Source: Methylobacter sp. KS41
GTDB lineage: Bacteria; Pseudomonadota; Gammaproteobacteria; Methylococcales; Methylomonadaceae
DNA length: 64,000 bases
Direction: 5' to 3'
Assembly: GCA_002862125.1 (NCBI GenBank)
Contig: PHSP01000003.1
Span: forward strand, 1,364,001 to 1,428,000
Below are positions 1 to 64,000 of this stretch, in pieces; the stretch's first letter is position 1, and every line of letters begins with the position of its first letter. The notes under the pieces are model-generated. The model ran no database searches and had not been told where the DNA came from. It saw nothing but the letters and a program-made list of their open reading frames with translations. A program made the translations under genes and the position numbers.

Positions 1-424
1 TAATCTGTGCGGCAGGGAACGACTCGGCGGCACCAGCAATAAATGACGGTGACAAATCCATGCTGATTTGCTCCACCTGTTCCTTATTAACGCCTTTATC
101 TTCAAGGTGTTGTTGAATACTTTGCAATGTTGCCTTACCCTCGGAAAAGAGAGTGCATGCCAACGCACCTGACAGCAATTGAAGGACTTGCTGAGTTTTA
201 GAGGGTTCAGCGCCCGGGCCTATCTGCATCCGCCGTTCCACAAATTCGGGATCCACTTTGAGAAAATACCGTGTGATGAATAGCACGGAGCTACCGAATA
301 AACCCCAGTACAGCCATGCCTCCCAGAATCGGAATGATCCCGCCGGCAGGAAGAGCAAAATCGCCAGAACCAGTTGGAGTCGAATGAATCCTCGGATAAC
401 CCGTTGGGAAAGGCTGCTTGTCAT
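1..424 (-). pseudogene. Chimera: isoprenylcysteine methyltransferase-like N-terminus joined to ISL3 transposase fragment (partial)
   Basis: Reading leftward from the ATG at 422-424, about 60 residues resemble the N-terminus of small membrane methyltransferases of the ICMT/PEMT kind: a hydrophobic helix, then FRFWEAW, a second helix, and FVERRMQIGPGAE. The frame then continues without a stop into a sequence typical of the middle of ISL3-family transposases (ISMDLSPSFIAGAAESFP, with the catalytic-region DMSP-like motif). The change of character falls near positions 150-185. The frame is open at the window edge. This is most simply an ISL3 insertion or deletion junction that happens to keep the frame, and I do not expect a working enzyme. 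Family assignment is from motif memory. The junction position is approximate. Confidence 0.6.
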
Positions 425-590
425 AGTGCTACTCTGTTAACGTTGAATTGTCCTGTTTCATTCGCTGGGGAGGTCCGTAATGTAACAAATACGCCGATAT
501 TTTCCAAGGTTCAGATAGTTGTGAGATTTGCGTTCATCTTTACGATGAAATTTATCAAACAGAATTCATACGTTAGCAGGGCAATCGCGC

Positions 591-1706
591 TTAAATTATC
601 CCCATGACACGAAGTAAATAATTGTTGTCCCATCCGGCCTTTAATCGTTTGATCTTGACGCCGACCTTAGCTGTTTTTTCAGTCTTGATCAGATTCAGAG
701 CGATATGCCGTATCACCGCCAGGTTCGCAGCGCTATGCCCCTTGCGAGCTCGATTGCTATCTTCATCAAAGGCAATATCAAGAACCCAATGAAGATTGTT
801 TTCAATTGCCCAATGCGCTCGCACCACACGCTCTAATCGCTTTGGATCATTCGCATTAAGGCTGCTGATAAAATAGCGTGTTTCCTCAGTAACTTTGTCG
901 CCGATTTCTCTTTTGGCAGTGACGGCGATAATGCTTTGCAGACTGTCCCAATTATGCCGCTCTTGTAACCAGGCTATATCGGCGGTTGCTCGAATCGAAC
1001 GTGTTTCGATTCGGCCATGCTCACCTTCATAGCTAACAGCGGTAACCAGCTGGGATAAAGACGAAGTAAAAAATGTTTTAACATCGTCATGCAGATTACC
1101 CTGATTGCCTTTCAGGCTAAACACATAATCGCCGCCTTGTCGTTTAATCTGTTCGGCTATTTTCTTTTGGCAACCCATCGCATCGATAGTAATCACTGCT
1201 CCCGCTATATCCAGCCGTGACAGTAACTTGGGAATAGCCGTGATTTCATTCGATTTATCGTCAACTTTAACTTGGCCTAAAACCAGGTTATTCTGTTGCG
1301 CCCAGGCACTGACCATGTAGATAGCGGCTTTTTTTGAAGCCTTGTCTATGCTGCGCCTTAAGCACTTGCCATCGATCGCAATCACTTCGCCTTCGGTTAG
1401 CTTGGCTAGGTCAGCAATCCAGCGAGAAAAACAGCTGCTAAAGTGTTCGGTATCAATAGCGGCATAAACTTCACCAAAGGTGTCGTGCGAGGGTATGCCA
1501 TGCTTTAAACCAAGCACTTCAGTAAACCACTCCTCTTTTGCACGCCCAAATTCTTCAATAGCAACCCAGTTATCAGCTCCACAAATCACAGCGCAGATGC
1601 TGATAAAGAAAATATCTTGCAACTGATGCTTCTTTTGTCTGTTTACCCTCGGGTCTTTAATACTCGAAAAGTGATGAATTATAGATGGTGTAGGTTTTGC
1701 AATCAT
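591..1706 (-). CDS. ISAs1 family transposase
   Basis: This is a full-length DDE transposase of about 371 residues. The N-terminus has the family's SIKDPRVNRQKKHQLQDI signature. The catalytic region shows AIDGK near residue 110 and ITIDAMGCQKKIA near residue 175. The C-terminal third has RAHWAIENNLHWVLDIAFDED, which carries the last catalytic Glu. No frameshift is visible and the ATG start fits the family. It stands alone between an ISL3 relic and a solo IS1634 end. I did not identify clear terminal inverted repeats, so the element boundaries are not called. Confidence 0.93.
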   Translation of the reverse strand: MIAKPTPSIIHHFSSIKDPRVNRQKKHQLQDIFFISICAVICGADNWVAIEEFGRAKEEWFTEVLGLKHGIPSHDTFGEVYAAIDTEHFSSCFSRWIADLAKLTEGEVIAIDGKCLRRSIDKASKKAAIYMVSAWAQQNNLVLGQVKVDDKSNEITAIPKLLSRLDIAGAVITIDAMGCQKKIAEQIKRQGGDYVFSLKGNQGNLHDDVKTFFTSSLSQLVTAVSYEGEHGRIETRSIRATADIAWLQERHNWDSLQSIIAVTAKREIGDKVTEETRYFISSLNANDPKRLERVVRAHWAIENNLHWVLDIAFDEDSNRARKGHSAANLAVIRHIALNLIKTEKTAKVGVKIKRLKAGWDNNYLLRVMGII

Positions 1707-1779
1707 TTAGAATCAAAATGATAGACTTATTACCTCATCTAAATTCTATTTTCAAGTGTTTTTAAGCACGATTGCCATG

Positions 1780-1825
1780 AAAAATCAATAACTTAGGTAG
1801 ACTGGAGTCACGAAGATGGGTTAAG
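1780..1825 (-). repeat. Solo IS1634-type end
   Basis: About 46 bases here are the reverse complement of the left end of the intact IS1634 element at 52943. The outer 25 bases are identical, followed by a couple of mismatches before similarity stops. The sequence points leftward, toward the ISAs1 gene. There is no matching transposase here, so this is a remnant or a solo end. Confidence 0.8.
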
Positions 1826-2130
1826 ATAAAAGGATTTTTTCGACATACCGGTACCTCTTGTTTCTTGGTAAACGCGTTATAAAACAGCATTTCGAGTTCA
1901 GAATCAGTCTTCTCGCTAATCCAAAATAATACTGAGGACGATCAATGCGGCTAATCTGTTCTGGATACGCCGTTAGGAATCAAGCCATAAGTAACAATCA
2001 GCGAGGGAATTATAATGTATTTGCCAGTTAACTTGACATGAATCCGGTATTCTGATTCATATCTGCATGGCACCATCACCATTAATGTAATGGTGAGCCA
2101 TTTAAAAAATAACAATAACGAGGTATTACC
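1826..2130 (+). promoter_or_regulatory. Upstream region of the urate-oxidase-like membrane gene, with candidate promoter and hairpin
   Basis: No gene is visible in this stretch. A TTGACA hexamer at 2033-2038 is followed after about 18 bases by TCATAT, a plausible but weak sigma-70 pair. Downstream, 2077-2095 forms a perfect 8-bp stem (CACCATTA/TAATGGTG) with a 3-base loop, inside the likely 5' leader. An operator or mRNA-stability role is possible. Both are sequence-only suggestions. Confidence 0.35.
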
Positions 2131-2829
2131 ATGGGTATAGTTACAACAAGTATCGGTTTTGAAATGCTATTGAGATGGGGGCATTTTTTAGGAGGTATTA
2201 CGTGGATAGGTCTACTCTACTATTTTAACTTCGTACAAGCCGAATATTTTAAAGAAGCAGAGGCATCAGCTAAATCAGATGCTATACAAAAATTGGTTCC
2301 CCGTGCCTTATGGTGGTTTCGTTGGGGGGCCATGTTTACGTTGCTAACCGGGCTGGGTATTTTCGCCATCAGAGGCGGCGGAATGTCCATGGATATTTAT
2401 GTGGGTGCATTACTAGGCATAGTTATGTTTTTGAATGTTTGGTTAATTATATGGCCGAATCAAAAAATAGTGATTGCTTCTGCAACACAAGTAGCCAATG
2501 GTGGCGATGCTTTACCAGAGGCAGCGGGCGCTTTGACTACGGCAGGATTAGCCTCAAGAATTAACGCTCTATTTTCAATTCCCATGTTGTTTTTCATGGG
2601 CGCTTCATCCCATTATCCACACAGCTTTAAGCTGCTGGCGCTTGTCGTTGCGGTTATTGTGATCCTGGCTTTGGAATATAATGGTGCATATCCAGCTATA
2701 AAAAATATTAAGGCACTAAAAAAATTACCGGCAGCGGGGAAGTTAGGGCCTTGTGCCAGCATTGCCGGGGTAATCCATTGCGGATTAGGATTAACAGTCG
2801 TCTTGTTTCTGATTTTAGATCTTCTGTAA
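2131..2829 (+). CDS. Membrane protein related to the N-terminal (membrane) domain of PuuD-type urate hydroxylase
   Basis: This 232-residue integral membrane protein has about six hydrophobic segments. The N-terminal LLRWGHFLGGITWIGLLYYF motif, the WWFRWGAMFTLLTGLG motif and a late CGLGLTVVLFL helix are typical of the Urate_ox_N (DUF989) family. In full PuuD enzymes this domain is followed by a cytochrome c domain. That domain is absent, so urate oxidation cannot be assumed. Related stand-alone proteins occur in methanotrophs with no established role. A strong SD-like GAGG lies upstream of the ATG. A rho-independent terminator follows directly, so it is probably monocistronic. Confidence 0.7.
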   Translation: MGIVTTSIGFEMLLRWGHFLGGITWIGLLYYFNFVQAEYFKEAEASAKSDAIQKLVPRALWWFRWGAMFTLLTGLGIFAIRGGGMSMDIYVGALLGIVMFLNVWLIIWPNQKIVIASATQVANGGDALPEAAGALTTAGLASRINALFSIPMLFFMGASSHYPHSFKLLALVVAVIVILALEYNGAYPAIKNIKALKKLPAAGKLGPCASIAGVIHCGLGLTVVLFLILDLL

Positions 2830-2853
2830 TTTGACTCTGTAAAATGGTTACGA

Positions 2854-2886
2854 AAATAGCCGTCATTTGGGCGGCTATTTTTGTCT
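2854..2886. terminator. Bidirectional rho-independent terminator
   Basis: A perfect 9-bp stem AAATAGCCG/CGGCTATTT encloses a 9-base loop and is followed by a T-run. It sits between two convergent genes and would serve both strands. Confidence 0.8.
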
Positions 2887-3557
2887 CAAAAAAGCTCCGT
2901 CTTTGTTTGCGAAACATCCTCGGAACGTGGTTCATCGTTATTCTTGATATGAATTTTTGCGACATGCTCAAAGGCGATATTTCCGGCTAAGTAGCCTATC
3001 TTGTTGCCTAATGCCTCACCGATTTCACCACCGGCATCGTCAAATAACGCATCACCAATCATGCCCCCAATTATTTTTCCAGCATGACTACTTACTTTTG
3101 CACTACCTTCTTTTTGCAAGTCTTCTTTTAAGGGATGCTCGATATCAGGTTGGTGGACAAGCTTTTTTGCAATTTTGTCACCCTGACGAGCTCCGAAGAC
3201 TTCACCGAACAAACCCCCAACTTCAGCGCCGATCACAGTACCTTCCGGCCCTAACACCGTTCCCAGGCCGGCACCCAGCATTTCTCCCAAACTTTCTCCA
3301 GCCATGCCTTCAGCCAGGCTCGCCCCTACCCCGGCGTAGCGGCTAGGATGCTTAGCCAAATCAGCTACCGTCTTCGCTTCTTTTTGTAATGCAGCAGAGA
3401 CATGGGCAAGCTCTTTTTCGATTTCGCCGACTTTACCAGCTAGGTCAGATGCAGACGCTTTAACGTCCCCAAGCTGTTTTCCGCTTGCTTGATCGGTACT
3501 GCCCAGTGAGCCACATTCCGTAGTTTGTTCCGCGATGTTTTTGTTGTCTTGAGTCAT
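2886..3557 (-). CDS. Glycine-zipper protein of unknown function
   Basis: The start was moved to the ATG at 3557, which has an AGGTGA ribosome site four bases upstream. An earlier in-frame codon has none. The 223-residue product has a polar N-terminus, a short helical stretch (LAGKVGEIEKELAHVSAALQKE) and then repeated GxxxG-type glycine zippers between roughly residues 80 and 190 (LGEMLGAGLGTVLGPEGTVIGAEVGG and IIGGMIGDALFDDAGGEIGEALGN). Such patterns occur in membrane-associated or pore-like proteins. No signal peptide or catalytic motif is seen. The function is unknown. Confidence 0.65.
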   Translation of the reverse strand: MTQDNKNIAEQTTECGSLGSTDQASGKQLGDVKASASDLAGKVGEIEKELAHVSAALQKEAKTVADLAKHPSRYAGVGASLAEGMAGESLGEMLGAGLGTVLGPEGTVIGAEVGGLFGEVFGARQGDKIAKKLVHQPDIEHPLKEDLQKEGSAKVSSHAGKIIGGMIGDALFDDAGGEIGEALGNKIGYLAGNIAFEHVAKIHIKNNDEPRSEDVSQTKTELF

Positions 3558-3895
3558 CGTGTCACCTGCCTTGCTTTGACAAAAGAAGTTTAAAATAAAT
3601 GTGTTTTTAATCGATGCTATCATTTTCTATCGGCACCGAACAAGACTTACTGGCTTTTTAAACCAAAGAGTGAGGAGTCATTGTAATGAACACAAACAAT
3701 TTGCTGTGGGTGCTAGACCATAAGATTCGACTTCTCGACACCGATGAGTCATACGGAATGATAGAGGTCACATCACCGCCACAAGTTCCGGGTCCACCCC
3801 CGCACTTCCATTAAGAATGAAAGCGAGTTCTTTTTTATCATTGAAGGTAAGCTGGTCGTTATGGCTAACGGCGAACGGCAAAAATACTCTGCTAG

Positions 3896-5696
3896 GAGGC
3901 TGTCCGAGAATAGCCTAGCATGCTAAATTTATCCCCGTCTCTTTAAAATACCTCAAAAACCCAACTAAATGCAAATATAAACAATATGTTATGATATAAT
4001 TGCGCTTAAAGTAGCCATCTGGAAGCGTCATGACAATTCCTTTCAAATCAAGCCCGGTTGAATTTAATCAACGCCTGCTATTTCCCGGCAATATTTTTGA
4101 TCTGCTTCCCAAAGACCATGATTGCTACCTCTATACCGAATTGTTTCAGATGCTTGATACCTCTATCATTGAAAGCAGTTACAAAATTAAAGGCCAGAAC
4201 GCCTATCATCCCAAACTAATCGTATCGATACTGATCTTTGCCTACAGCCAAGGTGTTTTCAGCTCCCGGAAAATCGAAAAACGCTGCCATGAAGATTTAT
4301 CCTTCATGTTTATCGCACAAATGAACTGCCCAAATTTTCGAGTGCTCAGCGATTTTAGAAAAGACCATGGCGATTTTTTTCAGGATTGTTTTAAGCAAAC
4401 CGTCAAACTGGCGATGGAGTTGAAGTTGGCTTCCTTAGGCCATATCAGCCTGGATGGTTCCAAATTCAAGGCTAACACGTCTAAACACAAAGCGATGAGC
4501 TATGGACGGTTAACAGAAAGGGAGCAAGCCTTATGCGCTGAAATTGATGACCTGATTGAGAAAGCTAAACGCTGCGACCAAGAAGAAGACAAAGCCTACA
4601 AAGAAAAAACCGGTTATGAAATTCCAGACGATTTGAAGTTCAAAGAAGGCCGGCTGGCTAAAATTCGAGCCGCCAAAAAAGCACTTGAGCAGCGCGAAGA
4701 ACAGCTTAATCCTGGCAAAGCCATCGACGACACCAAGCAAATCAGCTTTGCCGATACCGAGGCCCGCATCATGGGCAAAAAAGGCAGCTTCGATTACGCC
4801 TACAATGCCCAGATTAGCGTTGATGCCGGTTTGCAAATCATTGCCGGTCAGCATATCAGCCAAAATGCCAACGACAAACAAGAAGTTGAACCCGCTCTGC
4901 AAGCGCTGCAAGATACCACAGAGCGATTGCCTGACCAAGTCAGCGCAGATAATGGCTATTGGTCGGGTGGTAATCTACAAGCATTCGATCAAAGTAGAGT
5001 TGACGCCTATATCGCCACCGACAAAGGCGAAAAAACTCATAAGAGCCCATTGGACGCCTCGGCCCGGAAATTGGTCAAGGCCGACTTCGACTATAATGAA
5101 GCCGATAATGTCTTTATCTGTCCCAATGGACAAACCTTGGTAATGATAAGTGAATCCAAAGACGGCAGTCGGGTATACCAGGGACGTGATGAAGTCTGCG
5201 ATGCGTGTCCATTCAAAAGTCGCTGCTGCTAATCCGACAAAGGTCATGCGCGCACGATCAGCACCGATGACAAAGAGTCGCTACGACAAGACATGAATTG
5301 TAAAATGGAGACTGCTTCGGCCAAAGCAGTTTATAAGCAACGCAAAGTCATCGTAGAACCCGTATTTGGTCAAATCAAAAATAGTGGTTTTCGTGGCTTC
5401 AGTGTTCGAAGTAAAGAAAAAGTCGCTGGTGAATTTTCGATGGTATGTGCTGCGCACAATTTCAAAAAAATTGCCAAAGCCATTCTTACGGGATTAATCC
5501 TTCCGGAGTTTGGAAATTACGCTACAAACCCTGCAATATAGGTAAAAATCACTGGATAAGTCCGTTATGAGCGAGCAATAGTGGCTGAACTGAGACTATT
5601 CGCGTCAAGTTAATTATTTGCTGTCAGGAAAATTTTAAATTTATCTAAAAACCAAGAGGGACTGCTCGTTCTATAGCCTTATTCTCGGACAGCCTC
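3896..5696 (+). mobile_element. IS1182-type insertion sequence flanked by CTAG
   Basis: The inverted ends begin GAGGCTGTCCGAGAATA on the left and are mirrored exactly at 5680-5696 on the right. CTAG lies immediately outside both ends (3892-3895 and 5697-5700), consistent with a 4-bp target duplication of a palindromic site. It carries one transposase gene with a nonsense codon. The insertion interrupts a cupin gene. Confidence 0.85.
4030..5541 (+). pseudogene. IS1182 family transposase with an in-frame stop
   Basis: The first 400 codons show the family architecture: the N-terminal domain FQMLDTSIIESSYKIKGQNAYHPKL, the first catalytic Asp in HISLDGSKFKANTS, a long insertion rich in charged residues, and VSADNGYWS with the second Asp. 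After CPFKSRCC comes TAA at 5230-5232. The same frame continues after the stop with SDKGHARTI and the C-terminal VYKQRKVIVEPVFGQIKNSGFRGF, which holds the last catalytic Glu. A single nonsense change therefore removes the catalytic Glu domain. The element is probably immobile unless helped in trans or by read-through. Confidence 0.9.
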
Positions 5697-6074
5697 CTAG
5701 GAGTTTCGTTGAACTTCCACCAAATACGACGCATACATTCATCAACAACACAGAGCAAGACGTTGTATGGGTTACTGGCTGGCGACCGAAAGGCTTTGAA
5801 CGTTTTTTTCGGGATTTCGGAATTCCGATGCAGGAATCACAGGCACAGGAGAAATCTGTGGTGGATCAAATTGTTCAAAATGTGTTGAAAAACGTGGAAC
5901 GCTACGGAATGTATCTGGCCGCTTGAGAGCGCTGGTACAGAAATGCCAATAGCTATGAGGCAAGCTATTCGGAACATTGCCGTAAATAGGCGTTACGATT
6001 GGATAGCTAATGAAGTTTTTTTTAGCAGAAAAAACGACTACACAAACCCTATAAAACCAACCAGGAGCACCCTC

Positions 6075-6281
6075 ATGAAATTTAACCCCTGTAATGATAA
6101 ATGCACTTATGAAGGCAGTCATTGCCAAGGCTGTGGCCGTTCACATCAGGAAATAGCAGACACAAAAAAATTGGTCATGTCGATTGTCAACTTTATACAA
6201 GACCAAGGCTATGAAAATAGTGAAGAATTTGTCAATACGATGAGTAAAAGCGTACTTAAAAAATTGCAAAAACCAGCGTAA
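6075..6281 (+). CDS. DUF1289-like small cysteine-rich protein
   Basis: The start at 6075 is supported by AGGAG seven bases upstream. An earlier in-frame start at 5943 would add a basic tail with no homology to the family. The 68-residue product has a CNDKC-x5-CQGCGRSHQEI pattern of four cysteines near its N-terminus, typical of DUF1289 proteins and probably binding a metal. The rest is helical and ends in VLKKLQKPA. The biological role of the family is not known. It lies alone downstream of the broken cupin. Confidence 0.7.
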   Translation: MKFNPCNDKCTYEGSHCQGCGRSHQEIADTKKLVMSIVNFIQDQGYENSEEFVNTMSKSVLKKLQKPA

Positions 6282-6306
6282 AAGCACTCGGATAACCAGT
6301 GAGTTG

Positions 6307-6789
6307 TTAAGCTTTATTTGAGTCCTTCAGCACGACTATCCGTGCCGATATTGAACGGCCAGATACTATGACTTCTGCGACGGCGATGGGCAATTTGAAT
6401 CGGCGTGGCCCAGCACTGCCGGGATTGACGTAGAGAACGCCCTCGCGCTCGGAGATCAGGGGCTTGTGCGAGTGCCCCGTGACTACTATTTCAACGCCTT
6501 CAGCGACTGGCTTGATCTTGAGTTCCGTCAGATCGTGAAGAACGTATATAAATATTTCGCCCACTTTGAGGAAGTCGTTGACTGGAAGCATCTCGGCCCA
6601 TATGCCCTTGTCATTATTGCCTCGCACTGCAGTGACCGGCGCAGTTAAGGCAAGCTCTTCCAGGATTTTGGGATCGCCAATGTCTCCCGCGTGGATAATG
6701 TGGTCGCTCCCCTTAAGGAATGCCTTTGCTTCAGGTCGGAGAAGACCATGGGTGTCAGATAAGAGACCTATACGAAACATTGCTGGCAC
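6307..6789 (-). CDS. YfcE/MJ0936-type metallophosphoesterase
   Basis: A 160-residue calcineurin-like phosphoesterase. All five metal-binding motifs of the family are present in order: SDTHG near residue 11, HAGDIGD near 34, RGNND near 57, TGHSH near 105 and VNPGS near 121. Members hydrolyse phosphodiesters in vitro with Mn2+, and the cellular substrate is usually unknown. The length matches the family. The next gene upstream on the same strand ends two bases away, so the two may be co-transcribed. Confidence 0.9.
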   Translation of the reverse strand: MPAMFRIGLLSDTHGLLRPEAKAFLKGSDHIIHAGDIGDPKILEELALTAPVTAVRGNNDKGIWAEMLPVNDFLKVGEIFIYVLHDLTELKIKPVAEGVEIVVTGHSHKPLISEREGVLYVNPGSAGPRRFKLPIAVAEVIVSGRSISARIVVLKDSNKA

Positions 6790-6791
6790 AT

Positions 6792-7343
6792 TTAACTTTT
6801 ATCGAAAGTTTTTAAGTTTCTCAGTATTTTCAAAAGATTGATTAGATATAGCCTGGGACTGTATAACCGGATTTTAAGCCATTCCTTAACCGATTTAAGT
6901 CTTGCCGCGATTCTCTGGTGAATAGAGCTCATTTTAATCTTAACAATGACTGATATGACTAAATCGTAAGCCTGTTTAAACCACTCGAATGTCATGAGTT
7001 TTTCTTTCGATATGCGAAAGAGCCAAAAAGTAAATGCGGCGACCGGAATTTTTCCTGCATAAAGTGCCGCCCCAGCGATCACATTGCCTGTGCCTATCAT
7101 CTGCAGAGCAAGAATGCCCAGCAACTCCACCTGGATAAATAAGGCTAAAAAAAGCACCAGCAAAACATGGCGATTGAGCTCATTAATAAACGCCTCGGCT
7201 TTGTGTAAAATCGAAAGACCATGTATAAAAGTGTAAATTGGCTCGGCAATATTTTCCCAAATCAGCTCTTCGAGAACGATATAAATAGTCACCAATATTC
7301 CTAAAGCGATATCGGTGATTTTGGCGATAATTGTTATTAACAT
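6792..7343 (-). CDS. Hypothetical membrane protein
   Basis: This 183-residue protein has a hydrophobic N-terminal helix (residues 1-27), two more membrane segments around residues 60-105, and a strongly basic C-terminal half rich in Lys, Arg and Ile. I do not recognise a family. It begins with a good ATG and ends two bases before the phosphoesterase gene on the same strand, which suggests an operon. A role in the membrane is all that can be inferred. Confidence 0.6.
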   Translation of the reverse strand: MLITIIAKITDIALGILVTIYIVLEELIWENIAEPIYTFIHGLSILHKAEAFINELNRHVLLVLFLALFIQVELLGILALQMIGTGNVIAGAALYAGKIPVAAFTFWLFRISKEKLMTFEWFKQAYDLVISVIVKIKMSSIHQRIAARLKSVKEWLKIRLYSPRLYLINLLKILRNLKTFDKS

Positions 7344-8119
7344 AATCCGATTCTCAGAATACTTATTGTCAGCGCTTCATTGTATAGCAATTGGCCAACA
7401 CTGCAGAAATGCAATGAAATCCGAGGCAATGGAACTACGGACGAAAAAGGGGAAGTTCTGTCGGAATTATGCAAAGGTATTAAGCCGCGCCTATTTGCGA
7501 CAAAACCAATAGCCCAAAGTCATCAATGCCGCCCTCTTTTCGCCTAATGCAGATGTAATCGGTTGTTCTAAGCCCTGCAAGCTACGATTGACAAGGAAGG
7601 CTTGACGGGGAAAATGATGGAAATAGAGGGGCTCAATGCGTAAGACAGTTTATGGGAATACTATCTGTCAGGCCCCGACTCTAGTCCTGACCCCGATAAA
7701 TGGCGAACTGAATTGAATCGCCCATTGACTTTATAAAGGTTCCGGTGACTCTTCAACTTAATTCGTTGAATGTCTGATGCGAAGAAATCTATAGGGCCGG
7801 ATTGGATGGGGTCGATGGATGATGCCCGGCACGTTTCCGCTGCGCTCCAGCATCTTGAACAAACTTTGCACGATGTCGCCGAAATATGTAGTATCGGCGT
7901 ATACATCGCAGGAAAGTGTTACTAAAACTTGATGTTCAAGTTTTTTAGCTTGACTGATTCCGCATCAGATAAATCAAGGTGTTTTCGTCAATGTGTCCAG
8001 GCGCTACATGATAGCACTTATAGCTGTAAGGCCTAATTTAGCAAGATTCTTTAAGATCAAGAATTAAAAACTTGAATATCGAGTAATATTTAATTTTTCC
8101 GGACACTCATTCGTTTTTT
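7344..8119. other. Long non-coding or decayed stretch
   Basis: No convincing gene is seen. Several short open frames exist. The best on the plus strand is 7770-7925 (51 codons, starting MSDAKKSIGPDWMGSMDDAR), without a good ribosome site or recognised homology. The area may be the debris of an older gene. Confidence 0.4.
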
Positions 8120-9025
8120 ATGGTTAACCTTCGCGGCCCTGTTGTAGCTCTTTTAACGCCGTTTGATGCAAGCGGCGAAATTGAATGGCAAGCTTTCAAA
8201 ACATATTTGTTGGCGCTATTTTCCTGGGGAGTGCGCAGGGTGATTTCCAATGGTACGACCGGTGAGTTTCCTTCCTTGACGCTAAACGAGCGACAAAAAG
8301 TTGTCGAATTCGTCAGGGAGAATTTCCAAGGAACTATTATCAATAACGTCAGCGCGACTTGCATCAGCGACGTACGCGATCTGATCGCGGGAACGGAAGG
8401 ATTCGCAGATGCCGTGTTGCTACTGCCCCCGTATTATTATTCCGCATGCCGGAACAATGGGCTATGCCGTTTTTTTGTAAACGCGTTGTCCGGCACGAAT
8501 TTGCCGGTAATGCTTTACAATTTTCCGCAGCACACCGGTAATCGTCTCGGAGCGAATCTGATTGCAATGCTCCTTGACCAAGGCATTGCGGTTCAAGGAA
8601 TTAAGGACTCGAGCGGCGATATTGACAATGCCATGATATACAAGTCGCATTTTCCCGAAGTAAAAATATTTATCGGCAACGACGCTAAAGTTTTAGAGGT
8701 TTTGCAAAAAGGTTTGTCCGGTTCGGTGACCGGTGGAGCGAACCCACTGCCTGAATTGTTAATAGCCATTCAAGCGGACTTCCAAATATCCGGCAATAAG
8801 GCGCAATCCATGCTGCGTTGTTTCGATGTCTGGAACGAGTTCCGAGAAACAAGCGGGTATTTTGAGATTCCCTTGGTAAAAGCGGCGATGGGTGCGCGAA
8901 TTGCAGATTTTCCGCTACACGTTCGCCCCCCGTTTACGCCAATCCCTGCCGAAGATATCGATCGAATTCGAAGCGTAATTATTAAATGTTTGAGTGACTT
9001 TAGGACTATTGCGGCATGTGCATAA
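8120..9025 (+). CDS. DapA/N-acetylneuraminate lyase family aldolase
   Basis: A 301-residue TIM-barrel class I aldolase. It shows the family's SNGTTGEFPSLT motif near residue 45, the proton-relay Tyr in MLYNFPQHTG (Tyr133) and the Schiff-base Lys in GIKDSSGD (Lys162), followed by FIGND. The family includes dihydrodipicolinate synthase, neuraminate lyase and several keto-sugar acid aldolases. Sequence alone does not decide the substrate. A housekeeping dapA normally sits elsewhere, and the isolated position here beside an island boundary favours a catabolic or accessory member. No clear ribosome site is seen. No partner gene adjoins it. Confidence 0.85.
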   Translation: MVNLRGPVVALLTPFDASGEIEWQAFKTYLLALFSWGVRRVISNGTTGEFPSLTLNERQKVVEFVRENFQGTIINNVSATCISDVRDLIAGTEGFADAVLLLPPYYYSACRNNGLCRFFVNALSGTNLPVMLYNFPQHTGNRLGANLIAMLLDQGIAVQGIKDSSGDIDNAMIYKSHFPEVKIFIGNDAKVLEVLQKGLSGSVTGGANPLPELLIAIQADFQISGNKAQSMLRCFDVWNEFRETSGYFEIPLVKAAMGARIADFPLHVRPPFTPIPAEDIDRIRSVIIKCLSDFRTIAACA

Positions 9026-9321
9026 GAAAATAAAAAACAATAATCTAAATAAGTAGGCAGTTATCTATTCGGTAAACCAGTACCTATTAAGCATTTTGAG
9101 AGACTGGGCAGATCCTCCACGGAGCTAAATTTAGTCATGCAGTTTATGCCTTGTTGCTAATCAACCAGATTTGTTAACGGATCTATGGGTTAAGGTGTGT
9201 AGTAAATTTGTCACTACGCTGTAATGATGTCAGCGTAGGGTGTAGTAGATTTGTAGTAGGTTAGAACTTGGCGAGCTCTACAAGTGATTGATTATAAATG
9301 GATCATATAATAAGTATGTCA
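9026..9321. other. Intergenic region with a palindrome at 9214-9238
   Basis: No gene is visible. A perfect 8-bp inverted repeat, CTACGCTG/CAGCGTAG, spans 9214-9238 with a 9-base loop and no T-run. It could be an operator, or a recombinase arm site of the neighbouring integrase remnant. Confidence 0.3.
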
Positions 9322-9366
9322 CTTTTAATGCGATGGTCATGCGTTCGAATCGCATGCGACCCACCA
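9322..9366 (+). tRNA. 3' fragment of tRNA-Lys(UUU), probable attachment site
   Basis: The sequence matches the 3' part of a tRNA-Lys. It has the anticodon loop CTTTTAA, the 3' anticodon-stem strand, a TGGTC-type variable loop, a perfect T-arm around TTCGAAT, an acceptor strand GCGACCC, the discriminator base and CCA. The 5' half (acceptor GGGTCGC and D-arm) is missing upstream. Duplicated tRNA 3' ends are the classic attL/attR product of site-specific integration. A broken tyrosine integrase begins about 290 bp downstream. Confidence 0.75.
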
Positions 9367-9653
9367 TCAAAGCCCTTGATGCATAAGGGATTCAACAGAT
9401 TGCCCGTCGAGTTGAAGCAATGTAATTCGCAGTTAGGCGCAAATTTAGGCGCACTTCTGCTTACTTGCTCAATAGGTGGCGTAATGAATCAGAAATAATA
9501 TTCCAATGCAGCTCAATACTGGGCTGGTAAGCATTTAGCCGTTTCCGGCAATCATTGCCGGGTAATTGACAAGTACAATCAAAAAAATACAATTCAATTT
9601 GATGCCTGTCGGGTATCCGATGCTCTTGAGCTTTCGTTTGGGATAGTCGCATA

Positions 9654-10765
9654 ATGGCTTACATTCGCACATTAGCAAACGGTCACTTTCGCGCTGATAT
9701 CCGCATGAAAGGCATTGTCAAAAACAAAACTTTCCCTACAAAAAAACTCGCTCATGCCTGGGCGGATAGAACCGAATACGATATAAAACCATCCCGAATC
9801 TGAATCAGGCGTAATTGCTGGCACTGTCTGATACCGGTATTGATGGTATGGGCAGTGGGGAATTGTTCACCCAGTTGGGTGTGGATTTATTTGCTATTCG
9901 CAACAAAGCCCGGTTAGAAGCTATCAATGTCCTCAGCAAGAAAGAACTGCTGCAACTGTCCCCCGCATGACATTGAACGCATAGGTGGCGCCGGGCTATT
10001 TTTGCAAACTGGTAAACGCATACGCTATCAGACCTTACGTGAAGTCTGTAACGAATACATGGCACGCTGGAACAAAAAGGATTACGAGGGGCAAATGCAA
10101 CGCATTAATTACTGGTGCAGTGTATTCGGCGACCGCATTATGACAGACATCGATATTTTCGACTTGCGCGAACATATCGACAGCATGGTTGATGAAGGCC
10201 GGCGCACCACCGTTAATCGCAAGAAAGCCGTATTATCCAGTGTCTACAAGTTTGCTCTGAGCCGTGGTTATGTAGATACTAACATTGTTCACAATATCGT
10301 TATTGATGATGATACTAAGCGCCGGGATCGGGTGTTAAGTGATGATGAGCGTCAACGATTGCTTAAAGCCTGTCAACAATCACACTGGGATAAACTTTAT
10401 CTGATAGTGTTAATGTCGATGACCACCGGGGCGCGCAAAGGCGAATTGTTGAAATTGCGCTGGTGCGACGTGAGTTTTAAAGACAGCGCCGGTTATTTAG
10501 GAGACGCCAAAAACGGCGCCAGCCGGGAACCCCACTTTGCACCGGTTGTAATGACAGAGTTAAAGCGCTTTCAAGAAGTCGCGCCGGCTTGATATTTCCT
10601 TCCGATGAAAAACCCAATCAGCCGTTGGATTTTCGCAAAGTTTGGAGCAGGGCATTGAGGGTGGCGAACATTTCAGAAAAAGACATCCTTAATCCTGATG
10701 GTAGTGTCAAATTGGAAAAATTCACTCCGGCATGGCTTTTGTACGGCGCTATCGGATTCCGGTAA
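9654..10765 (+). pseudogene. Tyrosine-type integrase, multiply frameshifted
   Basis: The gene starts MAYIRTLANGHFRADIR and stops at 9801. Coding continues in a second frame (SDTGIDGMGSGELFTQLGVD), then from about 9957 in a third (HDIERIGGAGLFLQTGKRIR). That third frame covers the SAM-like core-binding domain and the start of the catalytic domain, including MTTGARKGELLKLRWCDV with the first catalytic Arg. It breaks again at 10592 and reads on as GLIFPSDEKPNQPLDFRKVW to a stop at 10763. I do not see the HxxR box or the catalytic Tyr. At least three frame breaks make it inactive. It is probably the integrase of the island at the tRNA-Lys fragment. Confidence 0.85.
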
Positions 10766-10983
10766 AGAAATTAATCAAATTGCCAAGCTGGCAGGCCACT
10801 TTAAAAGCCGGAGAGGCTATTAGCTTGGTTGGTTTTGGCACTTTTGACGTCAAAGAAAGAGCGGAGCGTAAGGGCCGTAACCCACAAACCGGTCAGGAAA
10901 TCACTATTGCGGCTGCAAAAATCCCTTCTTTTAAACCGGGTAAAGCCTTGAAGGACGCACAGTTAACGGCTAACGATTGGTGA
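10732..10983 (+). pseudogene. HU-family DNA-binding protein, C-terminal part
   Basis: From about residue 20 the frame reads [20 protein letters not shown], then [15 protein letters not shown] and [10 protein letters not shown], an excellent match to the beta-arm and C-terminal half of HU. The usual N-terminal helices (MNKxELI...) are absent and are replaced by residues overlapping the integrase remnant. The protein as it stands would lack half the dimer interface. I treat it as a truncated relic, although an internal start cannot be excluded. Confidence 0.7.
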
Positions 10984-11065
10984 GTAGCAGACATCAAAAT
11001 CCTCCATTGATCAGGATTCCGGGCACAACAACCCATAAAATTAATGCACGGGTGGGATAGATTGA

Positions 11066-11174
11066 ATGGCGCTCACTAAGGCAGATTTTTCTGAAAGGCT
11101 ATTTGACGAGTTAGGCTTAAAATAAGCACGAAGTAAAAGAAATGGTTGATAAGCCTTTAGACCATGCTGCTTAA
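11066..11174 (+). pseudogene. ihfA: ihfA remnant (N-terminal fragment)
   Basis: The first codons read MALTKADFSERLFDELGLK, clearly the start of integration host factor alpha, and then meet a stop. Moving one frame restores KHEVKEMVDKPLD and a stop at 11172-11174. Only about a third of the gene is represented. A genome of this type must have an intact ihfA elsewhere, so this is a decayed duplicate. It lies about 120 bp upstream of cas6. Confidence 0.7.
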
Positions 11175-11292
11175 TTGTCTACAGTGGCTTCGTAAGACAA
11201 TGAAACTGGAATAAGTTTACAATACCATCAAAAGCTTGCCAATAATGACTTCAGCTATTGGATCGTCGAAACTGATAACAAGGAGGTAAATA

Positions 11293-12279
11293 ATGCTAAT
11301 TTCTCAACCCAACATTCCCATCAAAACCTATCGGTTTTATTTCGCTACTGATAGTGCAGTCCGTTTGCCAAGATATCCTGGTTCAGCCTGGCGTGGCGCT
11401 TTTGGCCATGCTTTAAAAAAGACCGTATGCGTTGTGCGGAATACACCCTGTAATCAGTGCATGCTAAAAAGCGCTTGCGCTTACAGTTACGTATTTGAAA
11501 CGCCGCCGCCTGCGGATACCGAAAAAATGCGCAAATACACGGCGGCTCCGCATCCGTTTGTATTGCAATTTCCAGTAACGGCGTCAGCTTCTGACACTAT
11601 TTATACCCTCCATGTGATTTTGTTTGGCCATGGGCAACGTTACTTTCCCTATATTGTTCATGCCCTGCAAACAGCAGGGCAAGACGGCATTGGCGGCCAT
11701 CAGCAGATTTTTAATTTGCAAAAAATCGAAGACATCGACCGGCAAGGCCTTAACCAAATCATCTATCAAAACGGCGAACTCAGACCTCAACAACCGGCGG
11801 ATTCACCGGCGATACCTACTATGCCCAACCAAATCGAGATCACCTTTAACGCCCCGTTGCGTATCAAACAGGACAACAAAAATATCGCTTCACGGCAATT
11901 CACTTTCGGCGCGTTTTTCGGCACACTGCTCCGGCGCATTTCTATGATCAGCTATTTCCACACTTGTACGCCGCTGGAAATCGATTTTGCAGCACTCACC
12001 ACCCAAGCCAGAACTATTCAATTTTCCAGTCAACAGCTTCATTGGCACGACTGGACCCGCTATTCATCTCGCCAACAAACCGAAATGAACATGGGCGGCG
12101 TGATAGGCAAGGCAACTCTGGATATGCAAAATCTGGAAGCCTATTGGCCCTATCTGTGGCTGGGGCAATGGACACACGTTGGTAAAGGCACCAGTATGGG
12201 CATGGGGGCTTACTCGATAAAATCGGCAAGCTTGCCAACCAATACATCCGGGACCTACCCGGAAATAATACAGGGATGA
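11293..12279 (+). CDS. cas6: Cas6 pre-crRNA processing endoribonuclease
   Basis: First gene of the type III-A operon, with a near-perfect AAGGAGGT ribosome site. The 328 residues form a RAMP protein. The N-terminal domain has a Cys cluster (CNQCMLKSAC near residue 55). The C-terminal half carries the PF10040-like region GGVIGKATLDMQNLEAYW and the glycine-rich WTHVGKGTSMGMGAY close to the end. Cas6 cuts CRISPR transcripts within the repeat and leaves an 8-base 5' tag. Here the tag would be ATTAAGAC, the last eight bases of the 37-bp repeat. The stop overlaps the next start by four bases. Confidence 0.92.
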   Translation: MLISQPNIPIKTYRFYFATDSAVRLPRYPGSAWRGAFGHALKKTVCVVRNTPCNQCMLKSACAYSYVFETPPPADTEKMRKYTAAPHPFVLQFPVTASASDTIYTLHVILFGHGQRYFPYIVHALQTAGQDGIGGHQQIFNLQKIEDIDRQGLNQIIYQNGELRPQQPADSPAIPTMPNQIEITFNAPLRIKQDNKNIASRQFTFGAFFGTLLRRISMISYFHTCTPLEIDFAALTTQARTIQFSSQQLHWHDWTRYSSRQQTEMNMGGVIGKATLDMQNLEAYWPYLWLGQWTHVGKGTSMGMGAYSIKSASLPTNTSGTYPEIIQG

Positions 12280-13385
12280 ACACACACTCAATCTTACTCG
12301 CTGTCACCGGACTGACTCCGCAAGTCGTCACCGAAACCTTGTATGCAATTTATCAGCAAGGCGAGAAGTTGCCGAACCAAATCCATATCCTTACCACCGC
12401 AGAAGGGTATCAGCGGGTGCGGCTAACTTTAATTAACGACGGCTGGCTGGGCCGATTCTATAAAGACTATCAACTGACAAAGCCGGATTTTTCCGAACGC
12501 CACATCCATATCCTGCAGCAGTCCAATGGCGAGCCTTTATCCGACATTCGCACGCAGGCGGATAACCAGGCCATGGCCGATGGCATTACCGAATGGATCA
12601 GAACCTTAACCGCCGCCCCGGAAACTTCGTTGCATGTCTCCATTGCCGGCGGCCGAAAAACCATGGGCTTTTATGCCGGTTACGCCCTGTCGTTGTACGG
12701 CCGCAATCAGGATCGCCTCAGTCATGTTCTGGTATCCGCCGACTTCGAATCGCATCCGCAGTTTTACTATCCCACTCCGTATTCACAGGTCATCTACGGC
12801 AATGATCCGACCCGCAAACCTTTGGACACCCAAAATGCCGAAGTCATGCTGGCCGACATCGCCTTTGTGCGCCTACGCCACGGTTTGGATAACGCCTTGT
12901 TGCAAGGCAAAAGCAGTTTCAGTCAGTCGGTCGCCAAAGCCCAGCAGGCGCTGGGCCCTGCCCATTTACACATAGATCTCAAACAGCGCAGCATCAAAGC
13001 TCACGATACTCTCATCAAACTCATACCTGCCGATCTCGCTTTTTACAGCTGGCTACTCAAGCGCCAATTGGCAGAGCAACCGCTACCCACCTGCCCCAAC
13101 GATGGCGCACCGGAACACGGCTATGCCGGGGAATATCTGCGAGAATACCTGCTGATCAACAGCGAAATGGGCGGCGCCGATCGTACTATCCAGGCGTTGC
13201 AAAACGGCATGAGCAAGGCTTTTTTTGAGCAGAGAAAATCGCGAATTAACAAAATGCTGCAACAAACATTATCACACGCAGCAATGGCTTATTTGATTTG
13301 TGCGGTGGGCAAACGGCCCCAAACCCGCTATCAGATAAAACTGGATGCCGATCAGATTCAATATCAAGAGGAATATAAAGAATGA
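12276..13385 (+). CDS. Csm6/NE0113-family CARF protein
   Basis: The 369-residue product begins with a CARF domain: ILLAVTGLTPQVVTETLYA at residues 6-24 and SIAGGRKTMGFYAGYALSLYG around 120-140, the two ligand-facing CARF motifs. Members of TIGR02584 are annotated as Csm6-type ring nucleases and are expected to bind or cleave cyclic oligoadenylates made by Cas10. The C-terminal 170 residues look like a winged-helix or helical domain (LIKLIPADLAFYSWLLKRQL). An RxxxxH string (RSIKAH) is present, but its surroundings do not look like a HEPN active site, so RNase activity is unproven. The start overlaps cas6 and the stop overlaps cas10, each by four bases, so the gene is translationally coupled into the operon. 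Confidence 0.85.
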   Translation: MNTHSILLAVTGLTPQVVTETLYAIYQQGEKLPNQIHILTTAEGYQRVRLTLINDGWLGRFYKDYQLTKPDFSERHIHILQQSNGEPLSDIRTQADNQAMADGITEWIRTLTAAPETSLHVSIAGGRKTMGFYAGYALSLYGRNQDRLSHVLVSADFESHPQFYYPTPYSQVIYGNDPTRKPLDTQNAEVMLADIAFVRLRHGLDNALLQGKSSFSQSVAKAQQALGPAHLHIDLKQRSIKAHDTLIKLIPADLAFYSWLLKRQLAEQPLPTCPNDGAPEHGYAGEYLREYLLINSEMGGADRTIQALQNGMSKAFFEQRKSRINKMLQQTLSHAAMAYLICAVGKRPQTRYQIKLDADQIQYQEEYKE

Positions 13386-16105
13386 CTATCAAGCCATTGC
13401 TCGAACAATCCAGTCGCATCGCGTTAGCGGCTTTTTTGCATGATCTGGGTAAATTTGCTGAACGGGCAAAAATCCCAGTTAATCAGGAAACCCTGGATGT
13501 CAACAAACAACTCTATTGCCCGCATCGTAAAAAATATACCGATGACAGAGGCTGGTTTAGTCATGTTCATGCCGCCTATACCGGTTTGGCGATGGACTTG
13601 ATTGAAGACTACATGCCCGAATTAAAAGGCGCGGAATTTGCCCCCTTCGGCTCATGGAAAACCAAAGATGCAGACGATTCCTTTATCAATGCTGCGGCCA
13701 AGCACCACAGACCCGAAAGTTTTTTGCAATGGATTATCGCCACTGCGGACCGGGTGGCGTCGGGTTTTGATCGTGAGGAATTTGAAGAATACAACGAGGC
13801 TGACGAAGGCACCTCCACCGGCAAAAACCATTACACTGCCCGTCAGTTGCCGCTTTTCGAGCAAATTCGCCTTGATAGTAAAGCCGAACAAAAATACGCT
13901 TACCGTTACCCGCTAAAACCTTTGTCACCCAACAGCATCTTTCCCGTCGAAGCCTGTAAATGCGAGGGTAACGACGATAAAGCCGCGCAAGACGAATACC
14001 TAAAACTCTGGCAAGGCTTTACCGGAGCGTTAAAACTGATGCCAAAGTCACACCGCAATAACTGGTCGTTATGGCTGGATCACTTTGAGACTTTGTGGGG
14101 TGTTTATACCCAGGCGATACCGTCAGCAACTGCGTTCAATATCCGGCCTGATGTGTCGCTATATGACCATTCCCGCGTTACCGCAGCTTTGGCAACGGCA
14201 TTATGGCGTTTTCACGATGAGCTCCGCAGAACTGATGACAAAGCCGCCAAAGAGCTAAAAGACCAGCAATCTAGCTGGGAAGAGAAGAAGTTCTTGCTGA
14301 TCCAGGGCGACTTTTTCGGCATTCAGGATTTCATCTTTGCCAGCGGCGGAGAAACCAACAAGCGCGCTGCCAAACTCCTGCGCGGCCGCTCATTTTATGT
14401 TTCACTGCTCAGCGAATGTGCGGCATTGAAAGTGCTGGATGCCCTGGATTTACCCTCAACTAGTCAAGTGATCAATGCGGCTGGTAAATTTATGATTGTT
14501 GCACCTAATACTTTAGCCACTATTGAAAAGCTGCAACAGGTACAGCAGGAGTTGGACAGCTGGTTTTTAACTCATAGCTGGGGGCAAGCAGGCGTCGGTT
14601 TGGCCTGGACAGAAGCTTCCTGCAATGATTTTCGCCGCCATTCTGGTAATCGCGACGAGGGCGTCTCTCCCACAGATGTAGGAGCGACGCCCTCGTCGCG
14701 ATTAAGCCCCTACCAAAAACTGATTAAAAAACTGTTTGAACAACTGGAAATAGTCAAGAATCAGCGTCTCAATTTATGCGGCAATGGAACCCCAATCGTT
14801 TTTGAGAAATTTCTCGATAACTTTGAAAATGGCGAGTGCAAAATCGACGGACGTTCTCCAGCCAAAATATTACTCGATAATGAGATTTGGATAAGTGAGC
14901 TTGCCAATGATCAGATAAATACGGGAACTTGGCTGGCAAAAGCAGAACGTGAACGGATCTTGATTACCCGTAAGTCACTGGGAATGGATACCGCGTTAAA
15001 AATATCTATTTTTGATTACCATATCAGTTTTGCTAAATCAGAAGAGGATCAAGGAAAATTTGGCGAACAAGCCAAAAATGGCAATTTACTGAGAGCTTGG
15101 GACTTTTCTTTGCCAAAATCCGCCGATCAAGCACTGTGGAACGGCTACGCCCGTCGCACCATTAACGCCTATGTGCCAATTGCCAATCAAGCGGATAAAC
15201 TGGAAGAGCAATGGGACAAATACATTGGAATAGAAGAGTCGCTGGAAGTGGGGGATGCTAAAACCCTAAACCATCTGGCTTGCGGTGATAGAGTCCAGAA
15301 TGAACTGGGCAACTGGCAAGGCATCAGCGCACTTTCAACCTTAAAGGGTGATGTTGATAATCTTGGCATGATCTTTCAATCCGGCTTGGGCGACGATGTC
15401 AGTTTTAGCAAAACCGCCGCGCTGTCCCGGCAAATTAATGCTTTTTTTACAGTCTATTTACCCTGGCTTTGCCAATCAGACGATCAGTATCGAAACACCT
15501 ACACCGTGTTTGCCGGAGGTGATGACTTCTTCCTGATCGGTCCGTGGCTGTCGCAAATCAAATTGGCCGGCAAAATGCGGCAAGCTTTTCAAGACTATGT
15601 AGCCGGGAACACGGAAGTACACTTTTCCGCAGGCATTAGCACGACCAAGCCCGGCTTGCCGATTGGTCAGTTGGGCGAGATGGCCGAAAAAGCGCTGGAA
15701 CAGGCCAAAGCGCATAATCCTGAAGATGAAAAACCAGCGCCTAAAAACGCGGTAAGCTGCTTCAACCAGCAAATGTTTTGGGATGAATTTAGCGCCTTGG
15801 AAATCCGCCGGAATCGTTTGCAGGTACTAAACCAGGAAATGAATTTAAGTACCGGCTATGTCTATGGTTTACTAACCTTGATCAACATGGCGGAAAAAGT
15901 CACTGAAAAACCTGAAAACGCCATCTGGCACAGTTATTTTGCTTATCGTACCGTACGAATGCTGGAACGTAACAAGCAACTCGACAAAGACCAGCGTAAA
16001 CGGAGGCAAGCAGAACTCGCCGAAGAAATTGCTAATGCCGGTATTATAAAGCACGGCGGTAATTACCGGGTGGCGCTGTTTTGTCATTTGTATCAGCAGC
16101 GTTAA
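13382..16105 (+). CDS. cas10: Cas10/Csm1, type III-A effector large subunit
   Basis: A 907-residue multidomain protein. The N-terminal HD nuclease motif is FLHDLGKFAERA, with His20-Asp21. The second palm domain has AGGDDFF with GGDD at residues 712-715, the catalytic centre that polymerises ATP into cyclic oligoadenylates on target RNA recognition. Both active sites look intact, so DNA cleavage and second-messenger synthesis are both expected. Residues 423-441 (around GNRDEGVSPTDVGATPSSRL) are encoded by a paired REP palindrome inserted in frame. The family is normally shorter in this region. The gene overlaps its upstream neighbour by four bases, and its stop codon overlaps another REP palindrome. 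Confidence 0.95.
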   Translation: MTIKPLLEQSSRIALAAFLHDLGKFAERAKIPVNQETLDVNKQLYCPHRKKYTDDRGWFSHVHAAYTGLAMDLIEDYMPELKGAEFAPFGSWKTKDADDSFINAAAKHHRPESFLQWIIATADRVASGFDREEFEEYNEADEGTSTGKNHYTARQLPLFEQIRLDSKAEQKYAYRYPLKPLSPNSIFPVEACKCEGNDDKAAQDEYLKLWQGFTGALKLMPKSHRNNWSLWLDHFETLWGVYTQAIPSATAFNIRPDVSLYDHSRVTAALATALWRFHDELRRTDDKAAKELKDQQSSWEEKKFLLIQGDFFGIQDFIFASGGETNKRAAKLLRGRSFYVSLLSECAALKVLDALDLPSTSQVINAAGKFMIVAPNTLATIEKLQQVQQELDSWFLTHSWGQAGVGLAWTEASCNDFRRHSGNRDEGVSPTDVGATPSSRLSPYQKLIKKLFEQLEIVKNQRLNLCGNGTPIVFEKFLDNFENGECKIDGRSPAKILLDNEIWISELANDQINTGTWLAKAERERILITRKSLGMDTALKISIFDYHISFAKSEEDQGKFGEQAKNGNLLRAWDFSLPKSADQALWNGYARRTINAYVPIANQADKLEEQWDKYIGIEESLEVGDAKTLNHLACGDRVQNELGNWQGISALSTLKGDVDNLGMIFQSGLGDDVSFSKTAALSRQINAFFTVYLPWLCQSDDQYRNTYTVFAGGDDFFLIGPWLSQIKLAGKMRQAFQDYVAGNTEVHFSAGISTTKPGLPIGQLGEMAEKALEQAKAHNPEDEKPAPKNAVSCFNQQMFWDEFSALEIRRNRLQVLNQEMNLSTGYVYGLLTLINMAEKVTEKPENAIWHSYFAYRTVRMLERNKQLDKDQRKRRQAELAEEIANAGIIKHGGNYRVALFCHLYQQR
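14649..14703. repeat. Inverted REP pair inside cas10
   Basis: Two head-to-head copies of a REP unit with the core GGAGCGACGCCCTCGTCGCG face each other and form a palindrome from AATCGCGACG to CGTCGCGATT. The pair is read in frame by cas10. The same unit recurs through the whole locus. Confidence 0.9.
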
Positions 16106-16127
16106 TCGCGACGCCTACGTCGCGATT
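16104..16127. repeat. REP palindrome at the cas10 stop codon
   Basis: A perfect palindrome AATCGCGACG-CCTA-CGTCGCGATT begins within the cas10 TAA. It lies in the 70-bp gap before csm2 and could act as an mRNA hairpin protecting or terminating the cas10 segment. Confidence 0.85.
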
Positions 16128-16175
16128 AAAACGCCATAAATTTTGGAAAGTAATTTTAAGACTAGAGGATGTTGT

Positions 16176-16658
16176 ATGAGTTTATTCAAGTTTCAAACCG
16201 CTCCACCGAACTGCGAAATGCTTGCTTTAGCTATTGATTTAAGCCAACCCAACATTAATTTATTTAATGAAACAGCCCAGTCTTTTGCCAAAGAAATGGC
16301 ATATCCAGAGTTACTAAAGTGGAATAACAAAAGTAGAGCTTGGGAAGTTAAGCACGATAAAAACGTAAATAAAATTACCCAACTCAGAAAATTTTATGAT
16401 GAAGTCTGTATGTGGGAGGCCAAAAACAAAAACTTCCAAGTGTTTTCTGAAAACTTGCCGTTTATCAAGATGCTTAATGCCAAAGTTGCTTACGCAAGAA
16501 GTCGAGAATATGTGGATGATAAGTTTGTGGCAATGATTGCTGGATGTTTATCTCAAATCAACGAAACCAATGAAGAGGGTATGAAAAAATTCAAAAACTT
16601 TAAAACTTTTTTTGAAGCTTTTTATGGTTTTTATCGTGCTGAAAGAATTAAAGACTAA
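16176..16658 (+). CDS. csm2: Csm2 small subunit
   Basis: The start at 16176 has an AGAGGA ribosome site. An upstream in-frame start at 16143 lacks one. The 160-residue protein is helical and charged. Its second half resembles Csm2 (KITQLRKFYDEVCMWEAKN, then LPFIKMLNAKVAYARSR, and a C-terminal FKTFFEAFYGFYRAERIKD). Csm2 forms the minor filament along the crRNA-target duplex. Small subunits are poorly conserved, and its position between cas10 and csm3 is the strongest support. The following gene begins 13 bp downstream. Confidence 0.85.
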   Translation: MSLFKFQTAPPNCEMLALAIDLSQPNINLFNETAQSFAKEMAYPELLKWNNKSRAWEVKHDKNVNKITQLRKFYDEVCMWEAKNKNFQVFSENLPFIKMLNAKVAYARSREYVDDKFVAMIAGCLSQINETNEEGMKKFKNFKTFFEAFYGFYRAERIKD

Positions 16659-16671
16659 TAAGGAATCCATT

Positions 16672-17391
16672 ATGCAACTTACCAAAATTCAAAAACTCAC
16701 AGGTCAAATTGAATTACTTAGCGGTCTACATATTGGCAGCGGTAACACCGAAATCCATATCGGCGGTACCGATAACCCTGTTATTAAAAACCCGATTACT
16801 CAAGAACCATATATTCCCGGCTCCAGCATTAAAGGAAAAATGCGTAGCTTGTTGGAGTGGCAATTGGGCGTAGTCGGTCAAACTGATGGTAAACCGTTGA
16901 ATTTTTCCCATATCAGCGAAAACAAAATTGAAGATTGTCACTTAACGCAAGCTATAAAAATCTTAAAATTGTTTGGCGGTGCGCCTGTAAGTAAACCTGA
17001 TGATAAATTAGTTGGAGAAATTGGCCCTAGCCGGCTGGCATTTTGGGACTGCTCACTTGATTCCAAATGGGTAGAAATGATGGGTAATCAACTACTCACC
17101 GAAGTCAAAATGGAAAATACCATCGACCGTATCAAAGGCACTGCCGAGCATCCGCGCAACACAGAGCGCGTTCCGGCAACGGCCAGGTTTGACTTTAATC
17201 TCACTATTCGTGTCCACGACCATGAAGACCTGACAGGCACCATTTTGGCCGGGCTTAAATTATTGGAACTTACCGGCCTGGGCGGATCCGGTTCGCGGGG
17301 CTATGGCAAAATCGCCTTCCGTGACTTGAAACTGGATGGTCATGATTTTCAGGCTAAACTTGATCAGCTCAATTTAGAAGAGGCAGTCTAA
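16672..17391 (+). CDS. csm3: Csm3 backbone RAMP and target-RNA nuclease
   Basis: The start at 16672 follows a TAAGGA ribosome site. The 239-residue RAMP contains SGLHIGSGNTEIHIGGTDNP, where Asp34 is the expected catalytic residue for target RNA cleavage at 6-nt intervals. The RAMP motif YIPGSSIKGKMRSLLE follows, then a thumb region with EHPRNTERVPATARFDF and the C-terminal glycine-rich loop LTGLGGSGSRGYGKIAF. Length and motifs are canonical for Csm3. The stop codon overlaps the start of the antitoxin gene (TAATG), so a toxin-antitoxin pair is translationally coupled to it. Confidence 0.95.
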   Translation: MQLTKIQKLTGQIELLSGLHIGSGNTEIHIGGTDNPVIKNPITQEPYIPGSSIKGKMRSLLEWQLGVVGQTDGKPLNFSHISENKIEDCHLTQAIKILKLFGGAPVSKPDDKLVGEIGPSRLAFWDCSLDSKWVEMMGNQLLTEVKMENTIDRIKGTAEHPRNTERVPATARFDFNLTIRVHDHEDLTGTILAGLKLLELTGLGGSGSRGYGKIAFRDLKLDGHDFQAKLDQLNLEEAV

Positions 17392-17636
17392 TGCAACCGA
17401 TACGTCAAATTTATTATGATGCGCCCAGTACGATCAGCATCCCCGAAGAGCTTCAACACCAAGCTCTAGAAGTGATTATTTGGCCGCTGGATAAATCAGA
17501 GGCCAAGCAAGAAATTGAAACCGATGCCAACGGCTGGCCGATTGGTTTTTTTGAAGAAACGGCGGGAGCTTGGGCAGGCGAACCTTTGATACGCGAACCT
17601 CAAGGTGAATACGAGCAACGTTTGGAGCTCGAATAA
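17391..17636 (+). CDS. VapB-like antitoxin embedded in the csm operon
   Basis: An 81-residue acidic protein. The N-terminus (QIYYDAPSTISIPEELQHQ) looks like a small DNA-binding or dimerisation strand-helix unit. The C-terminus (FFEETAGAWAGEPLIREPQG) is the toxin-neutralising type of tail seen in antitoxins paired with PIN toxins. It overlaps csm3 by one base and the PIN gene by one base. Its position between csm3 and csm4 is unusual. It probably neutralises the toxin encoded next and may autoregulate. Confidence 0.8.
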   Translation: MQPIRQIYYDAPSTISIPEELQHQALEVIIWPLDKSEAKQEIETDANGWPIGFFEETAGAWAGEPLIREPQGEYEQRLELE

Positions 17637-18034
17637 TGTGGCTGTTGGACACCAACGTATGGGTGCGCTATCTCAATCCTGGTTCATCCCCGGTCAAGGT
17701 ACAATTACACCAGCACTCACCGCACACACTCTGGCTTTGCGACATCGTTAAAGCCGAGCTGTATTACGGAGCCTATAAAAGTTCACGGCAAGAACAGAAT
17801 CTTGCGCTGCTGGAAAAACTGTTCGGTAAATTCCAATCGCTGGTTTTTGACAGCCACGCTGCTCAGCACTTTGGTCGAATCCGAGCCGACCTTCAACGCC
17901 AGGGCCAACCCATCGGTCCCTACGATTTGCAAATTGCCGCCATCGCCTTAGCCAACGATTTTACCCTGGTCACCCACAACACCCGCGAATTCAGTCGCAT
18001 CAACGGCTTATGCTTAGACGACTGGGAGGTTTAA
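17636..18034 (+). CDS. vapC: VapC-type PIN-domain ribonuclease toxin
   Basis: The 132-residue PIN domain starts MWLLDTNVWVRYL with the first catalytic Asp5. An acidic residue follows in DIVKAELYYGA, and PYDLQIAAIALANDFTLVTHN carries the later catalytic Asp and the conserved THN. The length is canonical for VapC. VapC toxins cleave tRNA or rRNA when freed from VapB. The gene is coupled to its antitoxin, and its stop abuts the start of csm4, so toxin, antitoxin and Csm subunits are made from one transcript. Confidence 0.92.
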   Translation: MWLLDTNVWVRYLNPGSSPVKVQLHQHSPHTLWLCDIVKAELYYGAYKSSRQEQNLALLEKLFGKFQSLVFDSHAAQHFGRIRADLQRQGQPIGPYDLQIAAIALANDFTLVTHNTREFSRINGLCLDDWEV

Positions 18035-19024
18035 ATGAATACGTATCGAATTACATTAAGCCTGCAATCAGCATTCGCTACGCCGTTAAAGGGCGACACG
18101 CTGTTTGGGCAACTGTGCTGGGCAATTCGTAATCGCTTGGGCGAAGAGCGCTTGAATCAATGCCTGGAAGGCTACGCCAACAGCCAACCGTTTGCCGTAG
18201 TTTCTGATGCTTTTCCCAACGGTTATTTACCGCTGCCGAAATTGCCGGGCTGCTTTTACCAACTCCCGGAAGGCGAAGATCGCAAGGCGGTAAAAAAGCT
18301 CACCTGGCTGCCGGAAGCCGAACTGCAAAAACCGCTTAAAGAATGGTTGTGCCATGCCGTCAATGCCAAAGCCATAGCCTCATCGATAACCAATAAATCC
18401 GTGGGAGCGACGCCCACGTCGCGATTAAACGCTGCCAGCCTTAGCGAAAAACACCCGCAACCACACAACACCATCAATCGCCAGACCAACACCACCGGCG
18501 AAGGCGGCTTTGCACCTTACAGCATTGAACAGGAATGGTTTATTCCCGGATTGCGCTGGACCTTATACCTTCTTCTTGATACAGCCCGGTTAAGTGCTGA
18601 AGACTGCCAGCAATGCCTTAAAGATATCGGTGCTTTTGGCTTTGGCAAAGACGCCAGCATTGGCATGGGCAAATTCCAAATTGAAGATTTTCAGGAACAG
18701 CCATTACCAGCGCAAAGCGATGCCAACGCCTGTTTAACCCTCGCGCCCTGTGCGCCGCAAGGTTTGGGGTTTGATAGCCGGACCAGCTTTTACCAACTGT
18801 TCACACGATTCGGGCGGCATGGCGACATTGCCGTCCATCAGGAAGGCAAACCGTTTAAAAATCCGGTGTTGCTGGCGCAAACTGCCGCTGTGTTTGGCGC
18901 CCATCCGCCCAAGTCCGGTTTTATTGGTCAGGGTATTGGCGGCAATGGCAAATTATCCAAAACCATGGTAGCCACTGTACATCAGGGCTATGCCCCGGTG
19001 ATTGGCGTGCACCTACAGAAATAG
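18035..19024 (+). CDS. csm4: Csm4 RAMP (5' tag-binding subunit)
   Basis: A GGGAGG ribosome site precedes the ATG. The 329-residue RAMP begins YRITLSLQSAFATPLKGDTLFGQLCWAIRN, the typical Csm4 opening. It ends with a Cys-free C-terminal domain containing FGFGKDASIGMGKF. Csm4 caps the complex, holds the crRNA 5' tag and contacts Cas10. Residues about 122-131 (NKSVGATPTSRLNA) are encoded by an in-frame REP unit followed by a low-complexity linker, between the two RAMP folds. That is a tolerated place for an insertion. Confidence 0.92.
   Translation: MNTYRITLSLQSAFATPLKGDTLFGQLCWAIRNRLGEERLNQCLEGYANSQPFAVVSDAFPNGYLPLPKLPGCFYQLPEGEDRKAVKKLTWLPEAELQKPLKEWLCHAVNAKAIASSITNKSVGATPTSRLNAASLSEKHPQPHNTINRQTNTTGEGGFAPYSIEQEWFIPGLRWTLYLLLDTARLSAEDCQQCLKDIGAFGFGKDASIGMGKFQIEDFQEQPLPAQSDANACLTLAPCAPQGLGFDSRTSFYQLFTRFGRHGDIAVHQEGKPFKNPVLLAQTAAVFGAHPPKSGFIGQGIGGNGKLSKTMVATVHQGYAPVIGVHLQK
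18401..18426. repeat. REP unit inside csm4
   Basis: A single copy, GTGGGAGCGACGCCCACGTC followed by GCGATT, is read in frame within csm4. It is one of at least nine REP sites in the CRISPR locus. Confidence 0.9.
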
Positions 19025-19025
19025 G

Positions 19026-19098
19026 GTGGGAGCGACGCCCACGTCGCGACTAACGGCAATCAGCCAATTCAAAGCGCGACGTAGGCGTCGCTCCCACA
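19026..19098. repeat. Inverted REP pair between csm4 and csm5
   Basis: A forward unit begins two bases after the csm4 stop (19026-19052). An inverted unit follows at 19074-19098. Together they fill most of the 88-bp gap before csm5. Confidence 0.9.
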
Positions 19099-19112
19099 AA
19101 AGCAGGCACAAG

Positions 19113-20768
19113 ATGAGCAATTTTTTACAAAACTACACCCTTAAATACACACCACTATCACCGCTGCACATTGGTGCCGATGAAAGCTATGAGCCGGGCA
19201 ACTATGTGATCGACGAAGAAGCCGGCGCTTTATACAGCTTTGACAGCGGCGCAGCACTGGCTGGTTTAAGCGATAGCGACAGGCAGCAGTTATTAGCGAT
19301 AGTCAATAGCAAGCCGGATGACATCATGCTGACCAAGGTGCAGGCGTTTTTTCATAAGCACCGGGAAAAATTACTGGCCTTCGCCATGCCGCCTGTCCCT
19401 ACTGCTAGTGGCGTAAAATCTCTGTATGAAAAACGCATTGGCAGGACAGCTCAGCACGAAGGCCAGGGTAGAAGAGTCATCAACAAGCTGGAAATCGAAC
19501 GCACCTCTTACAATCCAGTAGACGGCAAACCTTTTCTGCCGGGCAGCAGCATCAAAGGCGCAATTCGCACCGCTTTATTAGATGGGATCAACAATGAAAA
19601 ACCCTTAATTGATCGTAATGAACGCAATCAACAGCTCCAGCAGCGGCTGTTTGACGGTAAATTTCACACTGATCCCATGCGCCTGGTGTCTATTGCTGAT
19701 GCCGACTGGCAAGGTAGTGCGGATAAACCGGCTTGCCAGGTGCAATTTGCTGTTAATCGCAAACGTAAGCCGGTTATCAAAGACGGTAAATTACTGCAAT
19801 CGCAGGCCGAGGCCAGCAATCTGTATCAACTACTGGAATGTGTTTCGCCGTATCATTACCAAAGTTTTACTGGCAGTTTAACCTTGCTCAATACGCAATC
19901 GGTTGGGCAAAATAACTCCAAGCTGCCCAAACAACAGTTGCACTGGACTGCAAAAGACATTGCCAAAGCCTGCAACAATTTTTATGTGGGACTATTCTGG
20001 CAAGAATTTAATGCCATTAAAGAGCGCGGCTACCTGAAAACCGATTGGCTAAATCAAATGGAACAGTTGTTGGACAACGGATTATCCAAGCGTTTACATG
20101 ACGGCGACGCATTTCTGCTCCGCGTCGGCAGACACAGTGGTGCTGAGGCTTTAACGCTCAACGGTGTGCGTAAAATCAAGATTATGCAAGGCCGGGGAGA
20201 AAGACCAAAAGAGGAAAGCCAACCCAAAACCTGGTGGCTGGCCGCTGATGATATCAGCAACAAACAGGGTATGTTACCGTTTGGCTGGGTATTGGTAGAA
20301 ATCAATCCCAAAGAACCTGACAGTCCGCTTCAACAATGGCTGGAAAATGGTAACAGTGCTTTAACACTTTGGATGCAACAGCAGTTAGAAAAGCAAAATG
20401 TGCTAAAGCAAAAAGCGCAATTTCACCAGCAGCAAGAGCAGGAAAAAAAACAAGAAGAAGAGAAAAAGGCAGAAGAACTTCGCCTGCAGCAAGCCGCAGA
20501 ACAACAACGCCTGGCAAGTCTTAGCCCCATTGATCAGGAAATCGAAAGCTTCCTTAAACCCATTCAACAACAGGAACATGATACCCGTTTATTATCAGAA
20601 TTGGAAAAAGGCCGCTGGCAGGCTGCCGATGCCAGAGTCGTTGCCCAAAAAATCAAAACCTTAATGGAGCAGGCAGGTAAATGGATGCCTGATTTTGCCG
20701 GTGGCAACAAGCAAAAAGTGAAATTGAAAGAGCGCAGCCAAAAAGTGCTGTCTTATTTGAAAGACTGA
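19113..20768 (+). CDS. csm5: Csm5 RAMP with long C-terminal coiled-coil extension
   Basis: The start at 19113 gives MSNFLQNYTLKYTPLSPLHIGAD, the usual Csm5 opening. An open frame upstream only reads through REP sequence. The RAMP motif FLPGSSIKGAIRTAL sits near residue 155 and ends the first ferredoxin fold. The product is 551 residues, longer than typical Csm5. The last 140 or so residues add a Gln/Glu/Lys-rich coiled coil (about 425-465) and a helical tail (IDQEIESFLKPIQ and ARVVAQKIKTLMEQ). Csm5 normally caps the 3' end of the crRNA and recruits nucleases for trimming, so the extension may be a docking arm. That role is inference. Confidence 0.92.
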   Translation: MSNFLQNYTLKYTPLSPLHIGADESYEPGNYVIDEEAGALYSFDSGAALAGLSDSDRQQLLAIVNSKPDDIMLTKVQAFFHKHREKLLAFAMPPVPTASGVKSLYEKRIGRTAQHEGQGRRVINKLEIERTSYNPVDGKPFLPGSSIKGAIRTALLDGINNEKPLIDRNERNQQLQQRLFDGKFHTDPMRLVSIADADWQGSADKPACQVQFAVNRKRKPVIKDGKLLQSQAEASNLYQLLECVSPYHYQSFTGSLTLLNTQSVGQNNSKLPKQQLHWTAKDIAKACNNFYVGLFWQEFNAIKERGYLKTDWLNQMEQLLDNGLSKRLHDGDAFLLRVGRHSGAEALTLNGVRKIKIMQGRGERPKEESQPKTWWLAADDISNKQGMLPFGWVLVEINPKEPDSPLQQWLENGNSALTLWMQQQLEKQNVLKQKAQFHQQQEQEKKQEEEKKAEELRLQQAAEQQRLASLSPIDQEIESFLKPIQQQEHDTRLLSELEKGRWQAADARVVAQKIKTLMEQAGKWMPDFAGGNKQKVKLKERSQKVLSYLKD

Positions 20769-20770
20769 TC

Positions 20771-21061
20771 ATGACCACCTACTTCATCACCCGTCATCCC
20801 GGCGCCATCGCCTGGGCTAAACAGCAAGGCATTAGCGTTGACCGGCAACTCGCCCATCTGGATATTAACGACATTCAGCCGGGCGATACCGTAATTGGCA
20901 GCTTGCCGGTTAATCTGGCTGCCGAAGTTTGCCAGCGCGGCGCGGCTTACATTCACATGGGGCTAACCGTGCCGGAACGCTGGCGCGGCAAGGAATTAAG
21001 CCTGGAGCAGATGATTGAATGCGGCGCACGTCTGGAAAACTATGTGGTCAGCAAAAGCTGA
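20771..21061 (+). CDS. csx16: Csx16 family, putative cyclic-oligoadenylate ring nuclease
   Basis: The 96-residue protein begins TTYFITRHPGAIAWAKQQGI and carries GDTVIGSLPVNLAAEVCQRG and HMGLTVPERWRGKELSLEQM, which match the Csx16 (VVA1548) family found only in type III loci. Recent work assigns ring-nuclease activity on cyclic tetra-adenylate to some Csx16 proteins, so it may act as an off-switch for the CARF effectors. The gene starts two bases after the csm5 stop, so it is coupled to the effector operon. Confidence 0.88.
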   Translation: MTTYFITRHPGAIAWAKQQGISVDRQLAHLDINDIQPGDTVIGSLPVNLAAEVCQRGAAYIHMGLTVPERWRGKELSLEQMIECGARLENYVVSKS

Positions 21062-21087
21062 ATATGGCTTGTTTATTAACATGGAAG

Positions 21088-21176
21088 TCGCGACGAGGGC
21101 GTCGCGCCCACGGATGGTAATGACGCTTGATGTGGGAGTAATTCAAAATGTAGGAGCGACGCCCACGTCGCGACTA
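21088..21176. repeat. REP pair at the 5' end of the RAYT gene
   Basis: An inverted unit at 21088-21111 and a forward unit at 21150-21176 flank about 40 bp. They lie where the RAYT gene begins, the usual arrangement for a REP-mobilising transposase and its substrate. Confidence 0.9.
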
Positions 21177-21626
21177 AAAAACCACAATAAATCCAAGCCC
21201 CACAGTAAAAACCTGCGCAAAGGCCGTTATTCAGCGCCGAATCAGATTTATCTGATTACTGCGGTAACCCAAAATCGCCTGCCTGTGTTTGCTGACTTTT
21301 ACAAAGCGAGGCAACTGATAAAGGTGCTAAAAACCGAACAGCATGCACACACCCTTGCGTTCGTGGTCATGCCGGATCATTTGCATTGGTTGATGGCGCT
21401 TGGCGAGCAGCGTCAACTGAGCAAGGTAGTGCAAGGAATTAAATCCATCTCATCTCGAAAAATCGGTCACCCGCTTTGGCAAGCAGGCTATTACGATCAT
21501 GCTTTGCGGGCTGAAGAGGATATTCAGGCAACAGCCCGCTATATCGTTGCCAATCCACTGCGTGCCGGCCTGGTTGAGCGGATTGGCGATTACCCTCATT
21601 GGGATGCGATGTGGTTGTGCGATTGA
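21120..21626 (+). CDS. REP-associated tyrosine transposase (RAYT)
   Basis: A Y1/HUH single-strand transposase of the IS200/IS605-like type. Core features are PNQIYLITAVTQNRLPVF, the HUH motif in VVMPDHLHWLMAL, and the catalytic-Tyr helix ARYIVANPLRAGL near the C-terminus. RAYTs bind and cut REP hairpins and are domesticated in many gammaproteobacteria. This copy is bracketed by REP pairs on both sides and lies between csx16 and cad1. The start is uncertain, because any start upstream of about 21150 translates part of a REP. I chose the ATG at 21120. The enzyme is the obvious source of the REP units spread through the locus. Confidence 0.85.
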   Translation: MTLDVGVIQNVGATPTSRLKNHNKSKPHSKNLRKGRYSAPNQIYLITAVTQNRLPVFADFYKARQLIKVLKTEQHAHTLAFVVMPDHLHWLMALGEQRQLSKVVQGIKSISSRKIGHPLWQAGYYDHALRAEEDIQATARYIVANPLRAGLVERIGDYPHWDAMWLCD

Positions 21627-21634
21627 ATTGCAGA

Positions 21635-21700
21635 TATCGCGACGAGGGCGTCGCTCCTACAACCGTTGTTCTGCGTGGGAGCGACGCTCTCGTCGCGATT
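21635..21700. repeat. REP pair after the RAYT gene
   Basis: An inverted unit (21635-21660) and a forward unit (21675-21700) lie in the gap between the RAYT stop and cad1, completing the flanking pairs around the transposase gene. Confidence 0.9.
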
Positions 21701-21718
21701 AAAAACTAGAAACTATAA

Positions 21719-23911
21719 ATGAACCCTACAATGACTCAAACCAGCCAAACCCAAAATATCCTGCTCTGTACCCTTGGCACCAGTTGGGCGGTGATTCCTG
21801 AAGCCTATGCGTTTCTGGCGCCTGATAAACTACCGATGTATCAAAATCACCCCGAGCAGGCACAACTGCTGGCATTAAAAGCCGAATATCAATTACAGCC
21901 GCCCGATGAAATTTGGGTCTGCACCACCCAAGGCGAGCAAACCCAAAAAAGCCTGGAGCAATTGCAACAATGGATTGTGCTCTGCCCGCAAGCCCCGGTA
22001 TTAAGAATCTGGCAAGCCGGGCAAACAGATCAACTCGCTAGTCAGGAAGAATGCGGCAAAATCCGTGAATTGATCGTCAGAGCCTGTCTCAAAGCCCATC
22101 AGCATGCCAACGGCGACGCCCTCGTCGAGGAAACAAATACCCCCGGTAGGAGCGACGCCCTCGTCGCGAAAAAAACCGGCCAGGTTGTCCTGTCTTTGGC
22201 CGGTGGCCGCAAAACCATGAGCGCAGACATGCAATGGGCCGGCAGCTTGTTTGGCTGTCAGGCCTTGCTGCATGTCATCAGCGATGACAGCCGGTTACGG
22301 GATTCAATTTTATTCAAGCCTCAGCCAGCCATGTTAGCCCAAGCTTTAACCAAAGACTTGGCGCAACTGATCATGCCGCTAATTGCCGGCCAAACCAGCC
22401 GCAGCGATTTGCTGGACATCAGCGTCGATGATGCCGGCCCGATAAAAACTGAAGCTTATCCCCTGGATTTGCCGCCGGCCACGCAAATTGCGCTATTTAA
22501 CGATACCGGTCATAGTCTTAGTAAAGAGTTAAGCAAGCGCGAAAAAGCCAGCAGCCGCCTGTTTGGTAATTTTTTACTGGAAATCAGCCGTAGCGAGTGC
22601 CACGAAAACTGGCGCAGCCTTTACCGGCTGCCGCCACGCAGCATAGACCGACTGCGCAACACGATGTTGACCGGTATGGATCGCGACTGGCTGATCAGCC
22701 TGCCTAAAGCAGATCTTCACCGCCACCTCGGCGGTTGCCTGGATTTGGACGCCCAACGCCGGGTGGCGCAAGCCATCTGGCAAAGCCTCACTCCGGATGA
22801 ACAAAGCCAGGCCCTCCAGCACAGTCAACCTTTGCTGGACACGCCGGACTGGCCGTGGCAATGGCCTGAACAGCTTAATATACAAGGCGCGCGCAGCCAC
22901 AACAGCGCCGCCTTGCTGTTGCATGCCAGTGATGCGCAACTACGGCATAATCTTTGGCAGGCGACCGAGCCCCGCATTGCCCTGAAAACCGGCCATCACG
23001 CCGGTTTTTCCGCCTATGAACGCCCAGGCGAACTGACAGGGTCAGCATTGTTAAGCCATCCCGCCAGCATCCAACCTTACGCCCAAGCCCTTGTGCAGCA
23101 AGCCCTCGATGAAGGGCTGGCTTATGTGGAACTGCGCGGCAGTCCGCAAAAATACGGTGACGGTCTGACATTTCTAAAAAATTTTTATTACGCGCTCACA
23201 GAAACACTGACAAGCTTGCCAACCGGCAACCCGCCACAGTTCCGTTTTATCATCATTGCCGACCGCCGTGCCAGGGAAGCAGATTTAAAGAAGACGATTT
23301 GCCTGGCAGTCGATGCTAAAAAACTGCTTCCCGGCTTTGTCGTTGGTCTGGACATGGCCGGAGATGAGCAGCAAACCAAACCGGAGGACATTGCCCACTT
23401 GTTTATCCCAGCCTTTGAGTATTGCCTGCCGGTCACCATCCATGCCGGCGAAGGCGAACAAGCCGAATCGATCTGGCAAGCCGCCTACCATCTGCATGCC
23501 GACCGCATCGGCCATGGCCTGACCCTTAACGGCAATGCCAACCTGGCGCAACGCTTCCGCGACCGCAACATCTGTCTGGAACTGTGCCCCACATCCAATC
23601 GTGAAGTTGTCGGCTATAATGATCCGCGCTTCCCGGACAGCAGAAAATATCCGCAATACCCGCTGCTCGAATTGTGGAAAAAAGGCTTGCCGCTCACAAT
23701 CTGCACCGACAACCCGGGAATTAGCCGCACCACGCTGGCTGACGAATACCTGACGGCCGCGGCGATGATCGATAACCAGCTTAGCCAGTGGGATGTGCTG
23801 GCCATGATTAAACAGGGCTTTGTACATAGTTTTCTATCGGGAAGCAGTAAGGAAGCCCTGTTAAAACAGGTCGATGCACAACTCTATCAACTCATTTCCG
23901 GGCAACCCTAA
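21719..23911 (+). CDS. cad1: Cad1: CARF domain fused to adenosine deaminase
   Basis: The 730-residue product has an N-terminal CARF domain (ILLCTLGTSWAVIPEAYAFL near residue 14 and VVLSLAGGRKTMSADMQWAG near 160). From about residue 325 it has a complete adenosine-deaminase barrel: the zinc HxH in LPKADLHRHLGG (His334, His336), HAGE (His575), RIGHG, CPTSNREV, and the catalytic-site Asp in CTDNPGIS (Asp664). CARF-deaminase proteins called Cad1 have recently been described as deaminating ATP to ITP on binding cyclic oligoadenylate, stalling growth and phage replication. All metal ligands appear intact. A REP-derived stretch (around residues 132-150) is inserted in the CARF half. The gene lies between the RAYT and card1 genes. 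Confidence 0.93.
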   Translation: MNPTMTQTSQTQNILLCTLGTSWAVIPEAYAFLAPDKLPMYQNHPEQAQLLALKAEYQLQPPDEIWVCTTQGEQTQKSLEQLQQWIVLCPQAPVLRIWQAGQTDQLASQEECGKIRELIVRACLKAHQHANGDALVEETNTPGRSDALVAKKTGQVVLSLAGGRKTMSADMQWAGSLFGCQALLHVISDDSRLRDSILFKPQPAMLAQALTKDLAQLIMPLIAGQTSRSDLLDISVDDAGPIKTEAYPLDLPPATQIALFNDTGHSLSKELSKREKASSRLFGNFLLEISRSECHENWRSLYRLPPRSIDRLRNTMLTGMDRDWLISLPKADLHRHLGGCLDLDAQRRVAQAIWQSLTPDEQSQALQHSQPLLDTPDWPWQWPEQLNIQGARSHNSAALLLHASDAQLRHNLWQATEPRIALKTGHHAGFSAYERPGELTGSALLSHPASIQPYAQALVQQALDEGLAYVELRGSPQKYGDGLTFLKNFYYALTETLTSLPTGNPPQFRFIIIADRRAREADLKKTICLAVDAKKLLPGFVVGLDMAGDEQQTKPEDIAHLFIPAFEYCLPVTIHAGEGEQAESIWQAAYHLHADRIGHGLTLNGNANLAQRFRDRNICLELCPTSNREVVGYNDPRFPDSRKYPQYPLLELWKKGLPLTICTDNPGISRTTLADEYLTAAAMIDNQLSQWDVLAMIKQGFVHSFLSGSSKEALLKQVDAQLYQLISGQP
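22113..22169. repeat. Direct REP pair inside cad1
   Basis: A diverged unit at 22113-22131 and a better-preserved one at 22146-22169 have the same orientation and are translated in frame (GDALVEETNTPGRSDALVAK). They sit just before the second CARF motif. Confidence 0.85.
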
Positions 23912-23926
23912 TCTGGGAGCGATATT

Positions 23927-23990
23927 GTAGGAGCGACGCCCTCGTCGCGAATCAATCATTTAAAATCGCGACGAGGGCGTCGCTCCTACA
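23927..23990. repeat. Inverted REP pair between cad1 and card1
   Basis: A forward unit (23927-23951) and an inverted unit (23964-23990) are separated by 12 bases. They occupy the gap ahead of card1 and could form a long hairpin in the operon mRNA. Confidence 0.9.
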
Positions 23991-24039
23991 TTAGGATTTT
24001 TCCCACAAAAACCCATATCCTAACCACAGGCAACCAGAC

Positions 24040-25167
24040 ATGAACATTAGCACCCACCTTATTCTGGTATCTGCCCAGCCGATACCCAATCTCACGCCCA
24101 TCCTGGACGACAGCCTGCGCCCGCAAAAAGTCGTCATGCTGGTCAGTCCCGATATGCAGGAACGCAGCAACGCCCTGGAAAACATTTTGAAGCCGCGCGG
24201 CATTGGCGTGGAGCGCTGCCTGATTGACGATCCCTGGAATGCAGCCCGCATCAGCGATCAGGTTCTGGATTTGCTCACTCAATACCCGGATGGCGGCATC
24301 GCCCTTAATGCCACCGGCGGCACCAAACTGATGAGCATTGCCGCCTATGAAGCCTTCCGCAGCGAAAAATTGCCAATCTTTTACGTCCACCCCGAACATG
24401 ACCGGCTGATCTGGCTATCGCCTAAACTCCCGGACGTTGACTTGTCCGATCGACTGAAACTTAAAGATTACCTGATGGCTTATGGCGCCAGCAGTGTTGA
24501 AATATTGGATCCCACCGGAGTTAGCGCGCCCATCCGGCAACTGACGCAGCAGCTTTTGGCAGACATCAACCGCTATGCCAGTGAACTGGGCGCGCTCAAT
24601 TATCTGGCCGGACAAGCCGATAATCCGCGACTGAGCTGTCAAATTGAATCCGGCCCGCAATCCAGGCCCTATTTATGGGAATTACTGGACTTGTTTGAAG
24701 CCGCCGGGCTTTGCAAAATCGACGGCCACAGCCTGCGCTTTACCGATGAAAACGCCCGTTTTACCGCCAACGGCGGCTGGCTGGAATTGCACACCTATGC
24801 GCTCTGTCTCAACCTGAAAAAAGCCTTGTCCATACAGGATATCGCCAGCAACATTACCATCAAGCGCCAATCAGGACGAGCGGTAGTCAAAAACGAAATC
24901 GACATTGGCCTGATCAAAGCCAACCGCCTGCATCTGATCGAATGCAAAACCGGGTATCTTGAAAAAGGGGCCGATGTGCTGTATAAACTGGACAGCCTTC
25001 GCGATTTGATGGGAGGCTTGCAAGGGCGCGCCATGCTGGTTAGTTTTAACCCCCTCGATAAAGCCAGCCGGGCTCGTGCCCAAGAGCTGAATATCCAGCT
25101 TTGCTGTCGAAGCGAACTGCGAAATTTGCAGCATCATTTACAAACCTGGCTAATCAATGAGAGATAA
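24040..25167 (+). CDS. card1: Card1/Can2-type CARF nuclease
   Basis: A 375-residue protein. The N-terminal CARF domain (HLILVSAQPIPNLTPILDD, and IALNATGGTKLMSIAAYEAF near residue 90) is followed by a linker or winged-helix region and a PD-(D/E)xK nuclease domain of the DUF1887 kind. The nuclease signature is NEIDIGLIKANRLHLIECKT, with candidate catalytic Glu286, Asp288, Glu301 and Lys303. Characterised Card1/Can2 enzymes are activated by cyclic tetra-adenylate and cut single-stranded DNA and RNA, or nick DNA, to arrest growth. The nuclease motif looks intact. It is the last protein gene before the array. Confidence 0.9.
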   Translation: MNISTHLILVSAQPIPNLTPILDDSLRPQKVVMLVSPDMQERSNALENILKPRGIGVERCLIDDPWNAARISDQVLDLLTQYPDGGIALNATGGTKLMSIAAYEAFRSEKLPIFYVHPEHDRLIWLSPKLPDVDLSDRLKLKDYLMAYGASSVEILDPTGVSAPIRQLTQQLLADINRYASELGALNYLAGQADNPRLSCQIESGPQSRPYLWELLDLFEAAGLCKIDGHSLRFTDENARFTANGGWLELHTYALCLNLKKALSIQDIASNITIKRQSGRAVVKNEIDIGLIKANRLHLIECKTGYLEKGADVLYKLDSLRDLMGGLQGRAMLVSFNPLDKASRARAQELNIQLCCRSELRNLQHHLQTWLINER

Positions 25168-25240
25168 CTTTTTAAAAATGCAAAACCTTGTCAACCACCC
25201 CGCTAACCTGCTGAAAATAAAAGGAGAAAAATGCCAAGCT
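25168..25240 (+). promoter_or_regulatory. Probable CRISPR leader
   Basis: This short gap separates card1 from the first repeat. The opposite end of the array has the degenerate repeat, so this is the leader side. It is A-rich near the array. It also contains AGGAG five bases before an ATG at 25231 whose frame runs into the first repeat and stops after ten codons. The leader may extend back into card1. Confidence 0.55.
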
Positions 25241-28200
25241 ATTTAAATCAGAGACCTTATTAAGAAGGGATTAAGACCGATTAACAAGCCTTTGAATTTT
25301 GCGATTTAAGCCATTTAAATCAGAGACCTTATTAAGAAGGGATTAAGACCATTGAATCAGGTTTTACTTTTATTGTGATCATGTTATTTAAATCAGAGAC
25401 CTTATTAAGAAGGGATTAAGACCGTTTATTTTTTCAACTGTTTCTGCGCACAGATTTAAATCAGAGACCTTATTAAGAAGGGATTAAGACAACTGTTTCT
25501 GCGCACAGTTGCTGTTCAACATAGATTTAAATCAGAGACCTTATTAAGAAGGGATTAAGACCCTGTTAGCATGATGATGCTAACAAAGGCCATTATTTAA
25601 ATCAGAGACCTTATTAAGAAGGGATTAAGACTACAAAACTCATAACTTCGTCAATTGTAATTATTTAAATCAGAGACCTTATTAAGAAGGGATTAAGACC
25701 CGGTTATCTTGTTGCTACCACAACACATTACTATTTAAATCAGAGACCTTATTAAGAAGGGATTAAGACTTGACTTACAATCCACAAGTCACCGTTCTCA
25801 ACTATTTAAATCAGAGACCTTATTAAGAAGGGATTAAGACCTGCACAAAAGCTGTCAGTAGGGTTTGTTAAAGTATTTAAATCAGAGACCTTATTAAGAA
25901 GGGATTAAGACAAACAAGCCTTGGCGCACATCGTCATATCTTTCTATTTAAATCAGAGACCTTATTAAGAAGGGATTAAGACTTCATTCCACCCGCTATG
26001 CTGTTATATATCATCTTGATTTAAATCAGAGACCTTATTAAGAAGGGATTAAGACTAAACCCTATGTCATCGCCTTGGTATGGTTGAATAATTTAAATCA
26101 GAGACCTTATTAAGAAGGGATTAAGACTAACATGTTTTGAATAGCCTTGTGATTCCGCTTCCATTTAAATCAGAGACCTTATTAAGAAGGGATTAAGACC
26201 GAAAAGCGGCATTAATAATAACATGTTTTATATTTAAATCAGAGACCTTATTAAGAAGGGATTAAGACGCTTGCAAGCGGCTGTCTTCGCTTGCATTGGT
26301 GCTATTTAAATCAGAGACCTTATTAAGAAGGGATTAAGACCTGGATATTGTGCGGCAAGTAACCAGATTGTATTATTTAAATCAGAGACCTTATTAAGAA
26401 GGGATTAAGACAAAACTTTTAATGCCCTTATCTTTTAAGGCTTGCATTTAAATCAGAGACCTTATTAAGAAGGGATTAAGACAGCTGATATGCCATCTCA
26501 TAGATTGATCCCCATGCATTTAAATCAGAGACCTTATTAAGAAGGGATTAAGACGGCGATTTCTTTTTTATATTCGTTCATTTTCTTATATTTAAATCAG
26601 AGACCTTATTAAGAAGGGATTAAGACATTTTTTAGTTTCCTAATTAAGATTAATAAAGGCATTTAAATCAGAGACCTTATTAAGAAGGGATTAAGACTTC
26701 ATTACACAGCGCAATGAAATCAGACATGGGCATTTAAATCAGAGACCTTATTAAGAAGGGATTAAGACCCGTTTTCAATGCGAACTTTGTTTAATTCACA
26801 TGATTTAAATCAGAGACCTTATTAAGAAGGGATTAAGACGTAATTCCCATGATGTTATTGGAGTATAAGGACCATTTAAATCAGAGACCTTATTAAGAAG
26901 GGATTAAGACTAAAACAGATTGATAGAATCCAGCTATATCCAGCATTTAAATCAGAGACCTTATTAAGAAGGGATTAAGACTCCCGTTAAGGGCGATTTC
27001 TTTTTTATATTCGTATTTAAATCAGAGACCTTATTAAGAAGGGATTAAGACGCCAGAAATTTTGCACGAGACGACATTTCTTCGACATTTAAATCAGAGA
27101 CCTTATTAAGAAGGGATTAAGACTGTTTATCTGGATTAACAGTAAGTAGATTAAGCTATTTAAATCAGAGACCTTATTAAGAAGGGATTAAGACCGATGC
27201 AAATAACCAGAGTGTGTTCATGATACATTTAAATCAGAGACCTTATTAAGAAGGGATTAAGACAACGGTAACTGTACCGCCACCAGAAAAGGATTATTTA
27301 AATCAGAGACCTTATTAAGAAGGGATTAAGACCCAAGGTGCCCGTTTACCTTACCACTTCGCAGAAATTTAAATCAGAGACCTTATTAAGAAGGGATTAA
27401 GACAATTTATCCAAGCGGACTGCTAAAGGCGATTTTATTTAAATCAGAGACCTTATTAAGAAGGGATTAAGACTTTTGGTTTATTTTTGAAGTTTTCATT
27501 TCATTCCCATTTAAATCAGAGACCTTATTAAGAAGGGATTAAGACACATAATCCCGGCTTTAGCCATCCGCTTCGGGTAATTTAAATCAGAGACCTTATT
27601 AAGAAGGGATTAAGACCAAACCGGATTCCGGTGTGCATCGGTCCGTCCCTATTTAAATCAGAGACCTTATTAAGAAGGGATTAAGACAAAAACCACAGGA
27701 CTATATGGGCCTGCTACCTGAAATTTAAATCAGAGACCTTATTAAGAAGGGATTAAGACTAAAAAAGGTTTACCATGTTGTCCCCCTCATGAATTTAAAT
27801 CAGAGACCTTATTAAGAAGGGATTAAGACCGTTTTCAGATCAACGATGACGTTTCCATTCAAAATTTAAATCAGAGACCTTATTAAGAAGGGATTAAGAC
27901 CTTTAGAGCTGAGGTACAAAGGAACACACTTTATTTAAATCAGAGACCTTATTAAGAAGGGATTAAGACGCCTAAAGCTTTGGCCGCTTTATATTGTTTA
28001 CCCTATTTAAATCAGAGACCTTATTAAGAAGGGATTAAGACATCAGCATCCGGGTCATCTTCGCCTACATATATATTTAAATCAGAGACCTTATTAAGAA
28101 GGGATTAAGACTGATTAGCATAAAACTCTATCTCCCTCTTTTCAATTTAAATCAGAGACCTTATTAAGAAGGGATTAAGACACTTTAATTTTTTTTCAGT

Positions 28201-29734
28201 TAAGCTTTTATTCCATTTAAATCAGAGACCTTATTAAGAAGGGATTAAGACGGCGTTATATTCTCCCCACCGCGCCATTCCTAGCAATTTAAATCAGAGA
28301 CCTTATTAAGAAGGGATTAAGACAGAATTAGTCGCAGTTATGTGGGTGTAATAATCTATTTAAATCAGAGACCTTATTAAGAAGGGATTAAGACAAGCTC
28401 ATGTTTAAGCCTATGCGCCAAATGTATTTAAATCAGAGACCTTATTAAGAAGGGATTAAGACATGAAAGGCGGTGGCGTAGACTGCGTAGGGGTATTATT
28501 TAAATCAGAGACCTTATTAAGAAGGGATTAAGACGTAATTCAGCAAGCCTAGTTTTAAGGACAGAATTATTTAAATCAGAGACCTTATTAAGAAGGGATT
28601 AAGACCCCTGTAGTCTCTATTCAATCGTACCTCAAAGAAATATTTAAATCAGAGACCTTATTAAGAAGGGATTAAGACCGATACCTATAAACGCACTACA
28701 ATGGTTATATCCATTTAAATCAGAGACCTTATTAAGAAGGGATTAAGACAATGAAAAGAACGCTAGATATTTTAGTTAGAAATTTAAATAAGAGACCTTA
28801 TTAAGAAGGGATTAAGACCGTTATAGGCGGATTAAGCCCATTTATTCAAATAGATTTAAATCAGAGACCTTATTAAGAAGGGATTAAGACCGGTAGCCCA
28901 TTCGATGGCATGTTTTATAGCTAATTTAAATCAGAGACCTTATTAAGAAGGGATTAAGACGCTGTATCGGCAGCTATTTACAAGTTGCAAGCTGAATTTA
29001 AATCAGAGACCTTATTAAGAAGGGATTAAGACCATGTATCATTACTTTACTTATACTTGGATAAAACATTTAAATCAGAGACCTTATTAAGAAGGGATTA
29101 AGACGCTATTTCCCATTCTGCTTTATTTTCATGTGTTATTTAAATCAGAGACCTTATTAAGAAGGGATTAAGACAGTATTAATGGTATGAGAGTTACGGA
29201 GAATTGTAATTTAAATCAGAGACCTTATTAAGAAGGGATTAAGACGAATATCTAGTACACGGATATTAGGCTATCAATTTAAATCAGAGACCTTATTAAG
29301 AAGGGATTAAGACGGGTTTGACGTTGTTCATAGTATTCTCCTGCAAAATTTAAATCAGAGACCTTATTAAGAAGGGATTAAGACATCATTCGATAGCATA
29401 ATTGGCATTGGTACCTTATTTAAATCAGAGACCTTATTAAGAAGGGATTAAGACCTCATTAAGTATGTTATTTTCTAGTTCATCTGTATTTAAATCAGAG
29501 ACCTTATTAAGAAGGGATTAAGACCAACTCCCAGTGCTGCATTCAGTCTTTCTTCCCTATTTAAATCAGAGACCTTATTAAGAAGGGATTAAGACGTAGG
29601 TGACGGTGACGACCCCACCACCGCTGAATTATTTAAATCAGAGACCTTATTAAGAAGGGATTAAGACAAAAATCATGCTTCGGCTCCGTTCAGCACGGTC
29701 TAAACCAGAGATCTTATGGAGTAAGGCTTAATAT
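25241..29734 (+). CRISPR. Type III-A CRISPR array, 63 repeats plus a degenerate terminal repeat
   Basis: The 37-bp repeat begins ATTTAAATCAGAGACC and ends GGGATTAAGAC. I count 63 copies from 25241 to 29667. All look identical apart from one base change at 28782 (C to A in the CAGAG part). A 64th, heavily degenerate copy lies at 29698-29734. Spacers are about 30-36 bases. The degenerate end marks the trailer, so transcription should run rightward from the card1 side. The last eight bases, ATTAAGAC, are a typical type III crRNA 5' tag. Two pairs of spacers overlap in sequence (25423-25453 with 25491-25524, and 26555-26589 with 26982-27014). The high repeat identity argues that the array is maintained and active. 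Confidence 0.98.
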
Positions 29735-29781
29735 CTCAAGCCATCCTCTATCAACCCATCTAATCAAGAGAAAACCGATTT

Positions 29782-29841
29782 GTGGGAGCGATGCCTGCAT
29801 CGTGAATTAAAGGCCTTAATCGCGACGTGGGCGTCGTTCCA
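29782..29841. repeat. Diverged REP pair between array and cas2
   Basis: A mutated forward unit (29782-29808) and a better-preserved inverted unit (29818-29841) lie in the 170-bp gap between the degenerate repeat and cas2. They show more substitutions than the REP units in the effector operon. Confidence 0.75.
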
Positions 29842-29903
29842 ACCATTTTTTGGCAAGCTTGTCAGTTCTGCTAAAAAGATTTCTTCTGTGTATTCTCTCT
29901 GCC

Positions 29904-30188
29904 ATGACAAATCGGCAACTTTATCTGGCAGCTTACGATATTTCCTGCAACCGGCGTTTACGCAAGGCGCTGTATGTGTTGCGGGGTTTTGCGTCGGGCG
30001 GGCAAAAATCGGTGTTTGAGTGTTTTTTAACACCCGCCGAAAAAGCGCAATTGCTGGAAGAGATAGGCCTGGTCATTGACCCTGTCGAAGATCGTTTTAT
30101 TTTGCTGAGACTGGCGGGCGCCAAACATATCCGCACGTTAGGCAAAGCGGTACTTCCGCAGGATGGTTCCTTTTTTTATGTGGGGTGA
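29904..30188 (+). CDS. cas2: Cas2 (first copy)
   Basis: The start at 29904 gives a 94-residue Cas2 with the family's LYLAAYDISCNRRLRKALYVL opening, in which the Asp after AAY is conserved. The second half reads KSVFECFLTPAEKAQLLEEI and ends SFFYVG. Cas2 dimers bridge two Cas1 dimers during spacer integration. An upstream extension to 29850 would add a hydrophobic tail unlike the family. The following cas1 starts three bases after the stop. Confidence 0.93.
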   Translation: MTNRQLYLAAYDISCNRRLRKALYVLRGFASGGQKSVFECFLTPAEKAQLLEEIGLVIDPVEDRFILLRLAGAKHIRTLGKAVLPQDGSFFYVG

Positions 30189-30191
30189 TGA

Positions 30192-31160
30192 ATGAGCAGT
30201 TTGTATTTGGACCGGAAAAATCTGGGGATAAAGCTGGATGGACAGGCGCTGGCTTTGTACGAAGATGGCGTCAAGAAAGGCACGGCGCCTCTGCATTTGC
30301 TGGAGCGGGTGGTATTGCGCGGCAATGTGCAGTTGGAAAGCCGGGTGCTGGGAGCATTGTCGGAACGCAATATTGGTTTGCTGGTGTTATCAGGCCGAAA
30401 TACCGAGGCGACGGCGATGCTGGCTGCGCGTTCACATGGAGATTCGTTGCGGAGGCTGGGGCAGTATCAAACCAGTCTGGATGATGGTTTGCGCACGCCG
30501 TTGGCGCGCTGGCTAGTGCTGGTTAAGGTGCGCGCCCAGCAGTGTTTGCTGCGCGATGCGCTGGCGGTGCGGGCTGATTTGCGCCACCCTTTAACTTCCG
30601 CCTTGCAGACTTTGAACGGGATTTCCGGACAGTTGCTTGAAGATAAGGTTGATTTACCGCTGGCTAGTTTGCGCGGTTATGAGGGGGCGGCGGCAGCGGC
30701 GTATTTTACGGCCTATGTGCATTTATTTGCCGATTCACTGAACTTCTCAGGGCGTAAAAAAAGGCCGCCGCCCGATCCGGTTAATGCTTGTTTGTCGCTG
30801 GGTTACACTTTGCTGCATTATGATGCGGTGCGTGCCTGCCATACTGTGGGCTTGGATTCTATGCTGGGTTTTTATCATGATGTAAGCTTTGGCCGCGAGT
30901 CGCTGGCCTGTGATGTGATGGAGCCTTTGCGGCCTCTGATGGATCGCTGGGTGTGGCAGATGTTCCGGGAGCGGCAGCTAAGAATCGAGCATTTCTGTGA
31001 TGATAACGGTCGTTGTCAGATGAATAAAGCTGGCCGGCAGTGTTTTTACGGTTTTTACGAATCCCGTGCCGGTTCCGCGAGGCGTTTGCTGAGGCGCTAC
31101 GGCTATGCGCTGGCCAAGCGCTACCAAACGGTTAGTCAGGCGGATTGTGATATCAAGTAG
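30192..31160 (+). CDS. cas1: Cas1 integrase, catalytically complete
   Basis: A 322-residue Cas1. The N-terminal beta domain is SSLYLDRKNLGIKLDGQALA. The helical catalytic domain has the metal ligands Glu164 in RGYEGAAAAAYF, His229 in MLGFYHDVSFGR, and Asp241/Glu244 in CDVMEPLRP. All are present, so this copy should catalyse spacer integration. Length is canonical. It follows cas2 by three bases and precedes the second cas1-like gene by about 45 bp. Confidence 0.96.
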   Translation: MSSLYLDRKNLGIKLDGQALALYEDGVKKGTAPLHLLERVVLRGNVQLESRVLGALSERNIGLLVLSGRNTEATAMLAARSHGDSLRRLGQYQTSLDDGLRTPLARWLVLVKVRAQQCLLRDALAVRADLRHPLTSALQTLNGISGQLLEDKVDLPLASLRGYEGAAAAAYFTAYVHLFADSLNFSGRKKRPPPDPVNACLSLGYTLLHYDAVRACHTVGLDSMLGFYHDVSFGRESLACDVMEPLRPLMDRWVWQMFRERQLRIEHFCDDNGRCQMNKAGRQCFYGFYESRAGSARRLLRRYGYALAKRYQTVSQADCDIK

Positions 31161-31204
31161 GTACGACGCCATACAGGATTTATTCCGGCAGGAAAGGAGA
31201 GTTG

Positions 31205-31948
31205 ATGCGGCCTTTGTATATTGATGGTTGTACCGGTTGCCGGGTGGTATTGGACGAACCGGCATTGCGCGTGACGGTGCCGGACAAGGCTGATCAGTTG
31301 TTTCCGTTGTCGCGGATTTCTCGCGTGGTGTGCAAGGGTGTGGTGGAGTGGTCGATGTCTGCTTTGCTGGCTTGCGCTGATGCGGGTATTAATCTGCTGA
31401 TTCTGGAGAAAAACGGGGAAGTACGCGCCCGTTGGCTTGGAAGAGGCGGCGAAAGACAATCACTGACGCAACGTCTAGTGGATTTGTTATCGCGAGCCGA
31501 TGGACCTGAGCGATATGAAAACTGGCAGTTGTCCATTGAAAAACTGGCTGCGCGCAGCTTTGCCCGGCGCATGGGGCTTGAGGAGTGGAGGGAGGCGCCG
31601 GTTGCTGATTTGCGTCAGCGGCTGTCTTTAAGCTTATCAAACGAGGGGCGGCACCGTGCCAATCTGCTGCAAAGTTTATTATACAGTGAATTATTGAACT
31701 GGCTCCCGGAATGCGGTTTTTGCAGTGATGATGAGGCGTTGCTAACCAGTGATCTGGATTTGGCGTCGGATTTAAGCAAATTTTTGTTGTGGGATTTTTA
31801 TCCGGCCTTGCTGGCAGCCGGTGAGCCGGATACCTCCTCGGCGCTGTCCGCAATGGCGTTGCTTTATCAGCAACGCGCAGACCGGGTTTATTTGTTGTTC
31901 AGGAGTACGATCAACAAGTTGCATCAGTTTTTACTGGCCATTAGCTAA
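31205..31948 (+). CDS. Cas1-like protein lacking the catalytic triad
   Basis: The start at 31205 has AGGAGAG upstream. The 247 residues align with Cas1 through the N-terminal beta domain (RPLYIDGCTGCRVVLDEPAL, then INLLILEKNGEVRARWLG) and into a shortened helical domain. The Glu of the YEG motif and the His of the GFxH motif have no counterpart. The segment DLDLASDLSKFLLWDFYPAL occupies the place of the AYDLMEPFRP region, but the positions of acidic ligands are not convincingly kept. It is therefore probably an inactive paralogue, perhaps structural or regulatory in an adaptation complex. Its stop overlaps the start of a second cas2, so it has its own dedicated Cas2 partner. Confidence 0.8.
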   Translation: MRPLYIDGCTGCRVVLDEPALRVTVPDKADQLFPLSRISRVVCKGVVEWSMSALLACADAGINLLILEKNGEVRARWLGRGGERQSLTQRLVDLLSRADGPERYENWQLSIEKLAARSFARRMGLEEWREAPVADLRQRLSLSLSNEGRHRANLLQSLLYSELLNWLPECGFCSDDEALLTSDLDLASDLSKFLLWDFYPALLAAGEPDTSSALSAMALLYQQRADRVYLLFRSTINKLHQFLLAIS

Positions 31949-32265
31949 TGGCTGACAGTCAAAACGGTTTATATATGATTGCGTATGACATCACCAATCC
32001 TAGGCGTTTGTCCAGGGTGCATCGAGTCCTGAAAAAACAGGGCTTGCCGGTACAGTATTCGGTGTTTATGGTGGTTATGAAACGCAAGGCTTTGTTACGA
32101 TTGCTGGAGCGTATCAGTCAACTGATTCAGCCAGCCGAGGATGACATTCGTTGTTATCGTTTGCCTGAACGGACCGATATTAAAACCTTGGGTAAGCAGT
32201 TTTTTCCAGCGGATGTGATGTTGTTTACGGGCGGTGTTAATAGGTTGTTGAGTGGAACAAATTGA
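31948..32265 (+). CDS. cas2: Cas2 (second copy)
   Basis: A 105-residue Cas2 with the classical YMIAYDITNPRRLSRVHRVL opening, in which Asp and Asn follow MIAYDITN, and the central VQYSVFMVVMKRKALLRLLE. It is closer to the common Cas2 consensus than the first copy, from which it differs strongly. It overlaps the Cas1-like gene by one base (TAATG), implying coupled synthesis. It ends the cas cluster. Confidence 0.93.
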   Translation: MADSQNGLYMIAYDITNPRRLSRVHRVLKKQGLPVQYSVFMVVMKRKALLRLLERISQLIQPAEDDIRCYRLPERTDIKTLGKQFFPADVMLFTGGVNRLLSGTN

Positions 32266-32701
32266 TTAATATGGGTATGTTGAGTTTTTCGCGATGTTTC
32301 ACGTATGCACATTTTTTGAAGGTGTCGTTACTGTTGCCACGATCATTAACTAAATTGGATAAGCGGAGAGCTATGCCATGATCATCAGGTGCTCATTGGC
32401 AAATAAAAAACATAGACTTCAAGGTGTAAAAATCCTGGCGCCATAACAGTCCGCATGATTATAAGGATTGCACTTCGGAGTTGAATCCACGTTATCGATT
32501 GCACTTATGAGTTGAATGTAAGAAAGTTTTATGTGTTATGAAAGAATGCGTGAGGATTTTGCTATCATTGCGTGATGCTAGCGCAGCGACTTGGAAATTA
32601 TTTTTCTGAGAAATAATATGTACGCTGGATAAATCATCAGCTGTTCATTCATGTCGGCGAGAACCAGGGCAAATCCTGAATTTTCCTTGCAGTAAATCAC
32701 C
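32266..32701. other. Gap between cas cluster and arsS, containing a solo IS30-type end
   Basis: No gene is seen. Positions 32445-32491 hold a solo IS30-type end (separate entry). A second, partial copy of its core (ATTGCACTT then GAGTTGAAT) follows at about 32497-32518. The arsS gene runs toward this gap. Confidence 0.5.
32445..32491 (+). repeat. Left member of an inverted IS30-end pair
   Basis: These 47 bases are nearly identical, in inverted orientation, to 34335-34381. Only about three bases differ. The shared core is GGATTGCACTTCGGAGTTGA. The right copy is attached to an IS30 transposase fragment, which identifies the repeat as an IS30-type terminus. Confidence 0.85.
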
Positions 32702-33664
32702 TTAATCCAATGCTCCGCCGCAACTACTGCCTTGCCCTGCCGTGCAGCCATAACAATGTTGGCGCACATTGATAGCGGAGCCCGTTAATAATGATAAGCT
32801 TGACTCGCTTAGATGAGTTTTACCCGAAGAATTTGCGCCTAAGGGAAGTTGTAACATCTGGTTAAAATCGCAGTCATAGGCGTACCCCTGCCAGTCTACG
32901 CTCAAGGTATTACGGCACATGACGACAGACAGATTTTCAGGCCGGTAATTATCTTTTAATAATTGCAAATAATTGTTAAACAAACCCTTGCTTATCAGCA
33001 TACTGCCAAAACGCTGGACAGGAAGGTTGGTTAAGACGAAAAGTTTATTGAATACAATACCATGATGTGCTTTCAGGTGTTCCTTATAGGTTGTTTCCAA
33101 GACCTTTTGATCTGGCGGTAAATATGCGCCCTGAGGATTAAAAACCAGATTAAGTTCAAGTTCACTGTCTTTTTGACCATAACCTAATTCATTTAATCTT
33201 TTTAGCACTGATATGCTGGCATTATAAGTGCCTTTACCGCGTTGTTTATCGACATTATCCTCGAGATAACATGGTAACGAAGCGGTAATCACAACCTGAT
33301 TAAGCGCAAGAAATTCGGCCATCTGTTCATAGCCAGGCTCTTCAAGAATAACCAGATTACAACGGTCAATAACTGTAACATTCATTTCCCTCGCACGCAT
33401 GACCAGGGATTTAAAATGCGGATTCATTTCCGGGGCGCCGCCGGTTAAATCCAGCGTGTGAATGTGTTCTTTTTTAATAAAGTCCAAAACCAGATCCACT
33501 GTCGCTTTATCCATTAACTCAGTCCGTTTCGGTCCCGCGTTAACATGGCAGTGAGTACAGCTCAGGTTGCATAAATAGCCCAGATTAACCTGAAGTATTT
33601 CCAGAGCATTTCTGTTGATGGCCGGAAAATCGGTCTTTTCCAGGAGGGATAATGTTCCATGCAT
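32702..33664 (-). CDS. arsS: ArsS-type radical SAM protein (arsenosugar biosynthesis family)
   Basis: A 320-residue radical SAM enzyme. The [4Fe-4S]-binding motif is CNLSCTHCHVNAGP (CxxxCxxC near residues 32-39), followed by the GGE-like LDLTGGAPEMNPH. The C-terminus has the extra cysteine cluster HCYGCTAGQGSSCGGALD, typical of the ArsS family. Members form 5'-deoxy-5'-dimethylarsinoyl-adenosine in arsenosugar synthesis, usually next to an ArsM methylase. No arsM is seen here, so the substrate is not certain. The DUF3047 gene ends seven bases upstream, forming a two-gene operon. Inverted IS30 ends lie on both sides. Confidence 0.88.
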   Translation of the reverse strand: MHGTLSLLEKTDFPAINRNALEILQVNLGYLCNLSCTHCHVNAGPKRTELMDKATVDLVLDFIKKEHIHTLDLTGGAPEMNPHFKSLVMRAREMNVTVIDRCNLVILEEPGYEQMAEFLALNQVVITASLPCYLEDNVDKQRGKGTYNASISVLKRLNELGYGQKDSELELNLVFNPQGAYLPPDQKVLETTYKEHLKAHHGIVFNKLFVLTNLPVQRFGSMLISKGLFNNYLQLLKDNYRPENLSVVMCRNTLSVDWQGYAYDCDFNQMLQLPLGANSSGKTHLSESSLSLLTGSAINVRQHCYGCTAGQGSSCGGALD

Positions 33665-33670
33665 ATTTAA

Positions 33671-34333
33671 TTAATTTTTACTGAAGTAAATGTCGCCGTA
33701 ATAGGCCGTTGCTTTGCCGTGTGCATTGTCAGTGTCGGTCATGACGGCAACGGCATCAATATAGCGTATATCTTCACCAAACTGTTGTTTAAGATCGGCA
33801 AGGATATTGCGTTTTTCCGTATACCAGGTGCTGGTTTTATCGTTTGATGATCTGAGTGCGAACATCATGGCATGATCGCCAGCAAATGCATTGGGCCAGA
33901 TTTTACCTTTAGGCGAGGTGCTTGCCCAGACATAATTGATAGCCTTGGTACGCCAGAAAGCAAAACCGCCGCTGACTATCACATATACCCTTGCCGCATA
34001 ATCATCGCCGGATTTGGCTTGTTCATTGATGTTGCCTAACCGGTTTTCGATGCGCCAGCGCCAGTTCATAAACGGTGTCTTCTGTAAATCAATGCGCTGC
34101 TCTTTATAAAGCCCTGAAGCGCTATCATTACTTTCTGCTTTTAATACCCGGTTTCGTCCAAGAGCGACTATTTGATAGCTGGTCTGGCCTTTAAATTCTT
34201 TGGTTTCCCAGTGATCAAGCGATCCAGACGAAAAAGCGCCTATCATCAGCTTTTCACCCGCTACCTCAGCTCCGGCGGGAACGCTTAAAAAAACCAGAAA
34301 AGTGAAAATTATTATCTTAGCGGCTATATACAT
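33671..34333 (-). CDS. DUF3047 secreted protein
   Basis: Start set to the ATG at 34333. A TTG twelve bases earlier lies inside an IS end. The 220 residues begin with a clear signal peptide (MYIAAKIIIFTFLVFLSVPAGA). The mature domain has FKGQTSYQIVALGRNRVLKA, MNWRWRIENRLGN and IRYIDAVAVMTDTDNAHGKA, which are hallmarks of DUF3047. The family is periplasmic and of unknown function, with a jelly-roll-like pattern. It is co-directional with arsS and likely co-transcribed. Its 5' region is formed by the IS30-type terminus, which may supply the promoter. Confidence 0.82.
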   Translation of the reverse strand: MYIAAKIIIFTFLVFLSVPAGAEVAGEKLMIGAFSSGSLDHWETKEFKGQTSYQIVALGRNRVLKAESNDSASGLYKEQRIDLQKTPFMNWRWRIENRLGNINEQAKSGDDYAARVYVIVSGGFAFWRTKAINYVWASTSPKGKIWPNAFAGDHAMMFALRSSNDKTSTWYTEKRNILADLKQQFGEDIRYIDAVAVMTDTDNAHGKATAYYGDIYFSKN

Positions 34334-34334
34334 T

Positions 34335-34381
34335 CGTGGATTCAACTCCGAAGTGCAATCCTAGTAATCATGCGGACTGTT
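34335..34381 (-). repeat. Right member of an inverted IS30-end pair
   Basis: The inverted counterpart of 32445-32491. Its outer part reaches to within two bases of the DUF3047 start codon. Its inner part runs into the 3' end of the IS30 transposase fragment. Confidence 0.85.
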
Positions 34382-34550
34382 GCAATAAATCAGCAAAAAA
34401 TACTGCATGAGGTATTTTAAATTTGAGTGTTTGACCAAGGCGATGATTAAGCTTATCTATTACCGTCTCAACTTCGTTGTCGGTTATGTTCGCAAAACTG
34501 CTGCCTTTGGTAAAGTACTGTCTGATCAAATCATTGGTATTTTCGTGTGC
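34368..34550 (-). pseudogene. IS30 transposase, C-terminal fragment
   Basis: The fragment reads HENTNDLIRQYFTKGSSFAN then VIDKLNHRLGQTLKFKIPH and VFFADLL, the conserved end of IS30 transposases with the catalytic Glu in ENTN. Everything upstream of ENTN has been lost at a junction near 34550, where an IS701-type fragment begins in the other orientation. Inactive. Confidence 0.88.
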
Positions 34551-34556
34551 CGGGAA

Positions 34557-34962
34557 GTCGGAGCGGACGGCACTCTCACTATTGTTTATCGAATGCGCCG
34601 CTGGATACGCCCTGGCAAGAGCTGGCACGGGTGCAGGCGCAACGTTTCTTCATTGAACATAGTTTTCGGGAGGCGAAAAGCGAATGTGGGAGGCCGATTA
34701 CCAAGTCCGCCGTTGGGATGCCTGGCACAATCATATGGCTTTAGTGATGCTGGGAACGCTATTTCTGGTTAAACAGAAAAAAGCCGGGTGCCAACAGTGG
34801 CTCATGCTGTCAGTCAACGATTTGGTTACAGCGCTTGAGCATCTTCTCCCCCGCCGACAACTCACGGCTGAAGAACTGGCGGACATTATCAATAAGCGGC
34901 GCTATCTACGCCGAAAGGCCAAGGAATCACACGCCAGACGGTCTCAAGTGGCGGGCGAATGA
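34557..34962 (+). pseudogene. IS701-like transposase, frameshifted C-terminal fragment
   Basis: One frame reads HYCLSNAPLDTPWQELARVQ and FFIEHSFREAKSECG. The next frame continues ADYQVRRWDAWHNHMALVML and FLVKQKKAG to a stop at 34960-34962. Together they form the end of an IS701-family transposase, broken by a frameshift at about 34687. The matching IS end is at 34980-34999. Confidence 0.82.
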
Positions 34963-34979
34963 ATCTGACAAAGTAGAAC

Positions 34980-34999
34980 TAAGTCCGACAGGCTCCTAG
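34980..34999. repeat. IS701-type terminal sequence
   Basis: TAAGTCCGACAGGCTCCTAG ends the IS701-like remnant. One mismatch separates it from a solo copy at 39639-39658. Both finish in CTAG. Confidence 0.7.
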
Positions 35000-35008
35000 T
35001 AACAGTGG

Positions 35009-35473
35009 TCACATTTGCGATTGCAAATAATTCTGCAGGCCTATTTGCTCTATTAATTCGAACTGGGTTTCTAGCCAGTCTACATGATCTTCTTCATTTT
35101 CCAGTATGTGTTCAAAAATTTCCCTGGAGATGTAATCTTTAACTTCTTCGCAGTAAGCGATGGCATCTCTTAGTGGCGGAATAGCATCATGCTCTAGCTT
35201 TAAATCACATTTCAGCATTTCCAGTGGGTTTTCACCGATCATTAACTTGCAGATATCTTGTAAATTGGGCAAACCTTCCAGAAAAAGTATGCGTTCGATT
35301 AATAAATCCGCATGCTTCATTTCGTCGATAGATTCGTGATATTCCTTTTCATTGAGTTTTGCAAAGCCCCAATTTTTGTACATGCGCGCATGTAAAAAAT
35401 ATTGGTTAATAGCGGTGAGTTCATTAACCAGTGCCTTGTTAAGAAACTCAATAACTTTCTTATCTCCTTTCAT
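35009..35473 (-). CDS. bfr: Bacterioferritin
   Basis: A 154-residue iron-storage haem ferritin. Ferroxidase-centre residues are visible: Glu18 in [10 protein letters not shown], Glu51 and His54 in [14 protein letters not shown], Glu94 in LEHDAI, and Glu127 and His130 in [11 protein letters not shown]. Met52 in DEMKHAD is the expected haem ligand. AAGGAG precedes the ATG. It stores iron as a 24-mer in the cytoplasm. The bfd gene lies 15 bp upstream on the same strand, so a Bfd-Bfr iron-release pair shares one transcript under a Fur-type site. Confidence 0.95.
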
Positions 35474-35488
35474 GAGATAACTCCTTAT

Positions 35489-35704
35489 TTATATGGCGTT
35501 AGGGACAGGTAGATTTGACGCAGGATGCATTATAGGTTGTTGTTGCAGGTGATCGTCAAGTAATTCCTTAACATATTTATTGCATTTTCCGCAATCACTA
35601 CCCACTCCAAAGCAATTGAACAATTGCCGACGCGTACAGACGCCATTATTAATTGCATGTTTTATTTGGGTATCAGTTACGGCTTTGCAAACACATACGT
35701 ACAT
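35489..35704 (-). CDS. bfd: Bacterioferritin-associated ferredoxin
   Basis: The 71-residue protein has the Fer2_BFD pattern: MYVCVCKAVTDTQIKHAINN with CxC, then VGSDCGKCNKYVKELL with CxxC, together holding a [2Fe-2S] cluster. Bfd reduces the iron core of bacterioferritin to release Fe2+ under iron limitation. It precedes bfr in the same direction. A Fur-box-like sequence sits about 30 bases upstream of its start, which matches known iron repression of bfd. Confidence 0.95.
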   Translation of the reverse strand: MYVCVCKAVTDTQIKHAINNGVCTRRQLFNCFGVGSDCGKCNKYVKELLDDHLQQQPIMHPASNLPVPNAI

Positions 35705-35732
35705 GAAGCGGCTCCAAAATATAATTTATGCA

Positions 35733-35751
35733 AATGATAACAATTCTCATC
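35733..35751 (-). promoter_or_regulatory. Fur box upstream of bfd
   Basis: AATGATAACAATTCTCATC matches the interrupted-palindrome Fur consensus (GATAAT-type repeats) well and lies 29-47 bases upstream of the bfd start. It should repress bfd-bfr when iron is plentiful. Confidence 0.7.
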
Positions 35752-35761
35752 ATAAAAATAA

Positions 35762-36792
35762 AGAATATTTTCCCAGTCGCGGCCATGGTACATATACTCC
35801 ATGCGGCCATTTTTGCGGAAAGCTGCATGTCGTATACCTCAAAGCATTGGGCTTATCGCATAAGGAAATCGAACGCATTGCCCGTACCAGCGCTGACAGT
35901 GTGACGCGCTACCTGAAAGATTATAACGCGGGCGGCTTAGCTGCCCTGGGTGTATCGCGCACTCACCGTCCGGTCAGTTCATTGCAGCCTTATCACGATC
36001 AAATTAAGGCGCACTTTTTAAAACAGCCGCCTCATACCGTCTCCGAGGCGTCTCATGAAATCGAGGCGCTGACCGGGATCAAATTAGGCCCCAGCGCCTG
36101 CCGTGACTTCATGCGCAAGCGCCTTGGCATGAAGTTCCGCAAAATGGCGGTTATCCCGGCAAAAGCCGACCCAAAAAAGCAGGCCGAGTTCTTAAACAAC
36201 CAACTTGAGCCCTTGTTGGAAGAAGAAAAACAAGGCCGGCGCAAGGTCTTCTTCGTTGACGCCGCGCACTTTGTCATGGGCGCTTTTTTGGGAATGCTTT
36301 GGTGTTTTGAGCGGCTGTTTCTCAAGTCATCCAGCGGGCGTAGACGTTACAATGTCCTGGGCGCTTTCAGTGCAAAAGGCGCCGACTTAGTCACGGTGAC
36401 CAATGATGCCTACATCAACTCCGGCACGATTGTGGACGTGCTCTTCAAGATCAAGCAAGAGCACGCAAGAGCACGCCGGCATCCCATTGACACTCGTCAT
36501 GGACAACGCCCGTTACCAACGGTGCAACAAGGTGACGGAGCAAGCCAAAGCGCTGGGCATCGACATCCTTTTCCTACCCCCTTATTCGCCTAATTTGAAC
36601 TTGATTGAGCGTTTATGGAAGTTCACCAAAAAGAAATGCCTTTACAATCGCTATCACGAGACATTTTGCCATTTCAAGGAAGCCATCGACGACTGCCTTA
36701 GTAAGGTAAAATCCACTTTCAAGGAACAAGTAAAAACACTTTTAAATCCAAAATTCCAGCTCTTTGAAAAATCCGCAGGCGTGACCGCGTGA
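35762..36792 (+). pseudogene. IS630 family transposase disrupted by a 10-bp tandem duplication
   Basis: The first frame has an HTH-like LHVVYLKALGLSHKEIERIA and an IS630 DDE domain beginning VFFVDAAHFVMGAFLG (first Asp). At 36453-36473 the ten bases GCAAGAGCAC are present twice. This shifts the frame, so the second part, GIPLTLVMDNARYQ (second Asp) and LPPYSPNLNLIERLWKFTKK (catalytic Glu), is read separately to 36792. Removing one copy restores a continuous protein. The 5' end, close to the Fur box, also looks truncated. Inactive as it stands. Confidence 0.88.
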
Positions 36793-37042
36793 GGTATAAC
36801 AAATAAAACTGTGTTACATAAAATACCGGATGATTATGGTACCAGCTATTAACAATAAATGAAAAGGCTGGGCGTATCCGGAATCAATCGGCGAGCGGTT
36901 CGCCTATGACTAAATTGCAAATATAAAGGCTACAGGGCTTTATAGTCCACTTAAAATAGTAAGATGGGAGTAAAGTTATTTAGCAAGGCATTTACCTTTG
37001 CTTGCGGGAAATTAATGCCAGATGGCTTTGCTTGAACGCTGA

Positions 37043-37765
37043 TTATTTTTTAAAAAATGTGATTAATTGGGACTTGTCATCGATATTTATTTGGTAACGC
37101 CCCAAAACACTCATCCCCAACAAGCGGTTATTCCCTAAAAGAGGGTCCGCAATGAATGCGGCTTCAACGTTTTCGAGAGATTCCCCGGCAATTTTCAATT
37201 CCTTCAGCAGGCCGATTTTTGCTTCGGTCAAGCCGTTGGCTGTCTGCATCTTTTTCCTGGTAAAAGCCCTACCTGAAAGGCCTAGTTTGGGTATCATGGA
37301 TTCCGGTAGAACGACTAAGTCTGCGCCAGTATCGATAATCATATCCAGGGTTTGCCATAGGCTGCCGTCACCTGAAATGTCAACGGAAACCACGAAATGA
37401 TTACCTTGTAGGCTGGTTGGCAGAACAATACGCTTGATTTCCGGTTTTTGTTTTTTATTGATAATGACGATACGCTCAATCTTTCCTTTAGTATTTCGAC
37501 TGATGATGTGATTGAACGGGGCCAAGAGTTGTTCAATTTGTTCCTCTTCGCTGCCGCTGGTAATGATTGTTTCTTCATTCCGGATTCTCTCCAGGCCAGT
37601 GATCTGAATATTCATCCGGCTTTGCAGGGACTGGATTTGTTGAAACAAATCGCCGGAGTCTTCAGTATTTTGAGCATGAGCGCCTAAGGCGAACAACGCT
37701 AGAAAAGAAATGGCTGTTAATCGCAGTTGCTTGCTAACAGTGTTGTGAGAGTCTTTTGTTTTCAT
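37043..37765 (-). CDS. Retropepsin-like aspartic protease, exported
   Basis: Start set to the ATG at 37765. An earlier TTG adds nine residues. The N-terminus (residues 1-32) has a basic stretch and hydrophobic core ending in AHA, a signal peptide. The C-terminal domain carries DMIIDTGADLVVLPESM, the DTGA active site of clan AA proteases, and later NNRLLGMSVLGRYQINID, the flap/psi-loop region of the TIGR02281 type. Such single-domain proteases act as dimers. The substrate is unknown. It stands alone on this strand. I do not see a strong ribosome site. Confidence 0.82.
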   Translation of the reverse strand: MKTKDSHNTVSKQLRLTAISFLALFALGAHAQNTEDSGDLFQQIQSLQSRMNIQITGLERIRNEETIITSGSEEEQIEQLLAPFNHIISRNTKGKIERIVIINKKQKPEIKRIVLPTSLQGNHFVVSVDISGDGSLWQTLDMIIDTGADLVVLPESMIPKLGLSGRAFTRKKMQTANGLTEAKIGLLKELKIAGESLENVEAAFIADPLLGNNRLLGMSVLGRYQINIDDKSQLITFFKK

Positions 37766-38122
37766 TGAGTTTTCAAGCCATTCAGGCAACTTTGAGTATG
37801 CTTACGTTAAAACAAAACATTTCGAAAAGCTAATCAAAATTAAACTTTTAAGGTTCGAAAATAAGGATAAGTCCTGGCGGCCCGGTTGGGATGACGGGAT
37901 TCCAGCCTGACATTTTCTGTACCGGTTTATTGGGTTGCGAAAAGACGAAATCCTAACTACGACGCTTTCTGGTAACTGGATTTGCCCTTGTCCGGCATTT
38001 ATACATTCAATAAAGAGTGAGCGGAGGGTGAATTTCTTCTCAAGTTTTTGCCTCTCCAAGGCAGCTGACAGGAGTATTTTAAGCTCGTATCATGCCTGGC
38101 CAGTCGTTGAGCAGCTTCTCAA
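37766..38122. other. Intergenic region
   Basis: No gene, repeat or clear promoter is recognised in this stretch between the protease gene and the terminator of the PEP-CTERM gene. Confidence 0.4.
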
Positions 38123-38150
38123 AACTCCGCCTTCGAAGGACGGAGTTCTT
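38119..38150 (-). terminator. Rho-independent terminator of the PEP-CTERM gene
   Basis: On the minus strand AACTCCG pairs with CGGAGTT around an inner CTTCGAAG stem, followed by TTTT. It lies just after the stop codon of the 38165-38797 gene. Confidence 0.75.
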
Positions 38151-38164
38151 TAAAGTGATACAGC

Positions 38165-38797
38165 TTAAGCTGCTAACCTGGCTTCCTTCCGGCGGCTTGC
38201 CGCCCAGCCGAACAATCCAAAACCTAACAGGCTTAAACTGACGGGTTCAGGAACGTTTACGGGAACCGGAGGTGAATTAAGAGTTCCAGCCGCTGAAATG
38301 GATTGGCCGCTTTGGTTGAAACTCCAGCGAAGACTGGTAAGCGTCGCTACGCAGGTGTTGCCGGCATCTGAACAGCCACCCGCTTCGGTTCCCACGTTGG
38401 AGCCAGGAGTGAACAGGCCGCTGGTGTATACATCCAGGAAATTTGCGTTTTGAGTTATGATGGTTAAGGATTGTACGGTATAAGTACCGAAAGTTGCTGC
38501 TGGGCCTGTAATGTTCCAAGTACTCATATTAGTAAGGTCTAAAGGACCATTTCCAAGAGTGAAAAGACTAAACGGGGAAAATGGGGAATAATCTCCGCTA
38601 CTGAGCCCGGAAAAAGGGGAAGAAATAGTAATCAAGCCCGGAGCGCTTAGATTTGTTCCTGTCATTGTTGCCCCAAGAGAGCCAATGGATGAGCTGCCGC
38701 TTATTCCAATAAGACTCGCTTGTGAATTGGCGGCAAATATGCAGTTGCCCAATATAAAGGCTGTTACAGTCAAGATTTTTTTGATGTTAAGTTTCAT
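38165..38797 (-). CDS. PEP-CTERM sorted exported protein
   Basis: A 210-residue protein with an N-terminal signal peptide (IKKILTVTAFILGNCIFAAN). The mature part is rich in Gly, Ser and Thr and low in charge. The end is a textbook PEP-CTERM signal: VPEPVSLSLLGFGLFGWAAS followed by RRKEARLAA. Such proteins are processed by exosortase and are often surface or biofilm matrix proteins. No exosortase gene is in the window. A terminator follows. Two cysteines flank a small loop (GGCSDAGNTC). The specific role is unknown. Confidence 0.9.
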   Translation of the reverse strand: MKLNIKKILTVTAFILGNCIFAANSQASLIGISGSSSIGSLGATMTGTNLSAPGLITISSPFSGLSSGDYSPFSPFSLFTLGNGPLDLTNMSTWNITGPAATFGTYTVQSLTIITQNANFLDVYTSGLFTPGSNVGTEAGGCSDAGNTCVATLTSLRWSFNQSGQSISAAGTLNSPPVPVNVPEPVSLSLLGFGLFGWAASRRKEARLAA

Positions 38798-39697
38798 AAT
38801 TCCTTGTCTTCTGAAAAAGTGTGATTTAGATAGGGTGATGTGTGTTAACCACAGAAAATCCCTCCCGGTTACACAAAAGCAAATTATAGGCCAAAATTAT
38901 TATTATATTTGAATACAGTCAATTGCAATGTTATTACGTGAGTCATTGCCAGTCTGATGAGTAAGATTGTAAAAATTGATGACACCCGCTGCCTGATTCT
39001 TGGCTATTTGGCTAACTAGTTGATGATATAGAGTAGTTGCGAGGATTGAGTTTAGCGAATGATTAACCCGGTCTACGCGGGTTACGCGACCGGCATCAGA
39101 CTAAATATTGCATTGTAAAATTTTCTGACAGTTATATTTTTTAACCAATAAAATGTAGTTTTCTGTTAAGTCTATTCAGGGCGGTCAGACTTTAAATCAG
39201 GACTGGAATCACGAGTAAAAATCCGGCGCTTTTAAAATATGAAGTGAAAAATTTAGGCAAGTCCCTCCTCAAGCAAACTTTTTCAAGAAACTACTCTTTA
39301 TGATGCAACTTATCAACTTGAACAATTTTAAAGTTTTTAACGATACAATAATCCATTTTTTCCTTACATTTACTGCGAAAGAGTCGAAGATCAGGTGAAA
39401 ATCAGTTAACTTTGTTCTCTTCATGGTATTAACAAATTTTTACAGAACTTTTGAATGATTGCTAGACGTTGAGAGATAGTATTATTGTTCCAGGAGTCTG
39501 CCGGATAGAAGCTATTTTTCACTCATGAGTGGATTTATAAAGGCATATATTGATAAAAACACACGTCTAAGTGTTGAAATTCTTCATGAAAACACATGGT
39601 TTAAAACTCAAAATGGAATTTTTCTAATATCGATTCGCTAAGTCCGGCAGGCTCCTAGCGATTCAAATTCTAATTTATTCAACGTAATACAACATTA
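38798..39697. other. 900-bp intergenic region with a solo IS701-type end
   Basis: AT-rich and without a credible gene. Near its right end, 39639-39658 holds a solo IS701-type terminus. The remaining sequence may contain the promoter of the SNF2 gene, but no convincing -35/-10 pair stands out. Confidence 0.45.
39639..39658. repeat. Solo IS701-type end
   Basis: TAAGTCCGGCAGGCTCCTAG differs by one base from the terminus at 34980-34999. No transposase sequence adjoins it. Confidence 0.65.
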
Positions 39698-42600
39698 ATG
39701 AAAAATAATTTACTTGCCGTTTTTAACGCTTTATCAAAAAGTGAACAAAATATTATGCTCGCTTTGGCGGTTATTTATGCGCCGGTAGGCCAATCCGGTT
39801 TGCAAGCCTTATTAAAGGCGGCCGGGTGTTTAGAATCAAAAACAATAGCCTCTATTGACAGGCCATTGCGGGAGAAATTACAAAAAGCTGAATTAATCGT
39901 TATTACTCAGGATGGTTGGCGCTGTAATGAAATAATCGCGGAACAATTGATCCGGCGTGCAGTAGAAGAGCCCTGGTTCAACAGATTAAACCAGTTGCTT
40001 ATCGCCGAACCTAATTATTATTATCCAGCCAGAACCGGCGTCTACCACGCAATAAAACAATTGCGCATTTTTTTATATCAAGGCAATGAGGCAGCGTTTG
40101 CCGCCAATATTGAACGCTTTCATAGCGATTATCGGCAAAACTTTGCTGATAGTATCAACCGGATTTTCTTTAATGATTTTGACGCCGGTTGGTTCTCATC
40201 CTTGCCGGATCAGATTAAATTTCTTGCCCTAAGCTATTTTTTACATGACGGCCGGGCGCACCTGAATGATGTATCGAAGTATTTTCAACTGCTTGAACAT
40301 TTTTTTGGCTCGGAAAAGCACGTTAATCCCGCTATTGTCCATACCATTATTGAAGAGCGCTTGTTCCGGGGTGATATTGAGGGCGCTGAACCATGGTTAG
40401 CAGGTGATTCATCGGTTGATGGGCTGAAATTACTTGCTACCCTGCGCTTCTTGCAAAACCGTAATGACGAGGCAATTGAGTTGTTTAATGCGGCGCTTAA
40501 GACGCTCAAAAAAAAAACCGGTAAACGCAATATCAGTATTGATGGCATACACGGTTATTTTTTTAATCTGGCATTGCTTCGCAGCCGTAACTTCAACAAT
40601 CTCCAGTTGCTCAGGCAACAGTCACTCGTGTCGATTAAACAGGGCTGGCAAAATGAGTTTTATCTGCTGAATTTAATCCTGTTGGAAGCAGTGGATATTT
40701 ATCAGAGTAAAGCCAGTGCCGGGCATAGTCAGTATTTATTCAAGACCAATAAATTCGCTTATGAACGCTTGTTTCATGCCTTGCTGTTATATTGGATAGG
40801 TGAAATTGATCCGATGACTGGCGCTGAAAGAAACAGCGTATTTTTGGCTGAATTAGCCGGATTTTGTCAACAAGCGCAACGATTGGGTTATGGCTGGTAT
40901 GCCGCTGTAAGCTCATCGTTACTGCAACGCCTGGATTATAAAAATGAGCCTTGCCGGAAAATAGCAGAGCAGTATTTACAATCGCCGTTTAATGAAATTA
41001 TTGATTTATTGCCGCAAGTTTCTGCATGGCAAAGAGCGCTGGACGCATTAACGCAATTAACAACTGAGCCCTCAATATCTGTCCAAACGGAATTACGCCT
41101 GATTTGGATATTAAGTCTGAATAATAATACCGTGACTTTGGAACCGAAAGAGCAGCGGTTGGGTAAAAGCGGCCGTTGGACAAAAGGCCGTCCTATCTCC
41201 TTAAAAAGGCTATACCATAATATGGCTGAATTTGAATACCTGTCCGAGCAGGACCGCCGCATTTGTGCGCACATCGAGCTTGAAAAAGAACCCGCTTATT
41301 ACGGTTATTCCAGTAAGGAATTTTATGAGTTGTCGAGTAAAGCTCTTCTGGAGGCGGTAGGACATCCCTATATTTATTGGGCCAATCAGGAAACGTTAAA
41401 TATTCCGGTTGACATCAGCCTGGCAGAACCGCAATTACTGGTCAAAGAACAGCAGGAAAATTTGCATATTTCATTAATACCGCAAATTACTACGCAACAA
41501 GTGATCGCCCAAAAAACGGCCAGTAGCGGCTTGATAGTGTATGTCATTAATGATGCACATCGTCAGGTGGCTGAAATTCTGGGTAAAAACGGGTTAACGG
41601 TTCCCGCTTCCGCGCGCCAGCAAGTGATTGATTCCATTGCCTCGATTGCCTCTATGTTGACTGTGCAATCCGATATTGGCGGAACGTCAAGCCATGCGAT
41701 AAGTGTTGTTGCGGATAGCCGTTTACATATTCATTTGCAACCGGTCGGGCAGGGCATGCAAATAGAAATGTTTGTACAACCGTTTAACGACGGCGGGCCG
41801 CTTTATAAACCCGGCGCCGGCGGAACAACGGTTTTGGCCGAAATTGACGGCAAGCAATTACAAACCGTCCGCGATTTTAAGCTGGAAATCCGCTATTTAA
41901 AGGAAGCCTTGAGCGTTTGTCCAGAGTTATATGCCGTGAAAGAGCCTAAATGGCTGCTGGATGATACTGAGTCGGCATTGGAGACGTTATTGCATTTGCA
42001 ATCATTAGGTGATTTTGCGGTTCTGGAGTGGCCAAAAGGCAAAAAGATTCAACTCAGCCGCGAGGCTGGGTTATCACAAGCGCAGTTTTCGGTGCGGAAG
42101 GAAAAAGACTGGTTTAGTGTTGAAGGCAGCGTGCAGATTGATGATCAGCAGGTTTTGGACATGCAGCGTTTAATGAGCCTGCTAAATACTTCATCAGGCC
42201 GCTTTCTTAAACTTGAAGACGGACAGATTATTGCATTAACCCGTGAATTACGCCAACGCCTGGACGATCTGGCCGGTTTAGGCGAGGTGCAGAAAGATAA
42301 AGTGCGCTTTCACCCGTTGGCTGCGCTGGCGCTGGATGAAGTCATCACAGGGATGGCTATCACCGCCAGTAAGCCCTGGAAAGACCAATTGCTTAGGCTC
42401 GGTGAAATGGGTGATCTAAACCCTAAATTGCCGTCAACCTTACAAGGTGAATTACGGGACTATCAGTGCGAGGGTTATCAATGGATGATGCGTCTGGCGC
42501 ATTGGGGAGCTGGCGCATGTCTGGCGGATGATATGGGCCTGGGTAAAACCGTGCAGGCATTAGCCATGATTTTAGCGCGCGCGCCTAATGGGCCTACGCT

Positions 42601-43825
42601 GATTCTGGCGCCCACCTCGGTCTGTATCAATTGGCTGGAAGAATGTCAGCGTTTTGCGCCTACCCTGAATGCCGGTCAATTCGGAACCGGCGACAGACAG
42701 GAGATGCTGAATGCCGCGGGCGCGTTTGATGTGATCGTTTGCAGTTACGGATTATTACAGACAGAGGCGGAACTTTTAGCGCAAAAACACTGGCATACGC
42801 TGGTTGCTGACGAAGCTCAGGCGATCAAAAACGCGCTGACCAAACGTTCAAGGGCGGCAATGGCGTTGCAGGCGGATTTTAAACTGATTACCACTGGCAC
42901 GCCCATAGAAAATCATCTGGGCGAGTTGTGGAATTTATTCAATTTTATTAATCCTGGCTTACTGGGTTCCTTGCAAAAATTTAACGAACGCTATGCACAG
43001 GCTATTGAAAATCAACAGGATCAGCAAATCCAGCAACGGCTGAAAAAATTATTACGCCCATTTATTTTGCGCCGCCTTAAAAATGATGTATTGACCGAAT
43101 TACCGCCGCGCACTGAAGTCACTTTGCATGTCGAATTAAGTCAAGAAGAACGCGTGCTCTATGAGGCATTGCGCCGTAACGCCATGCAGACCATGATGGA
43201 GGACACGGATCAACCGGGTCACAAACAATTGAAGATATTGGCGGAAATCATGAAATTACGCCGCGCCTGTTGCCATCCGCGCCTGGTGATGGAAGAAAGC
43301 GCGCTGGCAAGTTCCAAACTGCAGGCCTTTGAGGACCTGGTCGACGAATTGCTGGACAATCGCCATAAGGCCCTTGTGTTTAGTCAATTTGTCGGGCACT
43401 TGGCTCTTATCCGTGAGTTGCTGGACAAAAAAGGCATCCATTATCATTACCTTGATGGTTCGACTCCGGTCCCGCAACGAAAAAGAGCTGTCAATTTATT
43501 TCAGGCGGGAGAGGGGGATTTGTTTCTAATCAGCCTGAAAGCCGGCGGCACAGGCTTGAATTTAACCGCTGCGGATTATGTGATTCACATGGATCCGTGG
43601 TGGAATCCGGCGGTGGAAGATCAGGCTTCGGATCGCGCGCACCGTATGGGACAAAAACGGCCGGTCACTATCTACCGTCTGGTAGCAAAGGACACCATAG
43701 AGGACAAAATTGTCGACCTGCATAAACATAAACGGGATTTGGCAAATAGCTTGCTGGAAGGTGGCGAAGTGAGTGGTAAGATGTCGGTTGAGGATATGAT
43801 GGCGTTGATTAAAGATATTGATTAG
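39698..43825 (+). CDS. SNF2-family helicase-like ATPase
   Basis: A 1375-residue protein. The first 900 or so residues are a poorly recognised N-terminal region (leucine-rich helical repeats to about residue 500, then mixed). The C-terminal third is a full SNF2 ATPase: DDMGLGKTVQALAM (Walker A, near residue 945), LILAPTSVCINWLEE, VADEAQAIKN (DEAQ Walker B), TGTPIENHLGELWNLFNFI, then the helicase C domain with LVFSQFVGHLALIRELL and AGGTGLNLTAADYVIHMDPW plus ASDRAHRMGQKRPV. Such bacterial Swi2/Snf2 proteins remodel protein-DNA complexes, and RNA polymerase recycling and defence roles are known for relatives. It is monocistronic. A solo IS end lies 40 bp upstream. Confidence 0.92.
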   Translation: MKNNLLAVFNALSKSEQNIMLALAVIYAPVGQSGLQALLKAAGCLESKTIASIDRPLREKLQKAELIVITQDGWRCNEIIAEQLIRRAVEEPWFNRLNQLLIAEPNYYYPARTGVYHAIKQLRIFLYQGNEAAFAANIERFHSDYRQNFADSINRIFFNDFDAGWFSSLPDQIKFLALSYFLHDGRAHLNDVSKYFQLLEHFFGSEKHVNPAIVHTIIEERLFRGDIEGAEPWLAGDSSVDGLKLLATLRFLQNRNDEAIELFNAALKTLKKKTGKRNISIDGIHGYFFNLALLRSRNFNNLQLLRQQSLVSIKQGWQNEFYLLNLILLEAVDIYQSKASAGHSQYLFKTNKFAYERLFHALLLYWIGEIDPMTGAERNSVFLAELAGFCQQAQRLGYGWYAAVSSSLLQRLDYKNEPCRKIAEQYLQSPFNEIIDLLPQVSAWQRALDALTQLTTEPSISVQTELRLIWILSLNNNTVTLEPKEQRLGKSGRWTKGRPISLKRLYHNMAEFEYLSEQDRRICAHIELEKEPAYYGYSSKEFYELSSKALLEAVGHPYIYWANQETLNIPVDISLAEPQLLVKEQQENLHISLIPQITTQQVIAQKTASSGLIVYVINDAHRQVAEILGKNGLTVPASARQQVIDSIASIASMLTVQSDIGGTSSHAISVVADSRLHIHLQPVGQGMQIEMFVQPFNDGGPLYKPGAGGTTVLAEIDGKQLQTVRDFKLEIRYLKEALSVCPELYAVKEPKWLLDDTESALETLLHLQSLGDFAVLEWPKGKKIQLSREAGLSQAQFSVRKEKDWFSVEGSVQIDDQQVLDMQRLMSLLNTSSGRFLKLEDGQIIALTRELRQRLDDLAGLGEVQKDKVRFHPLAALALDEVITGMAITASKPWKDQLLRLGEMGDLNPKLPSTLQGELRDYQCEGYQWMMRLAHWGAGACLADDMGLGKTVQALAMILARAPNGPTLILAPTSVCINWLEECQRFAPTLNAGQFGTGDRQEMLNAAGAFDVIVCSYGLLQTEAELLAQKHWHTLVADEAQAIKNALTKRSRAAMALQADFKLITTGTPIENHLGELWNLFNFINPGLLGSLQKFNERYAQAIENQQDQQIQQRLKKLLRPFILRRLKNDVLTELPPRTEVTLHVELSQEERVLYEALRRNAMQTMMEDTDQPGHKQLKILAEIMKLRRACCHPRLVMEESALASSKLQAFEDLVDELLDNRHKALVFSQFVGHLALIRELLDKKGIHYHYLDGSTPVPQRKRAVNLFQAGEGDLFLISLKAGGTGLNLTAADYVIHMDPWWNPAVEDQASDRAHRMGQKRPVTIYRLVAKDTIEDKIVDLHKHKRDLANSLLEGGEVSGKMSVEDMMALIKDID

Positions 43826-44077
43826 ATAATAGGTTCGCATTGTTTCCGCACTTATGCGTTATTGTCCGCAGGCAAGTAGTAAACGCCTTTTCCCTGCCGG
43901 AGGTAATTAAAAGGTTGTGTGTTTAAAATTATCCAACCTGATCCTGATCTCTTCGGCGCTGCTCAGGGCAGGCTTTCCCTTCAAGGAAGAAAGAACTAAA
44001 TTGCTTAATTGCGGGGAGTGACGATTCGCAAGCAAAGCAGCCAAAAGAAACTTAACATCAACCCAAAAGGCCCAAAA

Positions 44078-44557
44078 ATGCGCAAGACACTAATCAATCA
44101 CCCCACAGAAAACGCAACCCCGGTCGATCAAAATTATTTGGACTTGGAGCATTTGGCCCGGATAGAAATAAGCTCCGAATGTCAGGACCACCCTGTTGAA
44201 TCGGCTTTGATAGAAGGATCGGGTTCAGGCTGGCAGGCCGACGGTCCCGGCGAGCAGACAATACGCCTTCTTTTTGATCAACCCCAGACCGTCAAGCATA
44301 TCGTGCTTTTGTTTGATGAAAAGGAACAATCCCGCACGCAAGAATTTGTTCTGCTTTGGCGCATGGAAAATGAAGACTTTTTCCGGGAACTTCTGCGTCA
44401 GCAATATCATTTCAGCCCGCCGCTTACTGCCCAGGAAATCGAGAATTACAAGGTTGATCTCAAGCAACTAAAAGCGCTCGAATTACGGATTATTCCTGAT
44501 ATAAGCGGCGGTGAAGCTTGTGCAAAACTTACCCGGTTGCGGCTTTCGGAGATGTAA
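44078..44557 (+). CDS. Small discoidin-like or hypothetical protein
   Basis: Start set to the ATG at 44078, preceded by AAAAGG. The upstream frame uses a TTG and lacks support. The 159-residue product is acidic. Its middle (TIRLLFDQPQTVKHIVLLFD then FVLLWRMENEDFFREL) resembles a jelly-roll, F5/8-type or carbohydrate-binding beta sandwich, and it ends LKALELRIIPDISGGEACAK. I cannot assign a function. No signal peptide is visible. It precedes, convergently, the sigma-54 regulator gene. Confidence 0.6.
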   Translation: MRKTLINHPTENATPVDQNYLDLEHLARIEISSECQDHPVESALIEGSGSGWQADGPGEQTIRLLFDQPQTVKHIVLLFDEKEQSRTQEFVLLWRMENEDFFRELLRQQYHFSPPLTAQEIENYKVDLKQLKALELRIIPDISGGEACAKLTRLRLSEM

Positions 44558-44589
44558 TCCGGCGGATGGCAAAAGAGCCTTGACCATTT

Positions 44590-46158
44590 TTATGCTCTAT
44601 CAAGGCCTCGGTAATCCGCCAGATTTATTTCATATTTTTTCAGTTTGCTGTAAACAGCGCGAGATGTAATACCCATGTTTTCGGCTACTTTTTTTATATC
44701 GCCCTGATGTTGTTTTAAAGCCGTTTCAAGAAATGACTGTTCAATCTTGGCAACGGTGTTTTCTTTTACGCCTTTCCATTCGCTAGAGCTTTTTGTATTG
44801 GCTGGAAGTTCCAGATCCAGATCAGTGATTTCTTTGCCATTGGCAAACAAGAGGCTGTGTTCAAGGATATTTTCCAGTTCACGGACGTTGCCCGGCCAAG
44901 GATATGTACGAATTTTCTGCATGACTTCACGGCTGACTGATTCAACCTCTTTGTTATATTTTTTGTTCAAACGTTGAATAATCAATTGCACAAGATAAGG
45001 TAAATCTTCTTGCCGTTCGGCCAAAGGGGGAATGTTTAACCGGACTACGTTGATGCGATAGTACAAGTCATTGCGAAACAGGCCTTGTTTAACGAGATTT
45101 TCCAGATTTTGATTCGTTGCCGAGATTATCCTTAGATCAACGGCTAATGTTTGTTTGCCGCCGACTCTTTCCAGTTCTCCTTCCTGAAGCACGCGTAGCA
45201 GGCGGGTTTGCGCGGCAGGCGACAATGAATCGACTTCATCCAGAAACAGGGCGCCGCCTTCGGCTCTTTCAAAATAGCCTTGATGCACTTCTATAGCGCC
45301 GGTAAAAGCGCCTTTTTCATGTCCGAACAAGGCGCTCTCGATCAGGGTTTCAGGAATTGCACCGCAGTTGATTGGGATAAATGGCTTCCTGCAGCGGTCG
45401 CTCATTGCATGTATGGCTCGTGCAATCAACTCCTTGCCGACACCGGTTTGACCCTGAATTAGCACGGTTGCCTGGGTAGGCGCAATAACTTCAATAGATT
45501 GCAGTATTTTCTGCATCATCGGAGATTTGGCAATGATCGCCGGGGGCTGATGCTTTTTTGAAATTTGCCGGCTTTGTTTGTGCCAAAGCTGTTGCATGCT
45601 TGCTTCAATGCGGGAATGCAAGTCATTGATATCCTCGATTTCCTTGACAGGCGTTGTATCGGTGTATTCCATTCCGGCATGCTCTTTTGCTGTATTCGGA
45701 TTGGTGTAAATACATACTTCGCACTTGCCGTCATGGCGGGCTATGCTTTTTTTGATCTCTACTTTGGCGTAACCGAAATTTCTGGCAGCGATACCGCCAA
45801 ATACGCTGGAGGTCATTCTGCATAATTCAGGGAAATTGGTAACCTTGTCGCCGAAAGGGCAGCAGGAGTTGGTCACCGTAATGCAGTCCTGATTGCTGGA
45901 AACCAATGAAAATTTACCGCCTATGTTGTTTTTAAGGCCGAGTATGAGCTCGATATAGCTTTCGCTGTCGAGCTGTTGGCTTTTATGAGTATCCTCGCGA
46001 TAGGCTTCTTCAAAAAAGCATCCGGCCGTTTTGGCTATGTGTTCGATCAATTGCTCGCAGTGCTTTTGTCCTTGTTGTTCACTGGCATGCATCAGCTCAA
46101 GAATGAAGGTTTGCAGAAAGAAAACCGGTGTTAAATCAGAAAGCGGACTGTTATTCAT
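44590..46158 (-). CDS. Sigma-54 enhancer-binding activator with a methanogen-output-like sensor domain
   Basis: A 522-residue three-domain activator. Residues 1-160 hold a cysteine-rich sensor (NSCCPFGDKVTNFPELCRMT, then FGGIAARNFGYAKVEIKKSI and CEVCIY), which resembles the methanogen output domain 1 family. Residues 205-440 form the AAA+ domain with Walker A GQTGVGKE (236-243) and the sigma-54 contact loop GAFTGA (283-288). A Fis-type HTH ends the protein (VAENMGITSRAVYSKLKK). It is divergent from the carbonic-anhydrase-like operon, whose promoter is of the sigma-54 type. It is the likely activator of both that operon and the next. Confidence 0.9.
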   Translation of the reverse strand: MNNSPLSDLTPVFFLQTFILELMHASEQQGQKHCEQLIEHIAKTAGCFFEEAYREDTHKSQQLDSESYIELILGLKNNIGGKFSLVSSNQDCITVTNSCCPFGDKVTNFPELCRMTSSVFGGIAARNFGYAKVEIKKSIARHDGKCEVCIYTNPNTAKEHAGMEYTDTTPVKEIEDINDLHSRIEASMQQLWHKQSRQISKKHQPPAIIAKSPMMQKILQSIEVIAPTQATVLIQGQTGVGKELIARAIHAMSDRCRKPFIPINCGAIPETLIESALFGHEKGAFTGAIEVHQGYFERAEGGALFLDEVDSLSPAAQTRLLRVLQEGELERVGGKQTLAVDLRIISATNQNLENLVKQGLFRNDLYYRINVVRLNIPPLAERQEDLPYLVQLIIQRLNKKYNKEVESVSREVMQKIRTYPWPGNVRELENILEHSLLFANGKEITDLDLELPANTKSSSEWKGVKENTVAKIEQSFLETALKQHQGDIKKVAENMGITSRAVYSKLKKYEINLADYRGLDRA

Positions 46159-46173
46159 AATTTACGTACCGTA

Positions 46174-46245
46174 GTGAAATATATTTTCACCAATTGAATC
46201 ACAACTTCACTAATCCGGCAATGATTAATAATCAACTCATTGTAA
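46174..46245 (+). promoter_or_regulatory. Upstream activator-like block, copy 1
   Basis: This block begins with an inverted repeat (GTGAAA...TTTCAC). It shares about three quarters of its bases, in the same order, with 47600-47671, including CTTCxCTAATCCGGC and ATGATTAATAA. It lies between the regulator start and the sigma-54 promoter at 46272, at a suitable distance for an enhancer site. Confidence 0.7.
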
Positions 46246-46271
46246 CGAATAAAAAATAACAGTTTATTTTA

Positions 46272-46288
46272 GTGGCGCGGTACTTGCT
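46272..46288 (+). promoter_or_regulatory. Sigma-54 promoter of the carbonic-anhydrase-like operon
   Basis: GTGGCGCGGTACTTGCT has the invariant GG and GC spaced by exactly ten bases and fits the -24/-12 consensus. It lies about 125 bases upstream of the first gene. Confidence 0.8.
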
Positions 46289-46413
46289 CATGTATTGTTA
46301 CACCGGACAATACTCAGGTGTATGGGCAAAATAGCCGTTACTAAATCCCTTTTGATGCTATCGAAGAAGGTAGACCTCTCAGGGATAATAAATTTGTAAC
46401 CAGGAGACTCAAA

Positions 46414-47067
46414 ATGAACACTCTCAAAGAACAATTAAGCACGCGCGTCGCTGAATATGACCTCTGGGCGCAACGCCGCCGCTATGGGCCGGACGGGCAT
46501 AACAACCGGGGTTTGTGGGTGCTTGCTTGCATGGACGAACGCCTGCCGGTAGATGAAGCTCTCGGCATTCACGTAGATACGCCTGCCGGCGGCGGGGATG
46601 CCCACTGTTTTCGCAATGCCGGAGGAATCGTCACCGATGATGCGATACGCTCGGCTATGCTGACTTGCAATTTTTTTGGCACCAAGGAAATCGTCATCGT
46701 GCAACATACGCAATGCGGCATGCTGTCTGCAAATGCGGCCGATCTGGAAAAGATGTTGTGTGACAAGGGGATCGATACGGACAATATCGCGATGGACCCG
46801 ACGCTGCCGGAACTGAAGCTGGAGAAAGGCGCTTTCGCCAAGTGGATCGGCATGATGGACGACGTGGACGAAACCTGCATGAAGACCATAGAGGCATTCA
46901 AAAATCATCCCCTCATTCCCAAGGATGTGGTCATCAGCGGCTGGGTCTGGGAAGTCGAGACGCGCCGTTTGAGAGCGCCTACCCGAGATCCTGAAAAACG
47001 GGCAAGGACCGACGCTACCTCAGCCCCATTTGGCGTTAAGGAGAAGCAGCCGCCTCGTTGGAGCTAA
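46414..47067 (+). CDS. Beta-carbonic anhydrase/COS hydrolase-like protein (first copy)
   Basis: AGGAGA precedes the ATG. The 217 residues carry the beta-class zinc motif: Cys39 and Asp41-x-Arg43 in LACMDERLPV, then His98-x2-Cys101 in IVQHTQCGML, plus the conserved FRNAGGIVTDDAIRS. These short sequences belong to the clade that includes the carbonyl sulfide hydrolase of Thiobacillus and the CS2 hydrolases. The C-terminus is extended and basic (about residues 185-217). Whether the substrate is CO2 or a sulfur analogue cannot be told from sequence. It is driven by a sigma-54 promoter and followed by an FmdB-type gene. Confidence 0.82.
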   Translation: MNTLKEQLSTRVAEYDLWAQRRRYGPDGHNNRGLWVLACMDERLPVDEALGIHVDTPAGGGDAHCFRNAGGIVTDDAIRSAMLTCNFFGTKEIVIVQHTQCGMLSANAADLEKMLCDKGIDTDNIAMDPTLPELKLEKGAFAKWIGMMDDVDETCMKTIEAFKNHPLIPKDVVISGWVWEVETRRLRAPTRDPEKRARTDATSAPFGVKEKQPPRWS

Positions 47068-47167
47068 GTCCAAGAGAAAAACCGGCGAACGCGGGGGCCT
47101 GATGCAACAGGCGTCCGCGTCTTAGCATTTCTGAGAAATACCTCAAAAACAAAAGATAGGGGCTCAA

Positions 47168-47419
47168 ATGCCAACTTATGATTACCTGTGTACGCAATGC
47201 AGGCAGCAATTCGAAGCACGCCATCCAATCAACGCCTCCAACCCGGATTGCTCCGCATGTGGCGGCGCGACGGAAAAAGTGATTCTTTCCGCTCCCGCGG
47301 CGCATGGCGACATGGCGCGCGGCCGTGATCTGGCAATGCGCTCGCTCCAGCCGGAGCCGGGCCAGGAAAAACACATCCACGGAGCCGGGTGCGGATGCGG
47401 GCGTCGCCAACATTCTTAA
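47168..47419 (+). CDS. FmdB-family zinc ribbon protein
   Basis: An 83-residue protein beginning MPTYDYLCTQCRQQFEARHP, with a first CxxC, then DCSACGG with the second, the FmdB/CxxC zinc-ribbon signature. Family members are often called putative regulatory proteins, with no proven function. The C-terminus ends in a His/Gly/Cys-rich tail (IHGAGCGCGRRQHS) that may bind another metal. It lies 100 bp after the carbonic-anhydrase-like gene and is probably in the same transcript. Confidence 0.85.
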   Translation: MPTYDYLCTQCRQQFEARHPINASNPDCSACGGATEKVILSAPAAHGDMARGRDLAMRSLQPEPGQEKHIHGAGCGCGRRQHS

Positions 47420-47531
47420 ATGCAATCGATTTTTTGATGTTGCCGTTTGACGCTCTTGTGACAGATATAGTTTATAAGGGAGGAATGATTACGGCCACAG
47501 TGTCCTTGTCGCTGTTTTTGCCGGCGCGCAT

Positions 47532-47600
47532 AGCTCAAGAATGAAGGTTTGCAAAAAAAACCGTGCATTTTGGAGAGAGGCGCTATTTATGATCAATTTG
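47532..47600 (+). repeat. Duplicate of the regulator's 5' end
   Basis: Positions 47532-47553 repeat 22 bases that lie within the start of the sigma-54 activator gene (46094-46115). Diverged sequence then leads into the second activator block at 47600. Together they show a local duplication of the divergent promoter region. Confidence 0.7.
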
Positions 47601-47671
47601 TGAAATAAATCTTCACAAATTGAAGAATAACTTCGCTAATCCGGCCATGATTAATAACTAACTTATTGTAA
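47600..47671 (+). promoter_or_regulatory. Upstream activator-like block, copy 2
   Basis: The block begins GTGAAATAAATCTTCAC (inverted arms) and continues with CTTCGCTAATCCGGCCATGA, matching copy 1 at 46174-46245. It is placed at a similar distance upstream of the second sigma-54 promoter. Confidence 0.7.
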
Positions 47672-47697
47672 TTTACAATAAAAATTATCCTTATTGA

Positions 47698-47714
47698 TTG
47701 GCATGTCATTTGCT
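47698..47714 (+). promoter_or_regulatory. Sigma-54 promoter of the second operon
   Basis: TTGGCATGTCATTTGCT is an excellent -24/-12 match, with GG and GC ten bases apart, 43 bases before the DUF938 gene. Confidence 0.85.
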
Positions 47715-47756
47715 GTTATTTAAATTGCATAAAACAACAATAATGAGGAGTTAAAA

Positions 47757-48410
47757 ATGACGCAAGAAAAACCACCTTTAGATCCGCATCCATTAAGCGA
47801 ATACGTAGCGTGGGCCGGATCACGCAACCGGGAGCCGCTTTTAGGTGTTTTAAAAGAAAAACTGCCGAAAGATCAAGCTAATGTTCTGGAGCTCGCCAGC
47901 GGAAGCGGCATGCACATCAATTATTTTGCACCGCATTTCGAGCATTTGCATTTTCATCCATCCGATAAAGACCAGGAAGTTTTTGATAATATCAAGAAAC
48001 TGTCCATCGATCACAAGAATGATAATATTGCCGATCCTATTCATCTGGATCTGACCGATCCTGAAACCTGGTTTAATCCCGGCAAGCCGCATTCGTTTTC
48101 CGCTATTTTCTGCATCAATATTTTTCAGGTAGCGCCAATTTCAATTGCCGACGGTATGATGGAGTGTGCCTCGAATTTACTGGATGACGAGGGTATATTG
48201 CTGATTTACGGTCCCTTTCAGGTGGAAGGAACTTTTACCACGGATTCCAATAAAGAATTTCATGAGACCTTGAGTTCCGCCGGTGTTTCAGAATGGGGCT
48301 TAAAAGATGTCGCCGATCTGAAAAAAGCAGCAGAAAAACATGGCCTGGAATTGAAAGAGCAAATCAATATGCCCGCTAATAATTTCTCGCTGATCTTTGG
48401 AAGAAAATAA
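47757..48410 (+). CDS. DUF938 SAM-dependent methyltransferase-like protein
   Basis: GAGGAG precedes the ATG. The 217-residue protein starts [20 protein letters not shown], characteristic of DUF938. It has the SAM-binding motif I as [18 protein letters not shown] and the later [17 protein letters not shown]. The typical motif [10 protein letters not shown] is also present. No substrate is known for the family. It is the first gene of the second sigma-54 operon and overlaps an open frame extending into the next gene, whose true start lies at 48427. Confidence 0.88.
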
Positions 48411-48426
48411 TAATTTAGGTGTAACA

Positions 48427-48999
48427 ATGAGTAATGTATTGAATGACGTTTTGATAGCCAATGCCGATTATGTTGCCGGCTTTGATAAAGGTGGTTTGCC
48501 GATGCTTCCGGGCCGGCGTTTTGCCATACTGACCTGTATGGATGCCCGCCTGGATCCCGCTAAATATGCCGGTCTTTCGGAAGGCGATGCGCATGTAATT
48601 CGCAATGCCGGCGGCAGAGCAAGTGATGATGCCATACGTTCGCTGGTTATTTCCTATAAATTATTGGGTACTCGCGAATGGTTTGTTATTCATCACACCG
48701 ATTGCGGCATGGAAACCTTTACTGACGATATCATGCGCGATTTGCTGGCCAGCAGTTTAAAAACGGCCTCTATTGATGAGAACGGCTGGCATGATTGCTG
48801 TGAAGGTCCAGGGTCAGGCGAAGCCAAATATATTGATTGGTTAACTATTAAAAATCAGGCGCAAAGCGTCCTTGAGGATGTCGTGCGTATCAAGTCACAT
48901 CCGCTGGTTCCTTCCGATATTCCTGTTTACGGCTATATCTATGACGTAAAATCAGGTGCGTTAATTGAAGTTCCGGAAGCTACAGCGGCTGGAAAATAA
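48427..48999 (+). CDS. Beta-carbonic anhydrase/COS hydrolase-like protein (second copy)
   Basis: The start at 48427 is preceded by AGGTG. An upstream frame start overlaps DUF938 with no site. The 190-residue protein has Cys37, Asp39 and Arg41 in [25 protein letters not shown], and His90-x2-Cys93 in IHHTDCGME, the same metal pattern as the first copy. The middle contains [14 protein letters not shown], an insertion not shared by the first copy, so it is a distant paralogue. Paired regulation with the first copy suggests related substrates. Confidence 0.85.
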
Positions 49000-49002
49000 A
49001 GT

Positions 49003-49737
49003 ATGGTGCAAAAATGCTCAGCTGTTATCATCGGAGTTGGTCCAGAACAAGGTCTGGGAGCCTCGCTAGCCAAATTTTTTTCCGGAAAAGGCTTGCACAT
49101 TTTTATCGCCGGCCGAAGCGAAGATAAACTTCACAAGATTGCGGAAATAATCAGGCAAACCGGCGGCACCGTTAGCATAGTGCTTGCTGATGCAACAGTT
49201 GAGCGCGATGTTGCTCATTTATTTAAAATTGCGCAAATGGATGGTTATACCATTGATATTGCTGCCTACAATGTAGACAGCAATATTCCATCGCCTTTAC
49301 TGGAAATGGATGCATATACTTTTACCAGGCTATGGCAGCAAAATTGTCTTGGCGCTTTTTTCTTCGGTAAGGAGGCTATTAACGCCATGAAGGACCGGCG
49401 CAAGGGAACACTGTTTTTTACCGGTGCGACCGCGTCATTAAGAGCAAAACCGCCGTTTACCGCATTTGCCTCGGCGAAAGCGGGTTTAAGAGCGCTGGCG
49501 CAAGGCATGGCCAGAGAATTTTCACCGCATGGCGTTCACGTAGTACATGCTGTTATTGACGGCGTCATTGATGGTGAACGAGCTAGAAATCAATTCCCGG
49601 ACTATGTTAAAGCCAAAGGCAAGGATGGTTTGCTGCAGCTTGACGCCATTGTTGAAACCTACTGGGCTATCCATAAACAACACCCCAGCGCATGGACTCA
49701 TGAACTGGATTTGAGGCCGTTTAAAGAACCTTTTTAG
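49003..49737 (+). CDS. Short-chain dehydrogenase/reductase with Phe in place of the catalytic Tyr
   Basis: A 244-residue SDR. The Rossmann motif appears as VIIGVGPEQGLGASLAKFFS (a GxGPxxGxG variant), and the NNAG-like segment is AAYNVDSN. The active-site region reads FTGATASLRAKPPFTAFASAK, so the usual YxxxK is FxxxK. The Lys is kept. Related bacterial SDRs with Phe exist, and their activity is uncertain. It starts three bases after the carbonic-anhydrase-like stop, so it belongs to the operon. Confidence 0.85.
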   Translation: MVQKCSAVIIGVGPEQGLGASLAKFFSGKGLHIFIAGRSEDKLHKIAEIIRQTGGTVSIVLADATVERDVAHLFKIAQMDGYTIDIAAYNVDSNIPSPLLEMDAYTFTRLWQQNCLGAFFFGKEAINAMKDRRKGTLFFTGATASLRAKPPFTAFASAKAGLRALAQGMAREFSPHGVHVVHAVIDGVIDGERARNQFPDYVKAKGKDGLLQLDAIVETYWAIHKQHPSAWTHELDLRPFKEPF

Positions 49738-49745
49738 GAGCTGGT

Positions 49746-50354
49746 ATGCCGGATAAAAAAAACTGGAGATTGCAGGGTAGTTATTTTGAAACTTGCAACT
49801 GCGAAACCGCCTGCCCTTGCGTATGGCTGCAACCGCCCACAACCGGGGATTGCAAACTGTTGGTTGCGTGGCACATTCAACTAGGTCACCTGGGAGATCA
49901 AGCGCTTGATGATTTAAATGTTGCGATGGCATGTTACTCACCGGGACACATGAAGGACGGCAACTGGCAAGCGGCTTTATATGTCGATGACCAGGCCGAT
50001 GACAATCAATTCGAAGCGATTGTACAAATTTTCAGCGGCCGGCAAGGGGGGCATCCGGCAATCCTGATGAGCTTTGTCAGTGAAGTTTTGGGCGTGAAAA
50101 AAATAAAAATTGATTATCGGGAGCAAGGCGGCAGCAGGAAATTGAATATTCCCGGAATCGCACAGGCCGATATTGAAAGCATTCCGGGCATTGCCGGGGG
50201 TGACGCGACAATAAACAATCCGCCCTTGTGCGTTGTTACCAGCCATCCCGCCGTTGTCGCCAAATCAAAAAATTATCAGTATCAGGATTACGATAAAAAC
50301 TGGTCGTTTTCCGGCCGTAACGGTTATTTCTCCGCTTTTACTTATCAGCCGTAA
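49746..50354 (+). CDS. DUF1326 protein
   Basis: TAGGAG precedes the ATG at 49746. The 202-residue protein opens with the family's cysteine cluster GSYFETCNCETACPCVW (CxC and CxC), likely metal binding, and has VSEVLGVKKIKIDYREQGG and the central GHMKDGNWQAALYVDD. No signal peptide is seen. DUF1326 genes commonly precede DUF2182 membrane-protein genes, as here, where the two overlap by one to three bases. Function is unknown. The Cys cluster and partnership suggest handling of a metal or sulfur compound. Confidence 0.88.
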   Translation: MPDKKNWRLQGSYFETCNCETACPCVWLQPPTTGDCKLLVAWHIQLGHLGDQALDDLNVAMACYSPGHMKDGNWQAALYVDDQADDNQFEAIVQIFSGRQGGHPAILMSFVSEVLGVKKIKIDYREQGGSRKLNIPGIAQADIESIPGIAGGDATINNPPLCVVTSHPAVVAKSKNYQYQDYDKNWSFSGRNGYFSAFTYQP

Positions 50355-51109
50355 TGGGCCGGATTAAGGCGCAAGCTTCTATTTTGGCGGTTGTGCTGGC
50401 GTGGGTTTTTGCCGCGTGGGGCTATCTGTTTTATCAGCATCAGCAAATGCAGCATCAACCGATGTCGAGCATGTGGATGCCCCCTTCAGAGCCTATGGCA
50501 TGGCGCTTTATGGACTTTGCCCTGGTTTATTTCATGTGGTCGGTCATGATGGCGGCCATGATGCTGCCTTCCGCCATCCCGATGATTCTGGCATTTGCCA
50601 GGGTTTGCCGGAAACAAAACAACGCATCCGGTAGACTGGCTTACCTGTTTACATCGGCCTATCTGGGAATATGGCTATTATTCAGCAGCGCCTTGACATT
50701 GCTGCAATGGCAAATGCATGGGCTGGCCTGGTTATCGCCGATGATGGAAAATCAAAATTCGAAATTAGCCGCGGGTATTTTATTTTTGGCCGGCTCTTAT
50801 CAGTTTATGCCGGTAAAGAACGCCTGTTTAACACACTGCAAAACCCCGATGGGTTTTTTATTAAATGAATGGCAGGATGGCGCTTTGGGCGCATTTAATA
50901 TGGGTCTGAAACATGGCGCAAACTGTCTGGGCTGTTGCTGGGCGCAGATGCTGATCATGTTTGCCGTTGGCGTGATGAACTTGTTGGGGATGGCTTTGAT
51001 TACCTTGCTGGTGATACTGGAAAAATCTCTACCGCTTGAATCAAGGCTTATTTCCAAAACCGTAGGAATTGCTTTTCTTATTTGGGGAACCTTTTTGTTG
51101 CTGACATAG
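50354..51109 (+). CDS. DUF2182 integral membrane metal-binding protein
   Basis: A 251-residue protein with about six membrane segments. Family motifs are the Met-rich MWSVMMAAMMLPSAIPMIL, AYLGIWLLFS, and HCKTPMGFL followed by GLKHGANCLGCCWAQMLIMF with conserved Cys and His. It is annotated as predicted metal binding. The start overlaps the DUF1326 stop (TAATG), confirming a coupled pair. It is the last gene of the second sigma-54 operon. A two-gene transport or metal-insertion unit is possible but unproven. Confidence 0.9.
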   Translation: MGRIKAQASILAVVLAWVFAAWGYLFYQHQQMQHQPMSSMWMPPSEPMAWRFMDFALVYFMWSVMMAAMMLPSAIPMILAFARVCRKQNNASGRLAYLFTSAYLGIWLLFSSALTLLQWQMHGLAWLSPMMENQNSKLAAGILFLAGSYQFMPVKNACLTHCKTPMGFLLNEWQDGALGAFNMGLKHGANCLGCCWAQMLIMFAVGVMNLLGMALITLLVILEKSLPLESRLISKTVGIAFLIWGTFLLLT

Positions 51110-51162
51110 CCTATTTGCGAGCCGCTTTAATTCCCTATTGTTGAACCTGAGAAATTTATCGC

Positions 51163-52176
51163 ATGAAAAAACGTTCGCTATGCGCCGCTTCAATTTTATT
51201 ATCCGTCGTTGGAGGCTCGGCTAATTCAACAACTTACACATTGCCGGAAAACGGCAAAGACAGCGTCGTTACTCAATTCCATGACGATGTGGCGTTAACG
51301 CGGGCGGATGAAAACGAGACTTTACCGGATGTGGCGAGGCGCTTCCTTCTGGGCCAAACAGAAATAGCTCGTTTGAATCCCGATGTCGATCGCTGGCATG
51401 TTAAAAAGGATGAGATTATTCGGATACCCGGTAAGCGCATTTTACCGGACACTCCGCACGAGGGAATTACCCTGAATATCGCCGAATACCGTATGTATCA
51501 TTACCCGCCGGCTCAAAAAGGAATGTCCCCGCAGGTCATGTCTTACGCGCATGGCATCGGCAGACAGGATTGGGATACGCCGCTGGGTAAAACCCGGGTT
51601 GACAGAAAGGTTAAAGACCCTGCCTGGCATCCGCCTGAATCGATCAGACGGGAACATGCGGCGAATGGCGATCCCTTGCCCGCTGTGGTGACGCCGGGAC
51701 CGCATAATCCTCTGGGAGCTTACATGATGCATCTTGCGGTTCCCGGAGGTTATGAGATACACGGCACCGATATCGACAAGATTTACGGGATAGGCATGCA
51801 GATTACTCACGGATGCGTCCGCATGTACCCTGAGGACATCGAGGAGTTATACCAGTCGGTCCCGGTCGGCGCGCCGGTCTATATTGTCAAGCAGCCGATA
51901 AAAGCCGGATGGCTGGACAACGTCCTTTATATCGAGGCTCATCCCGATTTGGAGGGCGAGGAAACAACGCTGGAACAGAAACTTGATGTTGCGTTGAAGC
52001 TCATTGAAAAAGCCAACAATCTGAACATGCCGGAATTTGACCATCTGGCGCTAAATCAAGCGCTGAAAACTTTGGACGGAAATCCTGTAGCAATTTACCG
52101 GAGATTGCCTCAACAAAATGAATTATCAGCGCCTGTTTCCCAAAGTTCTCATGGTGGATATTATCATGGCTCATAA
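51163..52176 (+). CDS. Exported L,D-transpeptidase (ErfK/YbiS family)
   Basis: The 337-residue protein has an N-terminal signal peptide (RSLCAASILLSVVGGSAN). A LysM-like binding segment follows (ARRFLLGQTEIARLNPDVD). The YkuD catalytic domain contains NIAEYRMYHYPP and the active site HGCVRMYPEDIEELY, with the catalytic Cys. These enzymes make 3-3 crosslinks or anchor proteins in peptidoglycan. The C-terminus adds a helical tail with a His/Gly/Ser-rich end. It is preceded by a 50-bp gap and lacks a clear partner. Confidence 0.92.
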   Translation: MKKRSLCAASILLSVVGGSANSTTYTLPENGKDSVVTQFHDDVALTRADENETLPDVARRFLLGQTEIARLNPDVDRWHVKKDEIIRIPGKRILPDTPHEGITLNIAEYRMYHYPPAQKGMSPQVMSYAHGIGRQDWDTPLGKTRVDRKVKDPAWHPPESIRREHAANGDPLPAVVTPGPHNPLGAYMMHLAVPGGYEIHGTDIDKIYGIGMQITHGCVRMYPEDIEELYQSVPVGAPVYIVKQPIKAGWLDNVLYIEAHPDLEGEETTLEQKLDVALKLIEKANNLNMPEFDHLALNQALKTLDGNPVAIYRRLPQQNELSAPVSQSSHGGYYHGS

Positions 52177-52266
52177 TTCGACATAAAAAGCGCAAATGCA
52201 AGCGGCGGTGCAAAACAACTTACACCAATGCCGTTAAGTAACGCGCATGAAATGACTTGAGCAACT

Positions 52267-52292
52267 GTAGGGGCGGATTCATTCGCCCCTAC
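52267..52292. other. Perfect hairpin in the cupin upstream region
   Basis: GTAGGGGCG pairs perfectly with CGCCCCTAC around an 8-base loop. No T-run follows, so a terminator is unlikely. It may be a lone REP-type or MITE-type palindrome. Confidence 0.5.
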
Positions 52293-52447
52293 ACGCTGGA
52301 TAATGTTGCAACGGTGATTTTATTTCATGCACGTTCCTAAGTTGAGAGCATCTTGGCAAGATAAACCGTTGGCTGAGCGCTTAATTTAATGACATTGCAG
52401 CTTACCCCATTATGAATTCTGTAAAACACAAAACGAGAGGTCATCAA

Positions 52448-52843
52448 ATGTTTAAAATACTAACTAAAAAGCCGGCAGGTACTATCCGGATAATACTTGC
52501 CGCTCTGATATTGATCAACGCGCAGGCTGTTTCAGCTCAGGAAAAACCGGCATTAGACAGATCAATTCTTTTATCAAATCAAATTGAGCTTCCAAGCAAC
52601 AATATTGATGCCAAAGTGATACGAGTCACATTCCCGCCCGCTTTTAAAACCCCCTGGCATACCCATGAAGGACCTGGGCCTCGTTATGTTGTCAAAGGCA
52701 AACTAAAAGTCGTTGAAGGCGGTAAAACCAACACCTATTCCGCAGGCGAAGTTTTTTGGGAAAGCGGAAACAGAATGTCGGTAGAAAACCTTGGCGAAGA
52801 CACAGCTGAAATAATTATTTTTGAATTAGCGCCTGTCAAATAA
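52448..52843 (+). CDS. Secreted single-domain cupin
   Basis: The start at 52448 has AGAGG ten bases upstream. The 131 residues begin with a signal peptide (IIRIILAALILINAQAVSAQ-like hydrophobic core). The cupin motifs are FKTPWHTHEGPGPRYVVKG (HxH and a later Arg) and FWESGNRMSVENLGEDTAEI. Metal-binding His residues are present. The protein is periplasmic and its substrate is unknown. It lies just upstream of an intact IS1634 element. Confidence 0.8.
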   Translation: MFKILTKKPAGTIRIILAALILINAQAVSAQEKPALDRSILLSNQIELPSNNIDAKVIRVTFPPAFKTPWHTHEGPGPRYVVKGKLKVVEGGKTNTYSAGEVFWESGNRMSVENLGEDTAEIIIFELAPVK

Positions 52844-52942
52844 ATCTGCAATTGCCGGCAATCAAATGGGAGAGTGCAGTTAAATGATGATGCGGGGAAA
52901 CAGGACTGGTTTTATTAATTGACCGGGTCAATCTTGGTCAGG

Positions 52943-55061
52943 CTTAACCCATCTTCGTGACTCCAGTCGCCCTAAGTTATTGATTTTTGGTTACCGGCGG
53001 TTTTCATTTCGAAAAAACCCTTTAAAATCAATGCTCATTTTTCGCTCTCTCTTGTAGTGCCATCCATTTAGGTTTGCATCTTGATTTTTTCCGGAATAGC
53101 GCCCATGCTAGAGCCATGTATATTCGAAGAACCAAAACCAAAACAGCGGATCATGGCGAAGATTCCTATACCTATCGGATCGTTGAATCCGTGCGTGAGG
53201 GAACACAAGTCAAGCAACGTACGCTACTCAATCTAGGCAAAGACTTTGCCATTGAGCCCGCGCACTGGCCCTTGCTTGCGGCCAGAATTGAACAGCTTCT
53301 GCAAGGCTCAGCGCCGCGCCAAGACGAGTTGTTTCATTTAGAGGATGATGCCGGTCAACTTCTGGAGGCCGCCGCCGTGCGCTATAGCGACCTCATCATC
53401 GCGAAACTGGCGCAACCGGTGGCGGCAGCGACGCCCGGGCAGGATTATCATAGTGTCGGCATTAATCATATCGAAGCCCATCAAGCCCGCAGCATCGGCG
53501 GGGAAACGTTGGCGTTGCATGCGGTCATGCAGTTGCAGCTGGATCAGAAGCTTGCCGCACTGGGCTTTAACAAAATCGATGCCGCGGCGGCATTGGGCAG
53601 CATCATAGGGCGCATGATTTCACCCGGCAGCGAACTGCAGACCCATGACTGGCTGCAAGCACGTACCGGCCTGGGTGAACTGCTTGATCATGACTACGGC
53701 AGCACCAGTCTGACGCGCCTGTACACCATCAGCGATAAGTTGCTCAAACACCAGTCGGCGCTGGAAACTTTTCTGGGTGCTCAGGAGCAGACCTTATTCG
53801 ATTTAAACCGGAGCATCGTCTTGTACGACTTGACCAACACCTATTTTGAAGGCCAGTGCGCCCAAAACCCCAAGGCCCGGTTCGGCCGCTCCAAAGAAAA
53901 ACGCCGTGATTGCCCATTGGTGACCTTAGGTCTGGTTCTGGATGGCAATGGCTTCCCGCTCAGCAGCCAGGTCTTTCCAGGCAACGCCAGCGAGCCCGCC
54001 ACGTTGGCGCTGATGCTGGACGGTCTGCAGGGGAAAAATCCATTAGCCGGAGAAAAACCGGTCATTATCATGGATGCCGGCATTGCCAGCGCTGACAATC
54101 TCGCCTGGTTAAGCGCGCGCGGTTATCTTTACCTGGTGGTCAGCCGGGAACGCTACCTACAAGATCCCAGAGACCAGGATAATGCCGTACTGGTTAGGGA
54201 AACCGGACAGAGCAAAGTCAGCGTTTACCGCACAATCGATGCAGAAACCGGGGAAACCCGGCTCTATTGCCACTCCGATCAAAAAGCCAAAAAAGAACAG
54301 GCCATCCGCAACCGCTTCCACGTTCGTCTGGAAGAGGGGCTCGACAAGCTCCATGCCGGTTTGGACAAAAAAGGCACGATCAAAAACTACGCGAAAATAC
54401 TCGAACGCATTGGCCGGCTGCGCGAAAAAAACAGCCGCGTCGCGCAAGACTACCGCATTGAAGTCATTGCTGATGACGCGAAAAACAACGCCATCCGTAT
54501 TGAATGGCAGCGTGAACCCAAAAGTGAACAAAAAGACCGGCACTGCGGAGTTTACTGCCTGAGAACCACTACTCCGGACTGGTCGGAAGAACAATTGTGG
54601 TCAACCTATATCATGCTGACCGAGATCGAAGCCACGTTCAGAAGCTTGAAAACCGACCTCGGCTTACGTCCAGTTTTCCACCATAAAGAAGAACGCGTCA
54701 CCGGACACTTGTTCATTACTTTAATGGCCTACCATCTGGTGCATACCCTGCGCTATCAACTCAAGCAGCAGGGTATCCATTTAAGCTGGGACAGCATACG
54801 CAACATTATGTCGACCCAACAACGCCTCACGATTACCTTGCCGACAGAGGATAATAAGACCATTCACCTGCGCACAACAACCCAAGCCGAAACACGCCAA
54901 AAACAACTATACGCAGCCTTAAGTATCAAACCTGACCTGATAGGTAAATGTAAGACGATTATTGATAAGAAAAAATATGTAGTGCCATTTGAGATAAATT
55001 AAAATTTTAACTTATTGAAATAACAAGAAATTATCAGTAGAATTCACGAAGATGGGTTAAG
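52943..55061 (+). mobile_element. IS1634-type insertion sequence
   Basis: The 18-bp inverted ends CTTAACCCATCTTCGTGA (52943-52960) and its exact complement at 55044-55061 bound 2119 bp with one transposase gene. A copy of the left end also occurs alone at 1780-1825. Confidence 0.9.
53116..55002 (+). CDS. IS1634 family transposase
   Basis: The start at 53116 gives MYIRRTKTKTADHGEDSY, the usual IS1634 opening. The 628-residue protein has the catalytic region VLYDLTNTYFEG (first Asp), IMDAGIASADNLAWL (second Asp) and the C-terminal YIMLTEIEATFRSLKTDLGL, which carries the catalytic Glu. No disruption is visible. It should be functional. Confidence 0.95.
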   Translation: MYIRRTKTKTADHGEDSYTYRIVESVREGTQVKQRTLLNLGKDFAIEPAHWPLLAARIEQLLQGSAPRQDELFHLEDDAGQLLEAAAVRYSDLIIAKLAQPVAAATPGQDYHSVGINHIEAHQARSIGGETLALHAVMQLQLDQKLAALGFNKIDAAAALGSIIGRMISPGSELQTHDWLQARTGLGELLDHDYGSTSLTRLYTISDKLLKHQSALETFLGAQEQTLFDLNRSIVLYDLTNTYFEGQCAQNPKARFGRSKEKRRDCPLVTLGLVLDGNGFPLSSQVFPGNASEPATLALMLDGLQGKNPLAGEKPVIIMDAGIASADNLAWLSARGYLYLVVSRERYLQDPRDQDNAVLVRETGQSKVSVYRTIDAETGETRLYCHSDQKAKKEQAIRNRFHVRLEEGLDKLHAGLDKKGTIKNYAKILERIGRLREKNSRVAQDYRIEVIADDAKNNAIRIEWQREPKSEQKDRHCGVYCLRTTTPDWSEEQLWSTYIMLTEIEATFRSLKTDLGLRPVFHHKEERVTGHLFITLMAYHLVHTLRYQLKQQGIHLSWDSIRNIMSTQQRLTITLPTEDNKTIHLRTTTQAETRQKQLYAALSIKPDLIGKCKTIIDKKKYVVPFEIN

Positions 55062-55183
55062 GATTCCTTGGAAAACCGGCAGTTAATTCCGGTGCGGGCG
55101 CCGTCCCTTCCGCCTCCAACTCCTTTAACGTCTGCGTGATGCCATGGCATTTGTGGAAGAAGAGTGAATATATTTCAGAACGC

Positions 55184-58100
55184 TCAAGCCACCATTTGCT
55201 GCAAGCTTTGCTGCATAGCGGCTTTAAATGCAGGATCGCTGGCAAGCAGTTTATATAGCTCTAATTCATTGCGCCGATTCTTGAGTATCACGTCTTCGAA
55301 TATTTTTTCAAATGCCAATGTCCGGGTATGAACATCGGGGTTGTTCTGATATTTTTCCTGAAAATCAGGATGCGCCTTGATGCCGCCGGCGATATTGATG
55401 AACTTGATGCGCTGTTCTTCCGGCGTCGCCCCCCAGCCCTGAAACCAGCGTTCGTTAAAACTGCGGATGATTTCATCCAACGGATCGTGTTCTTCGCCGC
55501 CGCCATGCGCACCACGCGGATTGGGATTTTGCGGTTCCAGTTCGGTTTCGCTGGCATCCAGGCCAATACTGTGATTGAGTTTGACGCGCTCCAGGCCGTA
55601 CGACGAGAGATCCACCGACTCCAGCAATTCGTCGATCCGGTCGGCATTCGGGTCTTTCAAGATCAGTTTGGGTATCAGAAACTTCAGGAACCAGAACAGT
55701 TTTTCCCAAACGGCAATTTCATACGGGATAATGGACGCCATTTGCCCATAGATTTTGACGAACTGCTTGGCCTTGATCTTGATGTCGGCCTTTTGCAGGT
55801 CGGTTAACTCCAATGCACTGTTAAAACGGGATGCAGCCGTATCGATGATCGGACTCAGCTGCTGGGCGTCGGCATTGTCAAAATACAGTGCCACAAACTG
55901 TTCAACCTCATGCCATTCATATACGCCGACATCGTCCAGCGAGTCTTTCAGTTCATGCAAGACATTAACATCCGTGGCTTCCGATAATCGCGTGGCGGTA
56001 TAGAAGGGATCGAAGGCCGTTTTAATGTCGTCCACCGAATTGAAGAAATCCAGGATGAACAAATCTTCGGTTTTCTTGCCCCACTTGGACGCAGCCCGGT
56101 TCAGCCGCGACAAGGCTTGCACGGCTAGCACCCCTTGCAGCTTCTTGTCGACATACATCGCACAGAGCTTGGGTTGATCGAATCCGGTCAAGTATTTGTT
56201 GGCTACGATCAACAAGCGGTACTCGTCCTTATCGAAATAATCGCGGGTTTCGTTTTCGGCAAAGCCATTCATCTGCGCTTCGCTGTACTCAATGCCGTCA
56301 ACCTCTTTTGCGCCTGAAAAGGCGATGGCCGCTTTGAACGGATTGCCCCGGTCGTTCAATAACCGGCTAATCGCCCGGTAATAACGGATCGCGGTTTCGA
56401 TGTTCTGGGTGACCACCATGCCCTTGGCTTTGCCCTTGAGTTTTTTGCTATTGACCACCTGCGGAATGAAATGATCGAGCATGATTTCCGATTTTATCGC
56501 GATAGTCTGCTGATGGCGTTCGACAAAGGCGCACAGCTTTTTTTGAGCTTTGGCGCTGTCAAACAGCGGGTTATCCGCGATGGATTTCTGGATCTCGTAA
56601 TAGCTTTTGTAGGTGGTGTAGTTGGCCAGCACATCCAGAATAAAGCCTTCTTCGATAGCCTGTTTCATCGAATACAGATGGAACGGCTCGAAGCCTCCGT
56701 CCGGCTGTTGGCAGCCGAATTTCTCCAGAGTGGTGTTTTTCGGCGTCGCGGTGAAAGCTAAATACGAGGCGTTGCCGCGCATTTTCCTGGATTGCATGGC
56801 TTGCAGGATTTTGTCCTGCACATCCAGCTCTTCATCAGCCTGCCCGGATTTGCCCATCGCCCGGTTCATATTGTCGTGCGCGGAACCGCTCTGCGAGCTG
56901 TGCGCCTCGTCAATGATCACCGCAAAGCGTTTGTCGCTCAGATCGGCAATGCCGTCGATGATAAAGGGGAATTTCTGGATGGTCGTGATGATGATTTTCT
57001 TGCCCTGCTCCAGGGCGCTTTTCAGCTCCGAAGACTTGAACGCCGGGGCGACGATGTTTTTGACGTCGGAAAAATCCTTGATGTTGTCGCGCAACTGCTT
57101 ATCCAGCAAGCGGCGGTCGGTGACGACAATCACCGAATCGAACAACGGCTTTTCCTGCCCCGCCGGATAGACTTCAATCAATTGATACGCCGCCCAGGTG
57201 ATGGAATTGGATTTACCCGAGCCCGCCGAGTGTTGAATCAAATAGGTTTGGCCTACGCCATTTTGACTGGCATGCGCCACCAGTTTGCGCACCACATCCA
57301 GTTGATGGTAGCGCGGAAAAAACAAAGTGCGCTTATCCAACGGCTCTTTACTGCTGCCATCCAGCCGCACGAAATGCTGGATGATGTTGGCGATGCTTTC
57401 TTTACTGAATATGTCCTGCCACAAATAAGCGCTTTTGTGGCCGTTTGGGTTGGGCGGATTGCCCGCGCCGTGTTGATGGCCCTTGTTGAACGGCAAAAAG
57501 AAGGTTTGCGCTCCGGCCAGCTTGGTGGTCATGTAGATTTCATCGGTATCCACTGCCATATGCACCAGGCAGCGGCCGAATTGCAGCAAAGGCTGATTGA
57601 TATCGCGGTCTTCGCGGTATTGTTTCTGGCCGTGATAACGGGCGGTTTGGCCGGTCCAGGGATTTTTCAGCTCCAGCGTGGCAAACGGCAGGCCGTTGAT
57701 AAACAGCACCAGATCAATTTCTTCCAGCGTATTGCTCAAGGAATAGCGGACCTGGCGGGTGCTGCTAAAAATGTTGCCGGCAAAGTTTTGCTTCACCTTT
57801 TCGGAACTGCTGGCCAGCGGCGCCGGATACATCAGGTGCAAGGTTGCATCATCGACCTTCAGGCCTTTTTTCAGCAAGTGCAGCAGGCCGTATTTTTTGA
57901 TCAGCCGGTCAAAGCGTTCCAGCACTTTAAGTTGCCAGTCGCCGCCATGTTTTTGCAGCTTTTCCAGATCTTCATGCTGGGTGTGCTCCAGAAACGCCCA
58001 AAAGCGTTTGCTATCGATGGCGTAACGGGCGTTGAAGTCCTGCGGCAGGCCGAGCTGGTAACCGTGGTTGGGGCTGAACGGCAGATCGCCCGCCTCGGCA

Positions 58101-58186
58101 ACACCCTTTTGCGCTTCCAGACAGCTGCCGGTCAGCTGTTTTTCGATGGCGATTTCCAGTTCTTTCTCGGTGGTTTTGCTGACCAT
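55184..58186 (-). CDS. hsdR: Type I restriction enzyme R subunit (HsdR)
   Basis: Start chosen at the ATG 58186; a GTG three codons upstream is an alternative. The 1000-residue protein has a PD-(D/E)xK nuclease near residues 150-170 (EIDLVLFINGLPFATLELKN). Its SF2 translocase has Walker A HSAGSGKSNSITWAAYQL, DEAH in AVIIDEAHSSQSGS, and FTATPKNTTLEKFG. The second helicase lobe has LIVANKYLTGFDQPKLCAMY and VQALSRLNRA. HsdR translocates DNA and cuts foreign unmethylated sequence together with HsdM and HsdS. Its upstream region has operator-like palindromes. The AlbA_2 gene separates it from hsdS. Confidence 0.96.
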   Translation of the reverse strand: MVSKTTEKELEIAIEKQLTGSCLEAQKGVAEAGDLPFSPNHGYQLGLPQDFNARYAIDSKRFWAFLEHTQHEDLEKLQKHGGDWQLKVLERFDRLIKKYGLLHLLKKGLKVDDATLHLMYPAPLASSSEKVKQNFAGNIFSSTRQVRYSLSNTLEEIDLVLFINGLPFATLELKNPWTGQTARYHGQKQYREDRDINQPLLQFGRCLVHMAVDTDEIYMTTKLAGAQTFFLPFNKGHQHGAGNPPNPNGHKSAYLWQDIFSKESIANIIQHFVRLDGSSKEPLDKRTLFFPRYHQLDVVRKLVAHASQNGVGQTYLIQHSAGSGKSNSITWAAYQLIEVYPAGQEKPLFDSVIVVTDRRLLDKQLRDNIKDFSDVKNIVAPAFKSSELKSALEQGKKIIITTIQKFPFIIDGIADLSDKRFAVIIDEAHSSQSGSAHDNMNRAMGKSGQADEELDVQDKILQAMQSRKMRGNASYLAFTATPKNTTLEKFGCQQPDGGFEPFHLYSMKQAIEEGFILDVLANYTTYKSYYEIQKSIADNPLFDSAKAQKKLCAFVERHQQTIAIKSEIMLDHFIPQVVNSKKLKGKAKGMVVTQNIETAIRYYRAISRLLNDRGNPFKAAIAFSGAKEVDGIEYSEAQMNGFAENETRDYFDKDEYRLLIVANKYLTGFDQPKLCAMYVDKKLQGVLAVQALSRLNRAASKWGKKTEDLFILDFFNSVDDIKTAFDPFYTATRLSEATDVNVLHELKDSLDDVGVYEWHEVEQFVALYFDNADAQQLSPIIDTAASRFNSALELTDLQKADIKIKAKQFVKIYGQMASIIPYEIAVWEKLFWFLKFLIPKLILKDPNADRIDELLESVDLSSYGLERVKLNHSIGLDASETELEPQNPNPRGAHGGGEEHDPLDEIIRSFNERWFQGWGATPEEQRIKFINIAGGIKAHPDFQEKYQNNPDVHTRTLAFEKIFEDVILKNRRNELELYKLLASDPAFKAAMQQSLQQMVA

Positions 58187-58229
58187 AGCGCTCACTTGCT
58201 AAATAGACGGGGCTTTGCAGGGTCCAGAC

Positions 58230-58290
58230 ACTCCACAAATAAGTTTGTGGAGTCTATTTTTAAATACACGCTCCACAAACTGGTTTGTTG
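58230..58290 (-). promoter_or_regulatory. Operator-like palindromes upstream of hsdR
   Basis: ACTCCACAAATAAGTTTGTG is part of a 24-bp perfect palindrome with a four-base spacer (58230-58253). A second, imperfect copy (CTCCACAAACTGGTTTGTTG) lies at 58271-58290. They sit 44 and 85 bases from the hsdR start and look like binding sites for a dimeric repressor. Confidence 0.55.
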
Positions 58291-58474
58291 CCGATAGGGA
58301 CTCATTAAACTATTCATAAAACTTCCATCGTAGTCACGTAGAGCTGAAGCCCATAAAACAGCCGCTCATCATCAAATGAAACGTTCTTCGTATGCTTTTG
58401 ATTTGTATGTACAAAACAAAAATATCCTTGTGTCGAATGCTTGTACGATCAAATGACCGTCAAATGAAAACATG

Positions 58475-59942
58475 TCATGCCCAAAATGGCACATAGCGGT
58501 AAGCCTTACGATTGGCGTTTGGATCGTACAAGCGAATAAGCCCAGCCTCAACCGTTTGCTTGATTACGCGGCTGGCAATTGCGCTATTTCCCTCCTCAAT
58601 ATTGAGCCGCTCGCGCAATGACGTAATTATTCATGGGTTCCCGGTTGACATATTTCAAACAGCAATGCTGATAACAGGCGCGAACGCGATCTTCAATATC
58701 CATATCCCTGTGGTCTTTATGTGCGAATAAAACTACACGGGTATGCCGCTCAGTTTGCTCAAAGATGGGTGCCGGCAACTGATAGACTTCAATTTCAGAA
58801 ATCACTTTATCGATACCGCTACCGCGTTCTTCACAAACACCAATACGCCGCATAAACGAAGCCAACGCTTCGTTCCTACTTTGCGGCGGGGTATCGAGAA
58901 AACGCTGTGTATCCACCAGGGGCACACCCGGATTGGTAATTTCTAAACGATTTTCAAATAGCTCGATCATCGGCCCGGTACCGGTCAAAGTAAAATCCTG
59001 ATGAATGATGGCGTTGGCAACCAACTCGCGAAGTGCCAATTCAGGATACATCGGTACTTCGGTACGAAATGCTTTGCCGATTTCCTCGTTCGAAGGCAAA
59101 AGGGTTTTCAAATAATCAATTAAACCTTCAAAGCCCACAGCGTAACCTTTCGCACCCTCAAGCTCTCGGTTTGTCACCAACTTGTTATTGCCTTTATACG
59201 CAATAAGCCTGACCGCTTTCCGGGTCAGTGCCCCGAAATCCTTCAAGCGCTTTGCAAACAATATCGCGCCCAAATTGGTGATATGCCATTGACCGCTATC
59301 GCCGCGTTGAATCAGTTTATCCGCATTAAGTGCTGCCAAAACGCCGTTGCGTCCTTCCGGTAAAGGCTGGTTGGTCAAGTCGAAATAAGCCGGGTAATCC
59401 AAAAGCTTTAATACCTCGTCTTCATCCACAGCTTTGGCAGCCATTTGCCGTTCAAAAGGCACCCGGTCAAATGCTCGCCACAATGCGCGTTCTTTTTCCG
59501 GAAATTCCCGCAGTTTTTTCTTGTACGAACCCACACGAATAAACTCGACACCATCAAACTGCACAGGCGTGTGACTGGCGGCTTGAATTTCTAAAATCAC
59601 CGCCGGCTTGTCGTTACTCGCTATAAACTCAAAAAAACGGAAATGAATTTTGGGGGTTATCTTTTGTAACAACCAGCTTTCCAGCTCTTGTTGTTTATAC
59701 GTTGTTGTAGCGGGTTTGAAATCAGTGCCGGCGATTTCACGGCTTGAATCGTCGATTCCCCATACCAAATAAGCAGACTGCTTGCCGATCAAGGCCGCCG
59801 CATTCGCTAATGCGGAAATATATTCGCCGGTTTTTTCCGGGTTGTTATTGTGCTTGAATTCCACCCACTCGGTTTCGGCGGGTAACTTCACCAATTCCTT
59901 GAGCAAGGACAATAAATACTCGTGACTACGTTCCAAGGTCAT
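58475..59942 (-). pseudogene. AlbA_2/Schlafen-like ATP-binding protein with a 3' frameshift
   Basis: The start at 59942 overlaps the hsdS stop. The protein has an N-terminal AlbA_2 domain (AETEWVEFKHNNNPEKTGEY, WGIDDSSREIAGTDF) and a C-terminal GHKL-like ATPase (ALRELVANAIIHQDFTLTG, IELFENRLEITNPG, GSGIDKVISEIE). After NREPMNN the frame goes out of register and stops at 58596. Shifting one base gives LRERLNIEEGNSAIASRVIK and a winged-helix end to 58475. So a single extra base truncates the last 50 residues. The gene is often part of type I RM operons. Activity of the short form is uncertain. Confidence 0.85.
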
Positions 59943-61246
59943 TAACCAACATCCTTGCAATCGCCAAGCTCAGTCACTTTGATCTTACCGGTCACGGCGC
60001 TGTTAATCAGCGTGGCTTTGTATTCCTTGAGTTTGCCGATTTGCTGTTGCTGGATAGCAATCGCCTGATCGACTTTGGCGGATTGGGTTTCGATGTGGGC
60101 GACGATGGCGGTTTGTTCCTCAATAGGCGGAACGGCCGTTATCAATTGCTTAAATTCATTCCAATACAGTCTTTTCCGAAAGTCGGTAATTCCTTTTGAA
60201 TTTCTGTCCATTTGTTGAATAAATTCTTGGCAACGATATTGATACTCAAAATATGAAGAGGCTATTTTTTGGCTTGGTGTGGCAATGATATAGGCAGGGC
60301 TGACCATGCCTTTTACTGCTACTGCGCCAATTGCCCCCTGCCAAGCACGCATCATATTGAAGACTATATCGCTTGGCTGAACTAAGTTATATTTGGTTTT
60401 ATCTTCAATTTTGATTCGGCCACGGATATTTTCTTCATCGGATATTTCCTCTGAAGAAACGGCTGTATGAATTGAAACGGATAATAACGGCAAACCTTCT
60501 TCACCTGGTTCAATGCGTTGCCTGAACAAAGCACGGTTTGCGAGTATTTCCCAATGCGCCGGAATCTCGCCGATCCATTCCACGCCGGAGTCGCGCATCG
60601 GCGCATTGGGATCAAGGCCACGGGTGACGGCGTCTTGAATCAGGTTTTGTTTGCGCTCTTTGAGAGGGGCGATTTGTTGTTCCTTGATCGCCACGGCCTG
60701 ATCGATCTGCGCGGTTTTGCGGTCCAGAAAGGCTGCGATGGCGGTTTGTTCAGGGAGAGTGGGTATTAAAAACGGAATTTCTTTCATCCTTGATTTGGAT
60801 AAATCCCATTGCCCAATTCTGACACCATCAGATGCACTACCAAAAAAAGAAATATATAGACTGCTGCGAATTGCTAAATGAAAGAATTTAGGGCTAATTG
60901 GTTTGGTAAAAGCGAAAATAAAATAAGCCGGACTAACAATTCCGGTAAAGACTGATACTCCATAAGAGCCTTGCCAAGCTTTCATTTTATTCATTCCAAA
61001 TTGCCCACGTTCGAGCACCTTGTAATTACTCAGATCGTCTGGAATGTAATTATGATTTTCGTCTTCATCGTCAAGGTTTCGAGTTATAACTCCTTTTTCC
61101 CGAGTAATTGAAAGCAAAGGTAAATCTGACCTGTTTTTTACAGACACTGGTTTAAGGCAAGTACCTAATTTGCTTAATTCCCAATGCGCCGGAATCTCCC
61201 CCAACCATTCCACGCCGGAATCCTTATAAGCTTCGTAAGTAGGCAT
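59942..61246 (-). CDS. hsdS: Type I restriction specificity subunit (HsdS)
   Basis: The chosen start at 61246 gives MPTYEAYKDSGVEWLGEIPA, preceded by GGTGGAA. Longer frames reach through a hairpin repeat. The 434-residue protein has two target-recognition domains. Each begins with DSGVEWxGEIPAHWE and ends in a conserved helix (IPTLPEQTAIAAFLDRKTAQ and VPPIEEQTAIVAHIETQS), which set the spacing of the DNA half-sites. It dictates sequence specificity for hsdM and hsdR. A separate entry describes the palindrome upstream. Confidence 0.93.
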   Translation of the reverse strand: MPTYEAYKDSGVEWLGEIPAHWELSKLGTCLKPVSVKNRSDLPLLSITREKGVITRNLDDEDENHNYIPDDLSNYKVLERGQFGMNKMKAWQGSYGVSVFTGIVSPAYFIFAFTKPISPKFFHLAIRSSLYISFFGSASDGVRIGQWDLSKSRMKEIPFLIPTLPEQTAIAAFLDRKTAQIDQAVAIKEQQIAPLKERKQNLIQDAVTRGLDPNAPMRDSGVEWIGEIPAHWEILANRALFRQRIEPGEEGLPLLSVSIHTAVSSEEISDEENIRGRIKIEDKTKYNLVQPSDIVFNMMRAWQGAIGAVAVKGMVSPAYIIATPSQKIASSYFEYQYRCQEFIQQMDRNSKGITDFRKRLYWNEFKQLITAVPPIEEQTAIVAHIETQSAKVDQAIAIQQQQIGKLKEYKATLINSAVTGKIKVTELGDCKDVG

Positions 61247-61290
61247 TTCCACCAATTGCTCAATCATCATCCGCCTCGTCCGTTTGTCCT

Positions 61291-61315
61291 CGTTCCCACG
61301 CTCTGCGTGGGAACG
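61291..61315. repeat. Second-family REP palindrome before hsdS
   Basis: CGTTCCCACGCTCTGCGTGG followed by GAACG forms a perfect hairpin with arms GTTCCCACGC. Copies at 61418-61440 and 62012-62036 surround the second RAYT. Confidence 0.85.
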
Positions 61316-61417
61316 CCTACCGGTTTTTATCTCAAGCCAAAACATCAACGCACCACCTATCCGCGCAAAACATTATCCCGCCGATCCAGCGCGCCACATG
61401 CCGCACTCTCGTCTGCA

Positions 61418-61440
61418 TTTCCACGCAGAGCGTGGGAACG
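61418..61440. repeat. Second-family REP palindrome, left of RAYT2
   Basis: TTCCACGCAGAGCGTGGGAA and following bases form the same hairpin in inverted orientation, just downstream of the RAYT stop. Confidence 0.85.
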
Positions 61441-61464
61441 AGTTACGCCATGACCTCATCGGCA

Positions 61465-61995
61465 TCACCACAACTTACAAATCTCAATCAGTCCTGCTTG
61501 CCCCAAATAATTTCGGGCGCTGGAATAGCGCCAATGCTCTGGCAAGTCCACATAGCCCCGTTTAACTGGATTCTCATGAATATAATTTACCTTTTGCCGC
61601 ATCATGGCGTCATTCTGAATCCATTCGGGATGATAACCTTCTTGCCAGAATTGGTAGGCCCGGTCGTCTTTATGTGCTTTTTTGTAGAAAGCAAGTTGTT
61701 CAAGAATCCGCTTTACATTGTGCCCGGATAAATACTGAATCAATTGCTTTGACGTGTAAGACTTAAAGCGTGCGATGTCGCGGTCTAACTGTTCACTTTG
61801 CACTACCATGTGCAAATGATTTTCGAGGATTACAAACGCGTATAATTTTAATCCATCGGCCATTAAATAACGTAGCGAATCCAAAATAATCTCGACAGTA
61901 GCCGGCCGGGTAAATACAGGTATCCAATGCAGTACTGTGCAGGTTACGAAGTGAGGCAGCGTTGGATCAACAATTTTATAGCGGTCCCGGCCCAT
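61465..61995 (-). CDS. REP-associated tyrosine transposase (second type)
   Basis: The 176-residue HUH transposase shows HFVTCTVLHWIPVFTRPATV, the HUH motif VILENHLHMVVQSEQ, and the catalytic Tyr helix VNYIHENPVKRGYVDLPEHW. It differs clearly from the RAYT in the CRISPR locus, and the REP palindromes next to it are of a different family. The gene lies between hsdS and the toxin-antitoxin-like genes and interrupts the usual hsdM-hsdS linkage. Confidence 0.9.
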   Translation of the reverse strand: MGRDRYKIVDPTLPHFVTCTVLHWIPVFTRPATVEIILDSLRYLMADGLKLYAFVILENHLHMVVQSEQLDRDIARFKSYTSKQLIQYLSGHNVKRILEQLAFYKKAHKDDRAYQFWQEGYHPEWIQNDAMMRQKVNYIHENPVKRGYVDLPEHWRYSSARNYLGQAGLIEICKLW

Positions 61996-62011
61996 GCTTT
62001 AGCTACGTACG

Positions 62012-62036
62012 CATTCCCACGCAGGAGCGCGGGAAC
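62012..62036. repeat. Second-family REP palindrome, right of RAYT2
   Basis: CATTCCCACGCAGGAGCGCG GGAACG is a diverged copy with two mismatches in the stem, 17 bases upstream of the RAYT start. Confidence 0.7.
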
Positions 62037-62075
62037 GAGAAAATGCGGAACAATCCGTGGCCAAAATCATAAAGA

Positions 62076-62318
62076 CTACATCCCGGCGAGTTCATCCAAC
62101 AGTTCCTGTTTGCTGATGTCGATGACCGGCACTTGGTTTTGTTTACAGGCCGCGATGAAATGATAAATATCCAGATTGGCCAGTTCCGCAGCCTTTGTAA
62201 TGGTCATTTTGGCATTTTTAAACAGCCACAGCGAATAGCTCAAACGCATGTTTTTCTCGATGCCGGCAACGGATTGAAAGTTGACAAAATCATTGGGGAG
62301 GTCAATGGCGATTTGCAT
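62076..62318 (-). CDS. UPF0175 family small protein
   Basis: The 80-residue protein reads MRLSYSLWLFKNAKMTITKA then AELANLDIYHFIAACKQNQV, which matches the UPF0175 family, small helical proteins thought to be antitoxins paired with PIN-domain toxins. No such toxin is next to it here, so it is an orphan. A GAGGAAAA ribosome site precedes the ATG. It lies 10 bp downstream of the GNAT gene on the same strand. Confidence 0.8.
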   Translation of the reverse strand: MQIAIDLPNDFVNFQSVAGIEKNMRLSYSLWLFKNAKMTITKAAELANLDIYHFIAACKQNQVPVIDISKQELLDELAGM

Positions 62319-62328
62319 GGTGTTTTCC

Positions 62329-62946
62329 TCAAGGGTTTGTGATCTGACTGACTGTAAGTGATAAAGTGGATTTGGGAGACACTGTCTCCTGATTTGTCAA
62401 CGGCAACGGCTCATCGAAATCGCCGGCTATTCGGATTTTGCCTTGATATTCGCCGACGGTTCGTTTGGTAGCGGGTCGCTTCAGTGACAATATCAAGCTC
62501 ATTGGATGCGTGGGCGAGGCCACAAAGCCGTGGTGTTCGTAAAAGGATTTCGCCTCAATGGATAGCGCATGTACCAGCAAGCCGCGGATGCCGAGTATGT
62601 CGCTGGCACGCAGAGTGCGTATGACGGCATCTTGCAATAGGGCAACGCCGAGTCCGCGCCGTTGATAGGACTGATCGACGGCAAGGCGGCCTAGAACGGC
62701 AATCGGCAAGGGGTCGGGCAGGTTGCGGCGTAACGCCGCAGGGGCTTCATTCAAAGCCAGCGCGCCAGATGCCAAGCAATAGTAAGCAACCACCGCCTCC
62801 ACTTCGGCAACCACATAAGTGCGCGATGCGCCGCTGATCTGGTTAGCCCGCGCGTGCCGCTTCAGCCAGTCGTCCAGACTGGCGGCACCACTGCTAAAAT
62901 CGGCGAGCCGATGCTGCTCCGTCAGCAAAGCCGGTGCGGACAGCAT
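62329..62946 (-). CDS. GNAT acetyltransferase toxin (TacT-like) with an unusual C-terminal extension
   Basis: The 205-residue protein has a GNAT fold of the toxin type: DDWLKRHARANQISGASRTY, then ALGRLAVDQSYQRRGLGVALLQDAV (acetyl-CoA motif) and AKSFYEHHGFVASPTHPMSL. TacT-like enzymes acetylate aminoacyl-tRNA. The usual end is near residue 152. Here about 53 residues follow (KRTVGEYQGKIRIAGDFDEP), and the GKIRIAGDFDEPLP part looks like the C-terminus of a Phd/DUF2281-type antitoxin. The stop overlaps nothing. The start overlaps the antitoxin stop by one base. Confidence 0.85.
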   Translation of the reverse strand: MLSAPALLTEQHRLADFSSGAASLDDWLKRHARANQISGASRTYVVAEVEAVVAYYCLASGALALNEAPAALRRNLPDPLPIAVLGRLAVDQSYQRRGLGVALLQDAVIRTLRASDILGIRGLLVHALSIEAKSFYEHHGFVASPTHPMSLILSLKRPATKRTVGEYQGKIRIAGDFDEPLPLTNQETVSPKSTLSLTVSQITNP

Positions 62947-63233
62947 TAATCCATCCAGGGTTTAGGGGCGGCCATCAGGCGTTCAAAAGCTTCACCGCTG
63001 GGCGGTTGGTCGAGCACCTCAAGAAAGTAGTCGTAGGTTTTTTGGCCGACCCGCACTAGCGTTTGGTCAAGCAGGGATTCTTCAGCAGCGCGGCGGGCGG
63101 CATCAATCATGAATTCCGAGCGGGTTTTGCCTTGCGCTTTTGCCGCTTGGTCAATCAAGGCGCGAATCTCAGGGCGAACGCGCAAATTAACGGCCTGGGT
63201 TTGCTTATCGGTGATGGCGGTTTGAGTGGGCAT
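62946..63233 (-). CDS. DUF1778 antitoxin (TacA-like)
   Basis: A 95-residue ribbon-helix-helix antitoxin. The N-terminal LRVRPEIRALIDQAAKAQGKTRSEFMIDAA is the RHH DNA-binding region. The C-terminal half (TYDYFLEVLDQPPSGEAFER) binds the GNAT toxin. It precedes the toxin gene and overlaps it by one base (TAATG). The pair should be autorepressed. It is placed between hsdM and hsdS. Confidence 0.92.
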   Translation of the reverse strand: MPTQTAITDKQTQAVNLRVRPEIRALIDQAAKAQGKTRSEFMIDAARRAAEESLLDQTLVRVGQKTYDYFLEVLDQPPSGEAFERLMAAPKPWMD

Positions 63234-63336
63234 AATAAAGTCCTCTATAGCGAGTTTGACGTCCTTTATTCTAGTTTAAAAGATACACAATGTGTATCTA
63301 TTTTTACTTTAACGGCAATGCTTAGTTTGAACAGAT
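63234..63336 (-). promoter_or_regulatory. Promoter region of the TacAT-like module
   Basis: A short AT-rich gap between hsdM and the antitoxin gene. It contains a palindromic ATACACAATGTGTAT at 63283-63297 that could be the RHH operator. No precise promoter is assigned. Confidence 0.45.
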
Positions 63337-64000
63337 TCATAGCTGGGTTATGTCAATGCCCAAAATATCCGCAATCAAACCTTCTGCCTGCTGTTCCAGG
63401 GCGATGATGTCTCGTTCATGCTGCGCAGCGGCTTGTGCCGGTAGAAGTATTTGTTGAAGCTGATTTCATAACCTATTTTGGTGGAATCGGGATTGATCCA
63501 GGCTTCGTCCACATGCGGTTTGACTTCCGCCAGAAAATAGCGGTGGATGTTGTCTTTCAATGGCACCGATTCGCTGTCGCGCAAATCGGCGCTGGATTCG
63601 TAAGTGAGATATTCGCCTTTTTTACCAGCCGGGTAATAGCCGAAATCCGGCAGTTCCTGTTTCCGGCAATCCAGGTGATGCAGCAACTGATCGAGCTTGT
63701 CGCCGCTGAGTTTGAGTTTTTGAGCGATGACTTTTCCGGCGGTTTCGTCGTACCAGCTGACGGCGTTGAGGATGGCGTTTTTGTCGCTGGCTGTGAGTTT
63801 AATATTTTGCGCCTTCAGGGTTTGCTCGACAGATTCCTTGAAACGGTTGAAATAGCTGGACTCGTCCGAACCGACCGCCGCCATTAAGGTTTGGGCGGTG
63901 TACAGCAGGTTTTGTTGTTTCAGCCAGGTATCCAGACTGAGCAATTTGCCGCGATTTTTGGCGTTGAGGCTTAGTTCATTGTCTTCGCACCAGGCCAGGA
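63337..64000 (-). pseudogene. hsdM: Type I methyltransferase subunit HsdM, C-terminal part, frameshifted (partial at window edge)
   Basis: The frame enters from beyond the right edge and reads LAWCEDNELSLNAKNRGKLL, then ADLRDSESVPLKDNIHRYFL and IGYEISFNKYFYRHKPLRSM, the family's C-terminal region. It then shifts and stops at about 63375. Another frame continues ERDIIALEQQAEGLIADILG to TGA at 63337. So the last 30 residues are in a different register from the rest. The catalytic NPPF part lies outside the window. The methylase may still work if the tail is dispensable. Confidence 0.85.

What the first reader, a model, noticed from the sequence alone, without database searches (positions are those of the whole stretch)
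31205..32265. Second adaptation pair: a Cas1-like protein without catalytic residues coupled to its own Cas2
cas2-cas1 is followed by a second cas1-like/cas2 pair overlapping by one base. The second protein keeps the Cas1 N-terminal beta domain but has a shortened helical domain. The Glu and His ligands present in the first Cas1 (Glu164, His229, Glu244) have no visible counterpart. A dead Cas1 with a dedicated Cas2 could form a heteromeric integrase, a spacer-capture or trimming factor, or a regulator. I am not aware of a described function for such a pair.
Basis: partly seen in the sequence, partly recalled or inferred. Interest (0 to 1): 0.78.

Follow-up and report, generated by a model that had tools for sequence, protein, structure and literature searches.

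The report
Dead Cas1 in four-gene CRISPR module
Next to its normal spacer-inserting genes, this bacterium carries a second, apparently catalytically dead copy of the CRISPR integrase Cas1 with its own Cas2, and the same four-gene set is conserved in many relatives, which suggests that the memory-making machine of these CRISPR systems may be built from two different Cas1 subunits.

Summary
Window 31205-31948 (here Cas1L) is a full-length but shortened Cas1 homologue (AlphaFold pLDDT 87.6; Foldseek top hits are Cas1 and a casposase). The catalytic Glu helix is deleted, His aligns with Leu179 and the second Glu with Lys192. Of 73 Cas1L sequences none has His and two have Glu at those columns; the neighbouring Cas1A keeps all three ligands in 69 of 70 (the other has Asp for the last Glu). 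It is not decay: the order cas2A-cas1A-cas1L-cas2B on one strand is complete in 65 of 78 places (76 genomes), and 9 of the other 13 are cut by contig ends; cas1L and cas2B overlap at 58 of 73 junctions; dN/dS is about 0.13; Cas1L forms one clade. The beta (dimer) domain is as conserved as Cas1A's, while the helical domain varies freely and has lost its positive charge (+0.6 against +12.4). My best reading is a dedicated non-catalytic subunit of a heteromeric integrase (0.45). Assembly is unproven; a Cas1L-Cas2B read-through fold gave no confident interface (pTM 0.67). The family is already catalogued without a function (PADLOC PDLC01185, 'Cas1, diverged variant, second in the loci').

The parts
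29904..30188 (+). cas2A (first Cas2)
   Evidence: TIGR01573 26 bits (cut-off 24.5), PF09827 E 1.7e-11
30192..31160 (+). cas1A, Cas1 with Glu164, His229, Glu244
   Evidence: PF01867 E 1.8e-66; ligands kept in 69 of 70 orthologous sequences, Asp for Glu244 in the other (69 distinct sequences)
31205..31948 (+). cas1L: Cas1-like protein without catalytic ligands, shortened helical domain
   Evidence: PF01867 E 8e-7 over 11-87; PDLC01185 E 7e-10; hhalign to Cas1A over the full length; AF2 model and Foldseek
31948..32265 (+). cas2B (second Cas2), start overlaps the cas1L stop by one base
   Evidence: PF09827 E 4.6e-17; 38% identical to cas2A over 89 residues
25241..29667 (+). CRISPR array, 63 repeats of 37 nt, 62 different spacers of 31-36 nt
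11293..25167 (+). type III-A effector and signalling genes: cas6, CARF protein of the NE0113/Csm6 model, csm1/cas10, csm2-csm5, CARF-adenosine deaminase, Card1-like CARF-PDDEXK
   Evidence: ORFs; csm1, the NE0113-model protein and the two CARF effectors by profile; cas6 only at E 0.011, below its cut-off; csm2-csm5 named by me from order and look (recall), not scanned

Best explanation
Cas1L is a dead Cas1 paralogue kept as a dedicated non-catalytic subunit of a heteromeric spacer integrase. Canonical integrases carry four identical Cas1 around a Cas2 dimer, and structural papers distinguish catalytic from non-catalytic Cas1 subunits. Here the two seats would be filled by different genes: Cas1A does the strand transfer; Cas1L, joined to it through the conserved N-terminal beta (dimer) domain, fills the non-catalytic seat; Cas2A and Cas2B form the centre. 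Shown here: Cas1 fold (predicted), loss of catalytic ligands, conservation of the four-gene set, overlapping genes, purifying selection, conserved beta domain with a freely varying, nearly uncharged helical domain. Inferred: co-assembly, the seat, and any effect on spacer choice or orientation.
For: Order 2A-1A-1L-2B on one strand complete in 65 of 78 places. Where not cut by a contig end, cas1L stands without a whole cas1A in only 3 of 78 places (L122, L169, L124); L122 and L169 share one deletion, and cas1L is internally deleted in L169, which would fit dependence on Cas1A. Overlap of cas1A-cas1L at 47 of 73 and of cas1L-cas2B at 58 of 73 junctions suggests matched expression. Mean pairwise identity over 67 loci: beta domain 45% in Cas1L against 47% in Cas1A; helical domain 26% against 51%. 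dN/dS of Cas1L 0.133 (N 0.074, C 0.154) in close pairs. Divergence of Cas1L follows that of Cas1A most closely (partial correlation 0.57, the highest of six gene pairs). Mean spacer length is as in relatives with a single pair. Published structures name catalytic Cas1a and non-catalytic Cas1b (PMC8102632, passages) and repeat contact by a non-catalytic Cas1 (PMC6895254, one passage). Four Cas1 around two Cas2 is the known hexamer (PMC9048733, passages).
Against: No complex was shown: the only multi-protein test (Cas1L and Cas2B read through as one chain) gave pTM 0.67 with a low-confidence linker and Cas2B tail, so no confident interface. A Cas1A-Cas1L fold was not run because the aligner placed Cas1L rows on Cas1A. 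The beta domain would be equally conserved in a Cas1L homodimer. The partial correlation may only reflect that these are the two longest proteins. A related lineage does with one Cas1 and one Cas2 (13 of 13 stretches checked; csm genes seen beside it in L215, L219 and L222), so the extra pair is not needed for type III adaptation as such. cas1L is still intact in L122 and L124, where cas1A is gone or broken. Known non-catalytic Cas1 subunits touch DNA, whereas Cas1L has lost most positive charge.
Confidence: 0.45

Rival explanations
1. Cas1L with Cas2B forms a separate dead integrase-like complex that tunes adaptation, for example by competing with Cas1A-Cas2A for partners or for the leader, keeping acquisition low until needed.
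For: Own Cas2 with a one-base overlap at 39 of 73 junctions; loss of catalytic ligands and of charge; the window system has several CARF effectors, whose self-activation would be costly (inference).
Against: The read-through fold shows no confident Cas1L-Cas2B contact; among 78 places cas1L without a whole cas1A, contig ends aside, occurs only in L122, L169 and L124; a competitor would be expected to keep DNA-binding charge.
Confidence: 0.2
2. Cas1L-Cas2B is a prespacer capture or end-protection factor that hands DNA (or single-stranded or RNA-derived DNA) to Cas1A-Cas2A.
For: I noticed no Cas4 or reverse transcriptase among the ORFs near the adaptation cluster (neither was searched for), so a processing factor could be wanted; a run of mostly basic positions K113, R117, R121, R122 (58, 54, 59 and 59 of 73).
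Against: Helical domain mean net charge +0.6 against +12.4 in Cas1A, window protein net -3; no acid or His cluster at 70% or more in the helical domain that could trim; mean spacer lengths unchanged.
Confidence: 0.15
3. Cas1L has moved to a role outside spacer integration, such as a scaffold linking adaptation to the type III effector or to signalling.
For: Near signalling genes in a part of the stretches (card1-like in 28, CARF-ADA in 16 of 79); a histidine kinase gene lies between cas1A and cas1L in 3 of 79 (L123, L131, L132).
Against: Cas1L was found only inside or at the edge of the adaptation cluster in the 79 stretches; many stretches are too short to judge the effector link.
Confidence: 0.12
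4. Cas1L is a decaying duplicate without function.
For: The helical domain diverges fast; one remnant (L015) and one internally deleted copy (L169) exist.
Against: dN/dS about 0.13, open frames in relatives down to 17% identity, four-gene order kept outside the class too.
Confidence: 0.03

Closest known systems
PADLOC model PDLC01185, 'Cas1, diverged variant, second in the loci'
   Same: 30 of 30 Cas1L members tested match (best E 1e-75; window E 7e-10, residues 10-110); the label describes this position
   Different: The entry I saw is a profile with a label; it gives no function and does not mention the second Cas2 or lost catalytic residues. The model also picks up other Cas1: 5 of the 25 genomes matched (one of these, L040, is a Cas1A cut by a contig end)
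Canonical Cas1 of Cas1-Cas2 integrases (PF01867, TIGR00287)
   Same: Fold, two-domain layout, beta domain sequence
   Different: Catalytic Glu-His-Glu lost, 75 residues shorter than Cas1A of the window, low positive charge
Non-catalytic Cas1 subunits in Cas6-RT-Cas1-Cas2 (PMC8102632) and in a type II-A integrase discussed in PMC6895254 (passages read)
   Same: Proposed role: a Cas1 seat that does not perform strand transfer
   Different: There the same polypeptide fills both seats; here a separate dead gene would
Casposase (6opm)
   Same: Best Foldseek E-value, 1.5e-9
   Different: A casposase is an active integrase of a mobile element (recall; abstract of PMC6977970); Cas1L lacks the ligands and lies in a cas cluster

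Membership tests
Cas1 (PF01867) | Cas1 fold: N-terminal beta domain and helical domain | tested here: met
   AF2 pLDDT 87.6, Foldseek top hits Cas1 and a casposase; Pfam above gathering score, N-terminal part only
Cas1 (PF01867) | Catalytic Glu-His-Glu (or Asp) ligands | tested here: not met
   Glu164 in a gap, His to Leu179, Glu to Lys192; 0 of 73 His, 2 of 73 Glu and 1 of 73 Asp at the aligned columns
Cas1 (PF01867) | Spacer integration activity | not testable with these tools
   needs an assay
PDLC01185 diverged second Cas1 | Match to the profile and second position in the locus | tested here: met
   30 of 30 members of A2; order in 65 of 78 places
Cas2 (PF09827, TIGR01573), for cas2B | Profile match and conserved Tyr-Asp near the N-terminus | tested here: met
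   Y13 and D14 in 73 of 73
Cas1-Cas2 integrase complex | Cas1L assembles with Cas1A and a Cas2 | tested here: inconclusive
   Cas1L-Cas2B read-through fold pTM 0.67; Cas1A-Cas1L not folded
Type III-A CRISPR-Cas (host locus) | csm1/cas10 with csm genes next to the module | tested here: met
   window: TIGR02578 701.5 bits against cut-off 170; csm1-5 similarity in 15 of 79 stretches, window included; many stretches are too short or too diverged to tell

The most novel reading that the evidence does not exclude
The first CRISPR integrase built from two different Cas1 subunits: an obligate heteromer of catalytic Cas1A and pseudo-enzyme Cas1L on a Cas2A-Cas2B core, whose built-in asymmetry fixes which end of a prespacer is inserted first, and so spacer orientation, in type III-A systems.
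Probability: 0.3. Interest if true: 0.88.

Novelty: new variant of a known kind. Interest (0 to 1): 0.7.

Why it matters
Tested type III systems adapt without a PAM, and how they recognise their substrates is listed as open (PMC9048733, passages). A conserved four-gene adaptation module with a built-in dead Cas1 offers a natural way to separate the catalytic and structural seats of the integrase by gene deletion, which is hard where one Cas1 does both. It also puts a testable function on a protein family for which I found only a profile label.

Tried and rejected
Rejected: decay. Rejected: an intact triad hidden by sequence divergence. Rejected: a changed mean spacer length; arrays in 78 dual-module stretches (43 arrays, 1230 spacers, mean 34.2) and in 13 single-pair stretches (10 arrays, 163 spacers, mean 33.8) agree. 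My script dropped arrays with a spacer SD over 8 and misjudged a few left in (repeat bounds in L128 and L216; one in L161 is probably not an array). Within arrays the spread is often wider in dual loci (SD 0.5 to 2.6) than in single-pair ones (0.5 to 0.9, but 2.2 in L221); I draw nothing from it. Led nowhere: phage matches to the array (none); plasmid copies of Cas1L (none); Cas1L relatives in the PDB by sequence (none at E 1). A first dN/dS run (medians 0.34 to 0.93) mixed in distant, saturated pairs and was replaced (66 pairs with Cas1A identity 80 to 98.5%; 25 to 54 usable per gene or part). The exact origin of Cas1L is unresolved: sister to Cas1A at 100 in one tree, outside Cas1A plus the single-pair lineage at 92 in another; its stem branch is long (about 2 changes per column). 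Literature: searches listed no paper that I recognised as describing a dead second Cas1; I judged by listings and abstracts and opened five papers by passages. The 'diverged Cas1' and 'inactivated Cas1' hits in PMC12669027 and PMC3150331, in the passages shown, concerned Cas10 or Cas11. The library holds open-licence papers only.

Full report
What is there. Window 29904-32265 holds cas2A, cas1A, cas1L and cas2B in one direction, downstream of a 63-repeat CRISPR array and a type III-A effector cluster with CARF effectors. The coordinates of the finding fit cas1L (31205-31948) and cas2B (31948-32265), whose stop and start share one base.

Is Cas1L a Cas1? By sequence only its N-terminal part, about residues 10-110 at most in the best profile hits, matches Cas1 profiles. 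A profile of its relatives aligns with a Cas1A profile over the whole length (98.4%, E 8e-15). The AlphaFold model from 30 sequences has mean pLDDT 87.6 and pTM 0.81. Foldseek finds 152 PDB chains at E 0.001 or better; the 50 rows shown are titled as Cas1, Cas-DNA or Cas1-Cas2-containing complexes or a casposase, except 2yzs, an uncharacterised Aquifex protein.

Is it dead? Cas1A keeps Glu164 and His229 in 70 of 70 and Glu244 in 69 of 70, with one Asp (69 distinct sequences, since L014 and L150 are the same contig). In Cas1L the Glu164 helix is deleted and the other two positions are Leu179 and Lys192. Of 73 Cas1L none has His at column 179; two have Glu and one Asp at column 192. By a looser test, six of 73 (L043, L166, L168, L170, L171, L172) have some His within 4 residues of column 179 together with some Glu within 4 of column 192. 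A local misalignment cannot be excluded for these, and I did not test the first Glu in them one by one. At the 70% level the conserved charged positions of Cas1L are mostly basic (9 R or K, plus D17, D99, D197 and R2), with no His.

Is it kept? Fifteen related loci came from named MAGs, nearly all Methylococcales or Methylococcaceae (one, L015, a remnant). In drawn surveys, Cas1L proper is in 20 of 369 genomes of the class (25 matched the PADLOC model; the other five gave ordinary Cas1 or, L040, a Cas1A cut by a contig end). It is in 7 of 398 of the phylum, the window's own genome included (48 matched at E 0.001; the other 41 matched at E 2.6e-12 or weaker in their N-terminal part, and in the 23 of these whose stretches I looked at no ORF matched Cas1L best). 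It is in 55 of 311 of the order (E 1e-15, 57 places). I fetched stretches around nearly all of these (not G868; G200 only as a short stretch): 83 stretches, 79 with Cas1L, one of which (L014) is the same contig as L150, so 78 places in 76 genomes. The order 2A-1A-1L-2B on one strand is complete in 65 of 78. Nine of the rest are cut by contig ends. L134 has 1A-2A-1L-2B. L122 and L169 lack cas1A, and L124 has a broken cas1A without cas2A. L122 and L169 share the same new end of cas2A, so this looks like one inherited deletion; cas1L is intact in L122 and internally deleted in L169.

Selection. In 66 close pairs the median dN/dS (Nei-Gojobori, saturated pairs dropped) is 0.077 for Cas1A (37 usable), 0.133 for Cas1L (29), 0.101 for Cas2A (54) and 0.113 for Cas2B (38); within Cas1L, 0.074 for the beta domain (48) and 0.154 for the rest (25). 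The pairs share rows and are not independent. Gene overlaps: cas1L-cas2B 58 of 73 junctions, 39 of them by one base; cas1A-cas1L 47 of 73, one of these from the duplicate contig.

Anatomy as a hint of function. Across 67 loci the beta domain is about equally conserved in both Cas1 proteins (45% and 47% mean pairwise identity); the helical domain is 26% in Cas1L and 51% in Cas1A. Mean net charge is +15.3 for Cas1A and +2.3 for Cas1L, the difference lying in the helical part (+12.4 and +0.6). From general knowledge of Cas1 structures (recall), the beta domain carries the dimer contact and the helical domain the active site and most DNA contacts. This pattern fits a protein kept for pairing rather than for cutting or gripping DNA.

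Origin. Cas1L is one clade (SH-aLRT 100). Cas2B is one clade (97, 92). Cas2A is one clade at 99 but not, where the truncated L040 locus was counted as ordinary. A related set of 13 Cas1 in the order, joined with Cas1A at 92, stands in canonical cas1-cas2 pairs without Cas1L in 13 of 13 stretches. Cas1A was not a clade of its own there, so that set may have arisen from within it by loss of Cas1L; this is not resolved. Trees were short searches, and the Cas2 ones had only 95 columns.

Complex test. The cas1L and cas2B genes of L134, read through as one chain with 94 aligned rows, gave pLDDT 86.8 but pTM 0.67, with the linker and the Cas2B tail at low confidence. I read this as no evidence for a 1:1 contact, and not as evidence against a larger complex.

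Mechanism. I favour a heteromeric integrase in which Cas1L is the non-catalytic seat (0.45). Published passages show that ordinary complexes already contain catalytic and non-catalytic Cas1 subunits (PMC8102632, PMC6895254). The rest is inference. A regulator (0.2) and a capture factor (0.15) remain open; decay (0.03) is nearly excluded.

Novelty. The family has a profile and a label but, in the searches made (open-licence papers only), I found no described function, and I saw no report of the four-gene conservation, the ligand loss or the charge loss. I call it a new variant of a known kind.

Noticed in passing
L132 1356-2147; L131 1946-2734; L123 3954-4706: A gene for a cytosolic histidine kinase (HisKA and HATPase_c by Pfam for L132; the other two by tblastn, 99% and 52% identity) lies inside the adaptation operon between cas1A and cas1L in 3 of 79 stretches.
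   Followed up: partly
window 14650-29843, 14 places: REP-like palindromic elements (14 matches with up to 3 mismatches, 0 expected in shuffles), several inside cas reading frames, where they read VGATPTSRL; a REP-type transposase-like ORF lies at 21015-21626 (named from recall, not scanned).
   Followed up: partly
window 12276-25167: One III-A locus carries three CARF proteins: an NE0113/Csm6-model protein, a CARF-adenosine deaminase and a Card1-like CARF-PDDEXK.
   Followed up: no
window array, spacers 3 and 4, and 19 and 25 counted from 25241: Two pairs of spacers overlap in sequence (18 nt or more), both pairs on the same strand; with two cases this is only a hint of strand bias.
   Followed up: no
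L122, L169: A shared deletion removes cas1A and the end of cas2A in two related genomes; Cas1L is intact in one and internally deleted in the other.
   Followed up: yes
G000:C1:1970297-1970914: The window's genome has one more Cas1-like match elsewhere, in two stretches over the Pfam cut-off, ordinary as far as seen.
   Followed up: no
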